Below the pieces are notes generated by a model. It had not been told where the DNA came from. It did not search any database and worked only from the letters and a program-made list of their open reading frames with translations. A stretch of DNA of 64,000 nucleotides. It comes from Thuidium tamariscinum (lineage: Eukaryota > Streptophyta > Bryopsida > Hypnales > Thuidiaceae). Below, in pieces: positions 1 through 64,000 of the stretch. The stretch is taken from contig OX344750.2 of assembly GCA_947034885.2 (NCBI GenBank), forward strand, positions 13,696,053 through 13,760,052, in the 5' to 3' direction. Each line of letters starts with the position of its first letter. Position 1 is the stretch's first letter. The translations under genes and the position numbers were made by a program.

Positions 1-2807
1 TCTTTCCGCTCAAACAACCAAGGAGGGGTCATTGACAACATTATGACTATGAAGAAGGAATCGAAGTTCGAGTTCATACATGACAGTGTCTTCCCAAGCC
101 AAGGCAAAGAGAAGGTTTACATCTTCAAAATACTCACTGAAGGGCCTGGAAGTGGAGTGGACTTGGTAAGGCGCATGCAACCTGAAGGTGATCTACAGAA
201 TGCGTGGATGATGTTCGACCACGTGAAGCGCGTGAAGGACTGGACCACTATGGCATGCCACGTGTACGACTCTCAGTACAAGAAGGTAATGACTATTGCA
301 GTGTGTGACATGCAATCAGAAGATACAAAGATTCAAGTACAGTTCTGGAGGTCACTGAATGCTATAATGGAGAAATACGGAGTGGCAAAGCCAAATTTTA
401 AAGGATTTATGGCAGATAGCGCAATGGCCAATTGGAATGCAGTTCGTATTGTATATGGTAGTGGCTCTGCAGATGACATTATGAAGAATCGTGAGAGAAC
501 GTGTTTACTACACTGGAATAATTCTCTTCAGAAGCACACACAGAAGCACATAAAGCAAGCATTACAACAGCAACACATTGCACTTTGTAAGCAATACAAA
601 GAATCCAAGACTTTGGATGAAGCGGAGGTGCGCTATCTTGCAATTCGGTCATGGTGGATATCATCTGGAGCTACAACAGAAGACTCACTACATCACTTGG
701 AGCATTGGTTGGCATTTTGGCATTTTCGTTATTTACAGTGGGGAGGCTTCATGACAATGGTATGTAGATCTTATTTTGGTTAAAAGATTATATTTTGTAT
801 TCTAATTTAATTAGAAATCTAAATCCATTTAAATTATATAGAGAAAATAAATTTTTATTATTTTAAATATTTTTCTAGTTAAAAATTACCCTACAAATAA
901 TTTCAAATTTAAAAAAATAATTTTGAGTACAAATTTGAAAGTTTTGTAAGAGGAAGTAGTGTGGGAAATGAATGAATTATCCATTGGATTCAATGGGTAT
1001 AAGTATACCTTTTATGAACCTTGTGGTAAAGCATATATAGAGATACAAATTTTTGTTAAGTTTCAATGATTTAGTATTATTAATGCACTAGAAAGTGATA
1101 TTGTATTTTGAATCCGTCGAATCCGACGAATTCCTAAACCTCTTTAATTTTGAAAAAATATATTGTTTCCTAATACAAATATTGGATGCCGTTGATAAAC
1201 TAGTTGATGGTACAATGTTTCGAATTTTTTGGGCCAAGTGACAATTTTGGATATTCCAAATATACCCATTACTATTTGTTTCTTATTTTCAATTGTACTT
1301 CTCTAAACTTTAACGCCATACGCAAATTCTTAGAAGTATAGGGAGCAATTTCAAATATAATTGGTATAATAATAGTGAACTCTATTCTTATTCATATCTG
1401 CCTATGGTTGGATTTCAAGGGCTTACTTTAGAGGAAATGACAGACATGCCTTTTTGTAATCTATCGGAAACGGTCCATAATAAGTGGCTACAAATGTCGG
1501 GCAAAAAAGGAAACAATCTATTTGATGCCACTTGTGATGACAGTATTCGAGCTTGGATGCAAATGACAAACTATCGAGCATACCTTAAAGGAAATGCATG
1601 TGGCTTAGGACCATCAAAGGGAGAATTGAGGTTGAGGGCGGCTAGGCGTAGTGGGTGCCCAAAAAAAATTGCTGAGGCGTTGAATACATTGCTAGAAGCA
1701 CATGGAGTGGGAACTCGAGTACCTCATCTAGAAGGAGAAGAAATTTTTGGAAGCACAAAGAGGAGGCTTGATGTACCTATTGGTGATGCTGGAGATTCAC
1801 ATAGACCTGACAAAGTCAACTTTTTACAACCTCGGGTCCGAATAAGGTCTACACAAGTTGCAGAACATTCAATGGAAGGCATTGGAAATCGAAATGAAGT
1901 CAATACCTCCAACTATGTGACGGTAGCATTTGAAAGCGATTGTGACACATCCAAGTGGCACATTGCAAGGATCAGCCACAAATCAAATGCAAGATGCTGG
2001 GCTCAACAACGGACGTCAAACATCAAGTGTACCTCAAGGATTGCTAAGGGTGGAAAAGGAACCCCTGCTCCTACTTATCGTGGTAGAAAAGAAGAGTATG
2101 GAACTAAGCGCCCGGTGGTCGTGGATTTTTTGTTTTGTTGGGATGACATTGAACGATGTGTAAAAGGTACAAAGAGGAAGTGGATAATTGATAGGCCAGA
2201 GCTGCCTGAAGTTTGGCCTATTCTAATGGGGACCAATTTGAATCGTGAAGAAACCTTACTGTTACAACATGCAGGCTTCCGTCTTCAAGAACGGCCTATA
2301 TTGTCGCCACGTGAACTTTTTGCCATGTCTAAGATTTTTGAGCCTATCTTCTTCACCCAACCATGTCCACCAAATGCAAATGTGCACCCTACAGTGAGGA
2401 ACAACCGAACAATCAAAAGACTTGCAAATCCTCCAACCGTAGAGCAACGCAACAAATGGGAAAGTGCTTCAAATATTATAGGGGAAATTTTGGGGGTAAC
2501 CTTTGTACCTCTTCCTGGACTTGGTGCAATAGTGGTCTTGTAGACTAGAGCGGAGTCTAACAAGAATATATATCGAGTTACTGTGGACACATTCCCTACA
2601 TGCACATGCCCTGACTTTGTCAATATGATGGTATCTACTATTGGAGGCCGAGCACAATATGTGAATTGTAAGCACTTGTATTATTTGTATAGGTACTTCT
2701 GTAAGTTGGATATTCATGATGACAAATTCATTCATGCACCTAGTTATAGCTTTAATGAGTTGAAGCTACTCCTAATTCGGGCAGGGATCATCATTATTTC
2801 AAAGTAG
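1..2807 (+). pseudogene. MULE transposase, copy A (5' part off window, one nonsense codon)
   Basis: The 3' part of a Mutator-like transposase, which cuts and pastes DNA between terminal inverted repeats. Frame is open from base 1 to a donor at about 759/760 (ATG|GTATGT). A second exon runs from about 1420 to the stop at 2805-2807. Exon 1 shows a plausible DDE core: HVYD (about residue 83), FMADSA (about residue 140), CLLHW and later DEAEVRYLAIRSWW, where the third acid may lie. The C-terminus has a SWIM-type zinc finger, CTCPDF...NCKH (about 2600-2680). It aligns closely along its length with copy B at 8.9-12 kb. An in-frame TAG at 2541-2543 cuts off the SWIM finger; copy B reads a Glu region there. 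The acceptor at 1418/1419 does not keep frame perfectly with exon 1, so that boundary is uncertain. The N-terminal Cys/His-rich domain seen in copy B would lie left of the window. Confidence 0.85.
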
Positions 2808-3139
2808 ATATGATTAGTTTCTTGGAGTGTAGTACATTCATGTTGTATTCTCTCCACCCTACAAATGAAATTATGAAGTGATGGAGCCCAATTAGTAGTA
2901 AAGACCTTCTTTGGAGTACATTTATATTATTCTAATTTCTTTTTCTATCCAGTTTTTTAAAGTTGCCTATTTTCATTTCATCCAATCCCTAAATCCCTAA
3001 ACCCTAGAACAAGGCACATGAATCTTGTTTATTTGAAGTGTTTGGCCTGTTTTTAATTGACCCCCAAATCCTAAATTCCAAAACTTAAATGTATAGATGA
3101 TATTTTTAATGGTCCAAAAATATGAGATTTAATAAAAAT

Positions 3140-3341
3140 CCACGGTTATAGGAGACACGGTCATGGGTAGCAAAATTTACTTTAAATAGTAATTTTTTGT
3201 TGATTTATGGAAAAAAAAACTGATTGGAAAAAATTCTAGTCCAAATTTCTAAAAAAAAGGCTACTTCATGCTCACCGCTCACAACTTTCCCGCTCACAGC
3301 TCACAGGCTCACCGCTCCACGCTCGAACGCTAGCGTCGTTG
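3140..3341 (+). repeat. Right TIR of the MULE copy A element
   Basis: Lies 335 bp after the transposase stop. Inner end has two CCACGGTTAT/CACGGTCAT motifs, then about 110 bp of AT-rich DNA, then GCTCACAGCTCACAGGCTC repeats, ending CTAGCGTCGTTG. The reverse complement of 6619-6796 has the same order and about 80% identity over the outer 45 bp. Confidence 0.75.
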
Positions 3342-6300
3342 CATTTTGGATGTACCTAACTTATACATATCTAGAATTTTTATGAAGGTCTTTAAGTAGA
3401 AGATTAGGATCTAAAACTACTCAGATTTTCATTAGAAGTAGAATAACCAAATTTGGAAGGGAGGTGGGGCCAATATAGGAGGAGATGGAGCAAACTTTAA
3501 ATATTTTGCAAAGATGTCATATTTAGGCTCTTTTTCCCACGTGACACCATGAAGATCTTATTCAAACATGAAATCCATACCATTAAAAAAGATAATTTTG
3601 GGACGGAGGGAGTAGTTATTTTCATCAAGGATCTTTGATATTTCAATCAAACCTACCTCTTAAAGATAGCTCTGAATATAATTTTAAGGGATCAATATTT
3701 GAAGACTTTTACTACAACATATGAAAAAAAATGTGTTTTAAATATCAAACATTTTTTATCTATGTTAAAAATGTCTTTTTCTATGACCTAAACCTCATTT
3801 TATGATGTAAAACCATTTTCCAAAGAATTTTTGACTTTAGCCAATAAAACCTTCAAAAATTTGACACTCTCACCTTTTGAATTGGGATAAGGTGGATACA
3901 CCCAAAATTGCGCAGTGCCTTAAGAGCGCACCCTAAAATGGATTGTGAATGTATTCCAAGTGGAGAGTGAGTGTGAATGGCATTTTCAAGTGGTATTGCT
4001 GCACTTATACTATAATTAAGGTCATAGAAAGGTACCTCATAAAAAAAGATCAAGTGACGGTTGGACTATTAGAAAAACAAACAAACTACTAAATTAGAAG
4101 AAAAAAAACTATTTATGGATACTTAACTATAATTTCCAAGAAGAGATTGGTTGTATTAAAGTGTTTTCAGGCATCCATTACTTTTCCGACTTGGAAAATG
4201 TAATGATAGCCGCTTTTGTTTCTCTTTTGACACTTTGCAAGGGGGGCCATAGGTTCATAACTGGTCTTTTATAGTGTAACCTATTAGCTAATTTAGTTAC
4301 CCTACTTCGAGAACTTCATACCCCTATTGTGTTCTAGGATTTGTTGATTTTAGAAAGGTCATTATTCATTTGCTCCTTTCTAGCTCATGTCTTTTGTTTT
4401 CTCTACAACTTACTCAATATTTAGCCTTCAAATAACTCACAGTCCTAAAAGTGGCGCTTTTAGGTGTATCCACCTTAAACTAGATCTTTAGGTGGATAGA
4501 TCCAAAAATTGCACCATATCCAAAACCACCATCATCATTGTGTATACTTGCAAAGTGAAACATGCTTGTATACAAAAACAAAAACAAAAACAAAAAACAT
4601 TTTAAAATCCTCTACCCCAAAGAATATTATCCCTTCATTGTATCTTTTGCATACGGTACCCAAATGTCCTGTTGTTTTATGCATTGGAGCCTCCTTTCAC
4701 TTACCAATAAGAAAACAATATAAGCATTGGATAGTTTGGGTAGTCTAATAATAGTAACTACCTTAGACACAGTCTCTGAGGTTCCCACCTTTAGTTAGAC
4801 TGACTGAAGCACAACATACCCGCCAATTAGGTTTTGGGAGAAAGGCAATGGAACTTGGTGGACCCAAAAGGACAGCTGAACGTTGTGAGACACGAGGAGG
4901 AGAATGGATTGACACTTGGCAGACGAACATGCGAATGTGGTGGGACGGACCCCTTTTCTGCTTGCCACCTCAGCCAACCACACTGGCAGATTCCTCACTG
5001 CTATATGAACTTTTTGCTATACGGTGGAAACATCCAAAACCGTCCAAATAAGGAATTCAGCATAGTTGGAGGTAGCTTTTAAAAATAATAATATTACTCT
5101 AGTATTCATGAGTGAAAATCACGAATATTAAAAAATAATAGATTTTTTGGGTGTCATATGTAATTTCTATTAGTTTTCAAAGTGCTAGCTTCCAGGACCA
5201 CTGAAATTGTTCAATAGATGCCTTTAAATTTGGACGTTGCTAAAATCAACATTGAGCCAATTAGATTTGGTATGTGTCCTTAACATGCATCATCAAGTTA
5301 GAGTCAAGCATGTAGCAAACACATTAATTACAATCTAGGGATGGTTTTGGATGAATCTAGGGTCCAATGCAAGGTACATATCGGTATTGGGTGTTTCCTC
5401 CTTAGTTTTGTATTTGTGCAAGTTGAATTAAATAGTTACAGAATACTATGAGGATGATCACCTATTTCCGATCACTTAACCAATTCAGCCTATCTATACT
5501 ATGGAGAATATTCAGGAAAAAAAATTCTCATGTAGAAAAATAAGATAGAAGTACCCATTCCCAACTAGGGACCCGTACCCCACCATGCAGAGTGTAGCTA
5601 TTTCCAACCAAAGCTTGGTATGCATTTTTTCCTCCATTTCAAGGTTGGGCCCAATAAGATCATTACACATGTCCCAAAGTAGTGAGTAAGAAAGTAAGAA
5701 GTAGTAAATAGGAAAGTACTTAATCTATGATTTGAATTGGAAGAGTTTAGACATTGGCTATTAGTCCGAACAACTTTTTGGCTTCCAAAAATCATAGTAA
5801 TTTCAATTTTGGGATTAAAATTCTGAAAAATTTGCAACCCTTATATTTCCTATCTTCCTACTTGGCAAATATTTCACTTGCCTCATACTGCTTATAGTTT
5901 GCTTGAAAATTGCTTTAGTGATTGACTATAGGTACTTCTACTTTAGATTTCAGACTAATTTTTTAATTTTAAAAAAATTCCTCAAACACAAATTTATCAT
6001 GATTTTTTTTTGGTGAAGATTATATTTTTCTCATTCTTAATATGTAAACAAACCTATTTCCAACCATAGGATGGTTACAAAACCAATACAAGGCTTTCAA
6101 TGTATACATTGTAATAATTGTATGCTTTCAATGTACAACCTTATGAACATTATTGTTGCTCTTGTAGGTCTTGCAGAAGGTGAGTTGTCACCTACACTTT
6201 AAATTAGTTGATTAAAAATCAAACAATCTAAGTTGTGAGAAGGAGATGGTTGTTGAAAATGGGTGATTTTCTTTTACTACATAGTAAAGTAGGGTGCTCT

Positions 6301-6608
6301 ATAAATGACCTTGCTCTTCAATGTAGGCAACAATAGGGGTAGTCACATCTTCTTCCCTAAATGAAAATTCTTTGAAGAATGGTAGCATGGTGGCTCTTCA
6401 TTGGCCTACAAAAGCAAAATTTACTTGTTTAATGAATGCTTCTTCACATCCATTATTCTCCTTTTGAAGTGAATAAAAGACCATAAGAAGCATTGACTAA
6501 ACAAGTATATACTGTTTTGGTGCCTTCCTCATTGATCGTTATTGTTTTGTTGCCTTCTTGCTTCATCTCATTGGTTTTTGCTATTTTGTTCCCTCATTAT
6601 GCTCTTCA
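3342..6608. other. Intergenic stretch with old repeats and no convincing gene
   Basis: Only short open frames without protein-like composition. 3700-3885 plus 4477-4760 match 46.31-46.70 kb as a dispersed repeat. A Stowaway-like right end (GGGACGGAGGGAGTA) lies at about 3599-3613 without a recognisable left partner. A terminus related to the TIR element at 44.4 kb (AGGGGTAGTCACATCTTCTT) lies at 6335-6354, just outside the large element. Confidence 0.5.
3889..4476. mobile_element. Nested TIR element, about 590 bp, Harbinger-like
   Basis: Ends are inverted copies: AAGGTGGATACACC on the left and GGTGTATCCACCTT on the right. The paralogous repeat at about 46.48 kb lacks it and reads straight through (aattggtgtaaactag), so this is a true insertion. 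The junction is compatible with a 3-bp TAA target duplication, offset by one base. No coding capacity seen. Confidence 0.65.
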
Positions 6609-6618
6609 TTCTCCATTT
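6609..6618. repeat. Left 10-bp target-site duplication
   Basis: TTCTCCATTT sits directly outside the left TIR and is repeated exactly at 26197-26206 outside the right TIR. Mutator-superfamily insertions characteristically duplicate about 9-11 bp. Confidence 0.8.
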
Positions 6619-6796
6619 CAACGATGCTAGCGCGCAAGCTTGGAGCCGTGAGCTTGTGAGCTGCGAGTATGAAAACCTTATTATTTTATTTTTGGGGGAT
6701 TTTAGGGTATAGTTCGTAACTTTTTTCCATTGTTTTATTTTTAAAACTATTTGTAGTAAGAATTGTGACCTATGACCGTGGATCCTATAACCGTGG
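6619..6796. repeat. Left TIR of the large element
   Basis: The reverse complement reads CCACGGTTATAGGATCCACGG, AT-rich spacer, then GCTCACAAGCTCACGGCTCC and an outer CTAGCATCGTTG. It matches 3140-3341 and, in order and motifs, 26083-26196. Confidence 0.75.
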
Positions 6797-8854
6797 ATTG
6801 TGTACTTTGACTAAACAAAAAACATTAGTTATAGTCATCATGGATTTTGTCACCACAAGCAAGTACCCTCCAAGTTGTTGGCTCAAAATATTGTTGAAGA
6901 CGAGCTTCATGGCTTTCATTAATTTTTCAAAAAAATTGGGGATATTAGAGGGGTCAATGTTGGATTCATTGGTCTACAAAAGAATATATAAAGTAATCAA
7001 AATTTCTTTAGCACTCCAACTACAGTCTAAATGGAATTTGATTTAAGTAATCAAGATATTTGAATATAGTAGTGATAAAATAATAGGAGGGACTATACTA
7101 GAAGCATGACAAAGGTCTCATGCTTCCGTCACATATGAAGAGCTCATAGAGTTATATGAAGCACTAAAGTTGGAACAATTGAAGACAGAAAATGGAACTC
7201 TAAATCTTCAAGTGCTGAATCAACCACATTATGCAATGTGGAGGATGTTCACTCCAGATTTAAAACACTGTGACTATGCATAGCACTAGAGTCATGCTCC
7301 ACGAGGCCCAGAAACAAAACACTAATGGAAAGGACCCCTCATTATTAAAAAAATCAATGTAAAAAAGACCATGGACGTAGATAAGCACTAGAATTTAATT
7401 ACCCCTTTGAGGAGATAAATGAACCTCGATGTTTGCCTAGATTCTTGTCCAATTTTAAAAAAAATTGTGCATGCAATTTGATAAAAAATTTTAAGGAAAA
7501 TTTGTTTCCTCTCAATATACAATTTTTAATTGAGAGTAGCAAGTTCAAAGACATAATGTCTTGTTTGGCAAAAACATGCACATACTACTAGTAGTAATTG
7601 TATTAGTTTGACCAAGTCTTACAAAATAGACAACAAGGAAAGGAACTTCTCATTAAAATGAATATGGGGCTTCCACATGTTCTTGCACAAAAGAAAAAGG
7701 CAGATCATGGTTTTCAAAAATAAAGTTGCTATCCTTTGTAGTCGAGGGCAGAGGAAAGTTGAAGTGTACATATCCCATATGGGTAGGAACTCCCCGAGAA
7801 CGGGAATATAAGAGGATATGGAGTCCTTGGATATACAACCTCAAGATTAGAGTGAGCTGACTATTACACATCAGTGTAGTAGACAGTTCAATTTCTTCCA
7901 CGGGTTTTGAACTGAAATGTACAATTTCTTTTTCACTTTAGGGATGAAATATTAGAGTTATATACTTTTTGCTTCTCATTTTTGATCTGTGAAGGACAAG
8001 TTTTAACAACAGAAAATGGATTAAAAATAAGTACAAATGCAATTATTGGTTGGCTTAGCTCAATGCATATAATTTGTTAAATCTAGAAGCATGTATTTTT
8101 TAGACAGAATGTCTTATTAGGTGGACATTTGTATTCAATAGTATAAATTTTCTAATGATATTTCTACATGTTACAAAAATATAAACAAGTACAAAATGAA
8201 TCCTACAAAATCTATTGTAATAAAATAATATATTTTGAATGCAATGGAATAAATGGAGACAAAAGAAAACAACAAAAGGGTGAAAGACAGGAGATCAAAA
8301 ATGGTCAAGTCAAAGGTAAACACTACAAAGAACAAATGGACTTATAGTCTTACATAAATTCTACACAAAGGAAAAGAAAAATAGAAATGGGTTGAAAAAT
8401 GAAATATTTCTTGTTTGGAACCTAGTCAAAGAATTACTAAATTGATTCCTAAACATCCTATGTCAATTGGATTTTCCAAAGTGCATAATTAGGGAAGGAC
8501 ATCTAGGCTACAAAGCAACAATTCAAGACCTATTACATTAGCAAAACTAAGGCCCTTCAAGTCATTGCAGAAGCAAAAGCCAAAATGCAATTCTGTATAG
8601 AAGTTCTAAAAATACAATTGATGGCTACATTTTCTTTTTACAAATAACAATGTTGTTCATCATTCAAGTCAAACATTCATAATTTCATATAGAATATGCA
8701 TGTACTTGATATGAAAAATAGAATTGCATTACCATAATAAATACTTTGAAGTAAGTAAATATTCTTCTCAATACCTATAGTTCGATATCTGTACCTACCC
8801 TAAATTCAAAATTTGAGTAATGGAATTAAAATTCCTACTAATCTGTATATGAGC
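6797..8854. other. Left-arm spacer with a coding-like relic
   Basis: No transposase sequence here; copy A has only 335 bp at the matching place, so much of this is probably inserted. 7129-7272 on the + strand has a 48-codon open stretch with coding-like composition (EELIELYEALKLEQLK, then MWRMFTPDLKHCD) ending in a stop. 7653-7901 on the - strand has an 82-codon open frame. Neither is recognised. Confidence 0.35.
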
Positions 8855-11800
8855 TTACTCTGATATTGTGATAAGACCAGCTCGAACAAGAAGAACCTTC
8901 AACTCATTAAAGCTGAAACTAGGAGCATGGATGAAGAAGTCTTTTTGATGATCCATTTTGCAGAAGTACCTGAACAAGTAGTACAAGTGCTTGCAGTTCA
9001 CATATTGTGCACGCCCTCCAATTGCAGAGATAGCCATGTTCACAAAGTCAGGACAAGTGCAAGCAGAAAAGATACCAATAGTAATCTTGTAGACATTGGT
9101 TTTGTGCTCCGGGCCAGTCTCCAAAGAAACAATTGCTCCTAATCCTAGCAAGGGAAGCAAAGTCACGTTGATAATTTGTCCTTTGATATTCCTCACGCTT
9201 TCCCACTTATTGCGATGCTTAATCGTTGGAGCATTTGTGCTTCGCTGAATAGTCTTGTTGTTTCTCACCGTAGGAAATACATCTGGATTTGTAGGTGGCC
9301 CTTCATCATACAGAACGCTCTCAAATACCTTGGACATTTGAAAAAGACGGTGTGGAGACAATGAAGGTTGATCTTGTAAGCGGAAGCCGGCATCTTGTAG
9401 AGATAGTGTCTCTTCTCTACTAAGATTTGTGCCTGCTAGTATAGGCCATGTATCCGGCACATCAGGCCAATCAATCCCCCATTTACGCTTTGTACTTTTC
9501 ACACACCGCTCAATATCGTCTGAGCAAAACCAGAAGTCTACTACTACCTCTCGACGGCTCCCATACTCTTTCTTTCTTCCACGGTAGGTGGCAGCTGGAG
9601 TTCCCCTCTATCCTCTAGCAATTTTGGTTGTACACTTGATATTTGAACCCTTTTGTTGAGCGTGACACTTGGCACTCGATTTATGATTAATTCTTGCAAT
9701 GTGCCACTTGCTTGTGTCACAGTCACTTTCAAAAGCACAACTGACATGAATAGTATCATTTGATGGCGCCAGTGCCTGCATAATAGGGGAAGGTCCCAAT
9801 TCAACACTTGTGGACCTCGTACGCACGCGGGGATGAGAAAAGTTTACTTTATCCGGGCGATGTGAATCCCCTTCATTACCGATGGGAATGTCAAGCTTCC
9901 TTTTTATGCTCCCAAATACTTCTTCTCCTTCCAAATGAGGTATGCGAGTCCCCATATCTTTAGTTCCAGGTAATGTATTAAGAGCCTCTGCAATCTTCTT
10001 TGGGTCTCCACTTCGTCTAGCAGCCCTTAATTTCAATTCTCCCTTTGATGGTCTAGAGTCAGAGGCATGTCCATTCAAAAATGCTTTGTAATTTGTCATT
10101 TGCATCCATGCACGAATACTGTTGTCGCAAGTGGCATCAAATAAAGTGTTGCCACGATTGCTGGAGATTTGAAGCCATTTATTGTGCACAGTCTCAGATA
10201 AATTGCAAGAAGGCATCTCAGCTAACTCCTCCAAAGATAAGTCCTCCAAAACCACACAATCAAATTATGTGAAGAATTTTGAAAACTAAAAGACCACTTC
10301 ATTGCATTGCAATTCAGAATTTGATTTTAATCAAAAATTATAGTGCCAAAATTGTATGATGAAAAGATATACAAACCTTACAAAGTTTGAGTGAATTTAT
10401 CTTCTTCATCAAAACTACTATTCCTTATATAAATATGGAATTCACTAACAAGAAGTGTAGTACTATAATACTGTAGTAATATTTTGAATATCATAAGGAC
10501 TTTCAAGGAAATCAAATCAACTTACCAATTGCATAAAGCCTCCCCACTGTCTATAGCGAAAGTGCCAAAATGCCAACCAATGCTCTAAGTGATGAACTGC
10601 ATCCAAAGTTGCAGCTTTGGATGATAGCCACCATGAACGAATGGCAAGGAAACGTGTCTCTGCCTCCTCCATAGTTTTGGAATCTTTGTACTGCTTACAC
10701 AAAAGAGTGTGTTGATGCTGTAGGTCTTCTTTAATGTACTTTTGGGTGTGTTTTTGCAGAGACGTGCTCTAATGCAACAAGCAAGTTCTTTCTCGGTTCT
10801 CCATTTCCCCTTCAGGTGACCCACTTCCATAGACAATTCGAACTGCCCTCCAATTGGCCATGGCACTATCCGCCATAAAACCTTTAAAATTAGAGGAACC
10901 CAATCCATAGCGACCCATGACTGCATTTAAAGAACGCCAAAATTGTACCTGAATTTCGGTGTCTTCTAATTGTATATCACATGTTGCAATCGTCATTACT
11001 CTTTTATAATTTGTGTCATAAACGTGGCATGCCATGGTTGTCCACTCCTTCACACGCTTCACGTGATCGAACATCATCCATGCGTTTGCTAAATCTCCTC
11101 CAGATTGCATGCGATTGACTATGTCTACACCACTGCCTGGTCCCTCAGTCAACATCTTAAACAAATAAACCTTCTCCTTGCCCTGTCCGGGAAACACACT
11201 GTCATGTATATACTCAAACCTAGAGTTCTTCTTCATTGTCATAATGTGATCCAGGACCCCTCCACGATTGTTTGTGCGAAAAGATGAAATCACATTCCGA
11301 ATACTTGGGTTGCTTAAATATTGAAACCTATCCATTACCTCTTGTAATTCTTCACCTTCTAACATTTTCTTCGTCCCCTCTCCATGATGAAAAAGATAGT
11401 TTGACAGGAATTTTTTGTTAGCTGAAAGTGCTATCGCAGAGTTAGTGGTTGTTGGTGTTTTGGCGACTTCTTCTACTATGAGGGTAGAAATTTCCGTAGC
11501 AGAGTCTCTATACAAACCCTTTGCAATAGGATGTGCATGATGCCTAAAATGAATAGCAGCCCTAGTCATATTAGGATTTTCACCGTAACAATAGTATATC
11601 CGAGTAGAGCACTGGTTTAGGCAAATTGGAGGATTTTTGCACACTTTGCAGACAAGAGTAGAATCTTTAGGCGGCTTCTCTCCAGTAGTAAAAGGAAAGT
11701 TTGTACACCCACTCCACTCTGTTTCGTTCTGACTCCCAGTTCTCCTCAAGAAATCACAAGAAGGATTTGCACAAGCAAGATGACCGGCGCAGTATGACTT

Positions 11801-11968
11801 ACGAAATTTCAAGTGGTCAGAGTTGTGAATGTTTGTCGTGACCAACTTGCACCATGGATGGCCGTTGTAACGCTTGTCCATGCCCTCCAAGTTGCGAGCT
11901 GCTGATGAAGCATTTGAGCGAAGAGGAGGCAATTCAAATATGATATCACCATCAAAAGTCGCGGGCAA
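8855..11968 (-). pseudogene. MULE transposase, copy B (two nonsense codons)
   Basis: Transposase of the 19.6 kb element. Exon 1 runs 11968-10526 (frame is open to about 12030, but no ATG is visible, so an upstream exon is likely); exon 2 runs 10243-8855, both phase 0, with donor TTG|GTAAGT. N-terminal about 160 residues: Cys/His-rich, zinc-finger-like (YCAGHLACANPSCDF, CKVCKNPPICLNQC, HFRHHAHP), resembling FLYWCH/GCM-type transposase heads. Core: HVYD, FMADSA, CLLH and EAETRFLAIRSWW. C-terminus: SWIM finger CTCPDF...NCKH. Stops: TAG at 10769-10771 directly after CLLH (copy A has Trp), and TAG at 9608-9610. Frame is kept otherwise, so decay is recent. It is oriented away from the methyltransferase gene and towards the left TIR. 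Confidence 0.87.
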
Positions 11969-12049
11969 GTGTGAGCCCTTGAGATGGCACTCAGGACTCT
12001 GGGTCCATTTTTCACGATTAAATAGCGAAAATTATCCAAAATATTCAAG

Positions 12050-14290
12050 AAAAAGACATAAAAAGAGTATTGAGGGAGTTTTGGTGTCAGTCTATGCCAA
12101 AATGGTAGAAAACCAACTTAGAAGGTGGAAAATTCCTAAACCTAGAAATTTGAATCATTCTAAGTCTCCAAAGCAAGTTTATGTGAAGAATTAGTAATTC
12201 CGAGAGAAATAAGGAATCGAGAGTTAGTCAGTCCTAGTACTTGTCTGTGCAAAGTCAACCTTTTAAGGATGCACACGACATACTAACTATGCTAAAAGAG
12301 TCTACCACGAGCCTAGAAGACTTACCAGGACTTAAGTTCAATTTTGGAACAAATTGAATTTAAAAGTAAAACCACCACAATGAGTTTGGAGAATTCGAAC
12401 TTCACGAGATAAAAGATGGAGGATTGGAGATTGAAGACTACAGAGAGGTGTTCCAAGGGTAGGAGCATGCCAGGAGCGAACAAGAATCAAACAATTGTCC
12501 AAGATTCCCGTGCATCGGGAATTAAATTGTCCAATTGGGCAAATTAATTCCAAATTACTAAAATTAGAAAGGTGCAAGGTTGCATGGGACTTACACCAAG
12601 AATCTAGGAGTGCCCTAGATGTTACCCAATTTATTTCGGATTTTTCCGAAATTCCACGTTGACTCCATGGGAAGTCAACCGCACATAGAAATGTTCGTAA
12701 ATTCATAGAAATTACGTATGATGCGGTAAAATCTCACTAAAAATTAGGATAGGTTTTTGTGTGCTCGGTCAAGTTTGAAGACATTCCGACATTCCCAACT
12801 ACCAAAACCGGCATCAACATTGAATTTCACTAGAAGTTACAAGTTGGCAGCGGGTTGACCGACGTATCAGGAGCGAATGATGTCCGATTGTCGCAAATAA
12901 GGAGTCATTCCTTGCTCTCACAGACATTCCTAACAACCCTGGCCTAACAGATTCATCGAAATACGCAAATCCTAAAAGTTAGATTTTTGACTTTTAATTG
13001 GAGTTACCGTAATTCCAATTTGGGTGCGCAAATGGCCTAGGAGTGAGGGGTAAGGGGTCCCTTAGGCTAATTGGGGTCTTTTGAAGACAATGGCGCAGAC
13101 GGTTTTCCATTTCGAGTTGTTCCCTAAAAGATAGAGAGGGTCAGCTCTTAGTTTGACTTTTTAATCGTTAATTGCGGTTAATTAGAAGTGATTTTGGAAA
13201 TATCTCTTGGAAAATCAAAGATTGGATTTGGTCAAGATCTCTTTCTTGCGTAAAAAGCCATCTTTGGGCTAAAGAAAGACAATTTTCAAAATGACTTTTG
13301 GTTAACTTGCAAAATATCTACGTAAATTAGGGTTAATTCCAAAATAGTTTGGGTTAAGATCTTGGATTTGATTTGGCCAAGATTTCGTTTGCCAAGTGGG
13401 GATGTTTTTAGAAATATCCACCATTAAACAACTAATATTTTGGAATTACATTAAGGTAGTTTAGGATAGAAAGTAATAAAATATTTTCACTGGCAATTAT
13501 CGAGAGGGGCCCGGCCGCGGGTATATAAGGGCCCCCCTCGAGGTTGCCAGTACCCTTTTCTTTTGCATACCGACAGTTTGTTATATTACTTGTGCTACCG
13601 ACGTGGTCGGAGCACTGCTTGGACCAAAATTCTTGGCCAAGTCTTGTTGTGTTTATTGGGACTTTGGAGGCCTAGGGCCCCTTCAAAAGATCCGCCTTTT
13701 CCCTCTGCCATTAGGCCAACCTTAACTTCTCTTCTAAGCCTTCTTTTCGGAAACTTGAAGAATTTGGTGCCAAAGTTCGGTTTAAACACTGTCATGTGTA
13801 TCTCCTTTGGTCTCAAATTTTAAAGTACTAAGTTGTGGACATTCTAAAATATTTTCCAGTGGAAGTTCGGTTAAACACTGTCATGTGTACCTCCTTCTGC
13901 GCCTAAATACTTGGAATACTAAAGTAATTTCGTGACAACCAAGGATAACCCTACGCAACAAACTGCACTTAAGTGCATTTGATCCCAGGGTGCTATTCCT
14001 TACCTCTCAGGAAATTGGATAACTCACTAAACACATCCTTGACCACAAGTGTACTTGAATAGGAATAATTGGGAAAAAACTCAAACCTATAAAACCCACA
14101 CCCAAACCCATCAAGTGTACTCTTTTTAAGTGAAACTTCACAATTGATGGCTTTTGGTTGACAAGGACCCTTGCAAACCAAACTAGCACTTAGAGGCTTG
14201 GCCACCACCTCATCATTTTAAATGACTCTTTAGTTTAGTATCCAAAATTTCCTTTTCTCAAAATCCCAAAAATCAGTTTAGTGTTCAAAT
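12050..14290 (+). promoter_or_regulatory. Promoter or LTR-like region with TATA box
   Basis: No reverse transcriptase or other protein signal. TATATAA at 13522-13528 sits between two arms of a GC-rich inverted repeat (CGAGAGGGGCCC at 13501 and GGGCCCCCCTCGAG at about 13528-13541). Downstream, a 33-bp segment (GTTCGGTTTAAACACTGTCA) occurs twice, at 13775-13807 and 13865-13896. The look is that of a U3-R region of a solo LTR, or a promoter of the element. Ends with TG/CA and a target duplication were not located, so class is unresolved. Confidence 0.4.
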
Positions 14291-14470
14291 TCCAGTCCAG
14301 GAGGGCCAGACCGGCGGAGCAAGGCAGCAGCAGACTCCCCCCCGGGTCAATCAGAGGCCGCCACGCAGGCAGGTGACGGGGCGGGGTCCGCCCAACGGGG
14401 GAGCGCCACGGGGCCGAGCCAGGAGCGGAGCCAGGCCAGGCCAGGCCAAGTCCAGGGACCGGCCAAGGAA
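14290..14470. other. GC-rich island
   Basis: About 180 bp of very GC-rich DNA in an AT-rich surrounding, with CCAGG-type short repeats and a following A/C-rich tract (AAAACAAAAAAC, then ACACACACACC). Possible CpG island or 5' UTR; no open frame I would trust. Confidence 0.35.
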
Positions 14471-15045
14471 AAACAAAAAACAAAAAACAAACCACACAAC
14501 AAGAACACACACACCATAGCTAACACACACACCCACAACAAAGCAAGTAAGTGCTCCTTACACCAACTTGGGTTGGAAAAGTGATATTACAAAAATTGGG
14601 TTTTAATCGAAAATCAAAAGATGCGGAATTAGAACTCCTCTACCACTTTTGATTTTACATTAAAAATCCAATCTTTGCAACTTTGACACTCCATCCTAGA
14701 AGCTCTATTCACTCAAAACTCCATAACCAACTTCTTCACTAAACATTGCGAAAAACTAAGTGCAAGGTCGAGAAGGAAGAAAGGAATTAAGGGGAGAAGG
14801 ATTACGTGAGAGATAACCACGTGAGGGAATTTAGCATTAAAAAATCATTTCTTAAAAGAATCTCACTATTGAATAAGGTGCTATATTCTTTGTGTTTGAC
14901 CTTTGGCATTTAAAAACTCATTGTTTAAGAATCTCACTATTGAATTGGCTTTTATTCTTGGGGTATGTTCTACATTCTTTGGTAATTAGTTATTAATTAG
15001 ATTCTTACACGGCTTGGATTTTGTTGGTTTTGTTTTATTAGGCCT

Positions 15046-15375
15046 AATAAGCCAAAAAAGAAACAAACAAATTGACAACTAATTTCTTTAGAATTAACGC
15101 AAATTCAAAAATTAATTAGATTTGAAAAGATTTGATGATAGTTTTTGATTAAAATATTCTAATAAGCCAAAAAAGAAACAAACAAATTGACAACCAATTT
15201 CTTTAGAATTAACGCAAATTCAAAAATTAATTAGATTTGAAAAGATTTGATGATAGTTTTTGATTAAAATATTCTAATAAGCCAAAAAGGAAACAAACAA
15301 ATTGACAACCAATTTCTTCGGAATTAAAATAATTTCAAAAATTAATTGATTTTGAAAAGATTTGAAGGGAAATTC
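15046..15375. repeat. 115-bp tandem repeat, about 2.8 copies
   Basis: Units begin at 15046, 15161 and 15276 with AATAAGCCAAAAARGAAAC and are nearly identical. No coding content. Confidence 0.85.
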
Positions 15376-15665
15376 CATCCAAATTAATTTAATTCAATTG
15401 GAATTCGGTGGAATTTTATAATATCAATGGAAAACTAAAATAAAAACAAAGAACAACAAATAGTTAACTAATAGAATTCCGTTGATTTCTTTAGAATAGG
15501 ACATTAACCAACTAGGTAGACTAATTTAATTGTAGTATTTCCTAATTACCGGGAACCTAGGAATTAAAAGAATTATGCAATTGAATTCACGCTACATAAC
15601 CTTTAATTTCTTTTAAAACAGGACAAAATTAATTGACCAACAACATGAGAATTATTATGGATTAG

Positions 15666-15761
15666 ATGGAGAGCCGGGATGATTTCGATGACAAGGTTGT
15701 AGGAGAATATTTGCACATGATGATGTTTGACGACGGGACCATGGAGATTTACGCAGAGGAG
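15666..15761 (+). CDS. Candidate first exon of an unknown gene
   Basis: ATG followed by 32 open codons ending at a good donor (GAG|GTAAAT). The peptide is acidic and methionine-rich (MESRDDFDDKVVGEYL, then FDDGTMEIYAEE). I do not recognise it. It may belong with the + strand exons at 17.3-17.76 kb (all phase 0), but a - strand open frame lies between them and no connecting exon was found. Confidence 0.35.
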
Positions 15762-16311
15762 GTAAATCGCTCACATTTGATTTTCATTCTCATTGTTTTA
15801 CTGTTAAGTTTCTTTTTACCAAATGCTTGGAATTAGCTTTAGACAATATCATTTGATAGAATAGAGTAGAGTAGGATCGCTTGGTTGAATTTCATAATAG
15901 AATAGATAAAATCATAACCACAAACTAGATTAAAAAACACTTAAAAGACGTGACTAAAAGAGTTCATTGCTTGAAAGGCTTTTTTTTAATACCCAATTAG
16001 AAAGAAAACTCAATTAGACACAGGACCCGTGTGAAAAACTCTTAGCTCGAGGGTGGAGTTAGGAGCGCTCACAGCAAGTACTTTACTTGTTGCACCGTAA
16101 CGGAATCTATATCCAATGTAGACAGCTCGTTCCGAGAACGATGCACATTTGCAAGTCTTCTCAAGCAAGTAAGTATGCTGACACTATCAATTACTCCTAT
16201 AGAAACTTGAAGTTGGATGGCTGTTGATTTCTCTGAACTTTCAAACGAACAGGCTTCAATAGGTTTTTGTAATGACCTGACACCTTCAGGAAAAAGCTTG
16301 GGTGGAAAGGA

Positions 16312-16809
16312 CTACGTATGAGGTGACAATTGAGAAGGGCCCTTATCCGAATCACTAGATAATTCCACAATAGGATCTAGGATTTCTACTTTCACTGAAT
16401 GCACCAAGGACTTCCTTCCCAAAGTAGTAGGAACCTCTCTAACCGAATTAGGTGAGTTCGTTTGAGTAAGAAATGGCTTATCCACTGTAGAAGCTTCGGA
16501 GTGACGACTGGGTATTTCTGTAGATGCACAAAGCAAAGACAATGGAAGACCGTAGGCTTTGTAGTTTCCAATTGGAAGATACCAACAACAGCCATCATCT
16601 TCAACTGTCTTCTCAATTGGTACAAATTGAAGCAAGGAACCACATTCAGACTTCAATTCCTCTTCAATGTAGATGGAGGACTCTACAAACTTAAATCGAA
16701 CGTGAAGAAGATGACTACTCACTCTTGCAACTTTACCATCTCGAATAGGAAAATGCACAGGAAATTCATGGCCATCTCCGCGTACACACACCATGGCAAG
16801 ACTTGCCAT
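16312..16809 (-). CDS. Unknown 165-aa protein
   Basis: Single open frame with a true ATG (16809-16807) and a stop at 16312-16314. Composition is protein-like, unlike the + strand open frame that overlaps it. N-terminal half is globular-looking (VRGDGHEFPVHFPIRDGK, then VARVSSHLLHVRFKF, DDGCCWYLPIGNYKAYGLPL). C-terminal third is Ser/Thr/Pro-rich and ends in an acidic Ser-Asp patch (ELSSDSDKGPSQ). No signal peptide, membrane segment or known motif recognised. It lies inside the large element between transposase and methyltransferase, so it may be a third element protein or a captured fragment. A multi-exon gene on this strand is possible. Confidence 0.45.
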   Translation of the reverse strand: MASLAMVCVRGDGHEFPVHFPIRDGKVARVSSHLLHVRFKFVESSIYIEEELKSECGSLLQFVPIEKTVEDDGCCWYLPIGNYKAYGLPLSLLCASTEIPSRHSEASTVDKPFLTQTNSPNSVREVPTTLGRKSLVHSVKVEILDPIVELSSDSDKGPSQLSPHT

Positions 16810-17307
16810 GGTAGGAACAATACTAACATGAGCAAAGAAAGATCAATCTCCAGAATACAAAACAAGCACGTAGGTAAGATATTGACAAGTTCAAAATCAA
16901 AAGCTAAAGCATACATAAAACAATTAAAATACCGTTGTCAATTCCAATTGAACAAGCATTTAAGATTAAGCCGTCTTTAAATTGGAATAGGAGCAACTAC
17001 AAGTACAAAGAATAATGGGCAGCCATAGTAAGATAATAAAGGAAAATTCCTATAATTATAAAGGTAGGCAAAAAATTAAGTAGGCCAAGTGAAGTACTTC
17101 CTAATCAAATAATGGACATTAATGTTATTGTCAGACGTTTTGCCTCATCAAGTCTACAGTACATAAGCAAATTTGAAAACCTTAGCCGTCTTTTCATGAA
17201 GTGCCAGTAAAGTGCAAACCTAGAAGAGTATCAAAGACAAGGAGCGTCTTAGTTCTATCACTTATAGTTGCATCCTAGAGGAAGAGTGTTATCGGGGTTG
17301 CTATTTC

Positions 17308-17756
17308 ATGTATGGAAGGGCGAGTTGTCTTGTAGTAGAGGATAGGAAGCGCAGAAGAAAGCACAAGCCACTCTTATTTTCATCTCCAAAGGCACTTAGA
17401 AGATCGAGAATGAGGGGAAAGAAAGTGGTTTCAAAAAGTAGTCAAATTTCGGAGTTGAGGATTCGGCCACTTCGTTTCGGAGAAAGCATCGTGGAGGTGA
17501 CTGAGGTGACAGGAAATATGGAACCAATCCCGGAAGCAGCAGAAGCAATGAGTGGAGTCCCACAGCCTATAGAAGAGGACCTGCAAGAGGTAAAGATCTT
17601 TGCATATTATTATTTAAGTTTTAGTTAGTACTAGCTAGATGATGAAGTTTGATTTTGTTTTCATGCATCATTTATTTTAACCCCTGTATAATATAGGCTA
17701 TCTTGATGTTATACAAAAATAAGCTTATTGACGAAGAGACAGAGTATTTCTTGTAG
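17308..17756 (+). CDS. Small two-exon unknown gene or 3' part of a gene
   Basis: Exon 17308-17589 (ATG, 94 codons, donor GAG|GTAAAG) and exon 17697-17756 (acceptor ATATAG, 19 codons, TAG at 17754). Both are phase 0. N-terminus is strongly basic (DRKRRRKHKP, RRSRMRGKK), suitable for nuclear localisation or DNA binding; the second half is acidic (EPIPEAAEAM, EEDLQE). The end reads AILMLYKNKLIDEETEYFL. Not recognised. An alternative start is the internal Met at about 17410. Position inside the large element suggests an accessory protein, which is inference only. Confidence 0.42.
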
Positions 17757-17842
17757 AGGTTAGTTGACGTTCTTTAGATTAGTAGTGAAAATTCTCTTTT
17801 GCTTCGTAGTAGCCTAAAAATTTGTTGATCAAATAACTTAAA

Positions 17843-18031
17843 GAAAAAAGGACAAATCATGAAAGAGCTATGGGTAACGACTTTGGAGAGATTGTAGGGA
17901 AGGACACCGTAATCGAATGGAAAAGAAGTGGATAGTCTACTTCTCCACTTCTCTTCCATTTGATTACGATGTCCTTTACCACAATCTCTCCAAAGTCGTT
18001 ACCCACAGCTCTTTCATGATTTGTCCTTTCT
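17843..18031. mobile_element. Foldback hairpin element
   Basis: A nearly complete inverted repeat of about 189 bp. The left arm starts AAGGACAAATCATGAAAGAG and the right arm ends CTCTTTCATGATTTGTCCTT, with few mismatches; the apex is around GTGGATAGTCTACTTC. Typical foldback MITE, inserted inside the large element. A transcript would form a long hairpin. Confidence 0.75.
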
Positions 18032-18959
18032 TTATCATATTTGTAGGTGATTTGTAAATAACTCGGGAAATTCTGGAAGATGTCAAAAAATTTATAATTT
18101 TTTTCAATGAATTTTTCAAATTAAAAAAAATTATTCTTAAGAAAAATTGGAAACAAGACTTCATAATTTTATGAAAAAAGAGAATCAATCAAAAATTAGG
18201 AGTGTTCTTAGAGTATTGAAAACCCTAAACCATCTATTTGTTGGATTACTTATCAAACTGAAATGTGATAATATTTTGACATGAACTTGTTGAAGATGCA
18301 CTTAATAAGAAAATGGGGTTGGTTCCCCACAACCATAACCCTTGAATATCTTTGAATTAGAAGAATTCTCCCGCCCCTAGCTTCACTAACAGTTGCCCTT
18401 CGCCTCGAAATGGCCGCCCTTTGCCCCGAGACTGCCGCGACCGCCAAACCAGGCTGACCTCACACTCTCGCTGCGCTGCAGCGACGAATCCTCTCGCCTA
18501 ACGTTTCAGTACCCTTGCTTTGCTTGCCAAGCCTTCGCATAAGGATTTTGAGCTCTCATTTCTGTCTTGCTCCTCTTGCTTGTGAAGTGCGCGATGGATT
18601 CAAGGCGTGCAACTAGGAGCGCCAGTAAACGTGGACAAGAGTCAGTTGGAGAATCAAGCATTCGATGAGGCAAGCAGAAGACGCTTCCAACTGAGGTGAG
18701 TTTTGAAATTCGGAATTCAGCAAGTCGATTTTCAGATTTGCTTTGATCTTGGACACGCATCTGCTCCTCGTAGAGGAGAACCAGATTCATGTTGCGTTCT
18801 CCCATTCTAAGCGGCATGAGGAGACGCTCTTCCTGCATTTTTCCGAAGAGGTCAGAGAGGGGCTTCTCTTGGAATTGTCCACTCGCGCAATGCATAGAGG
18901 AGAGGCCAGAAGCATGAAACAATCTGCAGATTCAAGAAAAAAAATTCACCCCGGCCCCC

Positions 18960-20130
18960 TTGCGGTACCGCAACGGGGGTTGGGGAAGGCTAAGTCGTGC
19001 AGGTTTGTCCACTGTGCTTCGGCGCCTGGTCCCTGTGCTTCGGCGTGGTCCCTGTTCGTCGGCGCCTAGTCCCTCTACGTCGGCGCTTGGTCCCCAAGCC
19101 TCGGTAGATTCAGCATCTTCGTCGACTTTCATCATCCCCGGGGCGTCGGCGCTTCGTCTTCAGACGAACTTCATGGCTCCGTTCTGGTCCCCTTGCGGTA
19201 CCGCAAGGCCAGTTCGGGAAGCTGAAGTTTTTAAAAATCAGGGCGCAGAGATTTGCACTCCATCTCCCTCGGCGGATTCCAGCTTCAGCGAGGTCTCTTG
19301 TCCCTCAGGGCAGATATTTTGGAGCAGGCTTTTCTTGGTCGCATCGCCCGTTGGCTCTCTCTTATTCCTTCTTGCGGTACCACAAGGAGGCTTGAGAGAT
19401 CTGATTTCTCATTTTAGCTTACAATTTCAGCCATGGAGGAGCTGGATTTGTCTACTTGAGCTTTCATTTTTTAAGTTTCGATGCCAAGGATTCAGTTTAG
19501 CTCCCCCAGCGCTATCAGTTCAGCTCCCCCCACTCTTTAAATTCAGTGTGATTTAGTTTTTATGTAGGAATTTTGAAATTCCAGTGCACCCCTCTTCCTC
19601 TTGCGGTACCGCAAGAGGGATTGGGAGCACTGAAATCCTTGCTTCTGTAAGGAGGTAAGGCCTGGCTAGGTTGGATCGTTGGGCAAGGTTTAAGCTGCAA
19701 GTGAATCGGCTTGTTCGATTGATGCTTTAGGTTGGGACTGATAAAGAGGAGCAATTCAAATCTGAGAGAGCATCTTCATGGAAAGCGGAGGAGATTGAAT
19801 ACTTGACCTGTAAAAGAATTTCTAGAATGTTGGCGTTGCTCCTCTGTGTTTGGCTGAAGTAGATTCACAATGAAAATAAAACCAATGGTTTGGATTCGGA
19901 ATTAGCCCGCGTTATGGTTGTGACTAGTGTGTCGTGGTTCTTGGTTATTGTACAAGCTTACTCTCATTTAAGCATCTTGTCCTGCGCTTCTTGGATCTGT
20001 GACTTAGATCGGGAATTCTTGGCCACTATTTATGCCAGTGTATTGCTCAATAAAACAGGGATTGAACACTTTGAGGCATTCCGTTTTAGGGTTTTAGTCA
20101 CATGTTAATTCCCTTGCAGTACCACAATGG
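18960..20130. repeat. Five copies of a TTGCGGTACCGCAA palindrome
   Basis: Copies at 18960-18973, 19191-19208 (CCTTGCGGTACCGCAAGG), 19371-19386, 19597-19618 (perfect 22-bp palindrome) and 20112-20130 (decayed). Spacing is irregular (about 180-510 bp). Each is followed by a loosely conserved purine-rich tract of the type GGGNTTGGGNAGG. All lie in intron 1 of the methyltransferase gene. None was seen elsewhere in the window. Confidence 0.85.
19016..19104. repeat. About 21-bp imperfect tandem repeat, four units
   Basis: Units follow the pattern TCGGCGCCTGGTCCCTGTGCT with point changes and one short unit. GC-rich, between palindrome copies 1 and 2 in intron 1. Confidence 0.7.
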
Positions 20131-23100
20131 GGTTAGGATGATTCTTAATTCATCATAGTTTTGTGAGATTTTCTGTCTTGCTTACTTACCTTTGCTCTAG
20201 GATTTATTATTTTTCAAATTCAAAGGATTATTGGTTTTAATTTTGACCTTGCACCATTTATTATGGACCACTTTCTTTCCATGTAATGATGACCCCTAAA
20301 ACATTACACTTAATTATTGTGGATTGTTTTCAAATGCATTGCTTGTAACTTGGATACTTTTTTCATTCTCAACAAATTACAAATTCTTGATAAATTTTGT
20401 TATTGGATTTATATTCCCTATTAATTGGATTTGAAATTTTGTTGGGTCTTGTTTTTCTTCCTATATTTACCAAAAAATTTCAATGAATAATCCCATAAAT
20501 AAACCCTTGTCTTCGCAGAATGATCCACAAACACCTATGGATTCTGAGGGCCAAAACCTTGAAGACAATATTCCGGTGAGAATTTTTATATTATTTTGTT
20601 CATGTTTATGAAATCAATTGCTTTAGGGTGTCACTAACCTTTTTGTTTTTGCTTCCAGGATTCTAGAGAGATGGATTCTCAATTTCACAATCCTATAAGT
20701 ATTACAGAAAATCCTCAGCCAGGGGAGTCGGTAAGCTTAAATGCATATTGAATAGAGTTCATTGATTTTTAGATTTTTAGAAATGAGTGGAAAGTGAGTG
20801 GAATGGATCCAAAGGAGCCATACCATAATATTGATAAAGTACTATAGCAATCATTACCTCTAGAAGCATAGTCATGAGTAAACCTCAATGTATTGCTCCA
20901 ATATTAGTATAGTTAGAGGCTACGTTATTGACAATTTATGATCAATAGCCTTTTTGTTATTGCAATTTCTTTACTACCTTTTAGTATTGATGTATCAAAT
21001 ATCATGTAAGTTCTTGTAAATCAATCAATTTTTTCCTATTTTAATTTGCTTTTGGCTCTAATTGAGTTGATGTAATGTTATTCAGGAACTAGGTACTCCA
21101 AGTTCTACACAGAGAGACATGTCTAAGGATACCACACCCCAATCAGAACAAGAAACCCAACCAGAGATTGGTGACAATAACAGTGAGGAGTATCAAGAGG
21201 TGGTTGGTGGTGAACAAGTTCTGGAGGAAAGCGTTGATGAAGATGATCTTCGTCGCAGGCACAAGGTTGATTCAAATTCTATAATAAACAGCATGCGGTT
21301 TAAACCTATTGCCCTTTCCCGAATGACCATTCCACTATGTCTCCTTTTTCCGATGCCCATCGTGAGGCCTACCTTGACATGTGATTTGACAAAATTGGAT
21401 CAAGAGTATGTTCACAACTATCGTGAAGGATCTCCTGTTTTTTACATATCTACCACAAATGTAGAGGGACAATCACATTTTTTATCATTTGATGAGCGCG
21501 CAAGCTTCAGTCCACTTTGGAAGGAGGAGGTCCTTAAGTTTGAAGAAAAGCTTGACCGTACACCCGACCTCCATTGCCTCAAGAACCTAAAGTTCTTTAT
21601 ATGTGATGGTAACCACCGTCACATTGCGTGGATGTCCCACATTGATTCCAAACACCCCAACGATCCAGATTGGCATGTTCAAGTGGATTGTATTTTGCTG
21701 GAGACAAAAGGACGGAATGGGGCTCTCATGCAAGCAATGCATGATATTAATAAGTAAGCCATTCTTTGAATTTTTTGATGCTTTTTATGTGATTTTTGCG
21801 AATTAGGCTGACATCTTCATTGCAGGCATACGGAAGGCTCACATGTCAAAACAAAGTTGATCCACACCTTATATCAAGTGAGAAGGTATGGTGAGATGCC
21901 ACTCAAAGAGTTCAAGGAATTGCTCACAGAGTCTGATTTTGGGAAGTGCACCCAAAATTCTAAGAAAACATGGTATTCCATGACCTTAGAGGTCTTTACC
22001 TCATTTTCTCCTTTTGATTTTGACCTCTGAATTACCCTTCTATTAATATTTTTAACCTATAATTTTGATCTCTGATTTTGGCTATAATTTTGACCTTTTC
22101 TAATGATGTTTTGGGCTTCATATTTTTTTAGTACGAAATTGCAGAGGCAGCTGACATAGCTGCGAGGGTGTATAATGAATGCACTCCGGAGGGGGAGGCC
22201 ACTGATAGTGGAGTTGTAGCTGCAATGAGGAAAGGGGCAAAAGACAGAACGTTACATCTATATTTCAAGATGGCAAAGATGGTTACCGTAGCTAATCCAA
22301 CCCTTGGTTCTGAGTGGTTTGAAGAGGTAATAGTTTGGATGTTAATCTTCTCTACATTTCATACTCTTTTATTATTTTGCAAATATTGATTAATTTTTTT
22401 TTCATGTCTAGATTGAAAGGCATTGGAGTTTGAATGCTAAGCCCGAGATGACCCTCGATAAGCTCCAACTTATAGCAACTTCAAGTGCAGATGCTGTCTA
22501 CAAAGTGAAATGGTTAAACTAGTGGAATCTTTCCAAACATTCAAGGGAGGCAAGAAAGTTTCCAGCCAAGCCAATGAATGATGACAAACTCACGGCTTTT
22601 CTCCACAAGGCAGTGTGGTGGGCAGGGGTAAGTGGTTTGGTTAAAGTTACAGTACCTTAATTTTTAACAAGTGGTTGCATAAATGAAGTACTGAATTTCC
22701 TCTTGATTTTGTGCAGATTAAAGCCTCTGTGGTTTCAGAGGTAGACCTAATATCTACTCGGGACAATCTAACAATTGACATGACAAGCCCTTTGGAGCCT
22801 TTGACTGTGCAAGACTACATTGAAGAATGGCGCATGCAGATTTGGGACCAAGCCTTTGGAGATGAGCTTGGTGGGAAGAAACCTTTCAAAAAAGGGGACT
22901 CTTTTTCAAAGTTTCTTGAAGCCGACAACATAATTAAATGTGTTGTTTTTAGGTATGAAATCATTGAATGATTTATCACTTATTATTTTACATTCCTCTA
23001 ATTATTTGTGCCTCTAATTATCTTTGTATTGGATTCAAGTACTTCAAATTGGAGCTGTACAACAAAAAAGCCATCTCCAAGCATGATTTTCCCCCTTTCA

Positions 23101-25649
23101 TGAACGATTGGATAGACCGTTGGTCTCCAAAATATATGTTCTCTCCATATCAAATGAAGACCTACACCTTTGTACACCTTCAAGGTTGTGGATGGTATTT
23201 GGAATGCGATCCTTCATTTACACCTCCATCTGAGGTTGCATATTGGCAAAGTCTTCAATCTCTTGCACCTTTTGAGGTTTTTACGGATGAATATGCCGGT
23301 TTGGAGGAAGGTGCCAAGGAAGAAGCAATTCGCAAGTGACTTGAAGAGGACCAGAAGAAAATGGAGAAACAGGCCAAAGATACGGAGAAGGCAGCTGCCC
23401 GAGAAGAAGAAAGGAAGAAGAAGGCTACTGCAAAAGAGACTTAGAAGAAGGGCAAGCAAAAGAAGTCAACTCCTACTGTAGATGCCCCTGCCTCATCAGT
23501 GGACAACACATCAGTTTTGGAGGTGCAACCTTTGACTGGTATGGTTGTGGCATCACATTATGTTCAACTTACGGAAGTGCAAACTCGTGCACCTATGCAA
23601 AGATCGGTGGATTCGAATGTTGCAGATGTGGCCGAACTCATTTTGAATACAAATGTGGATTTGGTTCTTGGTGGCATGACTGGTGACCCTCCAACAGACT
23701 ACAGCCGCATTTTGACATTCTGTGAAAAGGTATAGCCAGTTGTATTAGTTATTTTATTCCTTTTTTTTGTGTATGCCTCTCTTCGATTATCACTAATCAA
23801 TTTTTGTGTTTTTTTCCACAGAATGCATCAAAAAAGAAAAGGTCCTATCGTGGGCAGGTGGATAAACACCCCGACTTTGACCTTATCTTAGTAGATATGC
23901 CAGAGGGTCTTCCAGTTATTGGAGTAAGTGACCTAGAATCTATTATTCCTTCCTAGAATGCCTTATGAGACTCCTAGTTACAGCCTTTATTCGACTTTGC
24001 AGATATGCATCTTCATGACGACGGCGCCCTCATTGTCATTCATCCTCAAAGCTTAGAAGCTAAGAAGACATTGTTACAGCATACGAATGCATATTCCTTT
24101 GAAAAGAAGCTCGATTGGTGGGGGGTGAATCAATTATATTTAACAAATCCTGCCAACTTGAGAGGAACGGTGAGAATTGAACTATTGAAGGCCTTTTTTA
24201 TTCTAGAGGCAAAAATAAGAAGTGATTGAATCATAGTTTGAATTGATTGAGTCATAGTTTAATTGAACTGATTGAATTATACTCTGATTGAATTGGTGAA
24301 TTACAGTTTCGTTGAATGATTTAATTATTTTTTCTAATAACTTTTGTGATGCAGACTAAACGATTTGGGATTACTTTATTGGTGAGGAAGATTCCTTCTC
24401 TTCCAAACTCCAAGTTTGCATTCCAACATATTCCTGACCTTGTATCACGTGGGGTTGATGTGGAGAGAGATGATGTTCTCTACAACTATGTTTATGAGAA
24501 TGATTTGATTATGAATGGTGATCGCCCTTGGCGTGGAGCTCAACAGAAAAGCTCGTTGCTTTTTAATATGTTGATAGAATCGTGCACACTACTTGGTGAC
24601 ATTGTTTTGGATGCCACTGCAAGTACAGGTGATTTTTTGGAACCCTTTCATTTTAATTTGTTTTTTTAATATTTCAGTCCTTTTTTAAGTCACATTTTTT
24701 AGGCTACTTCCTAAGAACTTTTGTTTTTCAGGTGCCTCTATCCGTGCTTGTCGAACTTCTGGTCGCCATATTGTTGCTATTGAAGAGGACAAGGCATTAT
24801 TTGAAAATGTCCTTAAGCCTCTTATTCGTGCGCCGGTAGCGATTCCAACTCCTGCAATATCAGTAGCAGAAGAGATTGTTGACCTCGATGATGACGTTGG
24901 TATTGTGGAACCAATCTAGAAGAAATCCAGATTCAGTACGTAAGTCAACCTTGCACTTTTCAATTCTTTTTGTTAATAATGCCTTTTTTATATTTGACTA
25001 AATTCTGTTGTTTATTTCAGATTTGTGAGCGGTGAAGTTGAATCCATTGTTCCTTTCTTCCAAAGGCCTGACTTTTTTGCGAGTCCTGAGAAGTCTTTTG
25101 AGTTGCCTATTTATGCTAAAAAAATGGCTACAGCATTTGAAGTGTATGGCGGTACTAGTACTTCTCATTATGGACAAGTGCACCCTCGTGCCTTGGATTT
25201 CTTGGATGTTGAAGCCGCTTTTTCAAGTGGAGAGTCTGCCTCAGATTCTTCTTATACTGCAGAATGAAGACATCTCTAGTTTTCTAAGTATGAGATATCT
25301 TAATCTTATAGTACCTTCTATATGCGTATTTTATAGTAATTACTACATTACTATGTTTTCAATCTTTTTTATAGTGATCATGGCATTGCTATATTTTCCA
25401 TGTTTTTTATAGTGATCACCACTTTGCTATATTCTACTCAGTTTTGGACATTCTTGTATGTCATTTTCTTAAATTGCCATTATGTGTTTTGAATCTGCTT
25501 GTTTCTCATTTTATTTCCTCAGTTTCCACATCTACATTATTTTGGTTCTTAGTCAAATGATATTTTATTTTTGGTATAGCAATTCCCTCTAATTTTGACC
25601 ACTTTAATATCCTACATTTAATTTTTATTGTCACCCTTCTTCATTTTAT

Positions 25650-26020
25650 TAATGTGACTTTTAATATTGCTTTCCATAGGGATTTTGAATTTGAAAACAC
25701 AATGCCCCTTCTTAGTATTATAATCAATTGGATATTACAAGGAAAATATTGTTCATGCAAAATTTGAAACCCTAGACCCTAATAATGAAGTTTGGGGTTT
25801 TAAAAACAAATTGCTATAGAATAAAAGCGTTAAACAACATTCAATGTTTTATATCATCTTTCATTGTTTTAATAATGTGGCTATAATTGTATCTTTCTAC
25901 TGGCATTTTAAATTTAAAAACTCAATGCCCCTTCTTAGTATTATAATCAATTAGGCATTAGAAGGAAAACATTGACTACTACACAAAATTTGAAAACAAG
26001 AAGAATTACAATGAAGTTTG
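25650..26020. repeat. Diverged direct repeat downstream of the methyltransferase gene
   Basis: CAATGCCCCTTCTTAGTATT and the following AT-rich sequence occur at about 25700 and again at about 25923, around 220-240 bp apart. This lies between the gene's stop and the right TIR. Confidence 0.7.
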
Positions 26021-26082
26021 AGGTTTAAGAAACAGTGTCAAAGAATAATCAAATTAACCTAAAACAAAATATATTTTTCCAA

Positions 26083-26196
26083 CCACGGTCATGGGTACAT
26101 CCACGGTCATAGAACCTTCATCATTTTTTTTCAAAAAAATTTCATGCTCACAGGCTCATAGGCTCACGCTCATAGGCTCGCCTACTAGCAACCTTG
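26083..26196. repeat. Right TIR of the large element
   Basis: CCACGGTCATGGGTACATCC with a second CCACGGTCAT, a short AT-rich spacer, then GGCTCACGCTCATAGGCTCG and the outer CTAGCAACCTTG. Same order as 3140-3341. It is shorter because the AT-rich spacer is reduced. Confidence 0.72.
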
Positions 26197-26206
26197 TTCT
26201 CCATTT
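26197..26206. repeat. Right 10-bp target-site duplication
   Basis: TTCTCCATTT, identical to 6609-6618. Confidence 0.8.
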
Positions 26207-26275
26207 CTATTCTTTGCTTACAAGGTAGAGGAAATCATACCTTCTTTGTGAATCCAAACTCCCCATCGGCTCTTT

Positions 26276-26537
26276 CATTAGAGGGGATTTGAGGCCTCCA
26301 AAGGGCCGTTTTAGGGTTGTTCCCCGAAACTGTTCCCGTAATTGTTGGTTGCTGTCAAGCCATCATTTATCCAAAAGAAAAATCTTTTGGGGGTCCTGAA
26401 ATATGAAAAAAATCCCAATTTTTTTTGATGACATGGCACTCTCTCAACCACGTAGGATTCTTGTTCATGAGGCAAAAACTGCGTTCCCGGAGTCCAGGAA
26501 CCCGCAATCTTCCAATGGCCTCAAAAATCCCCTAATG
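26276..26537. mobile_element. CATTAG-type TIR element
   Basis: Inverted ends CATTAGAGGGGATTTGAGGC and the matching CCTCAAAAATCCCCTAATG. Internal GTTCCCG motifs are shared with the copies at 52.9-56.0 kb. The flanks show TTT on both sides, which could be chance in this T-rich context. Confidence 0.7.
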
Positions 26538-27299
26538 TTTTACCTCATTCTTTAGAGAATTTTCATATAATGAAGGAGTGACTACCTCTAATGTACATTT
26601 CCAAAGGTGGATGCTTTATTGACCAATATGATTCAACTTAAGAAACTCATAGCTAAGGTGAAGGTACTAGAAGCCGATCACAGTATTCCTTGAGATAATT
26701 TTGGAATCAATTAGGACTAGTATGAGGTGATGGAAATTTTTCCCATGTGGGAAGATTGTAAATATAGTGATTGTAAAATTTAAAAAAATTGGGAGCCAAA
26801 AAGTCTTGCAGAAAGTAATTTTCAACAATAGCCAATGTCTAGAGACTTCCAATTCCAATCATTCTAGAATTACTTTCCTACTCACTTCTACCTACTGTTT
26901 TGTTCATTACTACAAGACATGTGGCATAACCTAATTAGTCTAAACCTTGAAAGGACCCAAAAAAACACATTTCAAACTTTGGTTCTAGCCTTTTTTGGAA
27001 TAATGTATCCTAGAGATTGGATACTATGCATGGTTGATAATTGGTACCTTTACCTTAATTATGAAATGACTTGTGTTAGATACCAATTCTAGTCCTTCAT
27101 CTTAGAAAACTATTTGAAAATAATCTCAAAGAGTTTAGCTTCTTTCCAAGTCCAATTAGCTCATAAATAATTGGGTGAAGATCCCCAAATATTTACCTGA
27201 TCTAGACAAACTTGAAAAACAATTGCAAGATACAACCCATGACATTTAGGAAATTTGTTAGCACTGTATGGTTGCTAGTATTTGAGCATAAAAAGTGCT

Positions 27300-27490
27300 A
27301 TCCTATGAACCTAGAATTATATATACCTATAGTATAGGTGTCTATATTATAAACACTTCAATGATTATAGTGTATTTATGTTCAAAACACCTATATTATA
27401 GGTGTTTATGTTATAAACACCTTCAATGAGTGTAGCATACTTAGGCTCATAGGCTCACACTTCTATGCTCACATATTAGTGTCGTCGGTA
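27300..27490. mobile_element. Insertion ending in a MULE-terminus-like motif
   Basis: Ends GGCTCATAGGCTCACACTTC then ATTAGTGTCGTCGG, like the GGCTCAC/CTAGCGTCGTTG outer end of the large element. It is absent from the matching position in the second duplication copy (about 49.6-49.7 kb). Inside are AT-rich units of the type ACACCTATATTATAGGTGTT. Confidence 0.45.
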
Positions 27491-28150
27491 AGCACTGATG
27501 TTTTTTTTGATATTTCCACCATTTCTCCTATACTTGACACTTATTCTAGTAGTGACTAATATCAAGGTAAAAACTATTATTATTATCATTACTTCTAGTT
27601 AATTTAATTTAATTTTTTTGAAACATATGGACAAATTCCATTGCAAAGGAAAAAAATACATAGAACTAGAGGCCAAAACCCGGGTGAAAAAAAATTTGTT
27701 TTACTTTTTTCTATTTTTCAAAGTAAGCTTGGACCTTAAAGCCAAAACTCACAGCCATGAGCCATGCCCCGGAACGGAAGCTGTCATCAGTTAATTTAAT
27801 TATTTCACCAACATTAATAATGCTAACCCTTACAAATTTGCGAATTATATATATTTTCCAGGTAAACCAATATAAGTAGTGCAGAGTAGTCTACAATACA
27901 TTAAGTATTCAATATATTGTATTCCACACTGTTTTTAAAAACATCTCAAATAAATTGATTTTCAATCAATTGAAAGTCAAATAATAGAATTTTGATCAAA
28001 AGGTTCACAATAACCAGATTTCATTGATTCAAAAAGTATCTAAATTAATGTGAGATTCCCTTGCATTATTCAAATTGCCAGTTGAACAAAGTTAATTAAC
28101 ACCTAAAGGACCATTTGTCCATTTGGGGGACAACTTGGATTTCAAATACT

Positions 28151-28295
28151 TAGGGGTGTTTCACACTACGGCCGTCTAAGTCGAGAGGCCGTTGATTCGA
28201 CCAATCAAATTTTAGAAACCATGATTTTCACCAATCAGATTTGAGAAAACTATAGCCTCTTGACTTAAACGGCCATAGTGTGAAACACCCCTTAG
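28151..28295. mobile_element. Foldback TIR element, 145 bp
   Basis: Arms of about 42 bp: AGGGGTGTTTCACACTACGG on the left and CCATAGTGTGAAACACCCCT on the right. Short hAT-like MITE; target duplication not resolved. Confidence 0.7.
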
Positions 28296-30743
28296 GTACC
28301 TATGGTCTCAATTTTTTTCATAATTCTTTGAATTTTTTTCAAGATAGAAAAATTGATTATTTTTGTACAAATATATATTTTTTTCAATTGATGTTCAAGA
28401 ACAAAAGCTATGCCTAGAATCAAAAGTTATGCTCAAAATCAAGGAGATTGGGTAGCAAAAAAAATGTTCATAAATTTGAATTTGAAATTTGAAATTTTTC
28501 TATCCTGTAGATTTAATTTTTGTCTACAAGGAAAAATTTGATTCATTTCACTTTGATTATGATGTGAAAGTTATGGACAATCTTGATTTTTAGATAATCT
28601 AAGCATCTAATTGAAAATTTAGATTTTTTCTCTTGAATTTTTTTCCAAGACTCTCAATTCAATTCCCCACTATGAAGATTTAAAGCTCAAAACTCTATAG
28701 TGCAAAAAATTTAAGTTAAAAGGGTTCAAAGTCAAATAATCTAATCTCACAACTTGCAACAAAACTTTGTTCTTTCTACTTTAAAAGAGATCCACACAAT
28801 ACCGCACTTGTACCTTGCAATGGACCCTAGACTGAGTAGAGTCATCTAAGATTGTCCCTCTATAGTGAATGTGTTCTCCAAAATGTTTGATTGTAATTTG
28901 AGGATGTTATTAAAAGACTCATATACAAATCTGATTGGCTCAATGTTGATTTTAGTAGTATTCAAATTTGGAGGCATCTATTAAAGAGTTTCAATAGTTT
29001 AAAGAGCCAACACTTTGAAAAATTATAGAAATTACATATGACATCTAAATTTTAAATTTTTTTTTAATATTCATGATTTTCACTTGCTAATACTAGAAAA
29101 AAATTATTTTTAGAAAAAATTGCCTCAAATTATGCTAAATTCCTTATTTGGTTAGTTTTGGATGTTTCCACTGTAAATGTAAATATCTTGTAATCCACAT
29201 GGTCAAAAATTTTGAAATTTATTCTATACATTCATACACTAGTTGAAAGTAAGATCCTATGGTTAGATGTACTAAAAAAAACAATTTTCAAATATTTTTA
29301 CTCTTTGCAATAGAAATGGTAGTTTCAAGTGTTTTTTTGGCGAAAAAATAAAAGACCTTGGTCCTTTAGGGACTAATTGGAGAAATGTTCAAGTGTCTCC
29401 TTTGGAGACAAATAAAAGTTTGGTTTGGTTCCATTGATTACAACTTTTGTTGCAATTTTTGAAGCTTTTTTTAAACATAGAAAAATATAATGACTTCGAA
29501 AGAATGTAATTTTCATTTCAATTGTTATTTGATAGCAAATTTTTTGCTAAAATAAGACTAAATTTTAGGTCAACTTGCAAAAAAATAAACTTGCAAAAAT
29601 TTTAAATAAATTTTTTTTAAATTTTTTTCTTATAGATTGTGTTTGTGCCTTCTTTAAAAGCAATTTGATTTATTCCATTTAGATTAGTGATGCTGATGTA
29701 TGAGTATGAAAGTGAGAGCATGTGAGCCTTGAGGATAATTATGTAGATGTAGATGTCCTACAACCATTGAAGGTCATTACAATATATACACCTATAATAT
29801 AAGCATTCATAACATAGTTAAATTGTAATTATGAAAGGATTCTTTAATATAGGTATCTTTAACATGGATATATATTATTTAGTCTTTTAGACTTATAGAC
29901 TCATGCTCCTAGGTTCATATAATAGCACTCTTCTTCTTAAACAAACCATTTTTTAATCAACTAATATATGTATGTATATATATATTCCTAATGTTTACTT
30001 CAGTTGCTTCTAGATTTCTTGGATTTCAATTGCCAGTTAGACTTTAGAATTGTTTTTTACACATTCATTGGAGCAATATTGTTCAAATCTATTACTTTTT
30101 GCACAAACATCTAAGAGATTAAAATTTGTTTTCAATGATATTATTTCCTCCATGGCTCCTCCATATATCTCTATGCCATATAAATTAAACATCTTGATTC
30201 TCTTCGTGTCTCAACAACCAGTACATACTTAGTTCTTAATCATCATTGTTCAAAATATGACACCTACATTTGGACCAAAAAGAAACATTAAGTTTCTTAG
30301 GTTTAACAAAAATGAATTAAAAAAAAAGATATAAATATTCAATTTTGAACTAGAGTCCATGTAATTTTGGCTTAGTCAACATTTTGACATATTTCTACAT
30401 TTGCAACTTTAAGAAAATATAAATCCTAGAGATGACAACTATTTGATAACATATCTCTAAAAATGATGATTTTCATCCAAACACTTAATATGAGAAAGGA
30501 ACGGTGTTTGGCCGATTGCAAGAAACACTTGTCCTATTTTGTGTCACACCATGTGTGTTGATAAAACGATGTGTAACGCAACTTACAAAAGAAAAATAGT
30601 TGATTGAAAAACCATTGCAAAGTTGTCATTGATGGAATAGAAAAGTGTTGGATATGGGATTCATGCTATCAATTTGCTGAAATGTTGTAAAATTCATAGA
30701 GAATGATATGCAAAATTGTGTAAAGAATGTAATTGTTTAGTAT

Positions 30744-31050
30744 GGTGAGTTTCATTAAAATGATGGCATTCCATTAGTTTGACACTTTTGACAGTTCAGA
30801 CTGTGCAATTTGAAATCTAAATTTGCCATAGATATTTGAAATCTATATGTGTTGCACATGTCTAAAATCTATGTTTGTCCAAGATGTTTAAGACCGCACA
30901 GTCTAAAATCTAAATCTCTCTTAGATTTTGGAAATCTATACAAATTCAAGATGTCTGAAAATATGTACTAATCCTAGATGTCAATTTTCAGTTTAGACAG
31001 TGTAGTCTGAAAATGGCATTTGGAATACCGCCAATTTAACGAAATTTGCC
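30744..31050. mobile_element. GTTAAAATGGC-type MITE
   Basis: TIRs of the form GAATTTCGTTAAAATGGCGG and its complement. Inside are repeated AAATCTA...AGATGTC units around an imperfect palindrome of the type AGACCGCACGGTCT. Four relatives occupy the introns of the gene at 58.6-63.8 kb. Confidence 0.7.
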
Positions 31051-31626
31051 ACTAGTGCAAAAATCATTGCAAAATCATAGCAAATTTGTTAAATTCAATT
31101 ATCATGTCAATTGCATTTTGTAATATTGTGTATAATACTCCGAAGTAATAGTAATACAATACAATATTGTATACAAAACTCTATATAGTTTTGTATATGA
31201 TTCTATATACAATATACAATACAATATAGAATATACACCATATTAATAACTTGCACTTCTTTTATTTATGAAGAGCATGTTTACATGCTAATGAAAGACA
31301 AGCATTTTATACTTCTTGGGAGTCTCACCAAGGACAATGCTTATTAAATATTACAGGCATTACAAAACTCTTGCAAATATAGAGTGATATACTATAAATA
31401 AAACCATTACAAAGCTATTTAAACAAAAAATTGAAGGCATTGCAAAAGCATTGCAAATGACCTTCAATATTTTACTTAAAACCATTGCAAAGTTATTCAA
31501 ACTATTATTGGGGGCCTTTCAAAAGTACAAAACCTTTGCAAATTTAGTACAACACTCAACAAAAACCATGGCAAGGCTATTCAAACCATAATTGAGGACA
31601 CTGCAAAACCATTGCAAAAATTGTTG

Positions 31627-34563
31627 CTATTTTTGCACCCCGTTGTTGTACCCGTTGTTGTAGACGGGGTCCACGATTGTGGATCTGTCGGCCTCCTGCT
31701 CGACCTCTGAGTCTCTCTCAGCAGCATAATAAGGGACTGGAGCGGGCTTGGAGTCGTCTTCGGAGGACAAAGAGGAGGAGCTCCTGGATTTGGGAAGCCA
31801 GTGCGGCTTGGACTTGTGGCTGCGGAACGTGGGATCTTCGATGTCGTTGCAAATGTCAGTCTCGTCGATGCAGCCCCCCCATGTGGTCTTGCAATACCTG
31901 CAACCGTAGCAAAGCATATCAAATCCCATTCAAATATGCATGATTAGAGCGTTAACACAAATCAATGCTCACACTTACGGTCAATCGGGGCTCTCCTTTC
32001 CATCTACACAAAGCTCCAAAAACTAGGACCGTTGTAGATTTATGTTTCAGGCTACGTACTTTCCGGTGGGCTCTTCCACTGTGCGCTTGACGTGCTCCTC
32101 CTTCAACTTTGGGACGGTGATTTCCATGTGGTCATAGTGGACGGCGAAATAGGGCACCTCCTCAACCCGAGGCACGTCGATGAACTCCACTACATCTACC
32201 ATCTCCGTCACCTCGACCTCCTCTTGCACAACCCTGCATACATACAAACCTCGTATGGGATTCGTTAATCTACAATTATGGTTCAGTTGTTTGCAATTCA
32301 ATTGACTGTCTGAAATTTCATACAATGTCAATTTCGTTAAAATGGTGATACTCCAAACACCAAAAGCATGGCATGTATCTACACACAGGTCTCATTCCAA
32401 ATCACAAACTAGGATTTGGTATCAAGTCATGAGAATATGGCCAATGGAATAAGGCCAATTTAATGAATTGACGGTCAATGCAACTTCCTATTGAACTAAA
32501 TTGACGACTATGGAAGTCATTTGGAGTAAACTAGTCACACAATTTTAAACTAGTCCATGTTAAAATATCGTTGTATTGAACCCATTTTTTCAAGATTTTT
32601 TACTCGTTATTTCTTACTCGTTATTTTTCACACATGTAGCTTACCAGTGTCTAAGAACCCAACAAATTTATAGTGAAGTGGTTCAGATGACTTACCGGTA
32701 GACAATCTTGGTTCTAGTCTGGGGCACCTGCCGCACCACTATAACCTGGTCGGTGTGCTCAATTTTCTTCTTGGTGACGCTAACCTGGGGCACCGTGATG
32801 GGGCAAGGCTCATACTGAATTTGTTTGATTGGGTCCGTCTTCTTGACCTTTCGCACCTGAGGGTAGCGCTGGATGACCGACACGTGGGTTTCGGACCCCG
32901 GGAGCTGCATGACAGTTAACACATGCATCAAGTCCTCAAACTGGTTAAATTCGGGTTCCAGTCCGACCTCAAATTCAAGATGTACCGCAAAAGTACTGAA
33001 GTACATGTTCAGAACTTGCTTGTCACAACCTAAACCCTCACAAACACAGCGCTTGAGAAAAAAACAACATATATATACACAACCATACACCCACCGACGC
33101 TATTCAATGTCACAGAATCTCCGCAAATCGATCCACAGATGATTGAAACAAACAGCTATGCAGTCTACGCTTCTAGAGAGAAGTTCTGTCCTTGAAGCAC
33201 TGGCACGAGTACTTAAGGTCTATTTAGACCTCAAACTTCAAACTTCGGTACATGCATGGACTCAAATTAACTTCCTCCCATGGACTCAAACTCCGGCATA
33301 TGCAGTCAAACTTCCTCACGAGTTCTTAAACTTCTCCCATCAGGCATATGTACTCAAAATTCCCTTCACGTACTCAAACTTCCTCGCTCGCATGTACTCA
33401 TTCCTGAAATGAAACTACCTCCCTTAAATCTCAAATGAAACTTCCTCCCTTAATCTCAAATTAAACTTCCTCCCTTAATCTCGAATGAAACTTCCTCCCT
33501 AATCTCAAACTTCTGTCAATGCTCAGGCTGCCATTTATTGCAGACCCTCTGCCCCTCGGTCATGCATACATACCAGTTGTGAGTATTTGGGATGTGGACA
33601 ATAAGCCGCGCATTCATCTGTCTCCTCAGTATATCCCGTATCGCCATTGTCGTAGTGGTGGTGATGAGGAACATCACAGTCCGGCGAGCAGTGGTGATGA
33701 GGAACATCATGTGGCGAGTGGGGGTGATGAGGATCATCACAGTCCGGCGAGTGCGGTTGATGAGGCGAGTGCGGTTGATGAGGCGAGTGCGGGCGATGAG
33801 GCGAGTGCGGTTGATGAGGTGAGTGCGGTTGATGAGGCGAGTGCGGTTGATGAGGCGAGTGCGGTTGATGAGGTGAGTGCGGTTGATGAGGCGAGTGCGG
33901 TTGATGAGGCGAGTGCGGGTGATGAGGCGAGTGCGGGTGATGAGGCGAATGCGGTTGATGAGGCGAGTGCGGTTGATGAGGCGAGTGTGGGTGATGAGGA
34001 TCATCACAGTCCGTCGAGTGGTGGTGATGGGGAACATCAACCGACGAGTGGTGGTGATGGGGAACATCATCCGGCGAGTGGTGGTGATGAGGAACATCAT
34101 CCGGCGAGTGGTGGTGATGAGGAACATCATCCGGCGAGTGGTGGTGATGAGGAACATCATCCGGCGAGTGGTGGTGATGAGGAGCAGCATCCGGCGAGGG
34201 GTGGTGATGAGGAACAACATCCGGCGAGTGGTGGTGATGAGGAGCAGCATCCGGCGAGGGGTGGTGATGAGGAACAACATCCGGCGAGTGGTGGTGATGA
34301 GGAGCAGCATCGGGCGAGGGGTGGGGATGAGGAACAGCATCCGGCGAGTGGTGGGGATGAGGAACAGCATCTGGCGAGTGGTGGGGATGAGGAACAGCGT
34401 CCGGCGAGTGGTGGGGATGAGGAGCGGCATCCGTCTTGTGGCGGGGATGAAGAACGGCATCCGTCCAGTGGCGGGAATGAGGTGGCCCCCCACCACCCGT
34501 GCTTTCCGCGGGTGCCGCAGGTCTCCGCCCTACACCTGTGCTGGATCTCTGAAGCGTCGCCAT
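31627..34563 (-). CDS. Alveolin/epiplastin-like protein, gene A (547 aa, 4 exons)
   Basis: Exons (in transcript order): 34563-33574, 32904-32696, 32233-32060, 31897-31627. All are GT-AG (donor CTG|GTATGT, acceptor ATGCAG), phases 0, 2 and 2, total 1,644 nt with no internal stop. Exon 1 starts MATLQRSSTG and then holds a His/Pro/Asp array of about 270 residues (HSPDDVPHHH decamers, PHSPHQ hexamers). Exons 2-3 carry Val-Pro/Glu-Lys repeats (VSVIQRYPQVRKVKK, QVIVVRQVPQTRTKIVYR, EVTEMVDVVEFIDVPRVEEV, EEPTGKYCK), the pattern of alveolin/IMC or epiplastin membrane-skeleton proteins. Exon 4 is Cys- and Ser-rich, ending with Asn/Tyr/Gly repeats. Inferred role: filament-forming cortical or cytoskeletal scaffold. 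It lacks about 11 residues of gene B before AYCP. No transmembrane or signal segment seen. Family assignment rests on repeat pattern only. Confidence 0.82.
33397..33505. repeat. 25-bp tandem repeat in intron 1 of gene A
   Basis: About four units of the form CTCAAATGAAACTTCCTCCC, with drift. Gene B has only related single CAAACTTCCTC motifs at the matching place. Confidence 0.75.
33655..34450. repeat. Coding minisatellites in exon 1 of gene A
   Basis: Two adjacent arrays: 18-bp units (GCGGTTGATGAGGCGAGT on the + strand) at about 33750-33990, and 30-bp units (GTGGTGATGAGGAACATCAT...) at about 34020-34430. Unit lengths are multiples of three, and several frames on both strands stay open across the array. 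The coding frame (- strand) gives His/Pro/Asp repeats. Gene B has only a short His run (HHHHHDNG) at the same place. Confidence 0.9.
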
Positions 34564-34589
34564 CTCGAAAAAACTGTACAGGAGCACAA

Positions 34590-34775
34590 AGCAAGTCAGC
34601 CTAGATTACTATCCATGCAGGAGCTTCATGATTCGAGAGATTACAATCTAGTATTCAGTCATTTTGGCGCGGATTCAGTACCTCGACTGAGAGATGTACA
34701 CCAGTTGCGAGCGAGTTCGGTACTCAGAAACAGACCCTTTTCAAGTCAACGCCAGACTCTACACGACCACAATTA
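34590..34775 (-). promoter_or_regulatory. Conserved 5' flank of gene A
   Basis: Closely matches 63780-63960 upstream of gene B, including TTTTGGCGCGGATTCAGTA and TCGGTACTCAGAAACAGACC. Conservation of flank as well as exons suggests that the promoter was duplicated too. No clear TATA box identified. Confidence 0.6.
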
Positions 34776-34819
34776 GACTGATGTATAGTCTATAAGTTTA
34801 CTAATTAGGCTGATTGCAG

Positions 34820-36330
34820 GAAGAATTTGGGAAGCTTTTGGTGGGGACAGAGGGAGTTTGGCAGTTTGCAATCATCAGTTCATCGTTACCATTGCTTCAT
34901 TAGCTTGCTACGTCCTGGACAAATCTAATGAGTTCCGTTAGATTTCAGAATGTGATCGATTGCAGCTAGCTGAAAGCTCTTGACGGTCGGTAAATATTTC
35001 GCAAACCCTTGAATGATCTAGCGAGACACTAAAACTTCGCTTGTGGATACCCACAGGACATACATCGAATGAACTGACTGGAATCGATCTAGACTGACTG
35101 GTTCCATGTATGATTCAGTACCTTATATCAGAGTCGATTTCGATCAAAGCCTGATTCAAGATGAAACTATGATTCACCCAACTTGGCTGGAGCTCACTGC
35201 ATCAGGTAGCTCGAGTTCGGGATTAAATAGGAGGCCGGACGGCACTCCGGGGAAGCTGATGTCAACCTGCACGCTATCTACAGTACTACTACAGTACTAC
35301 TACCTAATAGGTAGGTAGGATTTTGAGTACACGAGAGTCACGTGACCCACAAGGGGGACAAGAGTGAGGACCCAGCCGATGAGTGAGCGGATGAAGTCAT
35401 GAGGGACATCATCATTTTTTTATGACCATGAATACTGGACCACTTGCCTGGTTGGTATGGTTCAGGGTGAAACCGCCCTGCTACGTGCCCACGGAGAGAC
35501 TGTGAGCCGTCGATCTAGTGTGCATGAACAAGACATGAGTGAGTAATGAACAGCATTACAAGTCGAACCTCTTTACGTTACTTAAAGCACGTTAAGCATA
35601 AAATCTCAGATATGTTACATAATTTCACCCTCTTCTCCTAGATTCTCAGAGAAATGTTAGATAAATGGCACTGATTCTTCATAACAGTCGTTCCAAACAT
35701 GCTTTGCTATGTGTTAGTGTAAACAGAAATTTGGTAATTAAATATGCATATTACTGGAGGAAGATCCGGAAAAACAAGATCTGGAAGTCCTGCGGGCACC
35801 ATCCGGGGTGATACTCATACCCATATTGCACAGTTAGTACCTGTTAATAGGCCAAAACTTGGTAAGTTTAATAAATGGTATTTATTACAGTGTGTTATAA
35901 TGTTGTATGTGTTTAGAAATCTTCTACTTGGAAGTTGCATACTCCGTATAAATTTTTTGTTACGTGTTAGAAACTTTCTACCCCTACAACTTGTAACATT
36001 ATATTAACTCCCTCTGTCCCATTAAAAGCTTCCCAAATTCATCCTGCAAAGACTGTAATCCAACCTTATTAGTAAGCTTTTACACAGGAAACTCATATCA
36101 CGTTCCCGGTGTTGATTCCCGGTGAGTCTCACGTTTCCCACTGAACTTTAAAATTTGACACCTGTAAAAACTTTACTAATTACAGTAATTTTGGACACGT
36201 GTTGCAACTACACATACACAGGGAAAAATGAGACTCACCGGGAATCAACACCGGGAACGTGATATGAGTTTCCTGTGTTAGTGGGACAGATCGAGTAGCT
36301 TCCCAAATTACTGTGCAATCGCCAAACCCG
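34820..36330. repeat. Stowaway-like ends and a short TIR insertion
   Basis: GGGACAGAGGGAG at about 34847 and CTCCCTCTGTCCC at about 36009 face away from each other, each next to AAGCTTCCCAAATT or its complement. They are probably ends of two separate elements. The interval between has only short unconvincing open frames. Confidence 0.45.
36082..36278. mobile_element. TIR element with about 50-bp arms
   Basis: ACACAGGAAACTCATATCAC continues through CGTTCCCGGTGTTGATTCCC to GAGTCTC and is mirrored on the right (GAGACTCACCGGGAATC ... TTTCCTGTGT). About 197 bp, inserted within the Stowaway-like sequence. Confidence 0.75.
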
Positions 36331-37619
36331 GCAACAAGAATCAGATTCCTGGAACTATCTGAGGTCTGCCTGGAAGACGCTCGCCTGGTGAACTGATCGT
36401 GAGGTCAACTGTTGTTGATCGGTGTGCAACCGAAAGGGGTGGAACTTCCATGCATGTAGCTTGACCGAATGAGCATCAATTGGAAAGTCCTCCGTACTTG
36501 AAGTTTGTTGACTTTGTTTTTAAGTTAGAGCTCGTGTGAAGTTGTGCAAACTTATGATTGACGGTTAGTTGTTGTTGTTTTTTTGACACATATAAAGGAA
36601 ACCTTTAGTGCAAAAAGTAAAACAAACAACACCCAGCCGCGAGCGGCCTGGGCAAAGTCAGCGATTAGTATAAGCACTATCTACGTTAGCAGTTAGTGAG
36701 TGGGGCCCCGGGCGCGGCGTGGATTGACGGTTAGTTGGATCTAGAGTCATGAAGATTTGGGTTGCATTTCAGAGGAAGCGATGAATCTGGTTTCGGGTTG
36801 GTTCTGATGATTTAAAGCAGGGCCAAGCTATACTAGACTTAGAAGCCCAAGCACGTGATTGTTACGGAAGTGCACTCGGAAAGCATCTTCGCTGCCACAT
36901 CGGAAGATCAAGCATTCACAGTCCACAAGGTTTTAAAAATAAAAAAATTACATTACTTTCTATGGATTCATTCTTCAAGTCAAGTTGGATAGATGCTTAA
37001 AATTTTCAAATCATTTGGAATTGTATAACATGTAGAAAAAAAATAGTAAGTAGAAAGAAGTAGAGAATGATTCAAAATATTAAATTGTTAATAATTAATT
37101 TATTAAATTAAAAAATATCAATTTCAATGGTTGTAATGTTATAATAAACAATTTGCATTTATAATACATATATTTTTAAATTATTAAAATTTGAATTAAA
37201 TAAAGGACTTTAAAGTTTAATTTAAAGTAGACATTCCATAACTTCTTACAAACTACCTACAAAATAAAACTCCTCATAATTTTCATCTCATTAATCCAAA
37301 TGGCATGATTCAAAGCTTTTCATGTCTACATAAATCTAAAGAACCAGTTTCAAATTTTTATTTCTTAAAAAACTGTTTTTTGAAGAAGTTTTTTTATTTG
37401 CTCGGGCTACCCACTAAGGCACTGAACAAAGAAAATCACATATCATGCAATAACTTTTTAACCATGTAGTCAAAGTTACAACAAATTGTTGGGCCTTAAA
37501 GATACTCTTTAGAAGCACATTTTGTGAAAATTTCAAAGAAAAAGAAAAAGAAAACTCCATCCATAGTAGGCTGTCCAAAATTGCTATGTTGTCAAAAAAA
37601 AGTAGTTTGGTTCTTTAAG

Positions 37620-40570
37620 GCTTAAAGAGAGCCTATAGAAACGCACGTGAGAATCAAAAAAAATTCCACAAATCCATAAGAGAGGCATGCCCCCATCCGT
37701 CAAAGAGAGTCCATAAAAGCGCACGTGAGAATCACAAAAATTCAACGAGTCCATAGCATGTAAAATCCACTACAATTTTTATTTTTTGTTTTTTTAAAGC
37801 AAATGGAGATCTATTACAACTTTCAAAAGCAGTCGGCAAGTGGATTTGGCAAGTGCATTTGGATCAGGCATCTATTCCCCAATTCTGGTGCAATGAATCC
37901 CACTGGCGGCATGAAATGCACCCTGCTTTGAGAAGAGAAAATCATGGAAACATGCCACGTGGCTTTGAGATATTTGTCAAATTTTTGGGAAGCTTGGCTA
38001 TTGGTCCAGCTTGGCTATTTGTCACCGAAGCCAGTATTGCGGCTTCAGTCCCCGCCCCTCCGGATCCTCAAAAGGAGTCCTGTTTGGCGGCAAGTGTGCC
38101 CAACAGGGTGGATTTACTTCAGGGGAAAATGCAGAATTTTTTTATTTGTTGTACATGATTTTTTTTGCAAATTCTGAATTCATATTTGCAATTACTAACC
38201 CCAATTTTCATAGAAATTGTGTAGGACATACCTTGAATATGGCATAAAATAGTGGGTTTTTTTTTCTTCTATCCAAGAATTACCACATTGGGCCTATTTT
38301 GAATGGAGGATTTAGTATCCCTCGCTTGTTTGAGTATATTATTTTAATGTATAGTATTATTGAGGTTACGACACCATGTGCGCTACTAACAATTGAAGGC
38401 ATATTTACTACTATTGGATATATAAATTAAATTGTAGTAGATTGGATGGGCAAGTGAAAGAGGATTCTAATGCACTTTAGCATGCATTATTTGGACTTTG
38501 TGAATGATTGCAAAAAATACTTGTACTATTTGTTGCATTTTGAATAGTACTCATGATTTTTTCTAGAGTACTTTAAAATTAGAAAAGTAAATTTTTTTTT
38601 AAATTCATAAAATATGATTAATATACACACCTCTAAAATGAAGGTTTTCATCAAAGGAAATGGATGGAAAAATCCTCTAAGTAGGAGAACTTGAAAAGTG
38701 CCAAATCTCAAGAAAATAGGTATTTTGATTAAAAAAATTAGTTAAAAATAATATAAATAAGTAAATACAAAAAAATAAAAACTGGCCATTTGTAACAACT
38801 TTATGGAGATGGTCAATCACCAAAAGAAATCATGAAAATAATATTTAATATATTTCAAAATACAAGCAAAAAGAAGCTCACTTAATTTGTAAACTTCCAC
38901 ACCACATAGAATTAACTATTTTTAAAATTCCTTTGCTAGAAAGTTGTATTTCTATACTAGAAAGAACTCTATAAAATTTCACAATGTAAATTTTCAAAAA
39001 AGGTACTCATGAGTACTAGAGACCTCCGAATTGGCAAACTGTATGACATACATTTTGGGCCTATTTTTGGATAGTATATTATTTTTGAAAATTACCAAAA
39101 AATCAGGGAAGTTGTATGATAGTCATCACTACTTTTTCTATAAATCTTAAGTCATTTTGGAGTTAAAACACAAAATTTATGGCCAAAAAACTAATCAACA
39201 TGCAAGGTGTGACATAAAATAGGACACGTGTTTCTTGCAATTGTCCAGTGATTGTGTTCCTTTCTCTATTTTTTCTCAAGGAACAATTTTTCAGATTTTA
39301 AAAAATAGTTGTAAATAATTTTTGAAATTTTGACAGTTTCCAAAATTTTCCAAGTTATTTACGAAATTGACCTAGGTGATTGTACAAGGGGGGAGACATT
39401 TCCCGAGTTTTAGCAATCCATGTGTGCCCGGGGAGGACACTTCTTGTATATTTGGGGGACCCACGTGTGGCGGTGGGGTATTTTTAGGGGGGCTATCAAT
39501 TACTTGTAATCATTACTTGACAACATTAAAAGAGCCCCTATTTTATCATAAAGCAGAAAAATCAGTCATATTATCATCCCTATTTTATTTTTAAAACACT
39601 TTGCCTTTTTAATGTCCCCTATTTTATATGTAAATTTCTTATAAATTTTACCTAAGATTATTTAAATGTACCCTATATTCCGCCGCACGTAGGTTATTAA
39701 AAAACGGGAAGTGTCCTCCCCTAGCATGTGTGGTGGAATATGGGGTGGATTTAATTTATTTTGGATAATATTTATAAGTATTTATAAAAGAATTACATGT
39801 AAAGTAGGGGACATGAAAAAGGCAAGTTCATCATAAGCAATGTAGGTAGCCAAAAAATATGGTTCATTAATTTTTAGGTAATGTAATTTAGGGGCAAAAG
39901 AATTAGATCCAAGGAATTGTATTTAGTAGGGTCTATTTATACTACATCAAAATTATAGTATAGTATTATGTCAGACTTATAGTATAGAACTCGTACATCA
40001 AAGTTACAAGATGAAACTCCAAATCAATGGATGAAGGTGCAATTTCATAGACTTAAAGTTTTAGAGTAGCTTCCCAAAAATTTGACAAATGTCTCAAAGC
40101 CACGTGGCATCTTGCCATGATTTTCTCTTGTCAAAGCAGGGTTCATTTCATGTCACCAGTGGGATTCATTGCTTGAGAATTGGGGAATAAATGCGTGATC
40201 CAAATGCACTGGCTTGCCAAATCCACTTGCCGACTATTTTTTTTTCTTTTTTTAACACAAATGAAAAGAAATTATTATTATTATTATTATTTTATATTTT
40301 TGAAAAAAATGGAGTGAAAAGAAATTTCATTGCAAAGAAAGAATACAAGCCAGCCTGCCATACACGGCCAGGGCGGGACAGCAAGACAGACCTTGCCGAC
40401 TACTTTTGAAAGTTGTAGTGGATTCCCTTTTGTTTTAAAAAAACAAAAAAACTCCTGATGGCGGCATGCCATGGACTCGTTGAATTTCTTTGATTCCACG
40501 TGCGCTTCTTTGGGCTCTCTTTCACGGCTTATTTTTTTATTTCCACGTGCGCTTCTACGGGCTCTCTTAA
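37620..40570. mobile_element. Element with long inverted repeats, about 2.95 kb
   Basis: 37620-38000 is mirrored by 40060-40570: AAAGAGAGCCTATAGAAACG / GCTTCTACGGGCTCTCTT at the outer ends, then GCACGTG, GGCAAGTGGATTTGG, CCACGTGGCTTTGAGA in matching order. The right arm holds an extra AT-rich insertion (40235-40390). The interior is AT-rich with no credible gene; the 101-codon frame at 37853 lies mostly in the repeat arm. Long-TIR foldback of the Mutator type is plausible. Confidence 0.65.
39430..39721. mobile_element. Small TIR element nested in the long-inverted-repeat element
   Basis: GGGGAGGACACTTC on the left and GAAGTGTCCTCCCC on the right, with inner copies of CCCCTATTTTAT. About 290 bp. 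Confidence 0.55.
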
Positions 40571-42371
40571 CCCCTTATCGCGAGAAGTCCAACTGTGCTT
40601 AAAAATTGCTTACTTTTCAAGCTGCATAAGTCTATATGCGACTAAGCTATGAAGATCTGAACCGTACAATCTTGTAGTGTGCATGTTGTAGATGACGTGG
40701 TTAAAATTTGAAGTCATTTGACCGCATAGATTGAAAGATTACAATGTTTGAGTGTTGAAAAAAGATGCTGAAAATGTTCTGAAAACATATTTGGAGGTCA
40801 AATTTGATTTCTAAACCTACTCAAATTAACGTAAAAACTTTGAACTAGAAAATGCTTCAAAATGAACATGTAAACACATTGGTGAAAAAAAAATTCATTG
40901 AATTGACTCATTGTGTTTGCAAAATGACTTTGAAATGTCAAAAAAATAACAAAAAAGTGTGCAAAAAACACATCTACAACTGAACCTCCGTCTACTAAAA
41001 TGCCTCTCACCCACTCATAACTTCTTGGATTGCTATGAAATTTCAGCCACACAAACAAGATCGGAATGCGCAATTTTTCCAAGAAAAATTATTCGAAACT
41101 AACACTGTATGAGGAAGAAAGAAACTACCAAAGTTCATTGTAATCCAAAAATGTTACGTTTTTGAACTTTGAATTGCTTCCAAGCATTCAAAACAACTTG
41201 GATTGCCTTGAAAATTTGACCACGATAACTAGACTTGTAGAGGAATGTAATTCAATAGATTTTATTGAAAACAAACATTGTATGAAGGAGATACAAGCAT
41301 TCAAAGTTGCAACCATCAATTGCTATGGTGAACTCAAATTGAACCTATGAATTTTGATTGGCTCCCAAATCATCTATATATCTTGGATTGATTTGAAAAT
41401 TTTACCACACAAACTAGAACTAGTATGCGCAACTTTTTCGATAATTTTTTATTGAACTTGGACTTTAGATGCAAAAGTTATAACAATTTGAATCAGACTG
41501 CCAGGCTGTGAAGACACTTTTGGTCCCCTTCGACAATGAGGGGTTAATGACTAACATGGTTTTGACAATGGAGGTTTTCAATGAATTCTAGCACTTTGAT
41601 ATTCTTTTGCACATAGATGTGAATAATTTTTTTAGTTTTAACCGCACAAAAGTAAAGATTACTTTATTTAATATGCATAGAATAAATTTTAGGAAATTTG
41701 AACCATTAGATCTTTAGATTATAACAATTTTGGATGATTAACTTCATACGCCTAAACCACAGGTTTTGGAGAAACAAATTAATAAAAAGATAAATAAATA
41801 TTCTTAACCCCCCTAAAAAGATTATTTGGAATCTAAAGAAAATGTTGTATTCTTTTATTTGAAAATTTGAAGGAAAAAAAAATATCTCAAATTTGTACAC
41901 ATTTTCAAATATAAAGACTAGAAAGTCAAGTCCAAGCAAATTGGATCCTACAACATTCTTAAAAATTTATGTATGGATAAATTTTTGAAATTTTCCAATG
42001 AACATTATTATCATATTTTTTGGAATATCATAAAAAAATTTGAAATTATTTTAATTATTTTGTGTCATTAATTACACTTAATTGAACTTTTTATTCAAAA
42101 AATTGTTAAAAACAAGAATTTCAATTTTTGTTTTTTTTATGTGGATTATAGAATAGAATTGTGTAAGAAAATGTTTTTTTTCCATCTCTACTATTCTTTT
42201 CATGAAAAAACACTATACTTGTTCTCTTTTCCTACTAGACTACATTCTCAACCACATTTTGTAAATGAATTTTTAACTACTTCTAACATTCAAAATTAGA
42301 TAATCGGAAAATGCAAAAAGTATGTAAAATTCTTTTTGTACAAGATCTTAGTTCCCAAAATATTGAGATTT
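40571..42371. other. Intergenic, no feature supported
   Basis: AT-rich; open frames are short and lack protein-like composition. Weak internal repeats of the type CTTGGATTG..TGAAAATTT around 41030-41400. Confidence 0.5.
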
Positions 42372-42587
42372 AACTAGTAGAAACCCCCGTTTAATGTGAC
42401 AAGGCCTAATTTTTCTTGACGGATTTTGTTAGGCATCAAAAGTAACAACCCGTGTTTTTATGTCAGCATTGATGTTGTGTTGAACATCAATGCTGACATA
42501 AAAACACGGGTTGTTACTTTTGATGCTTAGCAAAATCTGTCAGGAAAAATTAGGCCTTGTCACATTAAATGGGGGTTTCTACTAGTG
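42372..42587. mobile_element. CACTA-type foldback MITE, 216 bp
   Basis: Right end CTACTAGTG and left end (A)ACTAGTAG are CACTA-type termini, the left with one changed base. Arms of about 105 bp pair almost perfectly (AAACCCCCGTTTAATGTGAC ... and its complement), with a loop of a few bases at about 42478. Flanked by TTT on both sides (42369-42371, 42588-42590), the 3-bp duplication expected for CACTA elements. Confidence 0.85.
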
Positions 42588-44437
42588 TTTGTTTCTTCCT
42601 TCCAAGAAATCGCCATTGAAAACTTTGGAAAAGACACATTGTGTCCTCTTAGCCCTTGAGGCTTGGGGTTAACGAGTGGCTACTTCAAAAGAAAAAGACA
42701 AGGCAAATGATTGCCATAATTACATGTTGACTCTCTTTCATTGCATGATTTGCATATTGTTTTCCTAGCTTGAATGAAGTGTTGTAGTGTTGAATTGCAC
42801 GTAGTGTAGGGGGTTCATGCATAATTCAAGCACCAATCAATTTTGGAAGGGCGAAAATTTGAAGCGGCATAGATTAGGGCAAGACACTTTTTTCTGCAAT
42901 GTAGAAGATTGTGAGTTCTCGACTGTGAGAACGTTGTAGAAACTACCACATAAGCAATCTGATGTGACCAAGAGACTGCCACATCATATAATAATATTTT
43001 TTTGATAAAAATTCAATTTTTTTAATAATTTTTGTTATAGTTTTTTTTAATTTAAAAAAAATTATTCTGACTGTTCATAGCATTGGGAACAAGCTTGAAA
43101 CAATCTTCTAATCCCTCAAAAAACATCTAATGAAATCCTCCATATCAAGTGGCTCTCACATGGTGAATTTTGGGTTTCCTAGGATAAAAATTAAGAGAGT
43201 TTTTGAAAACCATACCTACCTACAAACTTAAAATCCTCATAACTTTCACTTCATTAATCATAATGGAATGATTCAAAGCTTCACATGTATATAAAAGTTC
43301 AAAAGAATTTGTTTCAAATTTCAATTTTTTCAAAAAGTGATTGTTAAAGAAGTTTTTTGGACTCCCTGGATTGCCCGCAAAGTAGAGAAAACCACTTGCT
43401 AGGCCATAACTTTTTAACCATGAGGTCAAAAGCTATGAAAATTGTTGGGCCTTAAAGGTACTCCTTAGGCACATTGTGTCAAGATTTCAAAGAAAAACAA
43501 TAAAAACTCCATCCGTAGTGAGCTGCCCAAAATCACTATGTTGCCAAAGAACGCAGCTTGAGCATTTACAGGTTTAGGGTCTTAAAGGTACTGTTAATGT
43601 TTAGCCTCTCCAAAATTCAATTCCAACCCTAAGATGAGTGCTACCCTAGCAGAGGCAGAGTAAGGTCACCAACAACAAAGAGTTTTTGAGCATTTGGCAA
43701 GGAGCACATTATGCTGCCACTGCACATACATCATGATCTCATGAGAATGATATAATTCAACATTGATTTTGAATAATTCTTGTAAGTAGGTCAAATTTGC
43801 AGTGTTTGAAACATTGGGGTTTAGGGTTTAGGAATTTGAAACCAAATTTTAGTTGCCACTAACATTGTTTACTCGTCCTCTAGCAAAGTTAAGGCATTTG
43901 TAATCTGCACTTGAAGAGCCAGAGCTTTGCATTGCAACCATTATGGCTTATTTCATTTCTGGGACCATCAATGCGTTTTCGGATGGACTCTAAAACCTTC
44001 TGCATTAGTTGCGAGCAGATTGACGCAGAACTGGGTCAGTCCAAAATTCCTTGAATTTCTCAATTCTACCGTAATTTGAAGGAATCAAGGATGAGCTCCA
44101 GTGCACTTCACTTGCACTCCATCTACTCAAGGTTATCGGTGTTGCCTGGTGAGTTTTTCAAACTCTGCTTCCAACTTTCAGTGCAATTCAAGGTCGTCTT
44201 TTTTGTGAGCCTTGTTCAGCTTTTCTTCGCTATTCGCTTTAGATGATGCTATTGGATGCTGTTTTTTTCTTTTTCAATAACAATTAGAGTTCAAATCCTC
44301 AAGATTGGGATCACGTTGTGCTGTGAAGCTATGCTTTCAAATAGAGAGGGAAACCCTAATCCCTAACCCTAACTTTGCAACAAAATCCTAATTTAGTACT
44401 GTATTGTGCTTGAATGAGCCGTGTTAGACCTGTTGGT
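42588..44437. other. Intergenic, repeat-derived, no gene
   Basis: Contains a decayed relative of the CATTAG elements (about 42890-43130) and a copy of the 37.2-37.6 kb sequence (43190-43560, CTCATAACTTTCACTTCATT). A short plant-type telomere-like tract (GTTTAGGGTTTAGG) is at about 43818. Confidence 0.5.
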
Positions 44438-44926
44438 ATTAGGGGTAGTCACACCTTCTTCACCCAACGTGGTTCTAAGGAGAATGAAAAGTGAGCGAGG
44501 GAATACAGGAGCCAATTGGGAGTTACAGTGGATGGAGAAGGTGTGACATCCCAGAAATCAATTCCGAACACAAAGAATCAATCTACACATAATCCAAATT
44601 ATTTGATCAGCGTAGGGGGTAATTCCAGCCTTGCATGATCCAATGAGACAAGACGAGCTCTGCTGATGAAGACAACGAACTCGGCAACTACAATCAAATT
44701 GGCGTAGAAGGTAAAACTGCCGTGAAATTCAAAGAACATAAGATCAAAAACTTCACTCGCGATTGTTTCTTTAGGCCTGTTCTTCACCTCTAGAGGAAAA
44801 GAACCAAAGTTGAGAACACTTTGCAGAATAACAATATTCGATTGAAAAACATCAAACCCTCAATCGCCACCTCTCAATTTTTTTGAGAATCGCCATCGAC
44901 CAAAGAAGGTGTGACAACCCCTATTA
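44438..44926. mobile_element. TIR element, 489 bp
   Basis: ATTAGGGGTAGTCACACCTT at the left and AAGGTGTGACAACCCCTATTA at the right; an extra internal GAAGGTGTGACATCCC lies at about 44536. A related end stands alone at 6335. Confidence 0.65.
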
Positions 44927-45788
44927 TACATTTGCCCTAGTGTTTGTTATTTTTGATACTAAAGCAGTTTCTTCTTTCTTTGGCCATGAGTATGAATGGA
45001 TTAGGTCTATCTGCTTTCATTGAATATTCTACTTACTCCACAAAACCTTAGTGATAGTGGTGCCTTGTGATGATTTTTGGTTTAGTTTATGCATGATGCA
45101 AAAGAGCACTACATTTGACTAAGACTTGGATGGAATCTGCAAGAAGCTACTCCAAATTTGAACTTGGTATGAAGTTTCAATTTAGCTAGAACAAGTCACC
45201 TTGTATTATTCAAACCAAAACAACTTTTGAAAATGTCTTTTGAAAAATGAAGGGTTGTACAGTTAACTTCTTAAATACAAGTCACCAGTTCATTGGTTTT
45301 GTGAAATTGATGATGGCTTTACAATTAAGTCTAATATGTTGGTTACAATATTTAATGGAACAATGTTCATTGAAAATACTAAAACTGAATATTTATTGTC
45401 CTACTCTATTGGAGCAAATTCTTGTTTGGTATTAAGAATGATGTTAGTGAAGGTCTTAATTAAGAATTACATTACTAGGTTGACACATTCAATACTCTTC
45501 TACCAAATATTAGGATCTTTGGAATAGTAAGATTGATACATGCTAAAAATACAAATATTCTATAACATTCATTTTTTTCAATACAAAGAATTTGAAAAAA
45601 AAAAAATTTTAAAATATTCTATCATATCAAACACAAATTTCTGCGTTTTTAACAACAAACTCAATAGAAGCAACCCAACATTATTTTATTCACTACAACA
45701 TACTTTTCTACTAGTGCATTTATTTGTTAAATGTGTTGTGAACTTTGGCTACCCAATATGATATCCCCTTCTTTGAATTGGATTGAAT

Positions 45789-46133
45789 CATTAGGAGAAA
45801 TTTGAGGTTATTAGAAGCCAACAAGTTTTTTTGAGTTCTCAGAATGTGGTAATGTGCCACATCAATAGTATGACGTGGTTGAGACATTGCCACATAAAAA
45901 TTTAAAAAATATTATTTTTAATTATTATTAGATATTATTTTGGAATTAAAAAAAAATCAGTTTAAGGTTTCTTAATACTTTATAGAATTTTTTGAAGAAA
46001 AAAATTTTAATTTTTTTTTCAAAATTTAAAAACTCCAGCCAATAGAATTCGTTTATAGTTTATGGATAGCATAGGGAACATGCAAGAAATTGTCATGAAA
46101 CAAGCTTCTCTTGCCATCAAATCCCTTCTAATG
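45789..46133. mobile_element. CATTAG-type TIR element
   Basis: CATTAGGAGAAATTTGAGG on the left, ATCAAATCCCTTCTAATG on the right, with the family's internal GAGTTCTCAGAATGTGG and GACGTGGTTGAGAC motifs. Flanks AAT and GAC give no target duplication. Confidence 0.65.
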
Positions 46134-46729
46134 GACTATACATCTTTTGTTCGTATAGCAAAATATATTTTGAATAATGCCTCATCCAATAGCAATAAAA
46201 TAATTCCCATTGGCCAAAATGTCTTTGTTGTTAAATTTATTTACGGTATAAATAACTAAGCTTCAATATTAATATTTTTAGTGATATAGGCTTGAATTAC
46301 ACTAGAAAGCATTCCCTTTTTGAAGACTTTTACTACAACATACCAAAAATGTGTTCCATGTATTAGGCTTTTTTTTGAAGACCTACGCCCTAAACCTCAT
46401 TTCATGTTGTAAATTCATTTTCCAATGAATTTTTCATTCTAGCCAATCAAAACCTTCAAAAACTTGACACCTAATACCTTTCAAATTGGTGTAAACTAGA
46501 TCTTTAGGTAGGTACACCCAAAAATTGCACCCTACCAGAAAACCACCATCATCATTGTGTACACTATAAAGAACATTTATTCTTTCATCATAATTTTTGC
46601 ATGCAGTATCCAAATGTCACGTTCTTTGGTGTGTTGGAATCTCCTTTCACTTAACAATAAGAAAATAACATATTCATTCAATAGTCTAATAATAGTAACT
46701 AGGCACAATGGCAAAAAACACCTTTAATA

Positions 46730-47443
46730 GGTGATTGCAAGAAACACTTGTCCTTTTTCTTGTCCCCTTGACCTTTAGGAGGTAGTTTTTTGCTCATAAC
46801 TTTTGCATCTTTTGTTCACTTGACTTGAAACTTAAAATGAAGGTGCCTACAGAAGTTTTACATTTTGTGTAATTTTTTCAATTTTTTCAAAATTAGTTTA
46901 CTATTTTTAAACTTCCCCCAATTGGGTGTCTACTTTGGCTATTTTGGGGGGTTTTCGTCCTATTTTTGATCCAAAAATGCAAAATTTGAGCTGAAAATTG
47001 GCATGTAAGGACCTCACCTAAAGTTACACAATACCATAAAGAGATTTTCTGAAAATACTATATTTTTCAACCTCCACATGTTGTCAAAGTGGCTGACTTT
47101 GCGCAAGTGTAGAGAATAGAATTAATTTTTTCCAAAGATGAAATTTGTTGGAAAAGAGAGACCTTTACTTGGAAAAAAAATGGATTTTTCATTTTCATTT
47201 TTTCAATTTTTTTACTATTTTTACCAAATTAGTGAACAATGAGCTATTTTCATTGTATTTTCCATTGTCTATAACATTTAGAGAAAAAAATTCTTAGAGA
47301 CAGAATATTTGCATTGCTCTTCAAATTATCCATATTCTTTTCAATTTAATTTTTATTTTATTTCAAAGGGTCATAGGACTCACAAGACTCACTAATTTTG
47401 AGCCATTTTGAGACAAAACCGGTAAGTGTTTCTTGTAACGACC
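46730..47443. mobile_element. GATTGCAAGAAACACTT element, copy 1
   Basis: Starts GGTGATTGCAAGAAACACTT and ends AAGTGTTTCTTGTAACGACC. Colinear along its whole length with 56335-57060. No coding capacity. Confidence 0.75.
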
Positions 47444-47684
47444 CTAGTCAAAGATAGTAGACCTTGATGTGTAACTTGTCTTTTGAGTGGATAGTGATGC
47501 ATGATGCCTCACTATCCACCCAAAAGAAATGATTATTTCACCTTCCCTCTACCCCGCCCTTCCAAATAAACCAAAAAAAAATTTAATTTTAAAAATTTTA
47601 AATTTTAAAACTTGCATCCCCCACCTCTTGTAATTCTCAAAAGCCAATGTGATTGACAATCCATATGGGATTTTTCTTGTATCT

Positions 47685-47890
47685 TTATTTAATATACATA
47701 TTCAATATTGTATATGTATTCAATATTGTATACATATTCAATATTATACATGTATTCAGTATTGTATATATATTTAGTATTGTATACTTATTCATATCTA
47801 ATATTTTGGTACTATATATATTAAATATTATATATGTATTTGCATCTAATATTTCAATACAATATATGCATTTAATATTTGTATCCATAT
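47685..47890. repeat. AT-rich minisatellite
   Basis: Degenerate units of about 18 bp based on TATTCAATATTGTATACA. The open frames in it are a by-product of the repeat. Confidence 0.75.
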
Positions 47891-47899
47891 TTTGATGGC

Positions 47900-49200
47900 T
47901 AAGTTTAAATCTCACAAGATCAAAGGCTTGTGATTTTTTGAAAAATCGACGATGATTTTAAAGGTCATCGGCATTTTTCTTAAAACTATCAACAACCTAT
48001 AAATTTTTTGAGGGGGTGAAGGAGGAAGGGGGGGGGGATTCAAACCAAGGTGGGTCGCATCTTTTCAAAGGATAGTTAGGGTACATTTGCACCTACTGTA
48101 AGCAAAAATTTAGGTGTCATTATAGGGTGTGTGGTTTGTCCCTATTGAGCCTCTTTCGGGGGCAAGGATGAGATGCAATTAGATCAAGGGGCTACTCCAC
48201 AGTCCTCTAAGGACCCATCAATCTACTTCTAATTTTTATTAAAGTTAGATTTTTCCAATTGTTCACCTCTTATGTATTGCAAGCACTTGATGATAGATTA
48301 ATGATGATAAAAAGAAACTTGTCAATATTCAAAATTCCAAATACTTGAGAATGCAAAAGGAAACTATTTCTTTTCTCAAGCTAATTAGATTGGGTTTGAA
48401 TATTGGATTCTGATGCAAGTACTAATCTATTTATTTACTAGGTTTGTATGAAGAAGATAATATATACAATAACCCTTTTTGTTTAGTAGGACATAATTGT
48501 TGATTCAATATTCTACAACACCATATTAAAAATGTAAGAATAATACCTTTGAATAATTGTGGATTTAATATTCCTATACCACCATATTTGAATCATCGAC
48601 ACAATACCTTTGATTTCACAACATTGATTCAATATAACTTGTGACATTGCTAAGAAACCTTAAATGGCTATTTTGTGTTTGTCATGCTGTTTCAATAATG
48701 GTGAAATATTGATTAAAGTTCTTAAGAATTTGAGATGTAACTAGAAAAACAAGAATTGTGCTCAAAGTTGAATTTTAGACTTCATTTGGGCATAGTATAA
48801 TAGCTTCTTTCCAAAAAAAAAATAGAACTAAAAGAAGTGGGAGAAGCAAGATAACATTTATCTTTAAAAATTTGCTTTAGATTTTGAAGCCTCATGTAAG
48901 AGTTCTTGACAAATTCTAGAGGTGTGTGTGTAAAGGACAATTTTTTTGAACATTTTCAAACACCTTCTATAAAATTTGTCCATAAATTTTAGTTGGAGTA
49001 CTGAAATCTCAACAAAAAATTAGAGGTAAAAGTGTAATTGATTCCCCAACTCTTCTTAGTTTGAAGTTTTTTGAAAAAATATAGTCTACTATGTCTAAAT
49101 GAAGTTTGAAATTTGACTTTTATCATAATTCCTGCGTTTCCACATAACCATGAATGGAGGAGCTCTTTTTTGTCCTCATTCACATATCCCACATGGTATG
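47900..49200. other. Intergenic, no feature supported
   Basis: AT-rich, with a G-run at about 48027-48040. No coding or structured element recognised. Confidence 0.5.
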
Positions 49201-51048
49201 TTTCACCCACCACTACTCTAATCTTCCTACTTTTTTGCTCATTACTACAAGACATGTGGCATAATCTAAATAGTTTGAACCTTAAAAGGACCAAAAAAAC
49301 ACATTTCAAGCTTTGATTTCCAGCCTTTTTTAGAAATAATGTACCTAGAGGTTGGATACTAGGTGTGGTTGATAATTGGTACGTTTACCTTAATTCCAAG
49401 AAGGTCCAAAAATTATAAAATGACTTGTGTTAGATGCCAATTCTAGTCTTTCATCCTAGAAAAACTAATTGAAAATTATCTAATTCTTTCCAAATGCAAT
49501 CAAGTCTAAAGAATAAGGTGAAGATTCCTAATTTACCTGATCTAGAGAAGCTTGAAAAACAATTGCAAGATAGGACATTTGTTAAGGTAGTTTGCTTTAA
49601 ATGTGATCCCTATCTAAGAATAAGTGACATGTTGTTTGAAATATGTATTATTGTCAATGATGGGTTAGGTAGGCTAAAATGGATACTTTATGAGGAGGAT
49701 ACCTTAGCACTGATGTTTTTTTGGTTATTTCCACCATTTCTCCTATACTTGACATTTGTTCTAATAGTGACTAATATCAAGGTAAAAATTATTATTATTA
49801 TCGTCTCTAGTTAATTTAATTTAATTTTTTTGGAAACACATGGACAAATTCCATTGGAAAGGAAAAAGTACATAGAACCAAAGGCCAAAACCCTGGTGAA
49901 AAAAAATTTGTTTTACTTTTTTCTATTTTTTAAAGGAGACCTACAAGCCGTATAAAGTATTTCCATAACGGAGATTTTTCAATCTAACAAAAAATCAAAC
50001 TCATCCAACGGTACAAATTGCTATAAATTAGATAAAAGGTCCATAAATCAACCTTTTAAGGGCTAGAATTGAATTTTGGGGAGGTGGAACATCTTTAAAT
50101 ATTTTTTAGTAATTTTTTTTTAGAGGCAAGTAGAATATGCATCTAACCCAAGTCGTTTCATATTTTTTTGAAGCTTTTTGAAATTAGTTACAAATTTTTG
50201 AAATTCACAAAAAATAGTCATTTGTGGTCATCAAAAGCAATACCCTTCTAAAATGTGCAGATTTGGTACATTGAAAAAAGAAAAATGTACCTCTAAATCA
50301 TGTTTGCTTTTAGAGCCTTGTTGGAATTTGAGATTGTTTTGTTTAATACTCAAAAATCAATGACTTGAATGACCCTTTAGAATTTGTGCTACATAAATTT
50401 CAATGCATAAGTTTACTTTGGGAATTCATGAGAGTACAAAGCAACACTTATGCCTTGTCAAAACATAAAGATACAAAAAATCTCACAAATTGGTTGATAT
50501 TTTTTCATATTTTTGTTGAATACTTCCCATTTGAAGGTTCACGCCATTTGAGTTTGCAACCTCATAGCTAATGCATTAGTGCTCCAATTATCTTGAAATT
50601 GGTTTTGTTTGAACTGCATAAAGACACTCTAATTGTGTTGCTCTTTGAGATTTTTGTGATCAAATGTATTTTGAACAATATTAGACCAAAAGTGCAAAAA
50701 TCGACCCAAAAGTGTTCAACCGGGCACTATAGGATTAAGGGCTGTTGGCCTTTTAATTTCTTTCCACTTATTTTTCTCTTGAACAAGAATTGATGAGGAA
50801 TCTAATCCAAGTGGTTTCATATTTTTCGGAGCATATATGAATTACTTATGAATTTTCTAAAAATTCTGGAGTAGGTACCTATTCCTGACTTGTAGGCCTT
50901 ACAAAAACCATGCACATGTGGTTTGAAAAAAGATATGGCTTGACTTTAAATAAGAAATGTTGCATCAAAAAAATAATACATGAAGTTCCTAAATGCAATC
51001 TTATTAAAACTTAAAAGAATCTTACATTATTTTAACATTTGGAAGAAG

Positions 51049-51631
51049 TTAACCCATTAAGGACCGTGGTTGATTTAGGGGGTGGACATAGTTTTTGAAC
51101 ACAATTCTCAAAAAGTGCAATTTTCTACCTTTTTAAAAGATGTAATCCTAGATCGGATTGAATAAATGAGTTCCATGGGTTAAGTCCTTGAACCACACAA
51201 AAAATAAAAGTGATCCAATGGTTCATGTCTTTGTAATTACTCTTCAAACATTGATGTGTCATAAACACCCTTTGGCACTAGTTATAATTAGGGTTTGCTA
51301 CAATTGGGTATAGATTTGAATATATTGTCTGGAAATTGACCAAAACCTTTCAATTTATTATTTCAAACACACACATAATTGTCCTTTTCATAAAATATGC
51401 ATTTTTCATTGAAAATTTCAATATGAAAGGTTGGACCATTTCAAGTTTCGCCAAGCACAATTCACTCATTTTTGCATACATTCTCTTGAAATTGGTTTTG
51501 TTAGATGCACATAAAGACACTCTAAATGTGTTCTTCTCTAAGTTTTTTGAGATCAAATGTTCTACAAATTATAGGAGACAAAAAGTCCTCAAATCAACCC
51601 AAAAGTGGTTGACCGGTCCTTAATGGGTTAA
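51049..51631. mobile_element. TIR element, 583 bp
   Basis: TTAACCCATTAAGGACC at the left and GGTCCTTAATGGGTTAA at the right, compatible with TTA/TAA-type insertion. Its interior resembles 50.58-50.72 kb (CTTGAAATTGGTTTTGTT, AAAGACACTCTAA). Confidence 0.6.
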
Positions 51632-52890
51632 TTGGGCAATCAATTCTCATTCAAAAAAATTAAGTAAACACACCTTGGCTTTGAAATAGACCCTCCTTGA
51701 CTCTAATTCCATCCATTGGCAAAGTATGAAATAACATGTGACAAGTCTTAATTATGCACTAACATTATTAGCAATCCATTTAGGAACCATTGACTGTCCA
51801 TTACATGGCTCCCTACTGGATCATTTGAAGAAGAGGGTCTCTTTTCGAGCCACCTACCATATTGTATTCCATAGTATTTTTAAAAATACCTCAAATAAAT
51901 TGATTTCCAATCAATTGAAATTCAATAGAATTTTGATCAAAATGGAGATCAAGAGGTTCACAATAACCAAATTTCATTGATTAAAAAAGTATCTAAATTA
52001 ATGTAAGATTCCTTTACATTATTCAAATTGGGTTGAACAAAGTGAATTAACTTATGAAATGTTTGAGTGTTTCCTTTGGAGACAAATGAAAGTTTGGTCT
52101 AGTTCTATTGACTTTCAACTTTTGGTGCAATTTTTGAATCTTTTTTTAAAGATAGAAAAAATACAATAGTTTAGAAGGAATATGATTTTTATTTCAATTG
52201 GTGCTTGATAGCAAAAGTTTTCTTACAATAAGACTAAATTTTAGGTCTACATGTAAAAAAATAAACTTGCAAAAGTTTAAAATTTAAAATTTAAAAATTG
52301 GTTTCTTATAGATTATGTTTTTCTTCTTTGAAAGTTTTGATTTATTACATTTGGACCAACAATGCTAATGTGTAAGAATGGAAATGTCAACATGCAAGCT
52401 TTGAGTATAATTGTATAGATGTAGATGTCCTACAACCATTGAAGGTGATTACAATATATACACCTATAATACAGGTATTCATAACATAATTACGTTGTAA
52501 TCATGAAATATTTCTTTAATATATATACTTTTAATATGGGTGTATAGTCTTCTAGGCTTACAAGCTCACGCTCCTAGGCTCATATAATAGAACCCCTCTT
52601 CTAAAACAAAACATTTCACCAACTAATGTACTTACATTCCTAATGCTTTACTTTAGTTGTTTTTAGGTTTTTTGGATTTCAATTGCTGGTTTAGACTTTA
52701 GAATTACATTTCACACATTGGATCAATACTATTCAAGTCTACTACTTTTTACACAAACATGTAAGAGATTAAAATCTTGTCTTGAATGTTATTATTCCTC
52801 CATAGCTCTTCCACATAGTTATTTCTATGCCATGTAAAACATCTTGATTCTCTTTGTATCTCAACAACTAGTACATACTTTGTTCTTAAT

Positions 52891-53167
52891 CATTAGAGGG
52901 GATTCGAGGCCAACATGAGACTGTGAGTTCCCAACGCAATGAATGCAGGAATTTGCCGTAGAAATAGAAAACTGGCCTCTGCTAACGTGGTCAAGAGTGT
53001 GCCATGTCACCGACTTTTTTTTGAAATTTTTTTGGACTTCTTTTTGCATTTCAGGACACACTTTTTTTTGGGAAAAAAAATAATTAATTGCTGACCTGAC
53101 AGTATCAGGAACAATTTCGGGAACAAGGCTTTTGCAGTCTCTTGTTGGCCTCGAATCCCCTCTAATG
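52891..53167. mobile_element. CATTAG-type TIR element, 277 bp, no target duplication
   Basis: Perfect 25-bp TIRs beginning CATTAGAGGGGATTCGAGGC. The paralogous empty site at 30231-30251 equals left flank plus right flank exactly, without any duplicated bases. Confidence 0.85.
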
Positions 53168-53199
53168 CATCATTGTTCAAAATATAACACCTATATTTG

Positions 53200-53520
53200 C
53201 ATTAGAAGGGATTTGAGGGTAATGAAAGACCACAATTTTTTGAGTTCTTGGATTGTAGGAATGTACTGCATCGACAATTTGACCTAGTTGAGAGAGTGCT
53301 ACATCAAAAAATATGTCATTTTTTAATTTTTTATATTTTTTGGGGGAGAATAAATACATTTTGAATTCAATTTTAGGTTTCTTAACACTTTAAAAAAAAA
53401 TTCCAAAAAATTTGAAAAATTCAGCCCAGAGGGGTGGTTCGCACTTTTTTGACAACACAAGGAACGGGCTGGGGAACAACCTTGAAACATGCTTCTCTTG
53501 ACCTCAAATCCCTCCTAATG
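53200..53520. mobile_element. CATTAG-type TIR element, 321 bp, no target duplication
   Basis: CATTAGAAGGGATTTGAGG to CCTCAAATCCCTCCTAATG. The empty site at about 30266-30284 (ACATTTG|GACCAAAAAG) is again an exact join. Confidence 0.8.
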
Positions 53521-54201
53521 GACCAAAAAGTGTTTTTTGATTTTAATTTTTTTAATTTTAAGTTTTAAAAAAATAATTAAAAAAACCGATTTATATTTAG
53601 TTTTGGACTAAAGTCCATGGACTTTTGGCTTAGTCAACTTCTTGACCTGCTTCTTGACATACTTCCACATTTGTAACTTAAAAATAATATATACTCTAGT
53701 ATTACAAAATCAGACCACTTGAGAAGACAACCACTTGATATTATATCTCTACAATTAGGATGATTTTCATCCAAGCACTAATGAAAAAGAAATGTGCATT
53801 TTAATTTGTTTGTTGTCCAAAAAGTGGACATTGGAGCACTTAGGATTAGAGTCCAATTGTTTTCATTTTCTACATAATAAACAAAAATATTTTCTTAAAT
53901 TTGTTTTTGAATGAAATAAAAAAACTAGTAATACACAAATATATTATCAAATATTTTTGTTTTATAAAATTTCAAAATACTATCCACTTTAGCCTATCTA
54001 TAAAAATTATTTAATAGGATTGGTTCATTTCAATGTTCCCTATTTCTTCTCATTAAAGTTCAATAGTCAAAATATTATTTTCAATTATGCCATTGTCAAC
54101 TTTGTGAGTGGATGGAAAGTTAACTAAAATATTATTGTTTTACAAGAGTAAGTCATGAAACTAGCATTTTAAAGGTGACACAACTATGAAGAATGAAAGT
54201 T

Positions 54202-55047
54202 CATTAGAGGATTTCTAGGCCTCTGAGGATCCTTTTAAGGTCATTCCTTGAAATTGTTCCCATTCATTAGAGGATTTTTTAACCCAAGAAGTACCCTCTA
54301 ATTTTGGTATCACTATGAAAATAATGGTCATGCTCAAAGTGTATTTTTTAAATCAAGACTTTTGTGAAGTGGTTGTATCAAGTATGACTTTGTGTCAGGT
54401 AGTCTAGGCAAGGACTTCAAGGAATATGGAAGTGATGGAATTTGAGAAACATTTTTTTATTCAATTAGGATGAAAGTGATGGAAGCTGAAAACTTTTTTT
54501 AATTCAAGTGTTCCAATCTGTTTTCCAGCATGTAGTCAACTACTTGAGCATTACAATATCCCTCCAATTTTTTAATAGGATCCTTCTTATTCTCATGTCA
54601 TGTGTCTTTTACTAAATAGCACTCCAAGCCAATGAAATTTCTGTAACTAAAAGTACCGCTAGTGGGTAGAAATAGGGGAAATTTTTTGTCCTACATCATG
54701 GAGTACAAATTTAAATAAATACCATGTACTCCATTCAAGGGCATTAAGGGGCACTCCTTGAGTCAAAACCAGCTCTAATGGCTATAGACCACTCCTACTA
54801 GTTTGAATTTTGGAATTTGGAATTAAAAAAAATTCCAAAATTTTCAGAATGTATTAAAAAGCAAAAAAATGATTTTAAAATATTTATTTAGAATATTAAA
54901 TAATTTATTTAATTAATTAATATTATTTGATGTGGTAGTTACTCCACTACATCAACATATTGATGAGGCAATGTTCCCAACATCCCCAAAGTGTTCCCAA
55001 CGTTCGAGAACTCATAGTCTTCTAAAATGGCTAGAAATCCTCTTATG
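54202..55047. mobile_element. CATTAG-type TIR element, long form (846 bp)
   Basis: CATTAGAGGATTTCTAGGCC on the left, GGCTAGAAATCCTCTTATG on the right. A second CATTAGAGGATTT at 54266 suggests a nested or internally duplicated end. Family motif GTTCCCAACGTTCGAGAACTC near the right end. Confidence 0.6.
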
Positions 55048-55712
55048 ATTAAATAGACCAAACAGTTGAGTTATTTGTACAGTACAGTAAACTGGGGTTT
55101 AAACCCATGAATTTTATGAAAAAGCCGGTTGAGTTAAAAAAGTCAAAATAAAAGTAGATATGAAACTTATTTTTCCATCAAAATGGTCCTAAAAAAGTTT
55201 GGTCCCCATTTTTGAAGTCGTGTGACACAAGTATCTTGCAAAAAAGTTTGACGCTTCAACTATAGTTGCCTTCTCAACTTCAAAAAAAGTCATGCCCAAA
55301 GTGGGGGGACTTTACAAATAACTCAAATGAATCAAAGAAAAATGACAATGTAAGCATCCTTGTGCACATGGTAATTGTAGAAACGTGGGTATAGATCCTG
55401 AACTTGGAACTGAAATTAAAAGCTCATTTCTTTGAAAATTTTCAAAATTTCAAAACGTTCATTTCTTATGTTTTAACTCAAAAAAACAATTAAAACACTG
55501 AAACTGCTGCAAAGGTGTACAAGTTATAAATTGGAATAAATGGGAACCTAACAGTAAGACTGAGCCGTACAGCTCAACAAAGAGTTCACACCAGAACCAA
55601 GACAAAAACAATGGACCATTATATTGCACACTACGAAAACAAAGTTAACCCCTAAATGCCCAAGGTAGTCAAAAGTGCTGTTAAAGAAACTTTGAAGTTA
55701 AATAAAACTTTA

Positions 55713-56001
55713 CATAAGAGGATTTTTCAAGGTTCTAAGAGACCATTTCAGCCCTGTTTTCTGTGAACCCGTCAGATTAAAAAAAATTAAAAAATTAAAA
55801 AATTAAAAAATTAAAAAATATATTTAAAAAAGAATATTTAAAAAATATTTTTATTCCAAAAAAATTTAAAAAATTAATTAAGTATTAATATCTGATGTGG
55901 CAGTCTCTTGGTCACATTAGATCACCTCTGTGGCAGCTTTTAGGAAGTTCCTACAGTCCAGGAACTCGCGATCTTCTACACAAGTTGAAAATCTTCTTAT
56001 G
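55713..56001. mobile_element. CATAAG-type TIR element, 289 bp
   Basis: CATAAGAGGATTTTTCAAGG to CAAGTTGAAAATCTTCTTATG, with the family's GATGTGGCAGTCTC and TCCAGGAACTCGCGATCTTC internal motifs. Contains an (ATTAAAAA)n stretch. Confidence 0.6.
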
Positions 56002-56334
56002 TCAAATTTTTATTTTTAGTAGTTTATTTTTTTGGAAGATTTTTTTTGAAGTCTAGTTTTGGCATCCATAATCCGATTTTGAAGATGAATGATTATGATT
56101 TTTCTATTTAAGATTTAGTGCAAGGGTATCCATTGCAATCTTGACATTCCGTAGTATTCATGATTCTTAGAAATGAGCCTCAAATACACTAGATCTTAGA
56201 GAAAAAATCACACTAAAAATTTCATTTAAAAAAATTGTAGAGTAGATTTTGAGAAGCTATAAATTGATTGGGGTTATTCTTGTTAGGCCCTTCAACCTCA
56301 TATTTTTTTGGTGATCAACTTTTTAGATTTGACA

Positions 56335-57060
56335 GGTGATTGTAAGAAACACTTGTCCTTTTTTTTGTCCCCTTAACCTTTACCAGGTAGTTTTTTGCTC
56401 ATAACTTTTTCATTTTTAGTTTATTTGACTTGAAATTTGTAATGAAGGTGCACACAAAAGTTTTACATGAATGTTGTGTAATTCTTTCAATTTAAAAAAA
56501 TATATTTTACTATTTTTAAACTGCCCCTGATTAAGTGTCTACTTTGGCCATTTTGAAGGACTTTAGTCTTATTTTTGACCCAAAAAAGCAAATTTTCAGC
56601 TAAAAATTGGCATGCATAGACCTCTAGTATAGTTACACAAGCCCTAAAAAGTTTTTTTGAAAATATTGAACTGTCCATCTTCCACATGTGCTCAAAGTGC
56701 ACTACCAAGGTACACTTGTACAGAACACAATTTTTTTTTTGAAGATGAAATTTATTAGAAAAGAAGCACCTTTGAGTTAGAAAAAATAATTTATTTTATT
56801 GAATTTTATTGAATTTTTTTACTATTTTTAATAAATAAATAAAAAAGTGTCTATTTTCATTGTATTTTTCATTGTCCTTTTTTGTGCATAACTTTTAGAG
56901 GTAAATTTTCTTAGGTCTGAATTTTAAGACACATAATATTCTCATTGTTCTTCAAATTATCCATAATTTATTTTATTTTAAGAAATTATTCCAAAAGTCA
57001 TAGGACTCATGAAAAAAGGCCATTTTGAGACAAAATCAGTAAGTGTTTCTTGCAACAACC
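56335..57060. mobile_element. GATTGCAAGAAACACTT element, copy 2
   Basis: Colinear with 46730-47443: same ends (GGTGATTGTAAGAAACACTT, AAGTGTTTCTTGCAACAACC) and interior (TAGTTTTTTGCTCATAACTT). Confidence 0.75.
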
Positions 57061-57679
57061 TTGACCTGCAAAAAGAGAGTTCAAAGATTTTTATAGTTTT
57101 TACACCCTCATGATCAAACATTATAATCTTTCAATCCATAAGTGATATTGTTGTGTTTTCTTTTCCTATGTCATCTCTAACATGTCTACTTTGAATTTGT
57201 ACAATTACAATTCAAAAAATAATAATTCAACTTATCAAAATGTTGGACTTTCGTTCAATTTAGAGAAAATTCCAAGAAGCTCAAACTAGGCCTTGGATAT
57301 TTAGGGGTTAATACGCAATAGAATCTAAGGTAAGAGGTCCTATAATGGACCATGTAAAGGTTGAAACATAATTTCAGGGAGGTAAAACTCTTAGAAACAT
57401 CTTTCGATAAATTTTCCTTGAAAGACAAGTAGAATTGACATCTAATCCAAATTGTTTCATATTTTTCTAAGCTTTTTTGAATTAGTTATCAAATTTTGAA
57501 GTTGAAAGGACATAGGGCTCTAAAATGGTGCCCTAGCTAAAATGTACACTGTCAGTACATTGCTCAAAGCTATGAAAAAGCAACCTGTACAAATATTGTA
57601 CATTTAAGATAGGACAACATTTAAAAACCCGTTCCAATTGAGAGCCTTCTACCTTAGCACCGTGCAGAAACCACTCACT

Positions 57680-58480
57680 CTCTGCTCGAATTAACTGCCC
57701 AAGTCATCAATCCAGCTAATTAAGTAATTAATTCCACACCATGCATGCCAGTAGCCCTAATCACACGAAACCAGAGATATATCGGCAGTCGAAAACCACC
57801 ATTATAAAGCAGCTGCAAAGGTGTCACAACTAACTTAGTACATTGGAAAGAATGGGAAGCACAGCACAGCACAACGAAAGTATGTTTTTTCTCACAAGAG
57901 CCGAGCTAGACGAAAACGTACATTCAACGGATCACTATATTGTACACTATGGAAACAAATACGCAACTGAATCTAGCAACGTGGTAAGTTGGGAACCCCT
58001 AATTCTCTGTTCAATAAGTTACAGCACTGATCATTCCATGCCAGCTATTTAATGATTCCATCCCTGCATGCCAGTATTCGTATTCACATGAAACCAGAGA
58101 TTGGCAGCTAGTTTTGCCCTAATCACATAAAACCTGAGATCTATCGACAGTATTGTTCTAATCACACGGAACCAGAGATCGACATTCTTGGTGAATTTGG
58201 AACCCCGGGCGAGTACTAGTGGTGAATGATTCTCTGCAACAAGATTTTCCGCTTGGACGACGACGAGGGGCTGGCAGTTGCAGATCCGCCGACAGTGGAT
58301 GCAGCCACAGAGTCTCCTGCAACAATTAACAAGGACTGCAGTTGCCAGAACCCCCGGGGGACAAAAACAATGGACCATTGTATTGTATTGTACACTATGG
58401 AAACAAATTGAACACGCATCTGAATCTAGCAAAGTGGTAACCATCGATCACTCTCTGATAAAATAAAAGAATCAACCCAG
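57680..58480. repeat. Tandemly repeated 3' region of the alveolin-like gene
   Basis: Three diverged units each contain AATTCCATGCATGCCAGTAG or similar, AACCAGAGAT and CACTATGGAAACAAAT (about 57700-57960, 58030-58410, then the functional copy from 58470). Produced by duplication of the gene B 3' end and flank. Confidence 0.65.
58216..58325 (-). pseudogene. Partial extra copy of the gene B last exon
   Basis: Encodes AGDSVAASTVGGSATASPSS then SSKRKILLQRIIHH and a stop, matching the C-terminus of gene B (GDSVAASTV..., SKRKSLLQRIIHH). Upstream similarity is lost and there is no acceptor in a sensible position, so it is an exon fragment. Confidence 0.75.
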
Positions 58481-58587
58481 CTAATTAATTCCATGCATGC
58501 ATGCCAGTAGCCCTGCGACAGTCTTGCCGGAATCGCATTGAAACCAGAGTTCGGTGACCTGGGGACCCCGGGCGGAGGCAGGTAGTA

Positions 58588-61500
58588 CTAGTGGTGAATG
58601 ATTCTCTGCAACAAGCTCTTCCGCTTGGACGCTGAGGGGCTGACGGTTGTGGATCCGTCGGCGTGGTGCTTGACCGTGGACGCAGCCACAGAGTCTCCCT
58701 CAACAGCAGGGACGGCAGCGGCCTTGGAATCGTCGGAGGAGGAGGAAGAGGAGGAGCTCTTGGATTTGTGAAGCAAGCCGCCGCTGCTGTGGGTCTTGGA
58801 CTTGCGGCTGCGGTGCTTGCGACCTTTGATGAGGTTGAAGTGGCCAGGGTTGATGAAGTCGCCCACTGGGGCCTCGCAGTAGCTGCAACCGTAGCAAAGC
58901 ATAACAAATCCCATTAGAATATATATGCAGGATTAGAGCGTTAACACAAATCAATGCTCACATTTACGGTCAATCGAGGCTCTCCTTTTCATCTACACAA
59001 AACTCAAAAAACTAGGACCGTTGTAGATTTGTGTTTCAGGCCAGGCGCAGGCCTTCAAATATGCTTAAGTCTTGCAATTGGTACTCTGCCCAGTTTCTCA
59101 CGATTTCATCGACTTGAGTCATAAATGTTAAAATGGAAAGTTCAGTGACATTGGCGCGAGTTGTGCAATTACAAGCTTACTACCAGTCCTTGTTATTAAA
59201 GCTCTCGAAAAATGAATGGCACAAAGTCACAAACTCACAGTAACTTAAATTTCATTAAAGCGACGGTCCGTCCAATTTCGTTAAAATGGCAGTATTCCAA
59301 ATGCCATTTTTTAGACCGCACAGTCTGAACTGAAAGTTGGTATCTAGGATGGGTATAGATTTTCAGACATTTACGATTTATATAGATTTCCCAAATTTAT
59401 GACAAACTTGACATTTTCAGGTTTACACTGTGCGACCTAAACTGTATACCGCTCCAAGATTTCAAGATCCTGAGGTCTGATATATCTACACGGGTTCTAG
59501 AAAATGAATGGAAGAATGGCGTATGAATACCACCATTTTAACGAAATATCTCTTTACAGGCAGCTCATATCGAATCCTGACGTGAAAAATGTACCTAGCA
59601 GATACATGTTCTCACGACTGATATGGTACCATCTTCCTCTTGTGTTCAGGGGAATCAATATGAGCTGCTTGTTGGAAATAGTGTGGTTTTTTTTACTTTC
59701 TTCGATGATTCATTACCAACGGCAATTAAACAAAGGAAACCAGTGCCGTTAAAAAAAAAAATCCGGCATGTTGGACAGCACTGTTACCCGGGAATGAGAC
59801 TCCGGGAACCAGAGATGATCAATCTCCGTCCGAGTGTTCATCACTTAACGATTTAATCTCGGATCGCACGTCAATTAATATTGTGGTTTCAATTCAATCA
59901 ATCTGAGACAACTGATTAAGTTATGGACTGACTGAACAAATGGATAGAAGACTGAACTACAATAGCTAGCGGTGCAATTCAGAGGCACGCAGGGGACGTA
60001 CTTTCCGGTGGGCACTTCCACCATGCGCGTGACGGGCACCTCCCTCACCACCGGGACGGTGACTTTCTCCTCCACGTCTTCGGTGATGACCCGGGGCACC
60101 ATCTCAATCCGGGGCACGTCGATGTACTCGACTTCTTCCACCATCTCCGTCACCTCGCGCTCCTCCGTCACAACCCTGCATACATGCAAACCTCGTATAT
60201 ATGAATTCGTTAATCCATAATTATGGTTCAGTTGTTTGCAATTCAGTGGGACTGTCGTCTGAAATTTCAATCAGCGTCAATTTCGTTTAAATGGCGATGT
60301 TGCAAACACCGAAAGCGTGACATGTATCTTCGCAGAGGTCTCATTTCAGATCACAAACAGGACTGGTAAAGATTTGGTGACCAGTCACGAGAAGTAATGG
60401 AATATCGATCGCCAATTTAATGAATTGACGTTCAATGTAACTTCCTACTGAGCAAAATTGACGACTACGGATTCGGAGCAAACTTGTCATACAATTTTAA
60501 ACTACTGCATGTTAAAATTGGATTGAACCCACTTTTTAAAGATTTTTTTATTAGTTTTAAGAAAATAAGCAGACACTTCCTTCCACTAAAAGTCACAACA
60601 TTGTACCTAGAGAATCACAACTTAGCAAAAAAAGTAATGGAGGCAACCCATTCTTCATCACCCCCATTCTTGTAGTAGGAACAAAGTCGGGCGGTCTATT
60701 TTGAATCAAATTTGTGACACATTTTAATAGGGAATTGTACGTCTCCCACTTGGTAAGGTTGGCCATAGCCATGAAGCACTATAAATTGGTGCTATGGCGA
60801 ATTTCGAAAAAATGGAGATATTGACTATGTCATTTTTCGGACCGCCAGTCCGAACTAAAAGCTAACATCTAGGATAAATATAGATTTTCAGACATCTAAG
60901 ACATATGTAGATTTACAAAATCTATGACATGTTTTCAGTTCAGACCTCATGGTCTGAAACATCTTAGACTAGTATAGATTCAAGTCATCTATAACACATA
61001 GATTTCAAAAATATATGACAAGTTTAGATTTTGGACCTCGTAGTCCAAACTACAAAAACTGCCAAATTAATAGCATATCACCATTTTAACAGAATTTGCC
61101 ATTGCTACAATTTTCTATGATCATAGTAATGAACTACTCTTAATTTTACAACTTGCCCTTTGGTTGGAAATAGAATGATCTTATGACCTATATGACCAAT
61201 ATAGGATGTACAATTTTAATTTAGAAAATTTGTGATAATTTTATTTTAGGAGATAAAATTCTATAAAAATATGGAATCATTTTTTAATATATTCTTATAT
61301 ATAGGAAAATTTCCCCCCTCATTTGGTCATAAATGATTTGCATGTCTTACAATCCAAAGACTTATTAGCTCTCAAGGTTACAAGGGAATGTTTGTATGAC
61401 GAATTTTGTTAAAATGGTGGTATTCCATTAGTTTGACACTTTTGACAATTCAGACTACGTGGTTTGAAATGTAAAATTGTCTTAGATTTCTGAAATCTAT

Positions 61501-63758
61501 TCCTGTTCTAGATATTACAGACCGCACGGTCTGAAATCTACATCTATGATAGATTATGAAAATCTATATGCGTCTTAGATTTTTGAAAATCTATACCTCT
61601 CCTAGATGTCAATTTCAATTCAGACTGCATGGTCTGAAAAATGGCATTCGGAATATTGCCATTTTAACGAAATTTGCCATTTGTGTTTCTACCAAACCAA
61701 AAACTAACATGGCAAACTTCATTCAAAATTTCAAATGGAAAAATTCCATTACTTAGACAATTCAGTTAACAATTTTTACAATTTAGATTGTAGAATTTAA
61801 AATCTAAAACTATCATGGATTTTTGAAATATATACATGTTGTAATGTCTAAAATCTATATATATCCAAGATGTTTCAAACCACTTAGTTTGGAATCTAAG
61901 AACATCATATATTCTTATATTCTTAAAATCTATATAAATCCTAGATGTCTGAAAATCTATACCTGTCCTAGAGATTACTTTTCAGTTTGGACCGCACGGT
62001 CAGAAAAATGGCGTATGAAATACCGCCATTATAATGAAAATCGCCATTCACACGGTTCTCGTTTGGTCGAGTGCCTTCGACTGCATCCAGACCCTAGTGT
62101 GGGTGCGACTAAAATGAGTTGTTGGATCTTTGTCCAAGCCACTCTTATTGAACCCATTTCAACAAGAATGGTATTTTGTAGCAACGTGTATTCATTCTGC
62201 TGTGATCTAATTTTGCACCCAGGTTACTAATAGGCCATAATAGTATAGCCTTCCTATTATAACTAATTTAATTCAATGGTGGCATTCATCACTTTGGCAC
62301 CCGGAAGAACTTATTAAAATGGCGAATTTGAACTGTAGAAAGTGTCAGAGTAAAGAAATACAGCCATTTAAACGAAATTCGCCATACTGGTGTTCTGTAT
62401 CATACCTGTCCGTAATTTTAGACCATTATGAGTCACAATTTTTGGGGCCGGAATCTCGCTATTTTAACGAAATTGACGCTGTAGGACCCTCCCAACCGCA
62501 TGCTCCATCAGCAACAAGTTGCCATGCATATGCAGCAGTGTCTAAGAACCTAGAAAATTTATAGTAAAGTGGTTCAGATGCCTTACCGGTGGACAATCTC
62601 GATTCTCGTCTTGGGCACCTGCCGCACGACTGGGACCCGGTCGATGTGCTCGATTTCGTCCATGACGACGCGCGTCTTGGGCACCAGGATGGTGCGATCC
62701 TCATGGTGAATTTCTTTAATGAAGTCCGTCTTCTCGATCTTTCGCATCTCAGGGTAGCGTTGGATCACCGTTACCCGGGTTTCGAACTCCCGGGGCTGCA
62801 TGACAGTTAACACATGCATCAAGCCCTCATACTGGTTGAATTCGGGTTCCAGGCGAACTCAAAGCCAACATGCGCAGTCCAAGTAATCAGGCACATATTC
62901 AGAGCTCGCTAGTCATAATTTCGGCCCTCTCAAACGCAGCGCTTGAAAGAATATACAACTATGTACCCAGCGACGCAATTTAGTATCACAGAATCTCGCC
63001 AAAATCACAGATGATTAAAACAAGCAACCACGCAGCCTACGCTACTAGAGAGAGGCTTTGTCCCGGTCTGTAGCACTGACTCGAGTAAGGTCCTGTCAAC
63101 CGTCAACCCTCAAACTTCCTCCCATGGACTGAAACTCCCGCACATGCAGTCAAACTTCCTCACGAGTTCTCTAACTCCCTCACATCAAGCGCATCCTCTC
63201 AAAACACAAACTTCCTCACTCACATGCACTCATTCCTCAAACTTTCTCCCGGCCCATAATCTCAAACTTTCTGTCAATGCTCAGGCTGCCATTCCAAAGC
63301 CTCCTCCCTTTCGGTTCACAGTCAAAGTCGGCAAATTAATACGGAGTACCAAGGTGCAGACCCAGTGCCCCGTCATGCATGCGTACCAGATCTGCGATGT
63401 TGGGATTCGGACAATACGCCTCGCCTTCGTGCGTGATGTGCGACCTCGTGCGCAGTTTGGCGAGCTCCTCCTCGGTGCGTCCCAAAACGCCATTGTCGTG
63501 GTGGTGGTGATGAGGACCAGCACTCGTCGACGCTGCGACTCCAGGCTCGACCACGCCACTACGATTTCCCACTGCACGGTCTGCCGCTGCAGGGAGTCCT
63601 GCCTCGTCTTGTCTCGTGACCACATTTTTCGCCGCCTCCACCGCTTGCCCCCCCACACCCTTGCCTTCCGCGCGTGCCGTCTCAGCCCCGGTTTCCGCCC
63701 GCTCGGTGGCCGTGGTCGGAGGTTCTGTCCCTGTGCTTGGTCTCTGAAGCGTCGCCAT
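58588..63758 (-). CDS. Alveolin/epiplastin-like protein, gene B (349 aa, 4 exons)
   Basis: Exons: 63758-63387, 62795-62587, 60175-60002, 58882-58588. Exons 2 and 3 have the same lengths (209, 174 nt) and phases as gene A; total 1,050 nt, no internal stop. Exon 1 (124 codons from a true ATG) is Ala/Glu/Thr-rich and ends with a His run and a Cys-containing block (HEGEAYCPNPN). Residues about 125-252 form Val-Pro/Glu-Lys repeats: RVTVIQRYPEMRKIEK, DRVPVVRQVPKTRIEIVHR, EVTEMVEEVEYIDVPRIEMV, EEKVTVPVVREVPVTRMVEV, ending PTGNYCE. The tail is basic then Ser/Asp-rich and finishes SKRKSLLQRIIHH. This repeat style is that of alveolins/epiplastins, which build submembrane filament layers. Introns 2 and 3 are enlarged by four or more MITEs. 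The less expanded exon 1 suggests that gene B is nearer the ancestral form. Confidence 0.84.
59273..59549. mobile_element. GTTAAAATGGC-type MITE in intron 3 of gene B
   Basis: CAATTTCGTTAAAATGGCAG on the left and ACCACCATTTTAACGAAAT on the right; AGACCGCACAGTCTGAAC inside. Absent from the matching intron of gene A. Confidence 0.7.
60796..61100. mobile_element. GTTAAAATGGC-type MITE in intron 2 of gene B
   Basis: GGCGAATTTCGAAAAAATGG to CCATTTTAACAGAATTTGCC, with GGACCGCCAGTCCGAAC and repeated ATCTATGACA-type units inside. Confidence 0.65.
61398..61678. mobile_element. GTTAAAATGGC-type MITE in intron 2 of gene B
   Basis: GACGAATTTTGTTAAAATGG to CCATTTTAACGAAATTTGCC; contains AGACCGCACGGTCTGAAATC. 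Confidence 0.72.
61711..62044. mobile_element. GTTAAAATGGC-type MITE in intron 2 of gene B
   Basis: GGCAAACTTCATTCAAAATT to ACCGCCATTATAATGAAAATCG, more diverged; GGACCGCACGGTCAGAAA near its right end. Lies only 32 bp from the previous copy. Confidence 0.6.
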
Positions 63759-63769
63759 CTCGACAAACT

Positions 63770-63990
63770 CTACAGGAGCACAAGCACGTCAGCCTAGATT
63801 ACAATTCAGGAGCTTCATGATTCGAGAGATGACAGATTTCAGTCATTTCGGCGCGGATTCAGTAACTCGACTGACCCGCAGAGATGGACACCGGCCAGTT
63901 ACAAGCTAGTTCGGTACTCAGAAACAGACCTTTTTCAACGCCAGACTCTACACGACCACAATGACGTCATCCTAGATTACAGTTCAGGAG
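63770..63990 (-). promoter_or_regulatory. Conserved 5' flank of gene B
   Basis: Matches the gene A flank (34590-34775): AGGAGCTTCATGATTCGAGA, TTTCGGCGCGGATTCAGTAA, TCGGTACTCAGAAACAGACC. A GACGTCAT motif at about 63962-63969 is not present in the gene A copy. Confidence 0.55.
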
Positions 63991-64000
63991 CTTCATGGTT

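Follow-up and report, generated by a model that had tools for sequence, protein, structure and literature searches.

We analyzed a 64-kb stretch of Thuidium tamariscinum DNA (hereafter, the window) and found that positions 6619-26196 are occupied by a single giant cut-and-paste transposon. It carries a highly divergent transposase and, on the opposite strand, a gene predicted to join a putative ParB-like fold to a β-class DNA-methyltransferase domain; the interval separating the two genes contains clustered 22-bp dyads that are nearly private to the element's own subfamily. We hold this structural reading with great confidence. A functional reading, self-recognition used for anti-silencing or self-marking in a way resembling VANC/VANDAL, is tentative, and a decayed giant two-gene transposon with dyad self-recognition is the overall explanation that we moderately favor. 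ParB/methyltransferase genes in giant transposons have already been published for algae; the dyad cluster is new. Feature coordinates are collected in Table 1.

Table 1. Features of the transposon and of its neighbor in the 64-kb window
Feature	Position	Strand	Basis or remark
Copy A, end of second, 16.4-kb element of another subfamily	1..3341	+	far end at C2:13683021
Copy A target-site duplication CATTTTGGAT	3342..3351	.	repeated at partner terminus
Left target-site duplication TTCTCCATTT	6609..6618	.	single copy in both paralogous empty sites
Left terminal inverted repeat, transposase side, tip CAACGATGCTAGCG	6619..6796	+	relatives in genome
Transposase exon 2, SWIM-like C-terminus	8855..10264	-	one premature stop at 9610-9608
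Transposase exon 1, downstream part, DDE-like region	10517..11969	-	stop 10771-10769; low-coordinate border approximate
Later insertion, 4104 bp, TGTGAG..GCTCACA	11970..16073	.	junctions; missing from colinear copy p2
Transposase exon 1, N-terminal part	16074..16842	-	premature stop at 16314-16312
Candidate first exon or 5' part, ParB/methyltransferase gene	17177..17634	+	conserved with p2; exon inferred from open frame and donor site
Dyad 1	18956..18977	.	core TTGCGGTACCGCAA exact
Dyad 2	19189..19210	.	core exact
Dyad 3	19368..19389	.	core with 1 mismatch
Dyad 4	19597..19618	.	core exact; CCTCTTGCGGTACCGCAAGAGG, perfect 22-bp palindrome
Dyad 5	20110..20131	.	core with 2 mismatches
Putative ParB-like/DNA-methyltransferase gene	20483..25267	+	exons by eye, GT-AG borders, comparison with p2
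Exon with ParB-like motif CDGNHRxIAW	21086..21753	+	motif by eye
Methyltransferase exons	23822..24935	+	motif IV DMPEGLP in 23822-24169; motif I DATASTGAS across 24355-24935
Right terminal inverted repeat, methyltransferase side, tip CAAGGTTGCTAGTAG	26083..26196	-	alignment with left terminus
Right target-site duplication TTCTCCATTT	26197..26206	.	matches left duplication exactly

The inverted termini are flanked directly outside by an exact 10-bp duplication, as the first-pass annotation had described. Its sequence occurs four times in the window (0.58 expected), the remaining two copies (10797; 23359, minus strand) lying within coding sequence of the element. When the termini are aligned from the outside in, their tips are identical in 39/56 columns, and the parts beyond share their architecture only; the 'identical architecture' claimed for them is therefore limited to the tips and the GAGC-rich part and does not hold base for base. 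A solo terminus-like sequence is also present at 27445-27489. The transposase is split by a 4104-bp insert that has TG..CA at its ends, is flanked by the 5-bp duplication GCAAG and is probably a solo-LTR-like sequence; it is lacking in p2, a colinear relative of the window element. The first-pass annotation mentions neither this insert nor the palindrome cluster described below. The native element is thus about 15.5 kb long. Other copies and two empty sites support the view of one large transposon that moved as a unit, though not with all that now lies between its termini, since the 4.1-kb insert interrupts the transposase and arrived later. Nested insertions are reported for most giant families in the study of the Sola-1 element discussed below.

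We compared the element with related loci across the genome. The first-pass annotation had suggested looking for further terminus pairs with 9-11 bp duplications, for the same gene set elsewhere and for an empty site, and all three were found. A 10-bp duplication, within the 9-11 bp range of Mutator/MULE elements, is present at 10/11 terminus pairs tested (8 exact, 2 with one mismatch, 9/10); p5, one of nine additional pairs, has no matching duplication, and three distant-subfamily elements (L090, L092 and L094) lie outside this count, their left ends having been guessed by distance and missed. Two paralogous empty sites hold a single target (exact in L099, 9/10 in L100). A ParB/methyltransferase exon lies within 20 kb of 59 of the 100 transposase copies scored, compared with a mean of 4.2 and a maximum of 11 for random positions (200 draws), and 56 of these 59 exons are divergent from and upstream of the transposase, the same order as in the window (minus-strand 8855-11969 plus 16074-16842, plus-strand 20483-25267). 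These pairing counts are lower bounds, since only the best of the first-look candidates were scored (100 of 1618 for the transposase, 150 of 606 for the ParB exon and 150 of 579 for the methyltransferase exon). One subfamily that retains the pair shares 60% transposase identity with the window; across the subfamilies keeping it, identity to the window is 60-75% for transposases and about 49% for ParB exons. In Ceratodon purpureus, homologues are annotated as proteins. Neither independent solo termini nor an absence of other loci pairing the transposase with the methyltransferase gene, the two outcomes that would speak against a single element, was seen.

The superfamily of the transposase is less clear. 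Its target duplications are Mutator-like, but MULE identity by sequence, as first annotated, was not borne out: Pfam and PDB yielded no significant match to the transposase, and the MULE domain PF10551 matches 0/45 transposase relatives. Canonical MULE matches do exist elsewhere in the genome, where each of the 33 PF10551 matches is more than 90 kb away from the nearest of the 100 transposase places listed. Both facts would fit a cut-and-paste transposon of another superfamily, with a 10-bp duplication by coincidence. We consider this unlikely in view of the duplications themselves, of a sub-threshold SWIM-like C-terminus (PF04434 on copy A, E 0.047, with no match in p2), of Transposase_mut (PF00872), which is among four weak matches in 2/45 relatives (best E 0.034), and of a weak profile-profile similarity to MULE domains (P 0.027). 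In this last comparison, the alignment scores 22.3 against 17.3 for the best of 20 shuffles, and the second conserved Asp and a C..H motif fall on the MULE domains. Because the transposase has no Pfam family match, the name MULE rests on the duplication and this weak profile evidence. No relative of the transposase or of the ParB exon was found in the viral contigs scanned.

The second gene contains a domain homologous to β-class DNA methyltransferases. Among solved chains, its profile matches DpnA (2.1e-4) and CcrM (4.6e-4), the latter aligning on both motif IV and motif I in permuted order, with motif IV before motif I as in the DNA adenine methyltransferases CcrM and DpnA (PDB 6pbd, 5hfj). 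PHROGs methyltransferase families match with a best value of 6.9e-6 ('DNA methyltransferase' phrog_3008, 2.5e-5), and PF01555 stays sub-threshold (best 0.0024). The catalytic motif of β-class DNA methyltransferases is [DNS]PP[YFW]. All 7/7 sequences covering motif IV (alignment A3) have D[AMVC]PE instead, whereas CcrM has DPPY, and the enzyme may therefore be catalytically dead; it further differs from CcrM and DpnA by the fused ParB-like region. The ParB assignment is putative: the motif CDGNHR was recognized by eye, no ParB-clan family matched above cut-off, and PDB gave no match. DUF1015, which we take to be ParB-like, appears below cut-off in 2/19 sequences (best E 0.048). A ParB fold joined to an N6/N4 methyltransferase is known from phage ParB-CTPase-fold fusions (PMC12704722), which are prokaryotic; our gene has no significant ParB profile match. 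The window copy of the gene has seven premature stops (22520, 23337, 23442, 23954, 23966, 23975 and 24917) and that of p2 two; with three further stops in the transposase, the window copy is decayed and non-functional.

The dyads, CCCC-TTGCGGTACCGCAA-GRGG, are repeated between the two genes (18956-20131). The core occurs 58 times in the 363-Mb genome, whereas the reversed control occurs once and base composition predicts 0.45. Every one of the 50 sites listed (50/50) is inside or next to a member of the window subfamily, at 2-6 per element, with five of the 58 exact sites unplaced, and the dyads are 5' of the ParB exon in 43/43 listed sites having such an exon within 12 kb. Conservation extends symmetrically 4 bp past the searched core. 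With up to one mismatch, 109 sites compare with 29 in the control; one-mismatch sites by themselves number 51 against 28, and the strong excess therefore sits in the exact sites. In the 1.5 kb preceding the ParB exon, 3/15 close-subfamily and 15/15 more distant loci lack the dyad, and a search of this interval in distant subfamilies turned up no other repeated dyad.

It has been suggested that ParB/methyltransferase genes carried by transposons serve to bind the transposon in which they reside and to modify it (PMC12477816). The literature searched proposes no target site for them, although the two primary sources cited for the algal genes could name one; the 22-bp dyad, given its genomic distribution, is a concrete candidate. 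Judged from gene content and dyad placement, this arrangement suggests that the element may recognize and mark its own DNA. The accessory protein would bind the dyads in the fashion of ParB at parS and would by this means recognize only its own transposon; once bound, it could spread along the transposon or modify its DNA, and the promoter region shared by the two genes might be kept from silencing, or copies might be marked for the transposase. Several observations weigh against this reading: ParB profiles do not recognize the fold, motif IV is non-canonical, dyads in alignable copies are mutated hardly less than their flanks, some close and all distant loci examined lack the dyad, the one-mismatch excess is modest, and both the window copy and p2 carry stops. 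That a ParB-parS-like system of this kind operates in a eukaryotic transposon, with the fusion reading the near-private dyad, spreading along or tagging its own copies and escaping silencing, and with reader and dyad co-diverging between subfamilies, is possible but doubtful. If binding did occur, a bacterial-type partition/modification module would have been reused by a eukaryotic transposon to tell self from non-self, and it might provide a sequence-specific tool for altering the plant epigenome.

The dyads could instead be operators or transposition sites for the transposase or a host factor, the ParB/methyltransferase protein acting elsewhere, for example by methylating the termini to regulate excision. 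Their position between two divergent genes is where a regulator of either promoter would bind. They are, however, 6-12 kb from the element ends in the window, and ParB-type proteins characteristically bind palindromes of about the size of the 22-bp dyad. Neither point is decisive, and we regard this alternative as unlikely. A further alternative, which we consider improbable, is that the ParB/methyltransferase gene is carried along without any effect and that the dyads are inherited remnants in a single subfamily that amplified recently. The stops in the window copy and in p2 and the common ancestry of all copies would agree with such a history, as would the mutation load of dyads in alignable copies, which is hardly below that of the sequence around them (10/176 compared with 270/4282). 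Yet leaders too divergent to align have little in common beyond the 22-bp dyads, the gene pair persists across the divergent subfamilies described above, and the Ceratodon homologues are annotated as proteins.

We compared self-recognition by the dyads, our preferred reading, with known systems. A 21.5-kb algal giant DNA transposon, called Sola-1, likewise carries, on the other strand from its transposase, a gene combining ParB-like and N4C/N6A DNA-methyltransferase parts. The window element differs by its 10-bp duplications and its transposase without a Pfam match, and by its setting, with moss homologues and at least 100 transposase places in its genome (1618 first-look candidates); the passages on Sola-1 available to us do not mention a dyad cluster. 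Arabidopsis VANDAL21 resembles our element in having an accessory protein, VANC21, which recognizes a motif that is enriched in the element and grouped in its non-coding regions, and which causes loss of DNA methylation (PMC5735166). The dyads likewise form an element-private cluster in non-coding parts. VANC has DUF1985/DUF287 domains and a short, non-palindromic motif, YAGTATTAY, and the part of that account consulted mentions no methyltransferase (PMC5735166). We found no protein relationship of the window genes to VANC, and hmmscan gave no DUF1985/DUF287 match in the window exons, their relatives or the ParB alignment, the middle exons of the gene being covered via Ceratodon relatives. Fungal TET/JBP dioxygenase transposons also bring a DNA-modification enzyme into several transposon lineages, probably against silencing, but the enzyme is an oxygenase rather than a methyltransferase, and Mutator is not among the superfamilies listed in the abstract of that study (PMC12730594).

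We reject as having a negligible chance the reading of the two termini as unrelated solo ends that match over 10 bp by chance, to which the solo terminus-like sequence and the lack of a duplication at p5 (1/9 additional pairs) might point, on the grounds of the exact duplication, the two empty sites and the colinearity with p2. The neighboring terminus behind copy A, which had been taken to tie this type of terminal repeat to the transposase, does so in an element of its own: it stops at 3341 and has a partner at C2:13683021, and since CATTTTGGAT flanks both, copy A belongs to a second element, of which it forms the end.

The first-pass annotation had claimed two inverted termini and a 10-bp duplication for the window element, and both are present as claimed; the tips of the termini are identical at 39 of 56 alignment columns. 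With the two flanks joined as a query (600 bases, junction at 300), we found two empty sites, each aligned across the junction. The target is single in both (exact in the C2 site, 9/10 in the C9 site) and the 19.6 kb are absent; past query position 369, the right flank is a different, dispersed repeat. The unit therefore arrived by insertion, making a 10-bp duplication. That it moved as one unit thus stands, but not for everything now between the termini: a segment missing from p2, a colinear relative, interrupts the transposase; delimited by TG..CA and flanked by duplicated GCAAG, it was inserted later and is probably a solo LTR. The claimed 19.6 kb accordingly describes the present span, and the native element measures ~15.5 kb. 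Three tandem copies of a 115-bp unit lie within the inserted segment, and a MITE-like hairpin (89-bp arms, 91% complementary) is found in a part of the element unaligned to p2. Judged by its premature stops, three in the transposase and seven in the second gene (ParB-like/methyltransferase), the window copy is dead. p2 is not intact, with one stop in transposase exon 2 and two in its ParB/methyltransferase gene. The flanks of the window element are mutually inverted repeats, and it is thus probably nested in an older, larger inverted-repeat element.

Coordinates of features in the window and of related loci in the genome
Feature	Position	Detail
10-bp duplication, window element	6609-6618; 26197-26206	TTCTCCATTT
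Later insertion	11970-16073	4.1 kb
Tandem 115-bp unit	15044-15388	
Hairpin	17844-18033	
Transposase premature stops	16314; 10771; 9610	
Dyad sites	18960-20127	five sites
Inverted-repeat flanks, pair 1	5020-5325; 28868-29175	78%
Inverted-repeat flanks, pair 2	5606-5762; 26827-26984	73%
Solo terminus-like sequence	27445-27489	just beyond element; 67% to copy A terminus
Copy A, near end	3341	
Copy A, far end	C2:13683021	CATTTTGGAT on both sides of copy A
Empty site 1	C2:13204422-13204789	87%, query 1-369
Empty site 2	C9:18497888-18498231	74%, query 14-368
p2	C1:34881972-34898856	16,885 bp; TACCTATTTA
Window blocks colinear with p2	7323-11959; 16074-17634; 20507-26193	
Enlarged members	C2:13389531-13486229; C2:13545934-13616290; C5:7139496-7203377	
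10.8-kb member	C1:31501372-31512175	
Third subfamily	C2:794601-806000	
Equal-scoring transposase copies	C6:25012914; 25218758; 25450996; 25643202	

Genome searches with the window termini gave 40 matches for the right and 46 for the left, with 40 scored candidates for each terminus. Left and right termini in matching orientation and at most 120 kb apart form nine pairs besides the window element, and both ends were examined in all nine. Exact 10-bp duplications flank six (GTGCCTCACA, TACCTATTTA, ACACCTAACA, AAGTCATTAG, CTTAATTTGG, TAGTAATTAT), two match at 9/10 positions, and one, p5, has no duplication at its two inspected ends. Together with copy A, the end of a second element of another subfamily, and the window element, 10/11 pairs carry the duplication (two of these at 9/10). 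Three further left ends, their positions estimated by distance, were not found there.

The element is called Mutator-like because of its 10-bp duplication; the superfamily itself is unproven. No Pfam family reached its cut-off in the window transposase parts, and 45 database relatives gave scattered weak Pfam matches only, with Transposase_mut in 2/45 (best E 0.034) and three other families likewise in two. Canonical MULE domains lie elsewhere in the same genome, none of 33 matches being within 90 kb of any of 100 listed transposase places. In a profile comparison of the transposase with three genomic MULE domains, the second conserved Asp lines up, as does the C..H motif after it (P 0.027); the score is 22.3, and 20 column shuffles did not exceed 17.3.

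The pairing of this transposase with the methyltransferase gene recurs elsewhere. We compared the best 100 transposase, 150 ParB-exon and 150 methyltransferase-exon places in the genome: a ParB or methyltransferase exon lies within 20 kb of 59/100 transposase places, a lower bound as only best-scoring places were counted, versus a mean of 4.2 and a maximum of 11 in 200 sets of random positions. The exon is divergent and upstream in 56 of the 59 and otherwise arranged in three; the other 41 transposase places have no such exon among the places listed.

For the second protein we used the spliced p2 reading (914 residues, X at two stops) as query. The first of two database searches returned a single Ceratodon purpureus protein and the other recovered it along with two more, which points to a moss. 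In profile searches the methyltransferase region matches DpnA (2.1e-4) and CcrM (4.6e-4) and, at best 6.9e-6, PHROGs methyltransferase families; its PF01555 match is below cut-off. Motif IV, which reads D[AMVC]PE[GN]LPV in 7/7 sequences covering it where CcrM has DPPYNL, is conserved but non-canonical. The ParB label is based on a CDGNHRxIAW motif, recognized by eye, and on the literature, and profiles give no confirmation of ParB in this protein.

Between the two genes, a 22-bp palindrome (dyad) is repeated, of which 14 bases, TTGCGGTACCGCAA, were used for searching. At up to two mismatches, all five window sites (0.08 expected) fall in this interval, and the same region of p2 holds six exact and two one-mismatch sites. 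Such a site (≤2 mismatches) lies within 1.5 kb upstream of the ParB exon in 12/15 loci of the close subfamily and in 0/15 distant loci. Genome-wide, the exact core occurs 58 times; its reversed control is found once, and base composition predicts 0.45 copies. Placement covers 50 listed sites; three more are in loci L045 and L049, and five are unplaced. By coordinates the 50 represent 12 elements with 2-6 sites each: 37 lie inside terminus-delimited spans, including five in p5, and the other 13 are at most 6.8 kb from a close-subfamily ParB or methyltransferase exon. Such an exon is found within 12 kb of 47/50 sites and at 31 kb from the remaining three, which are within the 97-kb span p9. Where a ParB exon lies within 12 kb, 43/43 listed dyads are on its 5' side. 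Beyond the searched bases, conservation continues into a flanking CCCC and, opposite, a GRGG (0.76-1.35 bits in 33 distinct contexts, not all independent because some are homologous copies); the next three positions on each side reach at most 0.22 bits, and scattered values further out up to 0.72. Leaders unalignable to that of p2 (L040, L045, L048, L050 and the window) share with it, besides sequence near the first ParB exons, only the dyad and, in the window, an 80-bp match (74%); those of L041, L042, L043, L046 and L052 are still alignable to p2's over longer stretches. Among copies that can be aligned, 10/176 dyad positions differ, against 270/4282 in the sequence around them, as expected of dead copies, yet giving no support for constraint.

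VirB sites are palindromic. VirB, a ParB relative, is described as a bacterial anti-silencer acting from DNA sites upstream of promoters. The window element is arranged similarly to VANDAL21, with an accessory protein and a family-enriched motif outside coding sequence; according to PMC5735166, the motif bound by VANC21, located in introns as well as upstream regions, is highly enriched in the VANDAL21 family, and VANC brings about a loss of methylation. We infer that the putative accessory ParB-like/methyltransferase protein may bind the dyads and would thereby address its own family only; its methyltransferase domain would either mark the DNA or act as a SAM-binding partner. The gene combination itself is known, since a ParB/methyltransferase gene in a transposon has already been described (PMC12477816); the Mutator-like host element in a moss-like genome and the near-private dyad cluster are new as far as the literature searched shows.

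The same gene order recurs in a third subfamily (L101 and L097), whose transposase shares 60% identity with that of the window. Three members have termini 64-97 kb apart and keep the duplication (two exact, one 9/10), so family members have enlarged enormously, presumably by nested insertions. The 10.8-kb member, with a methyltransferase exon and four dyads and no transposase or ParB exon among the listed places, is likely a non-autonomous deletion derivative. Four C6 transposase copies with identical scores, spaced by ~190-230 kb, suggest a tandem segmental duplication. C11 (17.5 Mb), the smallest of 11 large contigs, is enriched among the listed places, with 20/100 transposases and 29/150 ParB exons; it is possibly, as a speculation, a sex chromosome.
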